A DNA stretch of 64,000 nucleotides from Buxus sempervirens (lineage: Eukaryota; Streptophyta; Magnoliopsida; Buxales; Buxaceae), in NCBI GenBank assembly GCA_947561395.2, contig OX387183.1, positions 2,427,883 through 2,491,882 of the forward strand, in the 5' to 3' direction. A program made the position numbers and the translations under genes. Positions 1 to 64,000 of this stretch are shown one piece after another (the first letter of the stretch is position 1; every line of letters starts with the position of its first letter). The notes under the pieces are model-generated. The model ran no database searches. It saw only the letters and a program-made list of their open reading frames with translations, and had not been told where the DNA came from.

Positions 1-1414
1 ACTGCAGGAGGATCCTCTGGTACTGGGGCATGACTCTGCACCTGTTCCTTGATCCAGAAGTGATAGTCCTTCACATGGGACTCAGAAAAGACTGGACCCC
101 GCAGAAAGCAAACATAGGACCACTCTTTCATTAATTGAGCATTTAGCCCCATGGTGGCTGAAGTAAGTGGCCCTATAAAGCTCTCATAACCTGTGGGAAT
201 CATGATTCCCTGGGTCGCTCCAAATTGCCGAAGAACCCTCAAAGGAAGATAGAGAACAGCAGATTTCAAACCTGCTAGGGCCAGAAAGTTTCTATCTCTA
301 AAGCTGATCACTGTCTCTGGAGTGGGCTGATAAGTGCCAGGCCATCTCACTTGATCATCCTGGAGAGTACCCAAGAAAGTGAACCAGCCTTGCTTGCCAC
401 CTTGGATGTTAGGACATCCCCTATTGCTCATCAAAACAGGAACTTTCAATCTTGGAAAGAAGCGGCGAGTTATTTCTTCTACCTGGCTAAGATGGTCAAG
501 CAACCAAAGCTGCAGAAAAAGGGAGTATTTTAATTTATTTCCAAAAAGAAAAAAAAAGAAAAAGAAAAAAAAAAGAAAAAAGGAAGAAAAAAAAAAAGGA
601 GAAGAAAAAAAAAGAGAAGAAGAAGAAAAGAAAAAAAAAAAAAGAAAGGAAAGGAAGAATAGAAAAAAAAAAAAAAAATAGAAGAAAAAAAAAAAAATAT
701 ACATGCATATTTTACCTGTAGGATAGGGGCGCAGGCAAGGAAGCGTTTCTTCTTCCTGGAATAACAATCAGTAAGAGCCTGATATATCTCTGCTAGGATC
801 ATAGGGGCCAACCTCTCGCGTTCCCTAACCTGACAGATAACTGAGATGAGAGCCAAGTCAACCTGGTCATCACCCCGTGGAAAAAGCAGCTGATTGACCA
901 CTATCAGGGTCAATGCATTAAACCTAGAGTCCTTGTCATTACTCCTCAGAAGTTTTTCAGTCAAAAAGGTCTTGGACAAGGTCAATAGTGCATCAGAATT
1001 TCCTAAGTCCTTCTTCCCTATACCCAAGAAAGTGGAGGCCTCTTTTTTATAGCTAAGCTTTAGGGGTGGGTTCACAACTTTTTCAGAAAATCTAAGGCCA
1101 AGGATGGTTTCAATCTCTTCTATGGTAGGAGTCATCTCTTTATCATCAAAACGGAAGAGATTCAGCTCAGGTACCCAATGGCCTATCAAAGCTTCAATGA
1201 TTTCCCACTTAAAGGGAATTTTAGGGAGGTGTAGGATGTGCCCTAAGTGGATGGAATCCCAACAAATCTCCTCATCAAGGGTCATGGAGTTAACCCATCT
1301 ATCATAAAAGGAATCCACAATATTGTACCTGGTAAGATTAGGAGGTTTTGATCTAACAGGTTGTCTTGCAGGAGGAGATTCAAAGGCAGGAGAAAGCGGC
1401 GTAGGGGAAGCCAT
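1..1414 (-). CDS. DUF7745-type (PMD-related) gene, antisense cargo of element A, cut by window edge
   Basis: Two exons are visible on the minus strand: 1414-716 (233 codons from ATG at 1414, MASPTPLSP) and 509 to beyond position 1. The donor (CAG/GTAAAA) and acceptor (TTTTTCTGCAG) are canonical and the intron is phase 0. The protein resembles plant DUF7745 / aminotransferase-like mobile-domain proteins: an N-terminal Pro/Ser segment, then HWVPELNLFRF and MTPTIEEIETILGLRF around residues 75-110, and WLLDHL at the start of exon 2. Both exons are fully open. The open frame extends upstream of 1414 but without an ATG; the TATA box at 1506-1513 gives the 1414 start a leader of about 65 nt. The molecular function of the domain is unknown; PMD relatives in host genomes act in silencing and development. 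Alternative: a degenerating cargo gene that still happens to be open. Confidence 0.7.
510..715 (-). repeat. Intron made of a polypyrimidine (plus-strand polypurine) tract
   Basis: The intron of the DUF7745 gene. On the plus strand positions about 541-697 are almost entirely A and G (A-runs broken by single G), so the spliced strand is T/C only. This is a very extended polypyrimidine tract before the 3' splice site. Open frames across it (Lys-rich on plus, Phe-rich on minus) are artefacts. Confidence 0.8.
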
Positions 1415-1505
1415 GGAAGCGCCAAAGAAGCCAAGGAAAGCGAGAAAAGACGTGCTCAGGGAGTTTTTCAATTAATAAAAGTGTCACAATGATGTTCCCT
1501 AGGAG

Positions 1506-1667
1506 TTTATATAGAAAAAATCGTAAGACAGTAAATTCCGTAATTATATTACGGGCTAGGCTCGCCCGTATAGAAATTACGGATACAGCTGACCGTGAAA
1601 AGTTCACGGGCAGCGCACGCCCGTGGTAACTTTACGGGCACAGCCTGCTCGTAGTATAATTACGGTT
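1506..1667 (-). promoter_or_regulatory. Promoter of the DUF7745 gene: TATA box plus five-unit palindrome array
   Basis: TATATAAA on the minus strand (1513-1506) lies 92 nt before the ATG at 1414. Directly upstream are five 21-nt inverted-repeat units at 1536-1556, 1564-1584, 1591-1611, 1619-1639 and 1647-1667. Each has 7-nt arms of type NNCCGTR/YACGGNN around 7 free bases, and units are separated by 6-7 nt (period 27-28). The same array design occurs in the LTR of element A. Promoter role is inferred from position. Confidence 0.6.
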
Positions 1668-1879
1668 CCTTCGAAAAAATGCAAAAAAATGGGAATTTTT
1701 AATTTCTTTGGTTTTCCTAAGCTTCACCTGTCCCTGTTTTAACATTCATCAGATAATAAATACTGTAAATAAAGAAGAAAGAATACAAATGGAAATAAAA
1801 CAAACTTCTTTTATATATATGAATGTTTACATCACTTTTGCAAAAAAAAAAAAAAAATACAAAGGTACATGGAAGAATC
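1668..1879. other. Spacer between the two antisense genes of A
   Basis: AT-rich interval between the array of the DUF7745 gene and the stop codon of the PMD gene; it should contain the PMD gene 3' UTR and polyadenylation site. A 15-nt A-run lies near 1843-1857. No coding signal was seen. Confidence 0.5.
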
Positions 1880-4826
1880 CTAATCTAATGGCCATGCAGG
1901 TCCGCTCCTACGGCCACGGCCTCGTCCTCTGCCTCGACCACGGCCTGTAGATCGCCGGCGCTCAAAGACATGCCGCACAATATTACGGGCCGTGCTACGC
2001 GTCATCCTGCTCAAAACAGACTGAATATCATGCCACATATATAAAGGCACAAAGCCAGCAGTGGGATGATCAGGAGGGACGTACCCTGAAGTATCTACAT
2101 ATCCCGTAGAATCGGGATCAGACTCTGTACGGGAAGAATCCGCAGAAGGATCAACAGCAGCATGTGTCACCTCCGCATCCTCCATATCAGGACTAACAGG
2201 ACCAGCAGGAGCAGATGTCCCAGGTACATCAACCTCCGGCTCCACAAGCTCAGTAGCAGTCATCCCCACCTCGGGCTCTACAGGATCAGCTGTAGCCTCC
2301 TCCATCACGGCAGTCTCCACGGTAGGCTCTACCACAGCGGCGTCCATAGCCGAATCCATATCAACACCAGCGGATGCAGCAGGAGCAGTCTCAGCTACTG
2401 GGGCTGACTCTGGCACGTCCTCAGCAGCAGGTACAATATCAGCCTCGACCTCGGGCTCTGCTGCAGGAACCTCCTCTGGACTAGGAGACGTCACGAACTC
2501 CACCCGTGCCACAGAAAACACCTCATCCCGGAAATGCATAGGCACGGGTGAAGCAGGTGAAGAGGGACCAGCTGTGTACTCCTGAAACTAAGAGAAAAAT
2601 TCAGTCAGAACAAGACAAACAAATACAAAAGCAGGAATGGAAATAAAAGAAGAAATTAACCTGAGTATCGGATGGACCCGCCTGGTCCTGTGCATCAGAT
2701 GGACCCGCCTGATCATGTACATCAGATGGACCCTCCTGGCCCTGGGCTCTGGCTAGCTGCCCCCGGAGATCTGAGATAGTGATATAGAGGGCGTCCCGCT
2801 CCGCGATCGCTGCATCACGCTGGCGCTCTAGATCAGCATAGCGAGACCTGATCTCTGCCAACTGAGCCTCCTGAAATAGAGAAGAAAGAAGTCAGAAAAA
2901 TGCTAAAAGCAGATGAAATAGAAATAGAAGATCACAAAAGAAGAAAGCATACCGTGGTGTCGTAGGCCCTAATCACTACCCCTCCTATCTCCGTGACTCC
3001 GCCACGGACAGGCATGGGTGACATGAGGCACCCAACAGAAGATCGCCTGAACCATGCATCATAGTCACCCTCCTCCAATAATGTCTCTGCCTCAGTCCAA
3101 TCTAAGAACTGGGCAGGATCAACAGGCATAGGAGGATAGAGAGGAGTAGTATCTGGCGGGATGGCAGGAATCCGTGGCTCTCCCACATGCTGAAAGAAGA
3201 AGCGCTCGCCACAATACCAGATGCTGCCCAACTGACCAATAAAGAACTGGTATCTCTGTCGTCTCTGGTCAGGGACAAATGCATCATCTCTGGCTGCCTG
3301 CAGGGCTAGCACCTCATGAATGTCCTCCATCCTGGGGACAAATAGCTGAAAACAGAACAAGACATCAGATGTGCGATCCAGGAAGAAAAGAAAAGAAGAA
3401 GAAGAGGAATTAAAGAAGATTACCTCAGACCGGTATAACCTGTCTAAGTGGGCCCGGGCGGACCTGGGACGACTCTTTTCAGAGTCATGCTCTACATGAC
3501 ACCATCTAAGTGCCATGGGATACGTCTCCTCAGGCATCGTAGAGGTAGGGCGGAAATAGGGTATATAAACCCTAGCAAAAAACTGCAAGAAAGAAGAAAA
3601 CAGTTAGAGGAATATAAAATGAGAGATAAACAGAAAGAGATAAAGAAAAAGAAGGGAAATAAGGTTCACCTGCAAGAAGGGCCAGAAGAACCTGCACCCA
3701 ACTCCAGCCCCTCTGGATGTAGAGAGGCCGCTCACTGATCGGCGCAGGCCAGCCAGAATAGTACCAAATATGAGCGGGCCCCAGGCATACCTCCTCGCCC
3801 GCTGCAGATCTCCCAGAAGACTCAAGAAGTAAGGACTAACTGAAGTCGTGTCCTCTGGGAAGAAGCAGGATCCCATCATATATAGAAAGAGGAATCGGAA
3901 GGCAAATGGGAAAACATGGTCACCGGCAGCAAGCTGGCCAAACTGCCTCCTCCTGAAAGTCTCTCTCAACCATGTCAGAGACAATCTAGCTCTCCCCCGA
4001 TCCCATGCCTCAGGAGGCAGCACAATGTATCCAAGATAACCAGCGATCTCCTCAGCCTCTGGCATCGCCATCTCAGTAATAACATCACCGATCATCCTAA
4101 TCCCGGTGATGAGCGTGAAATCAGAAGGCCGGATCCCAATCTCAATATCTGGAAAGTGGAAGCTCAAGGTCTCTGGGAAAAACCTCTCCAATAATGCTGC
4201 AATGAGGGCTCGATCTAAGCGTACGTCCGGGATAGTGATAAACATGCCGAAACCGTACAATCCTAGCTCCCGACGATAGGCCGAACTGCAGGCTCTCAAA
4301 AATTTAGTAAAGCTGGCCCAGCTCCCTCTATAGTGGGACATCGGATACTCCAAAGGGATATCCGCCCTAACGCACGCTGAGGGATGAGTCCTCAAACCAT
4401 GCAGAAGATCGGTGTCCCTAATCTGGGCAGCTACCTCCTCAGGGATCTCAACCCTGGTCCTGACCTCATCTCTGCCACGGCCCCCTCTACGGCCTCCTCT
4501 ATGGCCCTCATCATGGCCTCCATCTCTGCCTCTAGCTCTGCGTCTGCTACGGCTCCTATCTCTGCCAGAAGCCTCAACAGCCGGCTAAAAGAAAATAAGT
4601 GAAGAATCAGGAGGATGTATTTTGGGAAAAGATATGAAATTGCAGAAAGGTTAGAGTATACCTCTGGGGTCGCCTCACGCGAATCCCCAGAAGGGAAATC
4701 TGGGATATCAGAATCAGAATCCCTCTCGGTCCTCGAAGACGAGGCCACATCAGCAGGATCTCGCCTAACCCTCGAGGAGGAAGGCTCATCTGCAGGATCT
4801 CGGGAAGCTGATCGAAGGCGGGCCAT
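1880..4826 (-). CDS. Plant mobile domain (PMD) protein, six-exon antisense gene of element A
   Basis: Exons on the minus strand: 4826-4662, 4584-3670, 3582-3424, 3345-2953, 2870-2661 and 2581-1880. All five introns have GT donors and AG acceptors, all are phase 0, and every exon is a multiple of three; 847 codons are open. Exon 1 is acidic and Ser-rich with repeated DPAD. Exon 2 starts with an RG-rich stretch and carries the PMD core (about residues 120-360, with LLERFFPETLSFHFPDIE and AWDRGRARLSLTWL). Exons 3-4 continue the domain. Exon 5 is predicted coiled coil followed by three GPSD..DQA repeats. Exon 6 is Pro/Ala/Glu-rich and ends in an RG tail. PMD proteins occur as host genes and as transposon cargo; the biochemical role here is unknown. 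The start is the first ATG in frame (MARLRSASRD). Confidence 0.75.
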
Positions 4827-6290
4827 CTACGGTTCAAATCAGGGAGTTGGTTAATTATTCTTGTTAAAATTTTTAATTGCTTAATTGATTAACAGGAAAG
4901 AAGGCACTTCAGAAACTCCCAATCAAATCAAAAGTCAACTGAAGGAGTTTAATTTTCTGTTTGGAAATTTTAGTATGATATTTACTTATCTTTATCTCAA
5001 TCAGGAAAATATATAAAAATTATATATAGGAAGTTATAGGCTTCCTGTATATTCTCTTTATATGAAAAAGAAAAAAAATATGTGTTAAGAATTGATCTTA
5101 ATTCCTCTTTTGGATTTTCTAAAGAAACCTAACCATCTAAATTTAATTGGTTGCAGGAAAGAAGTTCAAGCATATGTGTGTTGAGACTGGGATAACAGAG
5201 AAAAAAAAAATGCCAAATCAGAAGTTATCTACTAGAACCACTGAACGAAATGCGTGGAAAGAAAGGCATTGACCAGTATTACTAAAGACAATTCAGTATT
5301 ACTTCAATGAGTATCCGTTTTTGCAGAGAAATACTTCAGACAATGGGTTCATCTTAACCAATTACAGAGCAAAGAAGAATTAGGATTTGTTAAAACCATG
5401 CAAGCAAGTATAACTTATGCCTGGGTTGTCAATAAGAAGAATCAGCTGGGTACCCCATGAATAAAATCCAAACTTGGGAAGATGTTCATTCAAACAACTA
5501 GAAAAAATACATGGGGATGAAGAAAACATAAATTTTCGGATAGAACAGTGGTATAAAAATCAAAACAGTGTTGAATCTTAAGGTAAATTAGCATGTGGAG
5601 GATTCTGAATCAAAAGCATTCAATCAGGAATGGAGGAATTGTACAACAAAGGTTAATACATGCAAGAACAGAAAAATGGCATAACAGAAAAATCAGGCAT
5701 TATGGCCGATTGCACAGCAACTCCAGAAGAAGTATATGGCATTCACAGCATAACATTTGCAGCAAAAAAGTAATCATCTAATGCCCATTCAAGAACAGAA
5801 ATTTCAAAGCATATAGTTTGGAGAAATTGCTCAAGATGCATTGCGAAGTAGTCAGTCAAAAAAAAAAAAGAGAGGAATTGATTTTTCGGCATACCTCTGT
5901 GCAAGGTAAAAATTTGTATGAGCTTGCCTCAAAAGCAAGGGTTCTACTCACGTGAGAAAGAAATCGGTTGGCAAAATGGCACAACAGCAAGGTGCAACTG
6001 AAATGAAGTGGTTCGCCGGAGGAGGTGAATCGTCGACTGAAGAAAAGGCACCGAAATTAATGAGGAACAATGGTCGCCAAAGAACAATGAGAATCGCCGG
6101 AATTAATGAGCAAGTCGTGGCCACCGGAAATAGCAAACGTCGCCGGAAATAGGAGAGTCGCCGGAGAGCAGTGATCGTCGGAGGATTGTTGAAGGAGAAG
6201 AAGGACCGGAGAAAAGGTTACGGTCGCAGAGAATTAGGGCAGAAATGCGAACAGAGAAGGAAAAGTCGCGTTCGCGAACTTAAGAAGAAG
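4827..6290 (-). other. Probable 5' leader region of the PMD gene, no coding signal
   Basis: AT-rich, with no reading frame of recognisable family on either strand. If transcription starts near the 6297-6400 array, a 5' UTR intron is likely: a strong donor-like CAC/GTGAGTA lies on the minus strand near 5954-5945, and CCGTAG directly precedes the ATG. This is inference. A CCGGCGA-rich patch around 6010-6180 would fall in the leader. Confidence 0.35.
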
Positions 6291-6296
6291 AGTAAA

Positions 6297-6400
6297 ATCC
6301 GTAACATCAGTACGGGCATCTAACGCCCGTGAGCCCACTACGGTCCCAGTTACCCGTGAAACCTCTACGGGCAGGGTCTGTCCGTAAGCACCATACGGGC
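6297..6400 (-). promoter_or_regulatory. Four-unit palindrome array upstream of the PMD gene
   Basis: Units at 6297-6317, 6325-6345, 6352-6372 and 6380-6400, each 21 nt with 7-nt inverted arms (NNCCGTR...YACGGNN) and 6-7-nt spacers, the same geometry as the arrays at 1536-1667 and 6862-6965. No TATA box is evident on the gene side; the adjoining minus-strand sequence is pyrimidine-rich (TCTTCTTCTT). The distance to the ATG is about 1.5 kb, so the role as PMD promoter is inferred. Confidence 0.45.
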
Positions 6401-6744
6401 GAAGCCAAAAATTGCATATTTTTATCATTTTCTCACATTTTTAAGAGATTAATGTACATATTAGTTGTAAGTTGCAAGGATTGCCACGTTACCCACTTTT
6501 GTTTAAAAATTTTGTCTCAAATCTCACTTCATAGCCCACAAGTGCTCAGTGAGAAGAGAGAGGAAGATTTGACCCTTAAGCTGAGGGATTTCTTAGCAAA
6601 TCTTCCACAATCAAAATTTTTTTTTTTTTTTTCAAAAATCATCCCTTTAATCCTTGCAAAGTGCAATTGATTAGACAAAAATCTCAGAAAGTGCAATTGG
6701 TGGGTCTTTTTGCTCTCTGCTTGTAATTGGTTCCAATTACCAGC

Positions 6745-6758
6745 AAAGAGGGGGCAGC
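6745..6758 (+). other. Polypurine tract of element A
   Basis: AAAGAGGGGG followed by CAGC lies directly before the TG that opens the LTR at 6759. This is the expected place of the plus-strand priming tract and sets the orientation of A. Confidence 0.75.
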
Positions 6759-8576
6759 TGTAGACACCCCAAATTGCACTACCAAATGAGAAAATAATAA
6801 AAACATGTAATTAGAGCTTAAAACAGGTCAAAAAGGCCTAAAAATAGAATGAACAGGCTTTGCCCGTATTAGCTTCACGGGCTCATTGCGCCCGCAAATT
6901 ATCTACGGACAAGCACGTCCGTAGTATCGATACGGTCCCCATTGGACCGTAATGTATTTACGGGCATTAAAGACACGTGCAAGTTTTGTCCTTCTCTCGA
7001 TTTCCGAGCCTTATTTGAAGTCCAATATATCTTTAAACGAGCGGATTATGTCTTTTATTCGCTGAAGTCACCTTGGATGGCTATGGATGGGCATCATCTC
7101 TATATTTCACTCTATCCTGAGAATCAGGATATATCCTTCTGGACCAGCCTTGCCCCTGGGTGTGTCTATAAATAGAGGCTCATTCCTCTAGCTAAGGGCC
7201 ACGAAATTTTGAGTCCAAGGAATTCTAAGAAGCTACAAGAGAAGGAAAGGAATCCCTGCTGCTCTGCTTGCTCAATCCAGGTAAGTCCCCTATCCCTTTT
7301 TATTTTCTGTCTTCAATTCTAGAAATAATAGAATCATCTCTATTGCTGTAGAATAAGGCCATATCTGTTTTTGTATTCCTAAACCTGCCTCCAAGTACCT
7401 CAAGGGTCTCTCTAGCCGTAAAACGTGAAGAGAGAACTAGGGGAAAGGGGAACAGGTGGATCCCTAGAATAGAACCCCATATCTGTTTTTTTTATAGAAT
7501 AAGGCCTGTGATTGTGCTTGTGTAACCAAACCTATCTCTAAGTACCTCAAGAGTCTCTCTAGCCGTAAAACGTGAAGAGAGAACTAGGGGAAAAGAGAAC
7601 AGGTGGATCCGTAGGGTAGACCCCCATGTGCTCTAATTTGTGAGATGTGGCTATTTTGAATATCCTGATCATGTTTTAATGCTTTTTATGATATATCTGA
7701 ATGAATAACATGAATCTATGATGTTTATAGCATGAGATCCCCTATTTTTGCTAAAATTTGGATTTTTGCCACTTTTGCACCTACAGCACTGTTTTCGTGA
7801 TTTTTGTGGTTTTAGGCTATGATCTTGGATTTATCATGATCAATATGGTAGATCTGAATCTAGAAGCCTGAAAATAAATTCTAGGGTTTCATAAGATGTT
7901 TTTTAAATTGTTTTTCATTATTGAGATAAGACCCTACGGTCTAAATTCTCCCCTTTTGGTGTTTTTCATAAACGTGAGTCTTTTTGGTTTTGATTTTCAG
8001 ATTTAATGTGAAATTTGGGCTTTATCTATGTCCTGGACTATTCAAGTTCAATTTTGAAATATTTTATAAAAATCATATTTTTCCAGATTTCTAGAATTTT
8101 GACTTGAAGCCAGATTTTTGGATTTTTCACTTTAAATTGATTTTATCTGATTTTATCTCAATTTTGTTTTGATCATGAAACCCTAGGAATGGTATGATCA
8201 TGTTTGATAGTTCTGGATCAATCAGACTATTCATATGAAAAAAACCATATATTTTTATCTTCTTTTTCGTGATTTTTGTGATTTTTATAGCAAGCTTTTC
8301 CCTTTAATTTAACATGAACAAATACCTGGCAACCACCTTGTGTGGATGAATAGGGGTGCCTAACACCTTCCCCTGTTCATAACCTAATCCCCTTACCCAT
8401 CTCTGGTGATTTTTTTTTAGGAGGGTTATTTTTACCCTAAAAGTGCCTTTTGTGCTTATTTAATATTCTGGTGTCCATTCACACCTAAATTGAATGGTGG
8501 CGACTCTTTGTTTAATTTAATCCCGTGTGATGATGGAGGAAATCATTAAAGATTTGATTTTTTCCCATGTCTCACA
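6759..8576 (+). repeat. 3' LTR of element A
   Basis: Starts TGTAGACACCCCAAATTGC and ends CATGTCTCACA. It shares start, end and the terminal 250 bp (AACACCTTCCCC, ATTCACACCT, GGTGGCGACTCTTT) with the LTR of element B, so A and B belong to related Tat-like families. It holds a palindrome array (6862-6965), a TATA box (7167-7174) and two near-identical segments of about 120 bp around 7380-7500 and 7510-7625 (each with CTCTCTAGCCGTAAAACGTG). It is followed by host-element sequence rather than by a PBS, which marks it as the 3' copy. Confidence 0.8.
6862..7174 (+). promoter_or_regulatory. LTR A promoter: palindrome array and TATA box
   Basis: Four 21-nt inverted-repeat units at 6862-6882, 6890-6910, 6917-6937 and 6945-6965 (period 28, 27, 28), with GC-type outer bases. 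TATAAATA lies at 7167-7174, about 200 bp downstream. The period sequence is the same as in the array at 6297-6400. Confidence 0.6.
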
Positions 8577-9486
8577 CCAGTTGTTTGGAAGATGATAAGA
8601 CTCGCACTACAAAAATGAAGAGAATTAGCAGCACCTTTTAGCGGCGGTAACCTAATTCCCGCCTCTAAAAGCACTATTACCGGCGGTAAAAGCACTTTCC
8701 GCCTCTAAAAATTAATTTACCATTTTTTTCAAGCGAAAATTTTATGGCGCGCATTTTTTCAGCGCGAAATAGCCTTTAGCGGCGGTACCTACCGCCGCTA
8801 TAGTAAGTTTTACCGGCGGTAACATATCTACCTCCGGCAACAAGTTGGCGGGAAGGTCCCGCCAAAAAAAGCCTTATTTCCAGCGGTAGCAGTCTGCCGG
8901 TAATAACACTTTTAGCGGCGGTAGGCCAATTACCGCCCCTAAAATCTGGTTTTCAGAGGCAGTGAGATCCTTCCCGCCCCTAAAAGCCATATATTAGCGG
9001 CGGTATATGCATTGCCGCCCCTACAAGTCCCTTTTAGCGGCGGTAAGCCAATTACCGCCCCTAAAAGTAAGTTTTCAGAGGCGGTAGTGTCTTTACCGCC
9101 CCATAAGAGACCCTTTTAGCGGCGGTAGTGTCTTTACCGCCCCTAAAAGACCATTTTAGGGGCTCTAAGGCGATTACCGTCGTAAAAAAATTTGTCTCGG
9201 TGAAATAATGTGCAAATTTTACCGGCGGTTTTAAAAACCGCCGGTAATAACCCGATAACACGTCCTTTACCGGCGGTTACTTTTTCAATTTTTAAAAAAG
9301 ACTCGAGTGCTACTAAGTTGGACCTTTAGAGGCGGGAAATACCTCCCCTAAAAGTCTACTTTTAGGGGCAGGAACCGTATTACCGCCGTTAAAAGGCTCC
9401 TTTTAGGGGTGGTAACCGTATTACTGCCCCTAAAAGTCTCCGTTTAGGGGCGGTGGCGGTAACCTTATTACCGCCCCTAAAAGCCA

Positions 9487-9800
9487 TTTATTAAAAAACC
9501 AGAAATTACTTTTAGCGGCGGTACGCCAGTTACCGCCGCTAAAAGACCATTTCTAATGGTACAAGCGGGATTTTTCCCCGCGTTTCAATTTTGACTGTAC
9601 TTTTAGGGGCGGTAGCCGTATTAATGCCCCTAAAAGTCCATTTTTAGGGGCCGTAACCAGATTACCGCCCCTAAAAGCCATTTATTAAAAAACCAAAAAT
9701 TACTTTTAGCGGCGGTACGCCAGTTACCGCCGCTAAAAGACCATTTCTAATGGTACAAGCGGGATTTTTCCCCGCGTTTCAATTTTGACTGTACTTTTAG
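9487..9800. repeat. Direct duplication inside the CACTA element
   Basis: A block of about 115 bp (ATTAAAAAACCA... to TTTGACTGTACTTTTAGG) occurs at about 9487-9606 and again at about 9683-9800, with very few differences. It includes paired sites GGCGGTACGCC and TTACCGCCGC. Confidence 0.8.
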
Positions 9801-9949
9801 GGGCGGTAATTACCGCCGCTAAAAGTTTAAGCGCGATTTTCAAATTGAATTCAGCTCGCGGGGGCGGAAAATGTAAGGTTTAGGGGTGGTAATCTATATG
9901 CCGCCGCTAAAACTCGAGTCTATAAATACCCGCCGAATCTCTTCCTTTC

Positions 9950-10240
9950 TTCAAGGTATGTCTTTTTCTCTCCATCTCTACTTCTCTCTTTATCTCTCCC
10001 TCTCTACTTCTCTCTCTATCTCTCTTTATCTCTCTTTCTCTCCATCTCTACTTCTCTCTCTCTATCTCTCTTTCTCTCCATCTCTACTTCTCTCTCTTTC
10101 TCTCCCTCTCTACTTCTCTCTCTCTCTATCTCTCTTTCTCTCCATCTCTACTTCTCTCTCTCTATCTCTCTTTCTCTCCCTCTCTACTTCTCTCTCCCTC
10201 TCCATCTCTCTCTCTATCTCTCTCTCCCCTCTCGGTATGT
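9950..10240. repeat. CT-rich microsatellite in the CACTA element
   Basis: About 290 bp of TCTC-type repeat with recurring CTCCATCTCTACTTC. It separates the two GC-rich subterminal halves of the transposon. Confidence 0.85.
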
Positions 10241-10783
10241 ATGCTGCTGAAGGATAGCAGCAAATTTTTTTTTATTTTTTAATATGATTTTTAGCGGCGG
10301 TATTTCCCGCCGCTAAAAAACATGATGTCATTTTTTTATTTTTTAAAATGAGTTTTAGCGGCGGGAAATACCGCCGCTAAAAGCCGGAAATACCGCCGCT
10401 AAAAGTCATGATGGAATTTTTTATTTTTTAAAATACCATTTTTAGAGGCGGTGATTCTCGCCGGTAATGAGTGATAACAATAGCGGCGGTAATTGACCGC
10501 CGGTAATGAATGGGCAATAGCGGCGGCAACTTACCGCCGGTAATGAGTGATACCAATAGAGGCGGTAACGTACCGCCGGTAATGAATGGGCAATAGCGGC
10601 GGTAACGTTACCGCCGGTAATGAGTGAGCAATAGCAGGGGTAAGTCTTTTACCGCCGCTATAAGCGTCAGTGATGGCATCTTTTACGGCAAGAGGAGTTA
10701 CCGCCGGAAATGTTTTTAGCGGCGGTAATTGTTGTTTTACCGGCGGTAAGCTACCGCCGGTAAAAGTGTCTTTTTTTGTAGTG

Positions 10784-13746
10784 TCGAATCCCCGTATACG
10801 TCAAGTTCTTGAACATCATGATCTAGAGCAGCTTGCAATCCAATTATACACGCTTCATACTCTGCTATGTTGTTCGTGCACTGAAACCTCAACTTCACTG
10901 CGATTGGGATATGTGAACCATCCGGCTTCACTAATACTGCGCCAATTCCATTTCCATTCATATTTGCAGCCGCATCAAAGAACATCTACCAGGAGTCTTC
11001 ACTTTCTTCCTCTTCAGCAAATAAAATAGCCTAATCAGGGAAATTTGTCTTAAGAGGCTGATAATCTAGTAACGGATGCTCAGCTAGATGATCAGCAATT
11101 GCCTGGCCTTTGATTGCTTTCTGAGTAACGTACGTCAGGTCGAATTCTGAAAGCAAAAGCTGCCACTTCGCTGTTCTACTAGTTAAAGCCGGCTTTTCAA
11201 ACAGATATTTTAAAGGATCCATCCTTGAAATCATCAAAGTTGAATAGCTTAAGAAATAGTGCCTAAGCCTCTGAGTTGCCCAGACCAAAGCACAACAAGT
11301 TTTTTCCAAAGGTGAATATATTGTCTCATAATCTGTGAACTTCTTGCTCAAATAGTAGATAGCCTTTTCTTTTCTGCCTGTTTCATCATGCTGCCCCAAT
11401 ACACATCCCATTGATGTTTCTAAAACCGATAGATATAGGATCAATGGTTTTCCTGGAGTTGGCGGTACTAGAACAGGTGGATTTAACAGATAATCCTTTA
11501 TTTTATCAAATGCTTGTTGGCAATCCTCATTCCATATAGTTGGATTATTCTTCCTTAGAAGCTTAAAGATCGGTTCGCAAATAGCAGTGAGTTGTGCTAT
11601 GAACCGGCTAATATACTGAATTCTTCCCAGAAAACCCCTAACTTCATTTTCAGTTTTAGGAGGTGGAATCTCAATGATTGCTTTTGCCTTAGACGGGTCT
11701 ATCTCAATCCCTATTCTGCTTACAATGAATCCCAATAATTTCCCTGATGTGGCTCCAAAAACACACTTTGCTGGATTGAGCCTTAAGCTGTATTTCCTTA
11801 GACGGTCAAATACCCTATTTAGATTGATCAAGTGGTCTTCCTCTTCACATGATTTGGCGGTCATATCATCCACATAGACCTCCATTACTTTATGGATCAT
11901 GTCATGGAAAAGGGCTGTCATGGCTCGCTGATACATTGCTCCGGCATTCTTCAATCCAAAAGGCATGACTGTGTAGTGAAAGGTTCCCCAAGGCGTGATA
12001 AAAGCGGTTTTCTCTTGATCTTCCTTTGCCATTTTGATTTGGTTATATCCGGAAAAGCCATCCATAAAAGAGAACAAGCTGTGCACTACCGTGTTATCAA
12101 CCAAGATGTCGATGTGTGGCGAAGGAAAATCATCCTTCGGGCTTGCCTTGTTCAAGTCTCTGTAATCTACACACATCCTGACTTTTCCATCCTTCTTTGG
12201 AACCGGGACTATATTAGCTAACCAATCAGGGTATGTGGAAACCGCCAAAAACCCGGCTTGAAACTATTTCACCACTTCATCCTTGACTTTTAAAGTCCAC
12301 TCTGGTTTCAACCTTCTCAGTTTCTGCTTAATAGGCTTTACTCCTGGCAGGATTGCAGCCTGTGTACAACCATGTCTGTATCCAACCTTGGCATATCCCG
12401 ATAAGACCATGCGAACACGTCCTTGTAATCGGCCAAGAATTGGGACATTTCCTTCTGCTGCATATCAGACAAGCATGCACAAATCTTTACAATTTTTGGG
12501 TCATCTTTGGTTCCCAGGTTTATGGAAATGGTTTCTTCAGTATTAGGTTTAATACCCTTTTCGTGACGTTCCAATTGATATGATATTTCTCTTGGAAAGT
12601 CATCGTCTTCGGCCTCGGTCTCCTCTTCGATCCCCATTAGGTCGAAGTCGAGCTCGAGGTCGAAGTCATATTCAACTTGCTCTAATTCAGTTTGTATATA
12701 TGGTTCATAAGCAGTCTGGACCATTTTGAAAGCTTTAGATTTTCTAGAAAAAGTTGAAAAATCTTTTTGGTTTTTTTGAGAACCTTCTAAAGAGGCTTTT
12801 CCTGAAGATGAAGGTTCATTAAAACCTTCAGGAAAAGGGCGATCCACTAATGGAGTTTTTTTTTGGAGGCCGCAGCTGATTGCCAACCATATGCGGCCTC
12901 AAATGTCAAAGGGATCTCTTCCCAATTTTTTAACGTAAAGCCTTCTGGAGCAGGTGGTATAGTGCAAACCTGCTCCTCCTAAAGCTCTTGATCCGATACC
13001 ATCATTACCGGATTTGAAAAACTGCCCTTTTCTGCTTCTGGGTTGAGATCAGATGTGACTTCATCTGGGATCTTGATCGAGGTCCAGTCAATAAAAGGAA
13101 CCTCTTTTCCTGCTTTCTTTCTTCCTTCGTCCTCTGTCATTGCAAAGAATGACCCTGCCTCTTCTATGAAGTCTTGCCGTTCTCGTGGCAGTGGCTCCGG
13201 TTCATCCACGGCTTTAGGCGTCAAAGTGGGTGAAAGGGGGATAAAAGGTTGAAGGGTTGGGGTAAAAGGTTTTCTAAAAGGATTATCATTAAAATATGGG
13301 GGTTTGGAGGAATCTGTAGGAGGAGACAGTTGAATGATATGAGAGGGCTTTGAAAAAGTTTCCCTTAAATGAGGGAATTTTCCTTTATTCTTTTCCCTTT
13401 CATTACCATTTTCTTTCTATTGTCCCCTCTTCCATCTTCTCATTTTCATCCCTAGTCCTGCTCATGGGACCAGTCTTTGTGCCTCTATGGGCTCCACTCT
13501 TCCTTGTAGATTAATTCCCAACCCCTTTCCTGGGTGAAAATCCCAATCTTTCATGACCTTCTCCACCATCCTGTCGGCGCATGTCAGCTTCTCATTCTTT
13601 TTTAAACACCCCCCAGGTATGAAGTTGACTGTTTCAAACTGAAAAGAATGAAACGCAATTTTGTCTGCCGTTAATTCCACATTAATAAAAGGTACGTCAG
13701 GTGGTATGACGGGAGGGACTAGACTCTCGGCTAGGACTGTTATCAC
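10784..13746 (-). CDS. Element B pol: linker, reverse transcriptase, RNase H start
   Basis: Fossil Ty3/gypsy pol. Reading down the minus strand: a glycine-rich segment GKGLGINLQG near 13.5 kb (G-patch-like, known in Tat elements), an acidic linker near 12.4-13.2 kb, reverse transcriptase about 12.25-11.5 kb with SFMDGFSGYNQI, MPFGLKNAGAMYQRAM and VYVDDM, a connection region with GFLGRIQYISRFI, and the RNase H start near 10.98 kb with FFDAAANMNGNGIGAVL. Assigned to the Tat/Ogre side of Ty3/gypsy from these motifs. Broken. Confidence 0.85.
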
Positions 13747-13762
13747 CCTTTGACCCCTTATA

Positions 13763-16153
13763 TGTAAGACCCTGATTTTTGGTGAGTTTTATTTATTTTT
13801 GATATATAAACTGTGTTTATCAGGTGATTTTTGTGGTTTGAGGGCTTAGCCCATACTCGTATGTACAGGCGTTATATAACCGTTTTTCTGAAAACTTATA
13901 TTATTATTATTAAAGTATAGTTGTGTGCTTATTAACGTAAGTGGATGTGGAACATGTAGAGTTTCTAGTGGGCGAGTGCGCATAGGATCAAGGAGTTAAA
14001 GATTGATCGGGTGGCGTATGTATCGCAAGGTAAATATACAAAAAGGGAAAGTAGGGTTTGGGTTTATAGAATACTCGTATGAATACTTTTGGCAATACTT
14101 TTGTTTGCTGAAGAAGTTGGGCGACTTGGCGATTCGCGGCTCTGGTGTGGCGATTAGGGTTTTGCTAAGAAGAACGAAAGGTGCAAGTAGCTGCGATCGG
14201 ATAGTTCGAGTCGGAGATAGAGATTCAGTCGGTTATTTATTCTCGCGAACAGGGGATATATCAACTACGGTCGCTTCCTCGCGCGCAGCCGGAAATCGCG
14301 ATCGGCTGGTTGGGGAAGAAGCTGTTGTCCTGGGATTAAGCGCATACTGGTGAGTAGCACTGTTTTAAAACCGAGGTTTTAGTTTATTCGTAATGTATTT
14401 TGAAATGCATGGTCGTATTGTGAGTTCTGTGTTTTTCTGGAATACCGCGAGTTACGAACGAAGATTGAAAATTAATGTGAAATTAAAGATGTTTAGATTA
14501 AATCCAAAATGGGTTGGGAAGTCTTCTGGGAGTATTAGGAGTGTAATGGAGCAATAAAAGACCTAAAGAAACCAGCCAGAGTTGGAGATCTTGAAATAAC
14601 AGAGACTCGAAATTCGTAGTGGGTATCCGCCCACTTGGTGCCCACTTGCGCCCACTTCGGGAAGTAGGCGCCTAGGAAATTTGATCTGGCGCTCTTCTCG
14701 TGCCTTTCTCCCGCTCAGCTCGCGCTCACTTAGCGTCGAGTGAGCGCATGGTCCTTTTCCACCTATTTTCTATCCACCGATTGGCGCTCACCTGGCGCTC
14801 ACTTCAGGAAGTGAGCACATACCCAATTTAACTTACCAAATTTGATTTCTGACTGAACCAAGGGGGATTTTGATGTCTTGGGGTTTATATCACTTCACCA
14901 AACACTGGTTGGTAACCTTGGAACCTGCATTTCTTATTTAATTCCTAGGAGAATTCTAGTGGCAAATTCTTAAAAGTTTCCAAGATGAGTGTGGGTTATT
15001 TTTATATATGATTGTGCTGGATACCAAAACTCTAGGAGTTCTTAGTAGTTTTCTCCTCGAACTTATACAATGTTCTAATTGAGAAATGATTGACTTCTGG
15101 TTTCATTTTTTTGGGAAATGCTGAAATGTATGGTCTTGTTATAAATAACTGTGTTTGTATTCAAATGGCATGGTTTTGTGGAAATGAGAAATACTGAAAG
15201 TATTGAGATACTGTTTGGTCCAAAGGGACAGGTGATGAACTATGATGAGATATACATGATGTGGAATGAATGGTTTTTACTTTAAATGTGAAATTCAGAT
15301 TATACGATGTTTTACTGTTTTGGTCTAGCTTGTCCTGGATCTAGAGTCTAAGCTTAGTAATGTAATGTTATTTGTTGGTTGTTGGAATTGCATGGCCTTG
15401 TGTGTTGCCACGACCGGTGTAGAGCAACCAGAAACCCTGAGTAGGCCTAGTTGTCAATGCAGAAACCCGGGGAGTAGGCCTGCATTGGATGACGAAACCC
15501 TGAGTAGGCCGTCATTTCAGAGTTTCCGAAACCCTGAGTAGGCCGGAACTGTGTACATGGAGGTGTGGAGTGTCTACTTGGCATGTTTAATTTATCAACT
15601 AAACAATAGTCATGACATTGTCCGATCGATGTGTTGTCGTACTTAACTGAGATGTGATTTGACCGATGAGATGGGTTTTGGTTTGAACTTGATTATGATA
15701 TGAGTTGTTTAATCGTACGGAACGTTTATCGATGCATAGCTTTGAACTGTGATTAACTATTTCTGCATGCATGTGCTACTCGCTGAGATATTTGTATCTC
15801 ACTATGTTGTTTTGTTGTGATTTTCAGATACTCGTGGCGAGGCGACTACTGGGGTAGATCCTGCTGAGGCTTATAGGGAGGAAGGTTACTATTACCTTCC
15901 TTACACTTGTAGGTTATCTTGTTCCGAATTTGAGTACGTTGAATAATTGAGGTGTATTAAAATCTATTTGGGGGTTGAACCATATGTTTCTAGTTAAGTC
16001 TAAACGTTACATTTCTTGGATGAATAAAATTGTGCACTCTGACAGGTTATAGTTATATGATTATCCAGCGATCATATTTAATTATCGATCCTTGCCTAAC
16101 CTCCGTGAGATGTGTTATATCTTTATTGAACAACACGGATCCGGGGCGTTACA
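13763..16153 (+). mobile_element. Solo LTR G inserted in pol of element B
   Basis: 2391 bp opening TGTAAGACCC and ending GGGGCGTTACA, flanked by the exact 5-bp duplication TTATA (13758-13762 and 16154-16158). No gag or pol lies inside, so it is a solo LTR left by LTR-LTR recombination. It is related to LTR H at the right window edge (shared GAGATATTTGTATCTCA-like segment and the GGGGCGTTACA end), a pattern seen in Del/Tekay-type Ty3/gypsy LTRs; the lineage call is tentative. Open frames inside it are not recognisable proteins. Confidence 0.9.
15428..15545. repeat. Short repeats in solo LTR G
   Basis: Four near copies of GAAACCCTGAGTAGGCC at roughly 30-33-nt steps, separated by unlike spacer bases. 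Comparable place in LTR H shows different short repeats. Confidence 0.7.
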
Positions 16154-16949
16154 TTATATATTTTACTCTTTGGTGAAGGGTGGATGGTATCGCCCTAGTT
16201 GAGTGAATCCACGGCCTTCCTAGGAGAAGATTGAAGGCAGCTGGAATATCTATCACTTCGAAAGTGATATTAAAGATATTCGGTCCGATGGTAGTCGGCA
16301 ATTCAATCTCCCCTAGGGAGTGTGTTTTGGAGCTATCAAAAGCTCTCACTATCCTTCCGTTCTGCTTAATTTTGGATTGATCTAGACCGAGTCTAACAAA
16401 TGTTACTAAGGGACAGACGTTTAAGGCTGACCTATTATCTATTAGAACTCGGGCTATCATATTACCCTTACAAAGCACTGTGATGTGCAAAGGGTCCACA
16501 TGATAACATCTGCCAGGGCTTATCTTGCTTTCCGAAAAGCTTATTACATTGTGAGATAAGATCTGGCCGATCATCATGCCGAGCTGGTCTGGCTCAATTG
16601 TTTTAGGCACGTGAGCACTCTGGAGTACCTTTATTAATGAGTCCCTATGCTTTTCTGAATTAAGCAACAATCCCAGTATTGATATCTGGGCAGGGACCTT
16701 AATTAATTGGTCGACAATATTGAATTCACTCTTTTTCAGTATTTTTAAGAGGTCCGCTACCTCATCATTGACGACCTGGGGGTGTCTTCCCCTATCTTTG
16801 CCTTTCCCCTCTGATTTTGTTCTGCCTCTTTCTTTTCTTGTTGTTTTCCTTCCACACATCTCCCTGATCTTGTCATGAGATTTATTTCCTCCTGACTCTG
16901 ATTCCTGGCCACTGGGATAGTGGTCGTATAACCCTCGCTGTAGTTCCAA
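16149..16949 (-). CDS. Element B protease region
   Basis: Fossil retropepsin-type region following gag. Recognisable parts are VLIDNRSALNVCP (active-site neighbourhood of the gypsy protease) and NLLLGRPWIHSTRAIPSTLHQ, the motif that closes the domain in Tat-type elements. Reading continues in 13.75-13.46 kb on the far side of solo LTR G. It overlaps the end of gag in another frame, a usual arrangement for LTR elements. Confidence 0.8.
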   Translation of the reverse strand: MELQRGLYDHYPSGQESESGGNKSHDKIREMCGRKTTRKERGRTKSEGKGKDRGRHPQVVNDEVADLLKILKKSEFNIVDQLIKVPAQISILGLLLNSEKHRDSLIKVLQSAHVPKTIEPDQLGMMIGQILSHNVISFSESKISPGRCYHVDPLHITVLCKGNMIARVLIDNRSALNVCPLVTFVRLGLDQSKIKQNGRIVRAFDSSKTHSLGEIELPTTIGPNIFNITFEVIDIPAAFNLLLGRPWIHSTRAIPSTLHQRVKYIM

Positions 16950-18970
16950 GGTACAACAGTTTCTGAATAGGAGGGTTTAGGAACGTTAAATACCAAGGGC
17001 TGGAGATGAGACCTTGGTGCAGGAGTTGATGTGGGAGTGGGGTTGGAAGGAGGCACCTCAATAACCAGAGGCGAGGATTGCCTGGGTTCCTTGGGTTGAG
17101 AGGATCTCAAGGTCTGAGAAGAAACAGAGGTAATGGATGCTGTGGCGGGGTCATATTTAATGACCAAAGGTGGTTTGGATGATGGAGTAGGTGAAGGAGC
17201 AACATCCTGGTTGCAATTAATGATGAGAGGGGGTTTGGTTACATTAAGCTGGGCCATGAGAGAAGCGGCCCGGTTCAAAGAGGTATTAATGTCCTCTGCA
17301 GTCTTGCCACTTCCTTTATTTCTAGAAATGACGTTGATTTGTTCCCCTATCTCTTCTTGGTCAAAATGGACCGTAACGGACGTCCCTATGAGTACAATTA
17401 ACTGCGAGGGATCAAACTTCTTAGGTCCAGAAGAGACGGTCCCTACAAAATTGGAAGGACCTGCCCCATTATGCTGGGGCAGAGGATTTTGACCAATGTC
17501 AGTCCTAGCGGGAGAGGGTGCAGCCGTGTTAAACAACAAGGTTCCCTGATCGATCAAATCCTGGATGGCATGTTTTAATGGCCAACACCTGTCTGTAGGG
17601 TGTCCTGGTGCACCCATATGGTATTCACAGGTGGTGGAGGGATCGAAATTCTTTCCCTTTGAAGCATTCGGATTTGGCTCTTTCAGGGTAACATACCCTG
17701 CGTTTAACAAAGTTGGCAGAAGCTGGGATGGAGTCATAGGAAGAGGGGAAAGGACCCTATTTCTTCTGGACGCCATCCAAGCGTCCCTCTCATCTTTAGA
17801 GAATACCCTTTTTTGGTTGGGCATTGCTGCTTGAGGAACATTAATATTGAGAGGGTTTTGATAGGTCGATTGCGGCTGCACTGGGCTGGATGGAGGTGCA
17901 GAAATGTTGACTTGGAGTGGTTTCTTGGAGGGTTGGAGTTGTACCATATTTACTTCCCCTTCTTTCTTCCCTCCATTCTTTCTTGCCCCATTTCTTTGCT
18001 TTTGGGCAGAAGAATCAGATGTGGGCTCCTGCTGACGAGCCGTGGCAGAATGGTCATAGATTCTCCCGGATCTGATTCCATCTTCAATCCGGTCTGCGAC
18101 TTGCACTAAGGCAGCAAAACTGGTGGTTATTTGACCCACCAAGTGATCGTAAAAAGGCTGCCCTAGTGTGCCAATAAAGGTCGTTACCATCTCAGGCTCT
18201 ATCATGGGCGGCCTGACTTGGGAGGCGGCCTCTCTCCACCTTTTGGCATACTGCCTTACTGTCTCATCTCTTACCTTGCTCATCTTCGTCATATCATACC
18301 TATCTGGTACGATGTCGGCGTTGAAACGGTATTGAGCGAGGAAAGCATTAGCCAGATCCTTCCACCTTCTGATTCTGCTGTGGTCCACTGTCGCGAACCA
18401 CCTTAAAGCTGCCCCTGTCAGGCTTCTCTGGAATAGCTGGATCAGGATGCCATCATCTCGGCCAAACTGGCACAACACCCCATAGTAGAGCTTCAGATGG
18501 CTCATTGGGCATCCTGTGCCATCATACTTTTCAAAGTCTGGGCATTTAAATTTGGCCGGTAGGCATGCGTCGGGGTACATGCAAAGATCCTTGAAGTTGG
18601 TACCACCCAACGTGTTGATCCCCCTTACTTCTTTCAGCTCTTCTTGGATGGACTCCAGCTTGTCCAAGAATTTTCTCTCCAGTTCTACCCTCAGTCTCTC
18701 CTTTTCTTTCTCCTTCTCCCTCTCATATTCAGATTCCTCCTCCCGGATCAAGATAGGCTCGGGGTTTGGCTGGTAGAGTTCAGGTTGAGGTGGGATAGGT
18801 TGGACTGGTGGTGGAAGATCATTTTGAGGTGGAGCTGGTGGTGCATTGTGGGATAAGGAAGCCTGGTGAACCTGAGCCTGCGCCTGTTGCTCCTGCATCT
18901 GGGCCTGAGCCGCTTGGTTGGCCAGCAGATTTTCCAGCAGTTTTGTCATCCCTGCCACTTGCTCCTGCAA
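16757..18970 (-). CDS. Element B gag
   Basis: Fossil gag of a Tat-like element, over 700 codons. It shows a Gln-rich start, a charged EREKEKEKERLR coiled segment, the retrotransposon gag core (KFDKYDGTG-like FEKYDGTGCPMSHLKLY, ALRWFATVD, FNADIVPDR, ETVRQYAKRWREAA), a CEYHMGAPGHPTDRCWPLK zinc-knuckle-like stretch and a long Pro/Ser-rich tail. The frame stays open upstream to about 19085, so the true start may be there. Confidence 0.85.
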   Translation of the reverse strand: MQEQVAGMTKLLENLLANQAAQAQMQEQQAQAQVHQASLSHNAPPAPPQNDLPPPVQPIPPQPELYQPNPEPILIREEESEYEREKEKEKERLRVELERKFLDKLESIQEELKEVRGINTLGGTNFKDLCMYPDACLPAKFKCPDFEKYDGTGCPMSHLKLYYGVLCQFGRDDGILIQLFQRSLTGAALRWFATVDHSRIRRWKDLANAFLAQYRFNADIVPDRYDMTKMSKVRDETVRQYAKRWREAASQVRPPMIEPEMVTTFIGTLGQPFYDHLVGQITTSFAALVQVADRIEDGIRSGRIYDHSATARQQEPTSDSSAQKQRNGARKNGGKKEGEVNMVQLQPSKKPLQVNISAPPSSPVQPQSTYQNPLNINVPQAAMPNQKRVFSKDERDAWMASRRNRVLSPLPMTPSQLLPTLLNAGYVTLKEPNPNASKGKNFDPSTTCEYHMGAPGHPTDRCWPLKHAIQDLIDQGTLLFNTAAPSPARTDIGQNPLPQHNGAGPSNFVGTVSSGPKKFDPSQLIVLIGTSVTVHFDQEEIGEQINVISRNKGSGKTAEDINTSLNRAASLMAQLNVTKPPLIINCNQDVAPSPTPSSKPPLVIKYDPATASITSVSSQTLRSSQPKEPRQSSPLVIEVPPSNPTPTSTPAPRSHLQPLVFNVPKPSYSETVVPWNYSEGYTTTIPVARNQSQEEINLMTRSGRCVEGKQQEKKEAEQNQRGKAKIGEDTPRSSMMR

Positions 18971-19245
18971 TTGAGCAAAGGCCTCAGCAGAAACAGTGGA
19001 CAGTTTTTCAGTAGGGTTAATGGCGGCAGATTTTAGTCTCTGAGAACATCGGGGAGCAATGGTTGCAGTAGGAACCGAAAACCTTTAAAATAAAGAAAAG
19101 AAGCAATATCAGTATCCCAATAAATCTTGTTTACACACCTATGAATGCATGCATGCAGGCTTGGTGAACATGAGTTTGGGATTTTCCTTGTATTCATATT
19201 TTTTACTTTTTGGGTTTATGGTTAAAATAACCTTATCAAAATGAG

Positions 19246-19800
19246 GTGATTGATACGAAAAAGATCAAACCACAGAAATTTTGTTGGAGTATTCTAGGGC
19301 CTCCAACATGTCCCACAAAATATGATGTGGCTATAGTGAAAGCCTATAGTCAAATCAAACATTGGAATTACACAAGCTTCCAAGGGCTTATGACTTGGTT
19401 GGTGCGAAAAAGACCTACCAATGTTGGAATATTATAGGGCTTCCAACGTCCCACAAAATGAGATGCCTAAGGTAAAAGTCCTTAGACAAATCACAACTTG
19501 GAATTACGCAAGCTTCCAAAGGCTTATGCATTGGTTGGTACAAAAAAGACTAACCAATATTGGAAAATTCTAGGGCTTCCAACATATCCCACAAAAGATG
19601 AGATGTACAAAGTAAAAGTCCTTAGACAAACTCGAGACTTGGAATTACGCAAGCTTCCAAGGGCTTATGCTTTGGAATTAAGGCTTCCACAACCTCCTGA
19701 AATTACGCAGGCTTTCAGGAACCTATGAATTGGTTGGTGCGAAAAAGACCGACCAAGGTTGGAATTGAGGCTTCCACAGCCCCCTGAAATTACGCAGGCT
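19246..19800 (-). repeat. Imperfect tandem repeats in the leader of element B
   Basis: Three to four imperfect copies, about 135-150 bp apart, of a segment containing GGTGCGAAAAAGACC, TTCTAGGGCTTCCAAC and GGAATTACGCAAGCTTCC. They lie between PBS and gag. Confidence 0.7.
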
Positions 19801-19812
19801 TCCAGGTGCCTA

Positions 19813-20132
19813 TGATTTTCTAAATTCAGGCTTTAGAAGGCCTATGAAGATTTAAAAAAGATCTGGAATTTCAGGCTTCCAGGGATCCTATGAGTTTCTA
19901 AATTCAGGCTTTAGAAGGCCTATGAAGATTTTGAAAAAGATCTGGAATTTCAGGCTTCCAGGGGTCCTATGAGTTTCTAAATTCAGGCTTTAGAAGGCCT
20001 ATGAAGATTTTGAAAAAGATCTGGAATTTCAGGCTTCCAGGGGTCCTATGAGTTTCTAAATTCAGGCTTTAGAAGGCCTATGAAGATTTTGAAAAAGATC
20101 TGGAATTTCAGGCTTCCAGGGATCCTATGAAT
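19813..20132 (-). repeat. 79-bp tandem repeat, about four copies, leader of B
   Basis: Copies begin near 19813, 19892, 19971 and 20050, with an exact 79-bp step for the last three. Each holds TTCTAAATTCAGGCTTTAG and CTGGAATTTCAGGCTTCCAG. The repeats are related in sequence to the longer repeats next to them. Confidence 0.88.
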
Positions 20133-20134
20133 TT

Positions 20135-22539
20135 GATTTTCTGAAATTCCAAGGCTTTCAGATGCCTAAAATATTTTTGATTTCCCCCCTTAGGTGTTTT
20201 GAGTTAAAAAGAGACTCAATTTGCCTTTAAGGTGGTGATTTATTTGAAATTTTCTTTCATTGGATTTTTAAATGATTACTTGCTTGGAATTCAAAGGTTT
20301 CCAAGTGACCCACAAATTGTTCTTTGGAAGAAATCTTAAAAGTTTGGACACTTTATGATTAAAGATTTCTTAAAGGTTGATTTTTGATTGGAATTTGCCC
20401 CATTTTAAAAGAGTTGAGCTTTCTTTCATAAATTGTATTACACCTTAAGCTTAGCATGTTTTGGAAACTTATTGTGATCTCCAAGTTCAATTCTTGAGAT
20501 TGAAGTATGATTAGGTTGGTTATTTGAACCAATTCTCTTTGAATCATTTACTTCACTTAAGATGGGTTAAGCGGTCAAATTGGACAAAAAGAGCCCAATG
20601 TGGACTTAACCCCCAAATTGAGGTGCTTGACCTGTTTTTTGGTTTGAGCCGACTTTTATTTTATCATTTTCACCTTTGAGTTGAGTTAATTTGTTCAATT
20701 TCGATGAATATGTTCAAAATGACCTTAATCTCTTGATTTAGGTGGATTTAGGATGGTTTAAATGCCATTTATCTTATTTGGAGCCTTTGCACGTTTGCTT
20801 ATATGAATTAGGGATGAAAGGACCCAGAAATGTTTGATAAGCAAGGCTGAAACAGAATTTCGGCTTAAAACCGTATATTCAGAACGGTTTGGCCCAAACC
20901 ACACAAATCCTGCGGTTGCAGCAAAAATGCAACAAACCGTATACTCAGGACGGTTTTAAGCCAAAAAACAGATTTTCGAATTGTTTCCTTTTTCAATTGG
21001 TTTTATTAGCTTGATTACTTGCCCAAACACAGTGTTCACCATTGGGTGGCTTCCAGACTGCCCCAAATTGGACATTTGACACATCAAATGGTACTAAAAC
21101 CCACTTATACCATGGATTTCATGAGATTGCATGAGGAGACCACAAATATACACAAAAAGATCCTTTACAATAAAGGAAATGCATTATAATACAAATTGGC
21201 CTTCTAGGGCATGAATCAAAATAAAATTACAATTTAGCCTCCTTGGGCTTGAGAAAAAGGAAGAAATATCCTAAACTAAAATTAGAGGATGCCCTCTACA
21301 TCAGCAGCCCTTGAGTGTCATTCCCATGCAACATTCCTGCAAAGAAAAGGATTAGTATTATTTAAATAAAGGAGGGCCTAGGCTCCCACCCAAAATGGAC
21401 ACCCAATGCATGGATCTTGGACTTTGGGTTGCCTCCTATGGGCATTTGGGTAGAATGACCTCTAAAAAGAGTTAAAACTTTTCCTATGGGCTACACCAAT
21501 CCTAGGATACAACAATTCTTTGGGAAAAACAAAATCCCAACAAATGGACACCATGAGCTTAATTCTTGAGAAGTATAGAGGTCTTTACAAGAAATAAAAT
21601 GAAAATACCTTGTTACCTCATGTTTACCTTCAAAATGGTGTCCATATCATACCTTGGGTCACCTGAGCCATGCAAGACGGCCTTCCCTCATTACAAGCCC
21701 TTTCCCCATCGCATTTGGTTTATTTTGGCCAAAAGGGTGCTTCTCCACCTTCACGTAGGGGTTTTGGGTTTTGGCTCATTGGCAACTTAGAGCTCAAGCC
21801 TAGTGTATGACCAGAATTCTAGATCCACCATGTCATCACATCATTGGCTCAAAGCCTCTAAGGTGAATGTTTTCACTTTCGCTTCCCGAAGTAACGACCT
21901 CGGTGCGCCAAGCTACACACATTCTTGTTCAACTTCCTATAGGATAATAGGTAGGCTGTGTAAAAAAGAAAAAGGTGCACAAGTGAATTTGGAAAAGTGG
22001 GTCACATTCAACACAACGTCCCACCCTTGCCATTCTTTTCTCGTAGCCATGCAAGCCATACACATTCACCAAGGCATGATATAGAGATCAAATTTGATAA
22101 GGAATCACAAGCATATCAAGGTAATACAAACCTAGCATGCTCACTCTAAACATGCATTCTCACAAATCATGTAAGCATGGGAGCATGTTATCATTTTACA
22201 CAAAAAAGCATTCAACCATGGTGAGCATGCTTTTGACATATTAAAAATATCTCTTAAAAAAAAACCTTATCTCATGCTCAATGTCATTAAAATCCTAATC
22301 AAAACATGCTCATCATATAAACATGGTAGCCTAGTATGGTAAAACTAGCTAGGTCTCCTAACATGGTTTTGAACATAACCAAAGCATACACACATCACAT
22401 GGCATATTGTCTAAGGTCTTACATTCTCTATAAGCAGAAGCATTCCAATCAGCATGCTTATTACAATCAATCAAAACAACAAACAATCAATAAAATCAAA
22501 CAAAGACTAAGCATGCAAAACATGGCTCAATTCCACAAA
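20135..22539 (-). other. Leader of element B, no coding signal
   Basis: Between PBS and the tandem repeats. No recognisable protein on either strand. It holds a downstream palindrome cluster at about 20872-20962 (three 21-nt units of AACCGTA.../...CGGTT type, one less perfect). Confidence 0.6.
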
Positions 22540-22559
22540 GGTCCCCAGCAGAGTCGCCA
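22540..22559 (-). other. Primer binding site of element B
   Basis: TGGCGACTCTGCTGGGGACC on the minus strand, two bases after the LTR end. The position, the TGG start and the length fit a tRNA primer site. I do not assign the tRNA. Confidence 0.8.
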
Positions 22560-22561
22560 GT

Positions 22562-24979
22562 TGTGAGACATGGAAATGTCAGCTCGGATGACTTCCGATA
22601 TCGTCACGCGGGGATCGATAAATGTAAAGAGTCGCCACCATCCATCTTAAGGTGTGAATGGGCACCAAAGGGTTCATAGAAGCCAAATAGAGCTAAAGTA
22701 GCTCTAAGATAAGGAAAAATCCAGAGATTAGGTAAGGGGAATTATTTATGAGTAGGGGAAGGTGTTAGGCACCCCCACTCATCCATCTAAGATGGTTGCC
22801 AAATGCTTGCTTATGCTTGAAAAATTCTTTGCTAATGAGAATGAACAAAGAGGTGCTTATAACAAGCACGATGTGTGTGACCATTCCACATGAGAAGTCC
22901 AATGAACTTAGACTCTCTTCATGGATTCATCACTTCTAAAACTTCATGAGTGAATGGAAATCAAAGTAAAAATGAAGAAAAATCAAGCTAAGGCAAATCT
23001 GGAGAAATCAGACCAAAAGAGCTTGAAAGCTTCGATTAACCATAACTCACTCAATTTAAATCCAAATCCAATGAAACCAAAGCCATTTGAACACTGTTAT
23101 ACAGTAGAGTATACAGTTAAAAATTCAGCTCAATCCGATTAAAAATGAGAGAGATATCCACATTTGAAATCTGCCGTTATAACTTGGAAAAAGTGTTGAG
23201 AAGGCATTTTCGAAATCCTATTTGTGGAGTTTGGCTCAATAAAAATCCATGAAAATTGGTATGGAGGAAGTATGTGGTGCCATCTTTCCAAAGAAAAAAA
23301 CCCCACACCAAACTTTATCCGGATGTGACTTGTATGCTCTCTTGAACAGGCCTAGAAGACCACAGATTAGCTCTGGACTATGCCAGCAAGCACCTCTGAG
23401 TCAACTGAGCACCCAAGGCACAAAACAGATCAAAATCTGCTGAAACCAGTTGGAAATGAAAATATACTTCTCAGGGAAAACTCAGGAATTAGAATCACTC
23501 AAAACGGATTAAAATTGAACAAACGGTGCACCATCAAAGCGGCAAGTTCAGCAATCTGGGCTGAACTGACTTACAAACTTTGAACAGATGGTGTCAAAAA
23601 TTGGCTACATAAAAGTAAACGAAAATTTCCAGATATGAAGTAGGCTTTCCCATCTATCACATGTCTTTGGAATCACTCAAAAATTCATCCGGAGGATGAA
23701 GTTATAAACATTCCAAGACAGGCCACAGATTCTGCCCTGTTTTGAAGTTTTTGAAGAGAAAACAAAAACTAGTGCATGTGTGCTAGTGAATTCGACTAAA
23801 ACACTTGAAAATCAGCAAAAACCCCCTCATGAAGTTCTAAGATTCATTTTTAAGCCAATAATCTCAGATTTCCCGTATTAAACGCGGAAATCCTAGATCT
23901 AGCCTATTGATGAAAATGGTGAAAAGTGTGTGAATAGGTGGAAATCAACTCTCTAGGAGGAGTTTGGAATCCATTGCTATTGAGAGCAAGGATTCACTCA
24001 ACTTTTCTAGAAACACATGCAAAAACATCAGAAAACAAACATCTATAGGTTCAAAATAACCACACAGTATGCTCTTCATCACTTGTGGGTTCTAAGCCTA
24101 GAGGATCCATTCCACCTTCCTTTTCCCAAGGCTCTCTCTTCACGTTTTACGGCTAGAGAGGATTCCCAGGTACTTTGGAAGGGGTTTGGGGCTTGCAAAC
24201 AACCACAAACTGGCCTTACACTACAGAAAGGTAGAAGTTGGGAGTTGGAATGTAAAGAGGAAGCAATAAACCCAAATGAGCTTTACCTTTAGTAGCTTGA
24301 GTAGTTGAGTAGACAATCCAGCAGAGCCTCCCTTCTTCCAGCAGAGCTTCAGTGCTTCAAATTATCAGCCATTTGCAAGAGGAGGACCCCTCTATTTATA
24401 GGCCAAGCCAGGGGCAGAAGAGTCCCAAGGGTAGGCCAAAAAGCCTTCTAGATTATTCCAATTCTCCTCCAAGGCTTGAATTGGAGTAATTCAGCAAGTT
24501 TCGGAGGGTGAAATGGGGAGTTCAAGTCCCTGAGAGAGAGAGGTAATATGCGTAAATAAGGCTCAGAGATCGAGCCATTTCGCAAATCCCCGAAACAGCC
24601 AAAACCGTATACTCAGTGCGGTTTCAACAGAACCGTCACTATAAGTACGGTTTCTATGCAAATTAACCAAACCGTACATACAGGGCGGTTCAATTCAGTT
24701 ACGTTCGTCATGATTGCTGTCGATGTGGCTCAACGGCCGAAGCTTCGCGAAGCCACGTGGCAGCTCACGCAACAAGCATGGATATCAACCGTGCTATGTG
24801 TGTGGTTACAACCGCACATACAGAGCGGTTGAGACCAAAATTACAAAAACCGTTCATTCAGTATGGTTAGCACCACTTTTGAGAGTTTGAGTTTTTGACA
24901 AATGTCAATGCTCAAATAAGACATTTAAAACCCCCTTTGAGTATTCTCTTATATTGAGGTGCAATTTGGGGTGTCTACA
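22562..24979 (-). repeat. 5' LTR of element B
   Basis: 2418 bp; on the minus strand it starts TGTAGACACCCCAAATTGC and ends CATGTCTCACA. It is followed by the PBS, so it is the 5' copy. TATAAATAGA (minus) lies at 24400-24391 and a palindrome array lies upstream at 24598-24870. A PBS-like word lies at 22628-22637. It shares ends and motifs with LTR A but is clearly a different family member. Confidence 0.85.
24392..24870 (-). promoter_or_regulatory. LTR B promoter: palindrome array and TATA box
   Basis: TATAAATAG on the minus strand at 24400-24392, with at least five 21- to 22-nt inverted-repeat units between 24600 and 24870 (AACCGTA...TGCGGTT, AACCGTC...TACGGTT, AACCGTA...GGCGGTT, AACCGCA...AGCGGTT, AACCGTT...TATGGTT). 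Outer bases are AA/TT, unlike the GC type of element A. Confidence 0.55.
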
Positions 24980-27900
24980 AGACCCTTAGCCATCCCTCGG
25001 AATTCAGCTTCAGCGCTTGACAAAGCTACCACATTCTGCTTCTTACTTCTCCAGGTAACAAGATTCCCGCCAACAAATATGAAGTACCCCGAGGTGGATT
25101 TTCTGTTTGATATATTTCCTGCCCAGTCTGCATCCGTATAGCCCTCAACTCTGAGATGATCATTCTTTGAGAACATGAGTCCTTTCCCCGGAGATGACTT
25201 TAAGTATCGAAGAATTCTGATCACCGCATCCATGTGATCCTCGCTTGGACAATGCATGAATTGACTTACTATGCTCACAGCATAAGCAATATCCGGGCGA
25301 GTATGTGAGAGATAAATAAGCTTTCCAACTAATCTTTGGTATCTCTCTTTGTTTATTGGCACCTGGTCTGGGTATTCTCCAAGTTTGTGATTTTGGACGA
25401 TTAGTGTGTCGGCAGGCTTACACTCTAGTAATCCCACCTCTGATAATAAGTCTAGGATATATTTCCGTTGAGAAAGAAATATACCCTGCTTTGATCTTGC
25501 CACTTCAATTCCCAGAAAATATTTAAGGCCTCCCAGATTTTTCATTTCGAACTCAGTCGCCAAATGCTTTTGGAGTCTTGATATTTCTTCTGGATCGCCT
25601 CCTGTAATAACCATGTCATCCACATAGATTATCAAGGCGTGACCTTGCCCAGTTGATTCTTCAAGAATAGTGTATGGTCTGAGTTGCTCTGTTTGTACCC
25701 ATATTTCTTCATTGCCAAACTAAATCGCCCAAACCATGCTCTAGGTGATTGTTTTAATCCATATAGTGCTCGTTGTAACTTGCACACCACCTCAACCTCG
25801 GACTTCTCTGTGTAGCATAGCGGAACATTCATGTAGGCTTCCTCCTCAAGATCACCATGGAGGAAGGCATTCTTTACATCATACTGATGCAATGGCCAGT
25901 CAAGGTTAGCTGCAAGGGATAATAATACTCTCACCGTGTTCAATTTGGCCACTGGTGAGAAGGTTTCCTAGTAGTCTACTCCGTACGTTTGCGTGTAGCC
26001 TTTTGCTACTAGCCTTGCTTTGTATCTGTCGACTTGACCATTTGCTTTGTGTTTAATGGAGAACACCCATTTACACCCCACCGTCTTCTTTCCTTTGGGT
26101 AGAGGAACAAGAGTCCATGTGTCATTTTTTAGCAGAGCCTCCATTTCCTCCTTCATAGCTTGTGTCCATTTAGGATCTGTCAGGGCTTCATGACCATCTG
26201 AAGGGACACTGTATGAAGAAAGTTCTTGCACAAATGTCTTGAATGGTTCAGACAGTTTTTCTGTGGACACATAGTTGGCAATAGGATACTTAGAGCTTTG
26301 TTCCCCAATATCTGGAGAATATCTATTCGGTGGTTTGCCATGATTGTGCCTGAAAGGTAAAGTATAGCCAACAAGGATATCCATATCATCAGAATTTGAA
26401 GGCATAGTAGGGGAGTTTACCTCAGGGATATTCTCAAGAGATGGGTCTTCAGGTACTGCGGAGTGGGGGGTTTCTATTTCAGCTTCTGAACATGTAGATG
26501 CTTCCCTGGGAACTGTCTCAGCTTCTGAAGGCACACCTAGTTCTGTATGTGGTTCTTCCTCATTGACTTGGATTTCAGTGTCATTAAATCTCGGCCAGTC
26601 AAATCTTAACCAATTCGGCTCTTCACTCCTGATCTCCCCTTGACAAGGTGAATTGGTTAATGGGGAAGGGAAGAATGTGTCAGACTCTATGAAAGTAATA
26701 TCCATAGTCACATAGGTGCGTTTGTTGACCGGGTCATAGCATTTGTATCCCTTTTGATGTAAGGTGCCTCCCAAGAAGAGACACCGGATGGTACATGGAT
26801 CCAGTTTCGTACGCTGGTTCTTATGGAGGTGAACAAATGCAACACAACCAAAAATCCAGGGAGGAATCATCAACATTGATGGCAAGGAAACATAGGCCGA
26901 GAGAGTGTAGTGGAGTCTTAAAATCCAATACTTTGGAGGGCATACGATTGAGGAGATGCACAGCCGAGGCAACAGCATCAGCCCAATATCTACTAGGCAC
27001 ATGAGCTCCAAGTAACAGAGCCCGAGCAGTTCAAGGATATGGCGGTTTTTTCTCTCAGCCACACCATTCTGCTGAGGAGTCTGTGGGCAGGAGGTTTCAT
27101 GAACCAAGCCATGAATTTTGAAGTACTCAAGAAACTGATGATTCACAATTCACCACCATTATCTGATCTAAGAACCTGAATCTTAGCAGAAAATTGGGTC
27201 TGAACCATAGTGTGGAAAGACTGAAACACACTTACAACTTCATTTTTGTTTTTCAGCAAATAAAGCCAAGTCATGCGAGTGCAATCATCTATAAATATCA
27301 CGAACCACCGAATACCAGAAAGTGTAGAAACTGGGGCAGGACCCCATACATCAGAGTGAATTAAAGCAAACAGAACATTACTTTTATTCATACTCAAAAG
27401 GATAGGTAGCTCTGTGACTTTTAGCAAGAATACAGGTTTCACATTTGAAGTCCAATATCGACATATTAGAAAACAAATTAGGAAATAGATGCTTCATATA
27501 ACCAAAGGATGGATGTCCTAACCGACGATGCCAAAGCCAAATCTGTCGCTCTTTAATGTCCATTGGATGATGCATGTGGTGTGCACGGCCTATGCTGAAA
27601 TCATCCATGTAGTATAACCCCCCTCTCTTAGTACCACGCCCAATGATCTCCTTGGTAAGAATATCCTGGAGTAAACAAAAAGTCGAATACATGAGTACGA
27701 CACAATTCAGGGCTGTGGTAACTTGACTAACAGACAGTAGTTTATGAGAAAGAGAGGGAACAAGCAAGGTATGAGTTAGTGATAAAGTAGGTGACAAAGT
27801 TATAGTGCCGGCCCCTGTGACCAGAGAGAGAAGCCCATTGGTGTTGGCAATACAGGTGCGCCGTGGTGGGGAGGTTTGTGTGAAGTCTGTGGCTGCAAAG

Positions 27901-28788
27901 GTCATGTGGTCGGATGCTCCAGAGTCAACGACCCAAGAGCTGCTATCACCATCTCGAGAGAAGCTGCAAAGGGCAGTACTGCATTTACCTGGATCAGTGG
28001 TTGATGTATCTCCTTGAGAGGTCTCGATTTGGGTTGAGAGAGAGAGACGTGGCTCGACTGTAACCACAACAGCTTGACCAATTCCTCCAGCCGAACCAGT
28101 ACCATCACGGCGTTTTCGGGCTTGAAGTTCATTCCACCAGTTGGGGTATCTGTGTAGTTTGAATCAATTCTCTCGAGTATATTTCAGATTTCCACAGTGA
28201 GAACACTTGGTTCCCCCAGAAGAAGACGCTCGCAGCTTGGAAGATATTTTGGTCTTCCCATTTTCCAAAGAGAGAGATCGGGCAAAGGATGGAAATGACT
28301 GTCCAGTTTTGAAGCTTTTTGAGGCCAAAACTGCTCCTAGAGTAGCATTGGAGCCCTCGGTGATCATCACAGCTTGTCGAACAGCCTCCCGGTGAACATG
28401 AGCATATGCTTGTTCGATTGTAGGGAATGGTCGCATCTGTAATATGTTGCTGCAAATATTGTCAAGCTTATCATCTAGGCCATCTAAGAAGGCATACACT
28501 CGATCTTCTTGAAGCAAGTCATTGTAATGCTGAATATCAACACCACATTCCATTGGGTTTGGGTGACGAAAATCGATCTCGCGCCATAGCCCTTGGAGAT
28601 CAGTAAAGTATTTCTCAAGAGAGCCACCTGATTGTTTCAAACGGGTCACACGCCACTGGAGGTCATACACCTGAGATGTATCACTTCCGTCAAAAAATGT
28701 AGTAGCAATGGAATCCATACCTGTTTTGCTGTTGGAAACCTGATGAAGTTGCCGATCAGTGACGGATCCAAGGAATTAATCAACCATC
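24980..28788 (-). CDS. Element C gag end and pol (copia)
   Basis: Fossil copia polyprotein. In order down the minus strand: UBN2-type gag (LQWRVTRLKQSGGSLEKYF), a zinc-knuckle start CSHCG, protease WVVDSGASDHMT near 27.93 kb, GAG-pre-integrase WLWHRRLGHPSFGYM near 27.5 kb, integrase core HSDVWGPAP, FIDDCTRMTWLYLLK and LRSDNGGEL near 27.2-27.4 kb, CPQTPQQNGVAERKNRHI near 27.1 kb, reverse transcriptase from GCKWVFSIKHKANG near 26.0 kb through YDVKNAFLHGDL and YVDDMVITG to about 25.6 kb, then RNase H with VEGYTDADWAGN and KKQNVVALSSAEAEF. Domain order protease-integrase-RT-RNase H defines Ty1/copia. Confidence 0.85.
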
Positions 28789-30294
28789 TGGTGACTGTCG
28801 TACACAACCAAAAATAAACCACTACTTAAAAATATGCATATAGCAAAGTGAGTAGGGATCGTTCCACCGAGAGTTTCTATCTCTTCTTATGCTTTAGAAA
28901 ACAGAATTAAGAGGGGGTTTTGTCACAATGAGATCAGAAAATAACAGATTACTAAAAACTTTAATAAATCAATCAAGAAAACAAACCTTGGTCTAAGTTA
29001 ACATCCACCATCGGAATATCAAAGCTGATCATAGATGCTAAAATATATCAATTCACACATTGAACATTCATCCCTGGAAATACTTTCCAAACTCTTTCAA
29101 TTGTAGTTAATCAGAAAACAAACGATCTAATTAACCCTAACTACTAAACAACCTCACACAAGCGGTAAAGATTTAATCCGGCAGCAGCTTTAGGGACCAG
29201 AAAGATTGATGAATCTAGACAATACAATCACAAGCGGCTGTATTTAATCTAGCAGAAAATTCTTCCTAAAGTCTAACAATTCCTGACGCAGCAAATTATT
29301 AAACCTCAGTTGCTTCACAGATTAGAGGGATCAAACAATTACGGATTTGATATCTAGCCTAGCAATAAATTGCAACGAATAATAAACTAGTAGGCCTCCT
29401 AGCAATTAGACGGAACAATCATGAGAATAAACATAGAAGAATATCAATGCTCAAGTATAAACTGAACAATTAAAACATTAAGATCTCACAGCTTTATTAA
29501 TTCCGAGGTTTCAGCCTCCCTTGACCAAGAATAAACGTTTAGCCACACATGGCCATGAATCACAAACTCAGAAGATGAATGGAAGAAGAAAGGGAGAAGA
29601 AGAAGAAGAGAAAAGAGGACGTCCAGCACTCTCCCAAAAATTCTCTTTTAAAGAGAAAAATCCTGAACTTTCCTTCCAAGCCTCCTTAGGAAGAGAGAAC
29701 TCCCTTTCCTAGTATATCCACGACTTTCCAAGTCCAAAAACGACCTAATCTCTTTAATTAGAAACCCTTAAAACTCTCCCTAAAAACTAGAAGAAGATCC
29801 CCAAGAAAAAGGAAATAAATCCACAAAGTTCGGAATTTTATAACAGGTTTTTCTTCTTGATCGTTCGAACGCTCAGCGAACGCGGGTCGAACGCTCAAGT
29901 TAAAAAGCTATTTATTCATCTCTTGTTCGAACGCTCAGCGAACGGTCAGCGAACGCTGCTCTCGGGTTTCTCTGCAGAACACCAACGTTCGAACGGCAAT
30001 CGAACGGCCAGCGAATGCTGCTCTCGGGTTTCTCTGCAGAACACCAACGTTCGAACGGCAATCAAACGGCCAGCGAACGCTGAACATATCTTCTTCAATT
30101 TGACTCCGATTTTTACGCCGTTTGAACCATGACTTCTATAATCACCAAGAGTATCTAATTAGCTTTATTTTGCCCACATGCTGCCAATTGTAACCTAAAT
30201 CAAAATATGAGCATAATCAGTATATTTAGGCACAAAAGTAAATTCAAAAGGTTACACATTAGTAGAGAAAATATAACAAATTGAGTTCTTATCA
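28789..30294 (-). repeat. 3' LTR of element F
   Basis: On the minus strand TGATAAGAACTC...GACAGTCACCA, 1506 bp. It holds a cluster of GTTCGAACG/CAGCGAACG repeats at 29860-30080, including a duplicated segment with CTCTCGGGTTTCTCTGCAG. Confidence 0.92.
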
Positions 30295-30308
30295 AATTCC
30301 CCCACACT
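30295..30308 (-). other. Polypurine tract of element F
   Basis: AGTGTGGGGGAATT on the minus strand, directly before the LTR start TGATAAG. Confidence 0.8.
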
Positions 30309-30868
30309 TAACCTTTGCTCGTCCTCGGGCAAAACTTAAATTCACTTTCCCAAAAAATTCAGATTGATATCTCATTAACAAGAATCAGAAAGCAATTCAA
30401 AACTTAGAACCTATCATGAACAAATATTTCTGAAATACTCACAATCACTTAGCAAGTATTTTCACTTGAAGGTGGAGCAAACCAAACACATAGACCCTCA
30501 TAGAAATAAACACTCATGCAATTGAAGGGTATGTGTTTCACTCAAATTCATTCCAATGGAATTGATCTACCATAAGCTTGTTTATCTTCTCAATTTCCAC
30601 CACTGGGATCACATGAATAACACAAATCATAAGGGCTTTTCATGGGTTGTAATGGGGCTTAGGATTAAGGTAGGAAATAAGTGGGAATGAAGCTCAAAAG
30701 CCTTAGAAACTAATGGAGCAAAAGTACATCATCTCAAGCTTAAATGTATAAGACATATAAAACCAATCACTCCCTTTAGAAAATTTTCCTTTTTTTCATA
30801 TATCATGCATAAACAAACCCTTTTTCTTTTTTTTTCTTTTCTGTTTTGTTTTTCTGCTTCTTCTTTTT

Positions 30869-30899
<31 letters not shown>

Positions 30900-31718
30900 A
30901 AGTAGTGGAACTCCAGAATTGAGGATAAAACATGTTCCCTTCCACCAATCATAGCCATACCAAAAACACCCCCACACTTACTTCTTGTACACCCATGCAT
31001 ACCAGAATAATGGACAATGCTCCACTAGATCTTCATCTTGGGTAAAGGCATAATCAACAACTTGGTATAAGATTTATAATCTGGGTTATCAGAAAAGTCA
31101 ATAAAGCTCAATGGGGTTTACAAAAGGAAAATAATCAATCACAAGGTAGGCTATTTGGCTTTTATAACTTATAACAAAGAAGGCCTTAATCATATTCATG
31201 CATACATGTGTCAATGTGATCTTGAATGAGAATCAAAGAAAGTTCTAGAGAAACAAAACCAGGGAAGAATATCACAAAAGAAAGAATAAAAGACTGATAT
31301 GGATGTGTCAGTCAAAAGGCTCAAAATCTCACCGGCTTTTGTCTACCAAGTTTGGTCATTACCATCCTCAAGGAAAACAACTAAACCAAGTAATACTAAA
31401 TTGAAAGATTACTCATTCAATCATGTTCTGAATTTTTCTCAAGCTTAACTGAATCTTGCTCATGACATACACAATCAGCTACTGTTGAAAACCACACAAG
31501 AACAAAAACAAACTTACTTAAAAACAAATTAAAACACACTTGATACCCTCCCCCATACTTAAAACTTACATTGTCCCCAATGTAAATTCAAAGAAGCAAC
31601 AAAAATAACTAAAATAAAAATGCAGAAATTAAAAAGGAAAAGGAACAAACTCCCCTTGGGTTGCCTCCCAAGCAGCGCCTTTGTTTATTGTCTTTGGCTC
31701 GACTCAATTCTGCATTCT
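30309..31718 (-). other. 3' non-coding region of element F
   Basis: About 1.4 kb between integrase and purine tract. Athila relatives may carry an envelope-like ORF here; none is visible. A T-rich stretch lies at 30820-30900, and the integrase-side end has GGTTGCCTCCCAAGCAGCGC, a common feature near the end of such elements. Confidence 0.65.
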
Positions 31719-34700
31719 TCAATCAGAATAAACTGGATCCTCTATGTGCAATTCTGCCACTGGTTCTAATTGGAAACCTTCATGGAAAGGTTTAAGTCTA
31801 TGTCCATTCACTTTGAACACTTTGGAAGTTATTAAGCTTTGCACTTCAACTGCACCATGAGGAAAAATATTAGTAACAATAAAATGTCCAATCCAACGAG
31901 AACGCAACTTACCAGGAAATAGACGAAGCCTTGAATGGTAAAGAAGGACTTTTTGACCAATTTGAAACTCTTTTCTAGAGATCATCTTATCATGGAAGGC
32001 TTTTGTCTTTTCTTTATAAATCCTTGCACTCTCATAGGCATCATTTCGAAGTTCCTCTAGTTCTTGTAGCTGCAGCTTCCTATGATCTCCATTCTCATCC
32101 ATCTTATTGTTAAAATTCTTAACAGCCCAATAAGCCTTGTGCTCTAATTCAACCGGAAGGTGGCATGGCTTCCCAAACACCAACCGATAAGGGGACATAC
32201 CAATAGGAGTCTTGTATGCAGTCCTATATGCCCACAAAGCATCATCTAAGCGCAAACTCCAATCTTTTCGATTTGGATTTACTGTTTTTTCGAGAATGGA
32301 CTTGATCTCTTTATTCGATGCTTCAGCTTGTCCACTAGTTTGTGGGTGATATGCAGTTGAAACTTTGTGGGTAACATGATATTTCTTCAGCAAAGCTTCC
32401 ACAGTTCGATTGCAGAAATGAGTACCTCGGTCACTGATTAAAGCTTTTGGGATTCCAAATCTGGAAAATATATTTGACTTAAGAAAATCTGCAACAACTT
32501 TAGAATCATCAGTCCTGGTGGCTTTTGCTTCCACCCATTTTGAGACATAATCAACAGCAAGGAGGATATAAACATAACCAAAGGACAAAGGAAAAGGTCC
32601 CATAAAATCAATGCCCCAAACATAAAAAATTTCACAAAATAGTAGAGGGGTTTGTGGCATCTCATTCCTTTGGGAAATATTACCTGTTCTTTGGCAATTA
32701 GCACATGACTTACAAAAGGAATATGCATCTCGGAACAGATGTGGCCAATAAAAACCACATTCTAGTACCTTTCTTGCTGTTCTTTTAGCTCCAAAGTGTC
32801 CTCCACATGCATAAGAATGACAAAAGGTGAGAATGGAAGCAATTTCATGTTCAGGTACACACCTTCTTATTACTTGATCTGCACAATGCTTCCATAAGTA
32901 GGGATCATCCCACACAAAATACTTACAGTCACTCTTTAGCTTGTCTCTTTGAGCTTTAACTAAATCAGGAGGCAACACATTAGTAACCAAATAATTGAAA
33001 ATATTTGCATACCAAGGTAACTTCAAACTTGCTGAAAACAGTTGCTCATCAGGGAATGTTTCGTGCAACTGAAGTGTATCCTCTATATGAGTTAAGCGAC
33101 TCAAGTGATCTGCAACGCAGTTCTCTGTCCCTCTTTTATCTTTGATTACCATATCGAATTCACTCAAGAGAAGTGTCCATCTGATCAATCTTGGTTTTGC
33201 TTCTTTCTTCGTCATCAAATAGCGAAGAGCTGCATGATCAGAATAAACAATCACTTTAGTACCAAGTAAGTAAGAACGGAACTTTTCCAAAGCAAAAACA
33301 ACAGCCAACAGTTCTTCTCAGTAGTAGTGTAATTCTGTTGTGCATCATTCAAAGTTCTGGAAGCATAGTAGATGGCATGAGATGCTTTGCCAATTCTTTG
33401 ACCCAAAACAGCTCCTACAGCATAATCACTGGCATCACACATGATCTCAAAAGGCACAGTCCAATCAGGTGGCTGTATTACAGGAGTAGATGTCAACAGT
33501 GCTTTCAACTTATCAAATGCCCTTTTGCATGCTTCATCAAACTCAAAGGTCACATCCTTTTGTAGCAACTTGCATAAGGGGGATGCTATGTTGGAGAAGT
33601 CTTTGATAAATCTTCTGTAAAAACCTGCATGTCCAAGAAAAGAACGAATCTCCCGTACACTAGTAGGATAAGGTAAAGATTGAATAATATCCACTTTAGC
33701 TTTATCTACCTCAATTCCTTTAGATGAAACAACATGACCCAAGACTATACCTTGCTCAACTAGAAAATGACATTTTTCAGAATTTAACACAAGGTTAGTT
33801 TCTATGCATCTTTGAAGAACAAGTGTAAGGTTATGCAAACAGTTATCAAAGGAATCTCCATGAACTGTAAAATCATCCATGAAAACTTCTATGAATTGTT
33901 CAAGATATTCAGAAAATATGCTGACCATACACCTTTGGAAAGTAGCTGGGGCATTGCAAAGGCCGAAAGGCATTCGTCGATATGCAAAAGTGCCAAATGG
34001 GCATGTGAAAGTTGTCTTTTCTTGATCTTCAGGAGCAATGGCAATCTGGAAGTAACCTGAATAACCATCAAGAAAACAGTAGTAAGAATGACCAGCTAAT
34101 CGTTCAAGCATTTGATCAATAAAAGGCAAAGGAAAGTGATCCTTGCGGGTTACGGCATTTAATTTTCTGTAATCTATACAAACCCTCCACCCATTCTGAA
34201 CTCGGGTGGGAACTAACTCATCATGCTGATTTTTCACCACTGTTATTCCAGTCTTCTTAGGAACCACTTGAACTGGGCTAACCCAACAACTATCTGAAAT
34301 AGGATAGATCATCCCAACTTCCAAAAGTTTTAGGATTTCTTTTTTCACTACATCCATCATGGGTGGGTTCAGCTTTCTTTGTGGTTGACGTGAAGGTTTT
34401 GCTCCTTCTTCCAGCAAAATCCGATGCATGCATGTAGATGGACTGATTCCCTTAATATCTGCAATTGCCCAGCCAATAGCCATTTGATGCTTCTTAAGAA
34501 CTTTGACAAGTTGTTCCTCTTGAGAAGTAGTCAGTTTGTTGGAGATGATTACTGGCAAGGTTCCTTTCTCTCCAAGGAAAGCATATTTCAGATGGTTTGG
34601 AAGAGGTTTCAAATCTGGAATGGGGGGCTGCAAAACAGAGGGTAAAGGCCTCTTATTAGAAATTGGTAATGCAATGTGTTGAAAGAAATCTGTATTTTGT

Positions 34701-35901
34701 AATTTTGGAGAAACATCCAATGCTGCCACAGTTTCATGTAAATCAGCATTCAAAACTAATTCTACATTCTCTTTCTCAAGATGGTTGCTGAGGACAACTT
34801 CTAAATCATCTTTTCCATCAAGTTCTAAAGTGTCCTGTGCAAAAGAGTCAATCAGATCAACAGAGTATACAGGATTTTCATCACAAGGATATTTCATGGC
34901 ATCATATATATTAAACTTAACAAATGCACCATCAAATTCCATGGTAAGAGTGCCTTCATGAACATCTATCATAGCCTTAGATGTTTTTAAGAATGGTCTT
35001 CCTAGCAAGATAGGTGCATTTTGGTCACCATTTTCCATACCAAGAACATAAAAATCAGCAGGAAAACCAAATCATTTACTTTCACTAGAACATCCTCCAC
35101 AACACCTTTAGGATATGCATTTGATCTGTCAGCCAATTGGATTACGACACCAGTTTTGTTCAAAGGTCCAAGTTTTAAGGATTCATAAATAGAATATGGC
35201 ATGACATTTATAGAAGCTCCTAAATCTATCATGGCTTTTTCAAACTTGGTGTCTCCTATCATACAAGGAATAGTAAACATACCTGGATCCTTGCATTTTG
35301 TAGGGATTTTACTTTGAATAACAACAGAAACAGTCTCCCCTACTCTTACTTTCCCAGTAAGTTTCTGTCCCCTCTTTATGGTACATAGCTCTTTCAGAAA
35401 TTTGGCATAACAAGGTACTTGTTTAATAGCATCAAAGAGTGGAATATTTACCTCACATTTTCTGAAAGTCTCATAAAGATCTGAGTTCTTCTCATATTTT
35501 CTATTTTCTTTTAAAGCCAAAGGAAAAGGGGGTACTGGTTTATAATCAGGAAGAGGATGGAATATACTTGGTTCATTTTCATTTGGAATGTCCTTCATGG
35601 CTTCACTTGTTTTCTCCTCTTCTTTATTCAGCATTGTAGGTGTTGGCTCTAGTTGAGTTTCAACTTTTTTACCACTTTTCAAAACAATTGCACTGGCATT
35701 CTCTCTTGGATTCACTACTGTCTGAGAAGGTAATTTTCCTGAATTTTGTGCTTCCAAACGACTAATGGCAGTGGCCATTTGACCTACTTGGTTTTCCAAG
35801 CCTTGAATACTGTTTCTTGTCTCTTGCTGGAAGTGTTTTGTCTCCTGTTGAAATTGCACAGTGTTAGTGGCAAGAGATTTAACAATATCTTCTAAAGACA
35901 T
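31719..35901 (-). CDS. Element F pol: protease, reverse transcriptase, RNase H, integrase
   Basis: Fossil gypsy pol. Protease lies near 35.3-35.0 kb ([20 protein letters not shown], then [17 protein letters not shown]). Reverse transcriptase about 34.5-33.7 kb holds [36 protein letters not shown] and [10 protein letters not shown]. RNase H about 33.5-33.1 kb holds [15 protein letters not shown] and [11 protein letters not shown]. Integrase about 32.85-31.9 kb holds the HHCC-type zinc region ([17 protein letters not shown]), [15 protein letters not shown] and [15 protein letters not shown]. The motifs are those of Athila-lineage gypsy elements. Broken. Confidence 0.88.
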
Positions 35902-37107
35902 ACCAGAATTAGAAGTGTGGCCCTGTTGTTGTCTTGGGGGGTATGGTTGCTTATATTGCTGGAAATTTGATCTGTTTGGAGGTATTTGCTAAGTTGCTTG
36001 TGGATTCCCATATCTAAGATTTGGGTGATCCCTCCACCCTGGGTTATATGTATCTGAATAAGGATCATATTTCCTTTGAGGTTGTCCAGGAGAACCATTT
36101 GCCCAGTTTGCTTGTTCATCATATTCCTCTCTAAGAGTTGGACATATGTCTATTGCATGTCCTTCTACAGAGCAAACTCCACAAACCTTTGCTGTTTGCA
36201 TGTTACCTACAGCCATGTTACGAACAAGAGAAGTTAGACTTGCAATTTGCTGTTCAAGGGAAGAAATATTTACCTCTCTGCCTTGTTTAGATGAAGAATC
36301 AAGTCTACTGCCAAATTGCTGGGAGTTGGCTGCCATATTCACAATCAGATTTCTAGCAGCTTCTGGAGTTTTATCTACCAAAGCTCCTCCACTGGCAGCA
36401 TCAATCATGTTTCTTTCAGTGGGTAAAAGTCCTTCATATAAGTACTGGATCAGTAGCTGTTCACTGATTTGATGATGGGGACAGCTTGCACACAACTTCT
36501 TGAATCTTTCCCAATACTCATACAGAGATTCTCCATTGTTTTGCCTTACACCACAAATTTCTTTTCTTATATTTGCTGCTCTTGAAGCTGGGAAATATTT
36601 TTCCAGAAATAATCTTTTCATTTCATTCCATGTAGTAACAGTCCCAGAAGGTAAGTAATAAAGCCAATCTTTAGCCGAATCCTTCAAAGAGAATGGGAAG
36701 GCTCTTAATTTAATCTGCTCTTCAGTCACTCCAGTGGGTTTCATGCTTATACACACCACGTGAAACTCCTTCAGATGTTTGTGAGGTTCTTCACATGCAA
36801 ATCCATGAAAAGAAGGCAAAAGATGTATCAGTCCAGACTTTAATTCAAAATTAGTTGCCACATCTAAAGTAGGAAAAGTTATGCATAAAGGTTGCTGATT
36901 TAAATCAGGAGCAGCAAGCTCTTTCAAAGTTCTGTTTCCAGCCATGGTTCCTTCTTCTTCGGAATCAGATTCACCAGCAAAAAGAGATGGATCGTTCTCT
37001 TCTGAATGTCTCTGTGCTGCCCTCCATAGCCTGTGCAAACTTCTTTCGATTTCTGGATCTTTCTGCAAATAACCTTGGTTAGAAGATCGAGTTGCAGTCA
37101 TAAACAA
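35902..37107 (-). CDS. Element F gag
   Basis: Fossil gag of Athila type: a start near MTATRSSNQ, then the retrotransposon gag core (FELKSGLIHLLPSFHGFACEEPHKHL, ALPFSLKDSAKDWLYYLPSG-like, FLEKYFPASRAANIRKEI, ESLYEYWERFKKLCASCPHH) and CGVCSVEGHAIDICPT, a zinc-knuckle-like end. The segment between gag and protease (about 35.9-35.4 kb) is Gln/Glu-rich with [13 protein letters not shown], likely coiled. Confidence 0.85.
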
Positions 37108-37132
37108 TCAAAGATGATTATCAAAGAGAAAC

Positions 37133-37150
37133 TCCCCGGCAACGGCGCCA
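37133..37150 (-). other. Primer binding site of element F (tRNA-Asp)
   Basis: TGGCGCCGTTGCCGGGGA on the minus strand, five bases after the LTR end. It matches the 3' end of plant tRNA-Asp (GUC). Confidence 0.88.
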
Positions 37151-37155
37151 AAATT

Positions 37156-38661
37156 TGGTGACTGTCGTACATAACCAAAAATAAACCACTACTTAAAAAT
37201 ATGCATATAGCAAAGTGAGTAGGGATCGTCCCACCGAGAGTTTCTATCTCTTCTTATGCTTTAGAAAACAGAATTAAGAGGGGGTTTTGTCACAATGAGA
37301 TCAGAAAATAACAGATTACTAAAAACTTTAATAAATCAATCAAGAAAACAAACCTTGGTCTAAGTTAACATCCACCATCGGAATATCAAAGTTGATCATA
37401 GATGCTAAAATATATCAATTCACACATTGAACATTCATCCCTGGAAATACTTTCCAAACTCTTTCAATTGTAGTTAATCAGAAAACAAACGATCTAATTA
37501 ACCCTAACTACTAAACAACCTCACACAAGCGGTAAAGATTTAATCCGGCAGCAGCTTTAGGGACCAGAAAGATTGATGAATCTAGACAATACAATCACAA
37601 GCGGCTGTATTTAATCTAGCAGAAAATTCTTCCTAAAGTCTACCAAATCCTGACGCAGCAAATTATTAAACCTCAGTTGCTTCACAGATTAGAGGGATCA
37701 AACAATTACGGATTTGATATCTAGCCTAGCAATAAATTGCAACGAATAATAAACTAGTAGGCCTCCTAGCAATTAGACGGAACAATCATGAGAATAAACA
37801 TAGAAGAATATCAATGCTCAAGTATAAACTGAACAATTAAAACATTAAGATCTCACAGCTTTATTAATTCCGAGGTTTCAGCCTCCCTTGACCAAGAATA
37901 AACGTTTAGCCACACATGGCCATGAATCACAAACTCAGAAGATGAATGGAAGAAGAAAGGGAGAAGAAGAAGAAGAGAAAAGAGGACGTCCAGCACTCTC
38001 CCAAAAATTCTCTTTTAAAGAGAAAAATCCTGAACTTTCCTTCCAAGCCTCCTTAGGAAGAGAGAACTCCCTTTCCTAGTATATCCACGACTTTCCAAGT
38101 CCAAAAACGACCTAATCTCTTTAATTAGAAACCCTTAAAACTCTCCCTAAAAACTAGAAGAAGATCCCCAAGAAAAAGGAAATAAATCCACAAAGTTCGG
38201 AATTTTATAACAGGTTTTTCTTCTTGATCGTTCGAACGCTCAGCGAACGCGGGTCGAACGCTCAAGTTAAAAAGCTATTTCTTCATCTCTTGTTCGAACG
38301 CTCAGCGAACGGTCAGCGAACGCTGCTCTCGAGTTTCTCTGCAGAACACCAACGTTCGAACGGCAATCTAACGGCCAGCGAATGCTGCTCTCGGGTTTCT
38401 CTGCAGAACACCAACGTTCGAACGGCAATCGAACGGCCAGCGAACGCTGAACATATCTTCTTCAATTTGACTCCGATTTTTACGCCGTTTGAACCATGAC
38501 TTCTATAATCACCAAGAGTATCTAATTAGCTTTATTTTGCCCACATGCTGCCAATTGTAACCTAAATCAAAATATGAGCATAATCAGTATATTTAGGCAC
38601 AAAAGTAAATTCAAAAGGTTACACATTAGTAGAGAAAATATAACAAATTGAGTTCTTATCA
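37156..38661 (-). repeat. 5' LTR of element F
   Basis: 1506 bp, same length as the 3' copy and about 99.4% identical by eye. The upper edge GAGTTCTTATCA meets target duplication CCATC, after which copia gag of element C resumes. Confidence 0.92.
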
Positions 38662-38666
38662 CCATC

Positions 38667-38961
38667 CCTTGACAATGGCATTGTCTGTGCGCCACTTTCG
38701 GAAGAATGGGTCGGTCTGTGAAGGCTGGACAGTGTCGCCGTTAATGAATCCCAACTTGTCTTTGCCGGAGATACACATCTCAACAACTTGGGACCAAAGA
38801 GCATAATTAAAGCCATCCAGCTTGATGCCATTGGGAGCAGCAGAACTGTCAATGGTTTGGGTAGGAGCCGAAGTTTTACTCAAAACTTCGGTCATTCTGG
38901 TGGTTAATTCGGTGATAATGGTGGTGGGGTCAGAGTCACTGGTTTGGCCGAGTTCTGCCAT
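38667..38961 (-). CDS. Element C gag start
   Basis: N-terminal part of the fossil copia gag, ATG at 38961 (MAELGQTSDSD), with KLDGFNYALWSQVVEM, the usual opening of UBN2-type copia gag. It is interrupted by element F and resumes at about 28783. Confidence 0.8.
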
Positions 38962-39044
38962 AGGTGCGACAGCAAGATGTGGAGCGTGGTAGTTCTAGAA
39001 AATAAACATAGGATGAAGGGAAAGTTGACACAGAATCAGAACCT

Positions 39045-39056
39045 GCTCTGATACCA
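39045..39056 (-). other. Primer binding site of element C (initiator tRNA-Met)
   Basis: TGGTATCAGAGC on the minus strand immediately after the LTR end TTTGTCA. This is the standard copia PBS. Confidence 0.88.
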
Positions 39057-39269
39057 TGACAAATTAATGGAAAAAACCTTTTTTTCTATTCATCGTTCTA
39101 TATTTTTACAGAGAATTAGTATGTATATATAATCTAGAGAATCCTATATTTGGTTGTACTGATTTTATGGCTAGACTAGAGGTAGATCCATATATATAGG
39201 GATTGACAATCAATCCATATATGGGAAGATCTAACAATTAAGAATCTTCCCATAATTTCTCTCATGACA
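39057..39269 (-). repeat. 5' LTR of element C
   Basis: A short 213-bp LTR, TGTCATGAGAG...AATTTGTCA on the minus strand, followed by the PBS. ACTCA (39270-39274) is the presumed target duplication; its partner is outside the window. Confidence 0.8.
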
Positions 39270-40579
39270 ACTCACGCCAACAGTAAAATGTTATGGTTTT
39301 GCAACCTTTACTTACCAAAATCTATATATATATATATATATATATATAGTGTGTGTGTGTGTGTGCGTCTGCATGCGCTTGTGCGAATTACCTAAGTGAG
39401 TGACAATTTTTCTTGTAGAAATGCAACACAAAAAGTGTTATGGAGAATATTTAAACTCCAAAGTAATACAGGACAAACTTTTTATCATGAATCAAACTCA
39501 AGAATATTGTCTATAATCTGTGAAATCTATAAATTAATGGAGTAACAAAAAAGGGTATTTTTGATAATATTATCAACATATTTTATTTTTGAAACTCAAG
39601 AATACGAAATAAACAAGCCTAAGTTAAACAAAGCTGAGCCTACCCATGCTTGATTAAGAGTCATTAAGGAAATTGATTTGCTTTAAAGCTCAAACCCTTA
39701 GCCATATAGCTAAGAATAACAGGTAGATTTCTTGCATTCGGAACCAAGTAGCTATAGTTGACTGGTACTAAATAAATGAAGAACAAGATCACTATCTTTC
39801 CCATTGTGACAAGGCGATGAGTATGGATTTTGGGTTACAGCTACAGTTAAAAGTGACTACTGTCTGCAAAGAGTTACAATACTACAAAAGTAAAAGCTTT
39901 CGTATATATATCAGGGGCAGAGTACTTTAGTCAGTGTTGTACCTAAACCTCATGATGGGAGATAGGACTTCTCTATACGTAGAATAAAAGCCAATCCATT
40001 AGCTACCAAAAGCTGACTGTGTACATGATATTGTTGTTCTTGACAGATTACAATCCTTTGCTGTAAGCAATAATATCAATGAAATATTGATATCTAATAT
40101 TCTACAAGTCTTTAGGCATTATGATTAAGAGTTGTTTGTAGATGAATGATCTGTAGAAGCCAAGCACCACATGTCCAACCCTCAACATCTAAGAGAGAAA
40201 ATATAAAATTAAAACAATTAAGTGAGATCCTGTCGATCAAGCCTCTATATATCTGCACCCTTATTTGGAGCCTCGATCCGTAGGATCATGTCCAAAACCA
40301 CTTGAATGGTATGACTATAAATTTTTTATGACATGTGACACAATCCTATGAAAAGTTCCAACTAAAGGTGTAGATAGAGGCTCCACAGGATGTAAACTGA
40401 TATTTATATTGAAAAAAGACTTCCCCCATATCTACTAGAATTCATACTTTGTCTATCCCATGACCAATAGGATTAGACTATTATAATCATAAACCACATA
40501 AACCATTTTGAGGACCATACCCACTTCCCACTTTATTTAGGAAACCACAAAAAAAAAAAAAAAGAAAAGAAAAGGAAAA
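39270..40579. other. Non-coding interval right of element C
   Basis: AT-rich genomic DNA without a recognised gene or element. It contains a TA/GT microsatellite (39322-39365) and an A-rich tract at 40549-40577 next to MITE M1. Confidence 0.6.
39322..39365. repeat. Compound microsatellite (TA)n(GT)n
   Basis: About 13 TA units followed by about 8 GT units. Confidence 0.95.
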
Positions 40580-42030
40580 GGGATATTTAAAATATATCCC
40601 CTTAAGGTTTAAGGAAATCCCAATTTCCCCCTTACAGTTTTTGAAATATCAGTTTACCACCTTGATGTTAGTTGTGTGTAATAGTCTCCCCCTTCTAAAA
40701 AGTTGACCATTAAAATTTTAACAAATATTGATGAGGTAGCAAAAGAAAAAAAAACTTATATTCACAAAGTTACCCCTAAGGGTAATTTTTTGTAATTGAA
40801 ATCATAAATAAAGCTTTTACTTTTAAATGAAATTTGATTGGCAAATTTGTCAATTCATATTAATTTTCTTTGTTATATATGATTCTAACAGTCAACCCTT
40901 TAAAGTTCATATTGTTATACATAGAAAACCTCAAGGTGGTAAACTAATATTTTCAAAACCTTAGGGGGCAAAGTGGGATTTGTTAGGTTTTATATTTTAG
41001 TTTGGCTTATTCAGTGTCAAAAAGTATGTGCTGAAAGTGTTTAAGTTGGTTGGAAGAGGTTATAGGAGTCTTGGTTTGAACGGCATCAAAATCGGAGTCA
41101 AATTGAAGAAGTTATGATGAATGTTTGATAATGTTTGAAGCACCGTTCGAATGTTCAGTGTTTGCAGACAAAACAGAGAGTTGCGTTCGACAACGTTAGC
41201 TGTGCCGTTCGACCGTTCAAAGTCTGTAGAGAAATCCGAGAGTTGCGTTCAACAACGTGCACCTCGTCGTTCGACCGTTCATGCTATTCTAACTCAATGT
41301 GAGGCCTTCGTTCGAACGAGAAGAGGTGAAGTAGATTTACGCATTGAACGTTAGAGCCGCGTTCGATGAACGTTCGAATGTTCAATATGGAAATTCAGTT
41401 TTAAAATTCCGATCTTCTCTGATTTGTTTCCTATTCCTTCTCTACTTCTTTCTAACCTATTGTTAGCACCTGATTTTTGCACCCCCAAAATGGAGAAAAA
41501 TGAAAAGTCAAACCTTGAGAGGGTCAAAAAATTGACTTTTTAATTCAAGTAAATTTGGCCATCAAACTTCATCTCATTGAAAAGAGCATTTAGACATGGT
41601 TCCAACGCAACTAAGTTTGCTGGAATCGGAGTCCGGATGAGAAAGTTATGAGCCGGTCAAACTTTTGGGGAGCAAAAAGTTGACTTTTTGCTCGACCCCA
41701 ATTCAACTGCCAAACTTGATCCCAATGGATACGTGGTTCCAAGCCGGTTCCAACGACACTAAGTTTGCTGAAATCGGACACCGGACGAAGAAGTTATAGG
41801 CAGTTGAAGTTTCTAGAAAACTGCCCATGTGGCAAAACAGCAGCAAAAAGGCAGAATAAATGAATAAAATAAATAAAATAATTGTTTATAAAAAAATATC
41901 TTAACTTTTAATAATATTTTAACAAATATCTGAAGATATTTTAATATAATAATCATTAAAATCGAATAAAATCCGTTTAAAAATCAAATTGAATAAAAGA
42001 TTTCAAATCCGGCATTTAAAAAACGTGCGC

Positions 42031-42278
42031 AACCGCACTTGAGGTACGGTTTAGTCTGAATCGCACTTCAAATACGGTTTTGATCTTCTAGAAGGTGGAC
42101 GCGTGTCCTGTACGGCGACAGCTGGCAGATTTGCACAGATTTGCATGTGTTGAATTCCAACCGCACTTAAAGTGCGGTTTTTGATTTTTTAGTGCATTTT
42201 TGTCACAACCGCACTTCAAGTGCGGTTGTGACCGAATTGCACTTCAAGTGTGGTTCCGGCACTTTTTGCCTATAAATA
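42031..42278 (+). promoter_or_regulatory. LTR D1 promoter: palindrome array and TATA box
   Basis: Units at 42031-42051, 42059-42079, 42159-42179, 42207-42227 and 42235-42255, with 28-nt steps inside each group. The units at 42159 and 42207 have perfect 10-nt arms (AACCGCACTT / AAGTGCGGTT) around one base. TATAAATA follows at 42271-42278. Confidence 0.6.
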
Positions 42279-42801
42279 GAGGGCTAGCCCCCCATTTGAA
42301 GCAAGCCTTCCCTCTTGGCCTCTCCCTACTCTTTCTCTGTGTTTTCCACGGCCGAAACCTTGCCCAGGTTCTGCCATTCCCAATACCCAAGATCCCTAAT
42401 GACCAAAGTACCCCTATACTGTCCAAATGTCATCTAAACCTTTCTTTTTCATCCTTTAAGTATCAAAAACCCAATCAACCTCTTCCAAATTTGTCCTAAG
42501 AAAACCCGGAGGACGCGAAAGCGCTGCCGAAATTCTTGGAGAACCACAACATAACCAAATCAAGAAGGTAATGTTTGGGTAACATTTCTAGTGACTTTCT
42601 CCTTAACATATATGAGAATTGTTTTGTTTAAGCAACTTTGAATTTTTCTTAGTTTATTATATTGTTACTAATCTGTTTATTATGTTTGGCATATCGTAAG
42701 AAACCCCATGAAAAATGGGTGTTTGGATGCAAAAATGGGAAAAGGTAGTTTTACCAAAAGTCCAGTAAAAATACATAAATCAACATGATGTCCATGCACT
42801 C

Positions 42802-44468
42802 TGTAAGCACCCAAATTTTGATCAAACCAAAATATGCTAAGATAAATGGGAAATAATAAAAAATGGGAGGAACATGATTCGTCCGAGTGGGCGGCTGAGT
42901 CGCCTCAGCCGTCAACTCAAGCCAGAAGGGGAGAGAAAAAGGCAAATCTGAAAGATTTGCCGCAACCGCATATGCTGTGCGGTTGACTTTTTCGGCCACC
43001 GCCCTCCCGAGCCAATCAGAGCAAGCGGCGCCGAAAAGTCAACCGCACATACAGTACAGTTGCATGGCGCGTCAGTCTGCGCCTGCGCAGTTTGTCCCCT
43101 AATGATTGCTGAAAAGAAGTTGCCAAACCGCACATACCCTGCGGTTTAGACCAAACCGCACCTACTGTGCGGTTTTGACCAAATTGAACATAAACCGCAC
43201 TGTATGTGCGGTTTTGTCCCTGTTTTCTATAAATAGCAAACCCGAACTCTGGACAGGGGCTAGCTTCTTTTGGGTTGATTCCCACTTCTTCTCCCCCACA
43301 CCCTCTGATCCAAAACCCCCTCTTTCAAGCCCTCTTGGCTTCCTAAGTCTCCCAAGCCCCATCTAAAGCCCATCTTGCCCTCCTGTAAGCCCTTCTACCT
43401 TATCCTAGAAGCTTGAAGAAGGAGGAGCTTGTTGTTGGTATTGAAGGGAGGAGCTCTAGCCACCTCCTTTGCCTCAAGGAGCTTCAACACACCTCACTCC
43501 AGGGTCTTAACCCCAAGGTAATGTTGCCCATGGAATCTTGTTTGTCATAAATGAAAATGAGCATATTTCGGGCATATTTGTGTGTCTCCCAGCTTGGGAG
43601 TGCTTTTGTTTCCTTTTTTTTCCAGCATGCTAGTAATCATGCCTGATCGCTGCTGTTTGGTTTAGTTCACGTATTTGTTCGTGATTTGATCGAATGGGTA
43701 TATGTATGGATGAGCGAACAAAGCAGGTTCTTGAGCTAAAAATGGAGCATTTGAGCCACTGTGGGTCTGTTTAGAGACCCACAGAAGTTCGTAAAGACCC
43801 CCGAGAGGTAGACGAACACAGCCCCCACCTGGTATTTTCTGCCTTTTGGGTTTTCTGGGCCTGAACCGCACACACAGAGCGGTTTGGCCTAAACCGTACC
43901 GCATGTGCGGTCGAAGCCAAACCACAACCGTTCTACGTTTAAGCCCAGTAAACCCACCAATTTTGTGTAATTAGTCAACCCCCAAACCAAATAACCAAAT
44001 CCAATAAGCAGGGTTATCCAATGTAACCCCAAATGGGACTTGAGCTTTCACTAAAGCCCAAATTGGAATCTTGTGGGCCTTCCAACGGGGTCCACGTCAA
44101 ACCAACATCACCTGGATAAAAAGATAAAATCAAATGAAAGAAAAGGGGACCCGCACCGTCTTAGTGGTCCCCACCTAGACCAATAAAATGTGCATGCTGG
44201 CATAGAAGTGGGGTAAATTTAGAATTGAGTCAACTCACAAAACAGAAAACCCAAGGGACCCGTCAAACCGACGGGGCGGACTGGGGTGTCTACGGACTTC
44301 CCCGGATCGTAACCGAGCCCTTTCTCAGAATCTCAAGCCGCAGACTAAAACAGACATCCTTAGGGCACCCAGGTGTCTGCCTGCACCCCATCAGGCAGTG
44401 GCGACTCTTAGCCCCCAATTCTCCCCTCGCTTTCGCGCGTGCCCTCGCACCGGCACGACGTGCGCACA
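42802..44468 (+). mobile_element. Solo LTR D2 inside D1
   Basis: Opens TGTAAGCACCCAAATTTTG and closes GACGTGCGCACA, 1667 bp, with exact target duplication CACTC (42797-42801 and 44469-44473). It is related to D1 (same ends, array, AGGCAGTGGCGACTC near the 3' end) but shorter and of another family. No coding sequence inside. Confidence 0.9.
42964..43235 (+). promoter_or_regulatory. LTR D2 promoter: palindrome array and TATA box
   Basis: Five or more 21-nt units between 42964 and 43213 with AACCGCA / TGCGGTT arms; TATAAATA at 43228-43235. A second cluster of two units lies downstream at about 43864-43912. Confidence 0.58.
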
Positions 44469-46233
44469 CACTCATTAAAGAAGGGAGATGTCCTAAATTA
44501 TCTCATGTATCCTATACTCTCCCTCTTCTTCCCTTCTTGACAATGGCAATGAATGGTTAAAATAAAGGTTTGCTTCTTCAAAGAATGCAAAAGAGAAGAA
44601 AAAAAAAGGATTTCTAAGCCAAATGGAGCAAAAAGAATTACTGTGAAGAAGTTGAGAACCACAACCGAGGTCGCCGGAGCACCCAAGGAACACGCCGGAG
44701 AGGTCCCAGCCGGAATCGGAACCAAAAAGCAAAATAATGTAAAAACCATATACTCAGAACGGTTTTGTCCAAACCGCAGAATAAGTGCGGTTGTCTCCTG
44801 AAAATGACAAAAAAATTAGTTTTTTGACTCGGTTGGATTTGTTCCGACCCGAAAACTTGAAACCCGACCCAATAAGTAACTTGGACTTCTTTAAGTCCAT
44901 TTTTGGACTATGGGCCCACCAAGACCACCTTTGGGCCCACTTATGGGGCCCACCTTTGACCGGCCCAAACCGGGCCCGTTTTCAACAAATGGGCCCAAGG
45001 CCATCTAACTCATAGGCTAAGTGGGTCAAATCCAAGCCCACCAAGCCCAAAGAAATGTACTTAAATAAATCTGATAAATAAACCAAAAAGGGGTTACCCA
45101 ATAACCCTGCTGGGCCCTAAGCCCAACCTTGGTAACCCACGGGTCTTCCAACGAGACCCGAATCCAACCCACATTACCTAAAGAAAAGGATAAAATAAAA
45201 TAAAAAGGGGCCCACACCACCAGAGGGTCCTGCTAGACCAAATAAAGTGGCATGCTGGCCTAGGAAGGGTGAAAATTGACTCAAAACCAGGGAGACCCGA
45301 GGGACCCGTCAAACTGACGGGGCGGGCCGGGGTGTCTTTGAACTTCCCCGGACGTAACCGAGGACTTAGCTAGAACTCTGAAAAGCCGCAGACCAGACTT
45401 AGACCCGGATAGGGCAATCACCGTGTCTGCCTGCACCTCTCAGGCAGTGGCGACTCCGAAAGTCCCGAGGCATACACTCCCACGTGCGCCCCGTGTGCGA
45501 TCTAGGTCAAATTTAGGTGCGCACACCTATATAAGGATTTTTTAGACGTTTCTTTAGTGTGATCTAAGACCTTTTTGGAGACCTAGATCTTTGTGTGTGA
45601 GGAAGAGAAACTTCTCTCCTTTCCTTTCTTCCTTTGAGCCATCAAACCTTCTATTCTTTCTTGTTCAAAGCCTTGGAGTTTCGGGTTGGGGAGATTGGTC
45701 GTGGGAGTTCCTCTGGATACTAGGCGAGTTCGTTTGGGTGATCATGTGAGAAGATCTTCAGAGTTCTGAGGTGTTGCTGTGGATCAAATCTGAGGAGTTC
45801 CTCAGATACTTTCAAGTCTGTGAGTTGCAGAGTCTAGCATAGGGATGTTGAGTCGTCTGAACTACAGGTTGTAAGTATTCTTCTTATAGTGGATCTTTAG
45901 GTGGCTCTTGCATAGCATGGAGGGTTTTTCTCTAGTGAGAGTTCTCATAGAGTTTTCCCATAGAGTTTTCCCTTAGTCACAAAATTGCTTGTCTTGGTTA
46001 TCTCTTTACTTGCTTTATTTATTTTGCAATTTGGGTGGCTTGCTACTTAGTATTTATTTTTTGAAATATATTTGAGGATTTGTTCATGCCTATTAATTGA
46101 GGACTTGTCTTTAATTAATAGAAAATTTTATTCCGCTGTGTTTCACCTATTCACCCCCTCTAGGTGTTGTTAGAGTCAAAACCTTGTTTTTCAGGATTAT
46201 TGGAAATCTCAAGGGTTAAACTGTAAATATCCC

Positions 46234-46690
46234 CAAAAAAAAATGAATAATGTGTCCACATATCATTATGCTACTTTTAAGTCTTCAACAAAGACAGACG
46301 TGCACAATAGTTTTTTTTTTTTTTATAATATAAAATGGTTCACACGTATATTATAAAGTATCTATGGAGGGGACCATTCTGGGTTTGGAAGAACCCAAAA
46401 GTCCTCCAAAATACAACCTGAAATACATGCCGGAAAGTTCTTCAACCAAAAACAAGAATAGTTAGAAAGTGCAAAATTATCTTGCACAACACTAGCAAGA
46501 TAAGTCTTCAATAGAGAGAGACGTGCACAACACTTGCACATCCCTTTATTACACCTAATTATGGTAGTAATAAACAAAATAACCAACATGATTTTTAGAC
46601 TATTGCTTCCTTGGAAAGCGGAAGAGTTGCGGAAAAGTACGATTTTTTTAGACTGTTTCTCGGGGTTCCCAGTATGAGTACACACTAAGC
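46234..46690. other. Interval between MITE M1 and the LINE
   Basis: No gene recognised. A segment with AAGTCTTCAA...AGACGTGCACAA occurs twice (near 46280 and 46503). The 5' end of the LINE may lie within this interval. Confidence 0.45.
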
Positions 46691-47331
46691 TAGTTCTGGA
46701 TCCCTCTTCCCCCTCCTTGAAGGCGTGGTCCTGTGGTCCTTTTTCCATGTTGTGGTTCTTCTTAGGTTTTCTTCTTGTCAATCTTCTCTATCTTGTTCGT
46801 TTTCTTGCCCTCCTTCTCTTATCCAATGGAAGATGTATCATCAAATTTCAAAAAACTCTTCATTCCACCAAGGCCTGATACTATCTTCAAAATCTCAACC
46901 GACGATCAAAACAGACTTCATGAACAATGGGAAAGTCTCATTGTGTGTGAGCTATGTGATAAAGATTTCCAACTAAACTCCTTCAAAAACTCTATAAAGC
47001 GTCTATGGAAGAATATTGCCATAGCAAAGTGCCTTAAAGTCACTCCAAGAAGATTTCTTTTAGCATTTGATAAGAAGAAGGATATCGATCTTGTTATCCA
47101 GAGTCAACCGTGGATTTTCAACTCTTCCCTTGCGATCATGGAGGAGATTGAGGATGAATCCAAAGCTCTCAAGGTCACATTCGATGAGATTGTCCTCTGG
47201 ATGCAAATCCACGGTCTCCCCTGTAAGTATCAAGATAAAGGTAATTATTGAGTTATTGAAATTATTTGGGGAAGGCCTTGTTATTGAGATCTCAGATGAC
47301 TCTTCTTTGAACTCTATGGTGGCAGTTAAGG

Positions 47332-49682
47332 TGTGCGCACCTAAAATTGGATCGCACACGAGGCGCATGTGGGTTCATGCGTGCCTCGGGACTTTCGGAG
47401 TCGCCACAGCTTGAGAGGTGCAAGCAGGCACATGGATTACCTATCCGGGTCTAAGTTTGGTCTGCGACTTTTTAGAGATCTAGCTAAGTCCTCGGTTACA
47501 TCCGGGGAAGTTTGAAGACACCCCGGCTCGCCTTGTCGGTTTGACGGGTCTCTCAGGTCTCCCTGGTTTTTGAGTCAAGTTCACCTTTCCTAGACCAGCA
47601 TGTGTCTTTTAGTCTGGCGAGGCCCTCTGGAGGTGTGGGCCTCTTTTATTTCATTTTTATCTTTTTTATGTAGGCTATGTGGGTCTGATACGGGCCTTGT
47701 TGGAAGGCCCGTGGGTTGCCAAGTTTGGGCTCGGGCCCAGCAGGGTTATTGGGTAACCTTTTTTGGTTTATTTAATTTAACAAGGTTAAAAGGTTCAATA
47801 GGCTTGGTTTGGGCCCATGAATTGCTACACAAGTGACCTTGGGCTCATTTGTTGAAAACGGGCCGGATTTGGGCCGGTTAATATGTGGGCCCCACGGGTG
47901 GGCCCAGGAGGTCTTTGTGGGCCCAATAAGACTCAAGATCTACAAATGGGCTCAAGATAACCCAAGCAACTTTACATGGTCAGGGTCAAGCCGGTTCAGG
48001 TCGGATTTGGGTCCAACTGGGCAAAAATTTCACTTTTTAAGTTATTTTAAAGCTGACCGTATTTTCTATACGGTCTGGTCTAAACCGTAAATGTAATATT
48101 GTTCAGGCCAGACGGTATAATAAATACGGACACGCCTGGACCGTACTTTAAATACAGTTTTCACCCGAATTTGCATTTTAGCGCCGATTTTGGTCGGGAT
48201 CACTTTGGTTGGCCTCCTGGGGTGTCTGGCGACCGCTGCTGTGAGTTCCAGCATCCTTGTTATGGCGCAAATGCTTCGTATTTGCTTCAGATTTTCATTC
48301 TTCTTCTTCAAAACATCGCCATTTGCAGCTTTGCATGAATGTGGATTTAAGAAAGGATTGAGGGGGGGGGGGGTTGTTTTACGGGGTACAAAAGATGTTC
48401 TAGAAAGACAATTCCTTCCTTAAAATGAATCAACTAAACCATCTAAGAAAAAAGGTTAGTATTAAGACAAGTTCCCTTAGCTTATAACCTTTCGCTCCTC
48501 CCATTTTTATGGAAATAACCACCTTAAATCCAGTCTCTCATGACATACAAAAGACAACAAACAGGTTAGAAGTGATATAGTAAAGGTAAAATAAAGAGAA
48601 GAAACTTGTTAAGACACCGAAATCAACTGATTTCTATTTATTGAATACAAAGTTGTAGAAATGCTTACTATACCATTACCTGCTTGTTTAGGTGTGTTGT
48701 GGTTCTCTGAGAGATTTGGGTAGTGCTTCCGCGCTCCTACTAAGTTCCCGAAATGGGCTTGAAAAGGGGTTCTCTCAACTTCGGGTTGAAAAGGTGAAAG
48801 GGAAAGGATTAGGCAAGGTCTAAGGACAAAATGGGGATTTTTATGGGCTAGTGGGATTTTGGTAGAGCTTGGGTAGGGGTTGGATGTGGAAAGGCAGAGA
48901 AAGAGAGGGGGACCAGCTTGTTGAAATGGGAGGGCTGGCCCCTCTATTTATAGGCATTTTTTCGTGCCCGTATTTGAAATGCGGGCGTGCCTTGTCCGTA
49001 CTTGAAATGCCAGCGTGCCTTGCTCGTATTTCAAATACGGGCGCGCTGCCCTTGTGTGCGAATCTCGCACGAATCGCCAGCTATCCCTTCGTACAGGACG
49101 CGAATCTCGCGCGAGCACGTTTTTAAAATGCTGGATTTGAAAATATTTGTTAATTTTGACTTATTTAAAGATTTTATTCAATTTTCTTATTATTTTATAA
49201 AAAAATATAAGATTCTTCATCATTACAATATTAAAATATCTTTTATTAAATGTTATTTTATTTATTTTATTCATTTTATTAATTTATTTGGCCTTTTGCA
49301 GTTTTTTTGCCACATGGGCAGTTTTCTTAAAACTTCAACTGCCCATAACTTCTTCGTCCGGTGTCCGATTTTAGCAGACTTGGTGTCGTTGGAATCGGCT
49401 TGGAACCCACTATCCACTCGGATCAATTTGGGTAGCTGCATTGGAGTCGAGCAAAAAGTCAAATTTCCGTTCCCTAAAAGTTTGACCCGTTCATAACTTT
49501 CTCATCCAGACTCCGATTCCAGCAAACTCAGTTGTGTTAGAATCGTGTCGAAATGCTCTTTTCAATGAGATGAATTTTGATGGCCAAATTTACTTGAATC
49601 AAAAAGTCAATTTTTTTGACCCCCTCAGGGTTTGACTTTTCATTTTTCTTCATTTTAGGGGTGCTAAAATCAGGTGTCTACA
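47332..49682 (-). mobile_element. Solo LTR D- in LINE ORF1
   Basis: 2351 bp; on the minus strand it opens TGTAGACACCTGATTTTAGC and closes TAGGTGCGCACA. Exact target duplication TAAGG (47327-47331 and 49683-49687). It is the inverted relative of D1. No gag or pol inside. It holds TATAAATA on the minus strand (48952-48945), palindrome arrays at about 48964-49042 and 48057-48160, and a PBS-like word at 47397-47406. Confidence 0.9.
48945..49042 (-). promoter_or_regulatory. LTR D- promoter: palindrome array and TATA box
   Basis: Three 21-nt units with GCCCGTA / TGCGGGC-type arms at about 48965-49042, immediately upstream (minus strand) of TATAAATA at 48952-48945. The outer bases are of the GC type of element A, unlike D1 and D2. 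Confidence 0.55.
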
Positions 49683-52635
49683 TAAGGTTCGCCTCCCTTT
49701 GAATAAGCCTATTCCTCTAGGCATCTATTTAGAATATTCCCCTGGAACCAGGATTTGGCTGAGCTTCAAATACAAAAATTTACCCTCTTTCTATGTCTCA
49801 TGCGGTTTGTTAGGTTATTCCATTATTAACTGCCTTAACCCATTTTTTTTTGGCAAAGATAGTGGTTCAGATTTTGAGTTTTGGAGGAAATACGATGTTT
49901 CGATGGCTGTGCTGATGTCATTCAGAAGAAACCCCTTGATCAACCCTTGGGGCAGACAACAAGTCTGTCCCAAGACACAATGAACTGAGCTGAGAGTCGA
50001 CTCAGGAATGAACCGGTGGTCTTAAGCCCCAAGAACGCCATCATTCCTTCTAAGCTATCTGACATGGACGAGACTGCCAGCTGCACTAATAAGATCGCTT
50101 CATTGGATACTGTATCTGGGCTACAAGACTCAAGGGGCTTCTATTCAAATGATAACTTTCTGATGTTCGAAAATGGGATGGTCAATGACGGCCCAAATCT
50201 GTTGTTCTCTAACTTCTTCAAGTTTGGATCCAATGGACCTTCTTACCCTCCTAATTTTAAACTCAGCGCCTCCCCCCATTTGACTTTGTGTGAAATCAAA
50301 CCCAAGTTCCGTTTGAATAGCAAGAAACCCAACCAAACCAAGAAATCTAAAGAGTCCAAAGCCCATTCGTTTAATCTGCTAAGTCAGGATGTGTTGGACC
50401 AGGACAGCCTTCTTTGGGGGACGGGGGATCCAAATCCATCAAAAAAAGGAAAGCCTCGGGTGTGTGTGTATCTCTGAGTTATTTTCTGCGGAAGCTTATT
50501 CTTCTAATTCTCCCCCAAATCCTCCCTATCTTTCAAACCCATCCCCTCGGGTTGACTTTGGTCAGCCTCACTTGAAGACATCAAAATTGTTTGCTGGAAT
50601 TGCCGGGGTCTCGGCTGAACCCTGATAAGATTACACTTGCAAAATCTTATTCACATAAACAAGCCAAAGTTGGTGCTTCTATCTGAAACTCTTATGTGAT
50701 AAGAAATCTGAGAAGCAAATCCGAAACATGGGATATGCTAACTACTGGTGGAGTGCAGCAAAAGAGTGGCAGAAGGTTTCTGGGTTCTATGGGACACTTC
50801 CTGTTCTATAGAAATTGAAAGGGAGCACAAATTGAGCATCCACATGATAATAAGACCAAATACTGGAGAGAACTTTGAGCTCACCTTTGTACATGCAAGT
50901 TTTGTTATTCAAAAGCAGCAGCAGCAGTGGGAGGAATTAAAAAGAATAGTTTCAAATTGTGTATACCCAGGGTGTGTTGTCAGAGATTTCAACGTGGTCT
51001 TATATAAACATGAGAAAAGAGGAGGCAACAACATCCAGGTACGTAAAGCTGGCTATTTTAAAGAATTTATTGATGAATGCAATCTTTTTGATTTACCTGG
51101 GAAAGGGATGAGATTTACTTGGGATCATGGTAGAGCTCGGAAAGGTAGAATTAAGGGGAGATTAGACTGAGCCCTTTGTAGCACTAAATGGTGTTACTTA
51201 TTCCCTTACTCGATTCTCTGGCCAGACCCAATTGTCGGGTCTGATCATGCCCCATTATGCTTGAGCCTTAAAGGGAAAAATCACAAGAACCACAAGGTGT
51301 TCTGTTTTGAAAAATGTTGGATTGAAGATCCTAATTGTGGGCAAATCATTTTGATAGTTGGTACAATAGTGGTGGTAATTTGAATAGGAAAATGATTCAT
51401 CTTAGGGGGAGCCTGACCGATTGGAGTAGGAATAATGTGGGAGAAATTAATAAGAGAGTGATGGTTAAGTATGAAGAGTTGAAAGAAATTCAAAAACACA
51501 TGGAAGTGAATGATGACCCTCACATGTTAAAATTAGAGAGAGATACCCACAAAAATTATATTGAGGCCCTCAAAGCCCAAGAATCCTTTTACATCAAAGA
51601 TCTAGAATCCAATGGTTAAATGAGGGGGACCTAAACACTAAATTTTTCCATCTATCAACTATCAATAGGAGACATAGAAATAAGATTGTGTCTATCAAGA
51701 ATGAAAACAATGAGGACATTGTAGAGCTTAAGGAGATAAAGAACACTTTTGTTGATTATTTCTCTGGTATTTACATGTTTGATGATAAAGAAAAAAACTT
51801 TTCTATCCTGAACCAAGTCCTCACTGCTATAATTGAGCTGGATAATAGGTTTCTTATGAAACCTGTTATAGATACTGTAATATGGGATATTGTGAGAAAT
51901 TTGGGAGCCTTAAAAAGTCCGGGACCTGATGGTTTCCAAGGAATATTCTATCAGGAATATTGGGAAACCATCAAAAGTGAGGTATGTGCTCAAGTTAAAG
52001 AATTCTTCAATAATCGTTCTTTTGATACAAATTTGAACTTTAACTATATTGTCCTGATTCCAAAGACTGACAACCCCTAGAATGTCAATGAATATAGGCC
52101 TATCAGTCTTTGTAATTTCTGCTATAAAATTATATCTAGACTGATTGTTGATAGGATGAGGCCCTTCATGACTAGAATCATTTACCCTCACCAAAGTGCC
52201 TTTGTCCCTGGGAGAAATATTCAGGAAAATATTCTTGCTGCCCATGAGCTGTACCATACGATTAAAGGGAAACAGAAAGGGAAAAAAAATGGGCTGTTTG
52301 CTGCCAAAATTGATCTTGCTAAAGCCTAAGATAGGCTTGACTGGAAATTCATAGAAAATACTCTTCTTGCTTTTGGATTTGAGCAAAAATTTGCTAATAT
52401 TATCATGTTTTGTATTTCTTCTGTCTATTATAGTATCATGATAAATGGTAAACCTTGTTGTTGGATTTCCCCCTCTCATGGTATTAGACAAGGGGACCCT
52501 TTGTCCCCTTATGTTTTTTTTTTATAGAGAAAACCCAGTAAGGTAGGAATAATCTTAGTAGCACTCCAGTGGTGGGAGGAGGGTTGAGGCAGACTCTGAC
52601 CTGTATATTAATACGAAATTCAAATACATCAGATA

Positions 52636-52657
52636 GGGGGGGGGGGGGGGGGGGGGG
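52636..52657. repeat. Poly-G run of 22
   Basis: Twenty-two G on the plus strand within the 3' UTR of the second LINE. A run of 12 G also occurs at 48362-48373 inside D-. Confidence 0.9.
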
Positions 52658-52744
52658 ACATTGAGCCTTAACCTTACAAAATTCCAATTAAACAAAATAA
52701 CCAAGAGAGACCAAAAAGTCTCTACACTACAAAAACCAAAATAA

Positions 52745-53460
52745 CTAACTTCTAAATGCATACAAACCAGTCTTGTCGTGGAACAAACAAAGCTTAACCT
52801 TAGTAGATAAAGCTGAAAAAGATTCATAACATTCCTTGTTTTGATGAAGACATCCTTCTTTTGCAAGAGCATCTGCTACCGAGTTCCCTTCCCTGTAAAT
52901 GTGTTGAACAATACGATTGAAACTTCTAAGCCGAGCCTGTATTTCTTTCCACCATATTAAGAACTTCCAAGGGACTAAAGCCAATCCTATAATAACCTCC
53001 ACCAAAACTTTAGAGTCTGACTCTATAACCAGATCCTGTATCCCATAAGTATCTGCCAATCGCAATCCATCTCTTAGAGCAAAAATTCTGCCATAAGGTT
53101 TGTATCAACTCCATAATGAGCAAAAAAAGCACTCAAGAAATGACCTTCAGAATTTCGAATAACACCACCACCTCCACTAATAGCGGGGTTGCCTTTAGAA
53201 GCTCCATCCACATTCAAAATAAAAGCCATGTTTCTTTGTCTTTTCCAGTGAACAAAATGAGTATTCGGAAATTTAATGCGTGGGGAGAAAAGTTGCATAT
53301 GATCAAGAATAAGATTTCCTTCAAAATTGCAACTTTTAGATGGAGTAGTGAGGTAGGAGATTTCCTGAAGCCAAAGAGTAACCTTTCTGGTAATCCGATT
53401 GGTATTCATAGTTTCATCATCGAATCTACTTCTGCACCTTGAAGTCCAAACTCCCAACAA
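52745..53460 (-). pseudogene. RNase H end of the second LINE
   Basis: RVT_3-type RNase H with all acidic landmarks: LNVDGASKGNPA, LMAE, ESDSKVLVEV and HIYREGNSVADALAKEG. The first part (53460-53074) and the second (53065-52745) are in different frames, joined by one frameshift near 53070. Such RNase H domains are added to ORF2 in one group of plant L1 elements. Confidence 0.82.
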
Positions 53461-55744
53461 ATAATTAAAGGAGTTGCTTTAATTAAGAGAGATACCTGAA
53501 GCCAAAAAATCCCCTTATGTTTTTATCTTAACCCAATAGGTGTTATCTTTTGCCTTGGTTAAGGCTGAATAGAACCAATTCATTCATGGGGTGAAAGTTA
53601 ATAGGTTTGCTTAACCTATTAGCCATTTGCTCTATTTAGATGACCTGATCTTGTTAGGAAGAGCTTTTGAGATGGATGCAACTAACTTTTTAGCTATTAC
53701 TAACTGTTTCTGTGAGATTGCAGGTCATAAATAAATTTTGGCAAATCAGAGCTGTACCTTAGCCCAAGCATAACTGGGAAAGATAGAGGTAAGTTGGCTA
53801 GGATTTTTGGTATCAGACCTACCAAAAATCCTGGCAAGTATCTAGGAGTCCCCACTTTCCCGTCTAAACCAAAGGTGAGCCATTTTAATTATTTGATTGA
53901 TAGGATTAATAAAAGCTCTCGGGTTGGAAAGCAAAACTCCTGACTTCGGCAGGAAGACTAACTTTAATAAATTCTGTTCTTGCTAGTTCTGCTCAATACA
54001 TTATGGGTTGTCTTAAGCTTCCTAGTACCATATCTGAAAAAATTGATAGAGAATCCAGAAGATTCTTCTGGTTCAAACCAACAAAGAGGGGTCCCTTCAT
54101 ACTCTCTGTTGGGACAGACTTTGCCAACCCAAAAGATGTGGGGGTCTCAATATAAGAAATGGAAAAAAAATTCAATGAGGCCATGTTTTCTAAGGTGACT
54201 TGGAACCTTGCGACAAATGGTGAAAATTGTGGACTAAACTTTTTAAAAGCAAGTATTTCCAAGACAACAATTTCCTTGATAGTGTTCCCAGGACTAACTC
54301 TTCATGGTTGTGGAAATAGATATGCAAGACCAAAGAAATAATAAGGGAAGGCGTGGGTTAGTGTATAGCAAATGGAGAGTCTATTGAAGCAAATGACGAT
54401 ACTTGGAAACACCATAGTACTCAGGCAAGGAACAGCAGAAACAACAATACAATGAACTTCAAATTGGTAGATCTGATTGACCAAAATCTCAGAGTTTGGA
54501 AAATAGAGAAGTTGAAGGAATGGTGGCCTGACCAAAACGTGGAGCAAATACTATTTATTCCCATTAACAAGTGTGAGGAAAGAGACAAGATGATATGGAG
54601 AGGTATAGCCGCAGGTAAGTATTTAGTTTCTTCTACTTACAAAACGTTAACAAATCTAGAGGGTAACACACCAGAGGAAGGCAAATGGATGAGGTTGTGG
54701 AAACTTCTATGCCCACAAAAGGTAAAATTCTTCCTTAATTTGGAAATACATTCAGGTTGGATTACCTACTAATGATCTACTTAGAAATAGGTTGGGAGCA
54801 GCCATGGAAGTGTGCGTCCTGTGTCAAAAAGAACAAGAATCAAGCGAGCGCCTGATCTTAAAATGAGAGTTTATGAGAGCATTGTGGTTTGGGGCAATGG
54901 GAGGAAGATTGCTAGATCAGATTTCTAATCTATGTTGCAAGAATTGGGTGTTCACTCATATACTAAGTCTGAGCAGTGAGGACGAAAATTTAGTGCAAAA
55001 GAAGGCCGCTGCCTGGGCTAATAATAGTAGCTGGATTGTGTGGAATACCCGTAATAAGGTGATATTTGATAATGAGAAACTTGATCTCAAAATAAAGATT
55101 GCTCGTTTTTTCATGTTACGGGCTGAATCAGAGGCTCTAATGGACAAAGCTCGAAATAGAATGAAACAACTGACAGAGGATATCTTAGATGGAGGTGCTC
55201 AAGGCAAAACTGGATCAAATTAAATGTGGATGGAGCTGCTCGCGGAGCGCCTAGATCAGCAGTGATTGGAGTCATATTTCGTGATGAAGATGGAAATTAA
55301 AAAGCAGCTTTGGCTCACAAAATTGGCATCACTCTTGCTATGATTGCTGAAGCACAAGCACTAGTTGAAGGACTAAGGATAGTGAAAGCTTTAAATTTCA
55401 TGAAAATCTGTGTCGAGAGTTACTATAAATTAGAGGTGGAGTGCCTATCTATGAAGACCACAGCCCCTTGGAAAATTAGACCTCTCATTGAAGAAGATTG
55501 GACTCTATGTAATTTCTTTGAAGATCTCAATGTCGTCCACATATATAGAGAAGCAAATATGGTTGCCGAATGCCTGGCTAACTATGCTCCAGACAACTAT
55601 TTGTGCTTCTGGAGAAAAATCTGCCTGGCAAAGTTCTTCAAGTCTGCTTTGATGATTTTTTGGGTCGAACCTTATGTTGTTTTAATGTAACTATTCCTTA
55701 AGTTTCCTGTAATCCATTTCCTGTTTTATTATCAAAAAAAAAAA

Positions 55745-56227
55745 TGATCTATCTCTTCAGCCAACCCACTCCGCTTGCTATACACATAAGAGTGATGTCA
55801 TCATCAAAAGATTGACCAAGGTGAACAAAATCTCATAGATTTTAGAAAAAAAAAATTCTCTAGGCAATGAATGCCCTTCTTAAGAGGGCATGATATTACA
55901 AATTAATCGCCTTCAATCAATATCTTTTTCGTCTTGTTACAATTCACGTTCAATTATCTTCCTAAACATGTTACTATCACCTAATTATTCTCCTTCATCT
56001 CTATGTCCCTTTCACTGTTCTGTCAAAATACTAACGTAAGCAATTTCAACAATATAAAATTGAAAACTATTCTTGATTATACTCTCAAGTGCAGTTTAAT
56101 TTAATGGCGTCAACAACTTTGAATTTGTTGCCCTTCTTCATCATTACTTTGCTTTCAAATATGAGGTCCAGCCACTATAATTGGTACAAGGATAGTAATT
56201 AAGAGAACTAACTGATAATTTTCGGGT
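55745..56227. other. Interval right of the LINE
   Basis: AT-rich sequence with no recognised gene or element. Confidence 0.5.
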
Positions 56228-56506
56228 GGTCAAACGGTTCTCGATTTTGACCGAACCAAGTTGCACCTAACAATCACCTACAGAAGCTGAGATTGCCAAC
56301 CCATCCTCATATACCGAGTAGCCGCCGCCTGCAGTACTAATTGATAATTTGGGGTGGTCAATTTAAAGCTAATTGACCACCCGAAATTATCAGTTAGTAC
56401 TGCAGGAGGCGGCTACTCGGTATATGAGGATGGGTTGGCAATCTGAGCTTCTGTAGGTGATTGTTAGGTGCAACTTGGTTCGGTCAAAATCAAGAACCTT
56501 TTGACC
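56228..56506. repeat. Nearly perfect 136-bp inverted repeat (hairpin)
   Basis: Arms 56228-56363 and 56371-56506 have equal length, six mismatches and a 7-nt loop (about 96% identity). The longest perfect blocks are 46 and 37 bp. A related word (CTGATAATTTTCGGGTGGTC) precedes the left arm, so the arm end occurs three times. It contains no recognisable coding sequence. It could be a foldback element or a young inverted duplication able to give a long hairpin RNA. Confidence 0.92.
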
Positions 56507-57246
56507 CTAACCCACTTTGGGCTGGTTCGGCCTAGGGTTCTATTTTGGTTTTAAAATCTCTAGACCGAATTAGTTTTGGTTTGGTTTTGAGTTGGTGTTT
56601 TGTTTAAAGCAAGTCGAACCCAACTGATATCCAACTTAAAAATATTTTTTTACTCATTTTTAGTCACAAACTTTGGTTTGGTCTTGGGTCAATGTAAACC
56701 TGGACCAAACGAACCCAGTTGAACCCTTAATTAGGTGATCGTGTGGGTCAACTAGCTAGACAGCAGGCTGGTCAGCAGCATGGGCTGCAAGGCAATCGTG
56801 TTCGGCTGGATGGTGACCCTGGTCGATGGGCTAGAATTGAGATGATGGATCGAAATTTTTGTCCAGTGGAAACGGCGGGCATTTTACATCATGGGCTGCA
56901 AGTTGATTCTCAATTTGGGCTGCCTCGGTCCGAGAGCCTAGGCCAGGTTGCAGACATCCTGTACAAGCAACATTTTGGGCTTTTTTTTAAGCCTTTTCTA
57001 GAAGTTGTTCGAGGTCCAACTTGTCGGACCTGGTTTTAACAGTTTTTGATAGTTAAGGGAATTTGGGTGTTAATTGGGCGCACCACTTCATCATACACAA
57101 CATGCCTTCTCATGGATTGTGTAGACACTTGTAGCATTTACAGTGATCAATTAATTTATCCCAAGAAAATGGATAGCAATATACATTCCAATAGAAGAGG
57201 ATAGCAAATGATTGATTGGAAAAGGTGCTATCCAAAAGCTTCAATT
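56507..57246. other. Interval with GGTTCGG-type repeats
   Basis: Contains repeats of TTTGGTTTGG/GGTTCGG type at 56480-56720 and an unrecognised open frame around 56743-57039 with no family resemblance; it is not called as a gene. Confidence 0.45.
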
Positions 57247-57563
57247 TGTTGAAATATTGTATTTGGGCCTCGTATATGCATAGTTGCACTTTCACTTATC
57301 AGCTTAAAGCTTTCAGGTGAAACAGTTGTTTAACATGGTATCAGAGCAAAAGGCTTTATGTTCTCCCTTCCGGGAGCGAGTTTGTCTTGGAATTTATTTG
57401 TATACAGGATGTTCATACCATATACTTGTCTTCTCCATGTATGTTCCCGTGCAAAATCACACGAGCAGGGGAGTATTAAAATATCATATTTGGGCACTCT
57501 TATACATATAGTTGTAAATTCATCTATCAGCTTAAGCTTTTAGGTGCAAAAGTTGTTTTAACA
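57247..57563 (+). mobile_element. Miniature LTR element (TRIM/SMART type)
   Basis: Two related terminal repeats of about 89-90 bp (57247-57335, 57474-57563; sharing TATTTGGGC, ATAGTTG, TATCAGCTTAA, GTTGTTT..AACA) flank 138 bp. The initiator tRNA-Met PBS TGGTATCAGAGC lies at 57336-57347 exactly after the first repeat, and a purine tract (GAGCAGGGGAG) precedes the second. No coding capacity, as usual for such elements. The repeats have diverged and no clear target duplication was found, so it is old. Confidence 0.75.
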
Positions 57564-58079
57564 GAACCCAATATCTTTGGGAACACCGTTATGAAAGAGC
57601 ATAGGCATCCGGATTCTCATATGCATCCCTATTATTCCATGTTACTTCATTTTATTATAAACCATGGGAGCGTATATGATTAGTTGTCAGTGCTTAATAC
57701 CATAAAGCAGCTACCAAGCCAAGCCTCATTAGTAGCAGGAGGAGCTTGACTAGTAGCTTTAGTTTCTTAAGCTGATAGGGCTCTCATGCATCTACTTGTT
57801 TGAAGGCAAAGGCATAGGTGATTTAACAAGTCACATTTTTCAAATTCTCCCCCTCTATCAAAATGGAAAGACTTTAATTTCCTTATCAATTGTCCTTCAC
57901 ATGACATCCTTCGTTCTTTTTTCTGCATTTGTCTTTGTACTTTGAGGGCAATGCTGTCACATCGAGCCTTTGATGGCTGGAATTTTAATTTTCATTAGAA
58001 AAGCCTTCTTACATTTATTAGAAGAAAAGACTCTTAATCATAGGATGCTCCTCTTGATAGGTTTCATTAATTTTTGGGA
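57564..58079. other. Non-coding interval
   Basis: AT-rich, no gene or element recognised. Confidence 0.5.
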
Positions 58080-58462
58080 ATATTAACTTTTAGTGATATT
58101 TTTTGAAAAGAATTAAAATTCAGTTAGCAAGGTTTTGAATTTTAACATTTAAGAAACCTTTATTAAAATAATTAAATTTTTAGCAACATTTTATTCTTCT
58201 AAAAATACCCTTATATTACTCGATCAAATGGCTGGTACAAGTCAATAAAATGACTTGTACCTTCTATCAACACTATAAGTCAATTTTACATTGAGAACTA
58301 ACTTGTATAAGTCATTTTACTGACTTGTAGAAGCCATTTGATCGAGTAAATGTCACTGAAATTTAATTATTTTGATAAAGGTATTTTAAAAGTGAAAACT
58401 CAAAACATTACTCACTGAATTTTAATTATATTTAAACATTGCCAACTAAAAGTTAATTTTTG
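58080..58462. mobile_element. Palindromic MITE
   Basis: The whole segment folds back on itself: the left half (ATTAACTTTTAGTGATA, AATTAAAATTCAGTTAGCAA, TACTCGATCAAATGGCT, TACAAGTCAATAAAATGACTT) is matched in reverse by the right half ending CAACTAAAAGTTAATT. Arms are about 170 bp and imperfect. No coding sequence; superfamily not assigned, since the target duplication is not clear. Confidence 0.7.
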
Positions 58463-59597
58463 CTTAATTTTTTATATTCATGGATATGCTTTTTTGTAAA
58501 ATTATAAATAAAAACATTCATGATTCTGAAGTTCTTCGACATACATGATCATCACAATTAATTGAATTTATATAGTCAAAATAAAATAAAATAAACTTAT
58601 TCCCAAATTTAATGTAAGAATCCTTAATGTGTGTGATGACACCCATTTCTAAAACTTGAATCATTATTTGAACTTTGTATGCTTCGATCCTAGATTACAG
58701 TGAAAGTTTTTTTTCACTTCAGCCCTAATCCATTAGTTCGTTTAATCCTTGCATGCGTAATGGAGACAGCCTTTCTATAGGGTAGAGAGGGGATAACTAC
58801 TAATTACTAAATTAGATAACGGTTAATTACTTAATTACAACGGTTAGAATGTTTCCATCAAAATAAGTAGCTTTATAGAGTTTATAAATTGATTCTTTTT
58901 ATTTTTGTTTCTATTTTCATCGAAAAATAAATTTATTTCTTTTAAATTAATCAATGATTACGGTCCTTATAAGAAATCATGTATTGGTTCCAGGTGATGT
59001 GCAAGAAGATGTTCATCATTTTTAATTATAAAAAAACAAAAGGAAACCAAAAATTAAGGGAAATTTGATTTTCTTTTGGTATGTGTTTTTTTTTTTTACT
59101 AAGTCTTTGTATATGGTTTACAAATCAATAAGTAGTAGATTGTTACAAGTCGTTTAACGTGGTTTACACCTCAATAGATGGCTTGTTACAAGTCATTTAA
59201 CGAGGTTTGGAATGAGGTTTACGTGTACTTTATACGGTTTTTAAGGCCATTTTGGTCCATAAACATTAAAATTGCACTCGTTTTCAAATATTCTAAAAGC
59301 GTATTATTATTTTCAAATTATAAAGAATTAGATAACAGAATCTGAATTAATTTTAAAAACTATCACCATGATCAATTTTCCCCAAATCAAAATCCCGGGA
59401 ATAATAGTAAGTCCAAACCATTATTCCTTCGCAAGAAACGTACAATGGAACAAAACAAAAGATAAGCGGATGGGGTGGGTGATTTTTATCGTACATGAAG
59501 TTAATGACCCTATTTTTAAAATTTTTATTTTAGTTATTTATTTTCATGACTCCAGGGTTGCCAAAAGACCCATTGACAAATACTCAAGTTAGTTGGC
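58463..59597. other. Non-coding interval
   Basis: AT-rich, with T-run near 59089-59098. No gene recognised on either strand; open frames in it are short and unlike known families. Confidence 0.5.
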
Positions 59598-60339
59598 TGT
59601 AAAACCCCAGAATTTTAGGAAATTAAATAATAAAATAAAATAATTGGAGGTGTTATTAATTTATTCAGAGAATGGGAACCAGAGTCAAACCGGAGAATTC
59701 CAAGGTGATCCGGAGAACTTGGAGAATTAAATGTAGGGTGAGTTAGTATTTTAGTTTCGAGATAATAAGAATAATAATTTTTTAGAAAGTTCTATTTAAA
59801 ATAACCATATGCTATTATTTAAAAGGAATAAAAGAATTAAAATCTTTCATAAAAAGTGGTCTAATTCCACTAGAGAAAGGTGAGGCCTACCAAGACCAAA
59901 TTTCTATTTAGAGTTAGTATATTGGTTTGAAGGGGGTTTGATCTTGGGTTTAATGATGGAGGATTATTTAGTAATTAAGGCTTTAGGGTTAAGTTTTTTT
60001 GCTAAGAGAGAAAAGAAAAAGAGAAGAGAATCAGCCACACAAGAAAAGAAAAGGAAGAGAAACAGCCGCCCATTCCTTTCTCTCCCATACGACTGTTGAT
60101 TTTCTTGCACCTCTCTTCTCCCTTTCTTCTTTACGTGAGTTTCAACACCCTGATTTCTTGCACTCCTTAAATAGAGCAGAAGGAGTTTTCGTTTGGATTT
60201 AATGTAAGCAATGGTAGATTTTCGGTTCTATTTAGTTTTAAGATTGATTCAAGTTCTAAAAATGTGATCGTATGATACAAGGAGTTGCTTAGTCTGTTTG
60301 GATTAATTTTGCTGAGTCTATTTGGATTAATTTTGGGGT
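59598..60339 (+). mobile_element. LTR-like remnant at the peroxidase 3' end
   Basis: Opens TGTAAAACCCCAGAATTTTAGG, similar in style to the Ty3/gypsy LTR start of G (TGTAAGACCC), followed by an A/G-rich stretch (about 60000-60065) like many LTR leaders. No matching right end or target duplication was identified, so this is a fragment and the call is tentative. Its right edge meets the point where peroxidase similarity stops, near a short duplication of GTTTGGATTAATTTTG. Confidence 0.35.
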
Positions 60340-61411
60340 GATTTGACGACAGGGATGGTATCGTCATTGAGTGTCAAAAACAACTCCTGATCAGATTGGA
60401 GGAGACCTCTCATTTGTCAGAGGTTAGTGAAATAATTGAGATCAAAACGATCTAGGGTGGTGGGATCAAGATTTGTCACTATGCTTCTGTTGCTGTTCTC
60501 CGGGCATATATTCTGGAGAGTTGGCAAGAACATCTGGTTTATGGTTGGATTTAGTGCTTCTGTGCCACTGAAATTGTAGAGACGATGAACAAAAGTGTTG
60601 CACTGGGCTCATCCGAATGTATGAGCACCTGAAAATAAAAACCCATTTGTTATTATTATTATTGTTATTCTTTCATGTTGTTCACATCTCCTTATTAGAG
60701 ACTTAAAATTGGCGCAAAGCCATGTGTAGACATCTAACAGTGATGGGATAAGTCCTGATTGAGTATAATAGAAACCAGATGCCATGCATATATCTGGTTC
60801 ATCCCATTGAAAACTAAACTAGAAACTTCTTGTGTTCTATTTTTGTTTTTTTGCTTTTTCTTATTCTCTTGGATGAGGGATGGAGGGGTTAGCCTTGGCG
60901 CAACAATAAGGTTGATCCATTTCAGCCTAAAGGTCGTGGTTCAAGTTATAAGAAATATCCTCTTCAGATCCTCCTCCATATGGCACGAAACGGTGGAAGC
61001 CTCATGCACTGGGCTAGCCCTCTTGTATGAGGGAGGATTGGATCTATGGGTATGTAGATTGGCTTTTGCAATTGGCTCCTACAGATCATCATCTACAAAC
61101 CACTCTTAATCCTAATGATTGGAGATATGTAGATTATTCTTATATCAATGTTTAATTTATCTTATTGCTTATATTTCAAAGTTGGACTTGTATGGAACAA
61201 GTATAGAATTAAGAACAAATCTTGGCGAACAGGAAAAATTACCAGATAGTGCAACAAGATCAGTGATGTTGTCAAGGCCAACATTTGAGAATTTGCTTTT
61301 GAGCTGATCTAGGGTTTCAAAGGGAGATGGCATATTGTTATTGGCTCTGGAGAAGTTGGAAATCGTGCTATCCTATCTTCCTAATGGGACAGCCCATGAT
61401 GGACCTCGTGC
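60340..61411 (-). pseudogene. Class III peroxidase pseudogene, exons 3 and 4
   Basis: Minus strand. Exon 3 (61411-61243, 169 nt) reads GPSWAVPLGR, then [44 protein letters not shown]. Exon 4 (60628-60340) reads GAHTFG (holding the proximal haem-ligand His of the family), AQCNTFVHRLYNFSGTEALN, PTINQMFLPTLQNICPENSN, LDPTTLDRFDLNYF, MRGLLQSDQELFLTLNDDTI. Splice sites are canonical (TTGCAG, G/GTAATT, TTTTCAG). Three in-frame stops: one in exon 3 after PLGR, two in exon 4 (after AHTFG, where Arg is usual, and after FTNL). The last 40-50 residues and exons 1-2 are missing. Family members are secreted haem peroxidases of the cell wall. This copy is dead; a MITE and LTR H lie where the upstream exons should be. 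Confidence 0.88.
60886..61024 (+). mobile_element. Au-like SINE in the peroxidase intron
   Basis: GGGGTTAGCCTTGGCGCAAC at the 5' end contains a tRNA-type A box, GTGGTTCAAGTT a B box, and the 3' part ATGCACTGGGCTAGCCCTCTT resembles the closing GTGCACTGGGCTGCCCTT of the plant Au SINE. Diverged internally. It lies opposite to the peroxidase in the 614-bp intron. Confidence 0.7.
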
Positions 61412-61661
61412 CTGCAAATATGAGAATAAATTTATGGTTAAGTAGTGATATAGTTATAGGGTGTCAAAATAATTGAAAAATCCATCATATATAACAGCAG
61501 CAAATTGTTAAAATCATTTAACATAAGTTATTAACAAGTACATGCATGCAATAAAATGACCATAACTTGGTGTAAGCGCTGCTAAAGTAGGTCACAAGTG
61601 GTTGAAATGGCAAAAGACTTAACTATGGAGATTCAAGCAAAAGCAAACAAGAAAAATAGAA
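61412..61661. other. Interval upstream of peroxidase exon 3
   Basis: Probably the remains of the preceding intron; no peroxidase exon 2 (FHDCF region) was found here. Confidence 0.45.
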
Positions 61662-62010
61662 GGGAGAATTGTTACATTTTCCAGCCTCTTGAGGTTTTTG
61701 AATATCAATTTATCACCTTTAGGTTTGTTGTGTATAACAGTTTCTCCTTTTAGGGATTGACTAATGAGGTGGTAAGAGAAAAAACATATATTTCTCCTTT
61801 TATCCAATCCTATGAAGAGTAGACTTCGTATTTAAAAAGGGCAAAGTTGTTAATGTATATTTTTTCTCTTACACCTAATTGATGAAATTTTTAGAAGGGA
61901 AATAGTTACACATAGAAAACCTTGAGGTGGTAAATTAATATTTCAAAAACCTCCTCAAGGAGGAAAGTGAGATTGTTTGAAACCTCAAGGAGGTCAACTG
62001 TAAATATCCC
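61662..62010. mobile_element. MITE M2, second copy of the M family
   Basis: 349 bp with termini GGGAGAATTG... and ...CAACTGTAAATATCCC and long imperfect inverted arms (CTTGAGG, TTTTTGAATATCAATTTATCACC against TTTTTGAAATATTAATTTACCACC). Flanks AAAATAGAA / AAAATAAAA could be a 9-bp target duplication, as for Mutator-like elements. The internal part matches M1. Confidence 0.65.
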
Positions 62011-62198
62011 AAAATAAAATAGACAAAGACACACAAAAAACCTAATTTGAGTATATTAGAAATACGCATAAACAAAAAAAGGAAAAAAAAGATGAAGCTC
62101 CAAATCCTTGTTGGGGCTTGGTCTAATGCACATTCTGTATTGACTAAATATAAGGCACATACATGCCGAACAGTAACCTTTATCATTTTTATGCGAAG
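62011..62198. other. Short interval before LTR H
   Basis: AT-rich, nothing recognised. Confidence 0.45.
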
Positions 62199-64000
62199 TG
62201 TAACGCCCCAAATCCGGGTTACGTATCGGAATCGTAACTCGTACCCGAGGTGTTAGATAAATACAACCGCAGGATCTATATCAGAGTGTAAAAGACATGA
62301 ATTTGCATTTTATTAACATCAACAACAATATCAGAGTTCACCACTAATACCCAATCACCAATCCACAATTAAAGAAAGAATTACAATTCAAAGTTTACTC
62401 ACTATATCAAATGAAATCAACAACTAAAGATATCTCTCAAATGTCACTCAACAAAATAATCCTCTCCCCTATACATGGGGTAATCCTCGATTGGCTCAAC
62501 CCCACGGATATCGTCATCACCAGGATCTAAAAACAAAACAAAACGAAACGTAATGAGATATGAATATCCCAGCAAGTAGCATATGCATACATAAAACATT
62601 TAATATCAGTTTTAAACATGCTTCCTAATTAAAACATGCTTAAATACCGATAACTCACCTTATCGGTTAAACCGAATAATTCGAAACCACATATATACTG
62701 ATAAAAGGGAAAATATTACAATCACTGTATAACAGAAATCCATAACGTGCAATCATTAGAAATAAGTCCACGGTGGACTCATGAAATAAACCGCCTTTAA
62801 CTAGTGTAAAACCAAGCTCACTATGCCACCTCCCGGCTTATGTGTGAAGCCGAGCTACACGGTCATCGACTTATTGTGGGAGAACCCATTCAGATACAGA
62901 AATGGGTTGGCATGTACTATCCTAACATTGCCGCAGCCAACCAGATAAAAATAAGGCCTCATTGAGCTACACGATGGAAACGCGTGCGCGAATAAGGTAT
63001 TACAGTTAGCAAAGATCAATCTATTCCACTACCTAGCTCTTAACTTGACAAATGTGGATCCACACCGAGCTCTGCCATCTAGACTCAGAACCAATAATCA
63101 AAATAACCAAACAAATTTAATAGTGCTAATAAATCATCATCACCCTCCAAGATACATGGAGTAAACAAATCTTCTCTCCAAGGTACATGGAGAGGTTCCA
63201 AATTCATTCCAAGATACACAGAAGTAAAGTAACATCTTCTCTTTAGAAATGATAAAACTATCTTTCAAATAGATGGAGAATTTCCAATAAACAAATTTAT
63301 CCCCAAAACAAATGGTTTTAAAGTCCTTTGTCTGAAATCTTGTATAACGTACCTTTTTAGTCAACAGTTTTCAAAACCGACAAATCTCGATTAAACCGGC
63401 AAAACTTAGTGTTTAAATCAGAACTTAACTTCACTCTTGAAATCAGAACTTTTATTAATTTCTTTTTATCTCAACAGAAATTTACTTGTCGAACTTATAC
63501 TCATGCTACTCTTATTTAGCCTAAAATCTTCAATGCCTTTCTTAGTATTTCTTATTTTATCTAAACACCTCATTAACTTCATCTACTGAATTAATCATGA
63601 TATTATATGACACTCGCCCAAACATCAGCTCCTACTTGTATTTTATAGTCCAACTAACTTTCTTTACTCAAGTTCTCAATGCCTATCTTTAACCCTTCCA
63701 TTTAGGTTTACATTCATTGTTTACTTATTTTTTTCCAGCATCCTAAGGTTCATTCAAAACCCATTTATTCATCTATAACTAGCTCATTAATTATTCTCTC
63801 AAATTTAGTGAGCCATGCACAAGGTGCATGAGTTGGAGAAGTATTCAGCACCTAAAATTTACTCAAAACTTCCACTAAACTGTTTGCTGCTATTTCACAT
63901 CCTAATACCTGAAAAGTTTTTCCTAGATTCAGCCTTTGTTGCTTCCCAATAGTTCCTTGATACCAATGATTAATTCCCTAATTAATTTCCCACAATTAGA
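62199..64000 (-). mobile_element. LTR element H, 3' LTR or solo LTR, cut by window edge
   Basis: The plus-strand start TGTAACGCCCCAAATCCGGG is the inverted 3' end of an LTR of the type seen in G (GGGGCGTTACA). Both share a segment where GAGATATGAATATC / AGATATTTGTATCTC lies next to a GT-rich run and a GATCC..GGTGATGACG / GATACTCGTGGCGAGGCG stretch. No coding sequence up to the window end. Related to G but a different family. Confidence 0.7.

Follow-up and report, generated by a model that had tools for sequence, protein, structure and literature searches.

Arrays of a shared palindromic motif in the LTRs, leader and antisense gene promoters of Tat-type Gypsy elements of Buxus sempervirens: candidate operators of an element-made protein

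Element A and its antisense genes

The window, which is the whole stretch of 64,000 nucleotides of Buxus sempervirens DNA analysed here, contains the 3' part of a retrotransposon that we call element A. Its 3' LTR (LTR-A, 1818 bp, delimited by alignment to other copies) spans 6759..8576 on the + strand, and a polypurine tract at 6745..6757 (+) stands directly 5' of it, which places the element on the + strand. Its gag, with a G-patch, is read in the locus L031 (ORF 1256-5038), as is its pol (ORF 4987-8625), where RVT_1, RT_RNaseH, RVT_3 and rve all score above cut-off, corresponding to the reverse transcriptase (RT), two RNase H domains and the integrase. Judged by this pol domain layout, the array-bearing elements described below are Tat-type Ty3/Gypsy. 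Near the end of LTR-A, a CACTA-like insertion (about 8605-10783, with termini CACTACAAAAA ... TTTTTGTAGTG) is dense in short inverted repeats (GGCGGTAA/TTACCGCC).

Two genes are encoded antisense to the element. The DUF7745 gene occupies 1..1414 on the - strand, as delimited by the Pfam match and the reading frames, with its ATG at 1412-1414, and continues into L031; its first exon would extend to about 718 and its second would cover about 1-505. The ORF at 530-1471 matches the Pfam profile DUF7745 with 77.2 bits (cut-off 26, E 1.6e-21) and also the profile PMD (plant mobile domain) with 47.2 bits (E 2.3e-12). The PMD gene spans 1880..4826 (-), with its ATG at 4824-4826, and owes its name to the ORF at 3604-4584, which falls in the PMD superfamily (64.9 bits, cut-off 34.9, E 9.3e-18). 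Further ORFs at 2932-3603 and 1880-2587 encode an acidic stretch (net charge of -34 in 142 residues) and an RG-rich tail, and we infer that these ORFs are exons of one gene; both antisense genes apparently contain introns. Among the four antisense ORFs scanned with Pfam, two match DUF7745 or PMD and two have no match, and TRP28 (PF04195), which marks the Retand sub-lineage, is absent from this set, the last DUF7745 exons being left out of it. A search for homologous proteins with DUF7745 and a PDB search with PMD found no relative.

The comparison of the window with the locus L046 reveals strong coding constraint on DUF7745 (pN 0.146, pS 0.778); for PMD, whose copy in L046 is broken, pN is 0.223 and pS 0.772. 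Counting itself, the DUF7745 protein of the window has 134 scored matches in the genome, with identities of at least 89%, and 117 of these show no stop. These are the best of 20,530 first-look candidates, scored best first, so that decayed copies are under-represented among them.

Arrays of one inverted-repeat unit, hereafter type 1, stand at several places in this element. The initial annotation had reported them at 1536-1667, 6297-6400 and 6862-6965, and a chain search (6 or more of the 8 core letters per unit, steps of 26-29) for CCGT-N9-ACGG recovers the same arrays with the same steps: five units at 1538-1665 (28, 27, 28, 28), four at 6299-6398 (28, 27, 28) and four at 6864-6963 (28, 27, 28), limits to which two outer bases per arm are to be added. 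The five-unit array (1536..1667, -) lies in the promoter of the DUF7745 gene and, as first described, 22 nt upstream of its TATA box (TATATAAA, 1506..1513, -), or 24 nt if measured from the core. The second array (6297..6400, -) does lie upstream of the PMD gene, but at about 1.47 kb from the ATG and with no TATAWA within 60 nt. The third, in the U3 of LTR-A (6862..6965, +, supported by the chain search and by LTR alignments), is 203 nt upstream of the LTR TATA box (7167..7174, +). That inventory had missed the five-unit array of the gag leader (L031 284-412, just outside the window), two more type-1 arrays of the window (48057-48157 and 48968-49040) and all the type-2 sites introduced below. 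Its central claim, that the LTR and the antisense cargo genes share one array motif, holds: the same unit recurs at all stations, and all five units are kept in place in 9/9 DUF7745 promoters (that of the window plus those of eight copies selected among the 134 scored matches).

Geometry, abundance and conservation of the type-1 unit

The consensus of 95 distinct perfect-core units, with their neighbouring bases, is GMCCGTR-N7-YACGGKC, where the eight letters of the core (CCGT-N9-ACGG) are fixed by the selection of perfect-core units. The centre of the unit is AT-rich (78%) and the spacer between units GC-rich (61%, 51 spacers). Both distances are strict. In 264 kb, made up of the window and of the loci L031-L050 (19 of these 20 having been picked for holding arrays), the gap within the unit is 9 in 107 cases, 8 in two and 10 in three, and the gap between units is 11 in 61 cases and 10 in ten. 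NAC-type palindromes have the form CGT-N7-ACG and were set aside, the gap here being 9, and fungal Gal4-type sites (CGG-N11-CCG) are the mirror image of our unit. The outer bases, first described as of GC type, are indeed mostly G or C, the exception being the outermost half-sites of several arrays. The latter often have AA, TT or AT, without G, beside CCG (1538, 1649 and 6299 in the window; 284 and 396 in L031).

Type-1 arrays are not a product of chance. Chains of at least three units were absent from 100 dinucleotide shuffles of the window, and single palindromes with at most one mismatch number 32 in the window against 5.1 expected, with a maximum of 10 among 100 shuffles. Genome-wide, in the 676.5-Mb assembly, a unit followed by the next half-site at the 28-nt step is matched 15,948+15,898 times (31,846 for both strands together), against 36+26 (62) for the reversed control, and the 27-nt step gives 3,053+3,063 against 11+13 for the reversed pattern. 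Such matches are not counts of arrays, because one long array yields several of them.

Conservation is concentrated in the half-sites. In the nine DUF7745 promoters, invariant columns amount to 47/50 in the half-site core, 21/35 in the centre and 22/43 in the spacer (core 47/50 versus centre and spacer 43/78, Fisher p 1e-6), and in ten LTR-A rows to 30/40, 4/28 and 5/32 respectively (9/60 for the latter two jointly). Among eight LTR-A rows, the p-distance is 0.45 in the centre and 0.42 in the inner spacer, compared with 0.13 in the rest of the LTR; the value of the centre was matched by 0 of 1000 random sets of LTR-A columns, and the U3 next to the array also changes fast (0.22-0.30 in bins of 60 nt). 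Once the two outer bases are included, the half-sites have a distance of 0.138, versus 0.133 for the LTR, and 587 of 1000 random sets do not exceed the half-site value. Within the type-1 half-site only the CCGTR core is conserved, its outer bases being variable. In the same eight rows, half-sites retain CpG in 408 of 427 comparisons versus 650 of 960 elsewhere, and this retention is notable because methylated CpG decays.

To know where arrays stand, we surveyed 19 further loci, chosen by their type-1 array hits in the first 8 Mb of one contig, a choice that is silent on how many LTRs are without arrays. All 38 arrays occupy fixed stations of LTR-A (10 arrays, at +143 to +170), LTR-B (25 arrays, 14 at +574 to +733 and 11 at +1560 to +1610) or the gag leader (three arrays, at +348 to +350). 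The 11 distal LTR-B arrays and the three leader arrays, 14/38, are downstream of the LTR TATA box, so that "promoter module", as the initial annotation had it, is too narrow a name. The answer is likewise mixed to the question of whether arrays are equally common off promoters, since in spite of these downstream stations a TATAWA stands 12-28 nt away from 10/44 arrays versus 4.5% of random places. In LTR-B, the distance from array to TATA is 15-17 nt in eight of the nine arrays with a TATAWA within 60 nt; at the threshold used, the LTR-B copies of L041 and L044 and one LTR of L035 have no TATA-proximal array, only the downstream one.

The window itself holds an LTR-B, apparently a solo LTR of this related family (47328..49682, -, identified by alignment), with a decayed array 15 nt upstream of its TATA box at 48945-48952 (48968..49040, -, found in the scan of TATA distances) and another about 0.8 kb downstream of it (48057..48157, -, from the chain search). 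The type-1 half-site is common to these two LTR families, A and B. In the locus L035, which has type-1 arrays, the only DUF7745-like gene is a broken one that runs in sense. It belongs to an LTR-B element at about 2273-9461, the internal region of which, about 4.7 kb long, has no match to the gag and RT queries from the window, and which is apparently a non-autonomous carrier; with its DUF7745-like gene broken, some array carriers would depend on helpers. Within the window, the palindrome searches listed no unit of either type in the Gypsy element at 28786-38661. This element, with 1.5-kb LTRs that are 99.3% identical (28786-30294 and 37153-38661), is a useful negative control.

A second half-site type in sister families

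Other elements carry palindromes of the form AACCGY-N9-RCGGTT (type 2), with AACCGY in place of GMCCGTR and the N9 gap of type 1. The window has 21 of them with at most one mismatch, where 0.12 would be expected (0 of 100 shuffles), and exact pairs number 2,833+2,848 in the genome against 0+0 for the reversed control. Several pairs keep the 28-nt step and others are 38-41 nt or more apart, unlike type 1. The split between types is imperfect, as some outermost type-1 half-sites read AACCG or TTCCG and are partly type-2-like, and 3 of 38 arrays examined for half-site type could not be assigned.

Among them is element C, a sister and neighbour of element A, with part of its pol (RT) and its gag at 11031..19084 (-). 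Its RT is 92% identical to that of element A (pN 0.044, pS 0.765) and its gag about 60% (pN 0.200, pS 0.722). The palindrome search places type-2 units in the U3 of its LTR-C (24603..24868, -, in an LTR at 22562..24979, -, the end of which was read from the sequence) and in the leader between LTR and gag (20869..20955, -). This leader also has a 79-nt tandem repeat (19851-20134). On the + strand, the same search finds type-2 units upstream of the TATA box of LTR-B2 (42031..42255, TATA at 42271-42278, the last unit at 42235-42255 being degenerate) and of that of LTR-D (42964..43213, TATA at 43228-43235), and one pair each, with a step of 28 nt, downstream of the LTR-D TATA box (43864..43912) and in the distal part of LTR-B2 (44744..44792). 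LTR-D (42802-44468, start TGTAAGCACC) has CACTC at both flanks and is nested in LTR-B2 (about 41461-45528). LTR-B2 is related to LTR-B and is alike around the TATA box, yet LTR-B has type 1 and LTR-B2 type 2.

The layout of stations is similar in the two groups. The DUF7745 promoter and the array of the 3' LTR are 5.0-5.2 kb apart in two type-1 copies. In four full-length type-2 copies (G000 C1:7826144, 14730883, 9461928, 10602696) the distance is 5.1-5.4 kb, and the leader station is at 3.72 kb in three of these four. All four also have an extra station at 7.4-7.7 kb, on the pol side of the DUF7745 promoter and about 2.25 kb from it, and no type-1 unit was found at the corresponding place of element A (L031 8600-9999). 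Conversely, the PMD station lies 0.54-0.57 kb from the 3' LTR array in three type-1 copies, and type-2 copies showed no exact type-2 pair at this station. Among the matches listed for one contig, none of exact type 1 falls inside the four type-2 copies (three of them covered by the 27-step list only) and none of exact type 2 inside the three type-1 copies.

So far the half-site type goes with the DUF7745 clade, in a contrast of two clades only: one clade, sampled in the window and eight close copies of it, has type 1 in nine promoters, and another has type 2 in two, those of L046 and L059. The DUF7745 proteins of L046 and L059 are 83% identical to each other (138/167) and 74% (161/219) and 70% (125/178) identical to that of the window, the L059 frame being open over 183 codons. 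The last unit is 130 nt from the DUF7745 ATG in L046 and 131 nt in L059 versus 121 in the window.

Candidate operators and known systems

Near-invariant half-site cores with hypervariable bases between them are as expected for the sites of a rigid dimer, and the strict gap and step, the constant core, the free centre and the fixed distance to the TATA box in LTR-B and in the DUF7745 promoter look like the traces of such a dimer on promoter DNA. The dimer-like geometry first proposed fits these data. On balance, we lean towards the arrays being operators of a rigid homodimeric DNA-binding protein made by the element, most likely DUF7745 and/or PMD, in a positive loop; the homodimer probably oligomerises on them. 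We infer from the sequence that binding occurs, what the binder is and that it acts positively, and likewise any connection with DNA methylation. A single protein would attach to the U3 of the LTR, to the gag leader and to the DUF7745 and PMD promoters, and once bound it would activate element RNA and regulator genes together, or keep them unsilenced, which would close the loop; in sister families, another half-site in the same geometry would make each family answer to its own protein. The binder is most simply element-encoded, since unlinked stations of one element are of the same type and sister families differ. DUF7745 and PMD are the candidates because they are antisense with promoters of their own, are under coding constraint and, for the PMD ORF, have an acidic and RG-rich composition. 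Activation or anti-silencing is favoured by the role of host PMD proteins, by the counter-silencing proposed for transposable elements and by the VANC-like leader and promoter stations (all discussed below), and repression is less likely. The arrays downstream of the LTR TATA box count against this explanation, as they would be superfluous for a plain promoter switch. So do the LTRs that showed no TATA-proximal array, the imperfect split between types, the broken gene of L035, the PMD station at which exact type-2 pairs were not seen, the lack of a PDB hit for PMD and the variability of the half-sites once their outer bases are counted.

Plant LTR promoters commonly rely on host factors, and the elements might have enlisted a host transcription factor, or two paralogues, by which LTR and cargo are driven together in one tissue while the antisense proteins act otherwise. 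This is a serious candidate, if an unlikely one, as a single half-site serves families A and B and as the constraint and fixed TATA spacing suit any activator. However, two half-site types in one genome, sorted by element family at several unlinked stations, favour an element-encoded binder, and no array stood outside these elements in the 19 loci, picked as they were by array hits. Repressor operators often abut the TATA box, as arrays do in LTR-B and in the DUF7745 promoter. An element protein acting there as a repressor or copy-number control, in a negative loop, is nonetheless improbable: the sites are upstream of the TATA box, not over it, and 203 nt upstream in LTR-A. The host PMD proteins MAIN and MAIL1 act in silencing, according to excerpts of PMC5418596, which would suit a repressor, but the accessible part of PMC9899485 has them needed for the expression of motif-bearing genes.

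Two readings dispense with a binding protein. Hairpins in RNA or DNA, acting in the packaging or stability of the genomic RNA, would agree with every station being within the full-length RNA and with conserved arms around variable loops; we find them very improbable, because the arms measure merely 5-7 bp and keep their letters within a family, without covariation, and because an RNA model would account neither for steps of 28/27 nt nor for the 15-17 nt that separate array and TATA box. Neutral tandem repeats have been reported in such elements (excerpts of PMC11963269), but here units have only half-sites in common, with centres that differ (p-distance 0.45 between copies) and near-invariant cores. 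This contrast of conserved half-sites and hypervariable centres leaves the neutral explanation practically no credit, provided that the alignments are sound, and we reject it.

A wider proposal can be made, to which we give slightly less than even credence: these Gypsy elements may run private circuits in which an antisense PMD/DUF7745 dimer, as an anti-silencer, reads the half-sites of its own family, set in the 9/28-nt frame, at promoters and leaders, and rival families would diverge by half-site. Fast change between half-sites would also blunt siRNA matching. That a large Gypsy family has a rigid motif both in the promoter of the element and ahead of two backward genes suggests a self-made switch protein, and the motif common to LTR and cargo promoters offers a direct handle on the function of DUF7745/PMD genes. 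The putative operator recurs thousands of times, and its two half-site types, which so far track two protein clades, are natural material for swaps.

Antisense cargo and PMD counter-silencing are already in print. Tat/Retand-type Gypsy elements (Grande with gene23, Retand, RIRE2) have additional antisense ORFs, as element A does, and gene23 of Grande has its own promoter, a nuclear product and a suggested regulatory role (accessible parts of PMC7264820 and PMC11963269). The elements of PMC11963269 carry TRP28 and other domains, with no mention of PMD or plant mobile in the text available, where here we have DUF7745/PMD; nor do the available parts of either paper describe an operator common to LTR and antisense promoters, and our search of the open-access literature returned no description of one. 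Gypsy elements carry PMD genes (PMD-A) across angiosperms (excerpts of PMC5418596 and PMC9289625), and PMD proteins made by transposable elements were proposed as a counter-silencing tool (PMC8616336, and PMC5418596 for MULEs, both in excerpt). As far as these sources go, the roles suggested for the antisense genes and plant mobile domain of Gypsy elements are so far only regulatory or counter-silencing. The host proteins MAIN/MAIL1 are needed, directly or not, for genes with the promoter motif DOWN (parts of PMC9899485 and PMC7156037), and this motif (CATGCAGTTT in MORC1) is unlike our half-sites. If true, our proposal would hint at the role, within elements, of relatives of these host silencing proteins.

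The nearest parallel is VANC/VANDAL, a MULE system of Arabidopsis, as described in the accessible parts of PMC5735166 and PMC10398659. VANDALs are class II elements with DUF1985/DUF287 proteins, where the present ones are LTR retrotransposons with DUF7745/PMD, the only matches in the scanned antisense ORFs, which lack DUF1985 and DUF287. VANDAL motifs (YAGTATTAY for VANC21; AGTTGTCC and AGTTGTAC for VANC6) are in the same orientation and often in tandem repeats, whereas ours are palindromes with a fixed gap and step, alike between units in the half-sites only, and are putative binding sites. The two systems are nonetheless alike in having short motifs arrayed in several noncoding regions of a family of transposable elements, a protein family of the elements' own, and related families with different motifs, and our leader and promoter stations resemble the situation in VANDAL21, where VANC has its targets in several noncoding regions. 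If the likeness extends to function, sequence-specific anti-silencing would extend from VANDAL DNA transposons to LTR retrotransposons.
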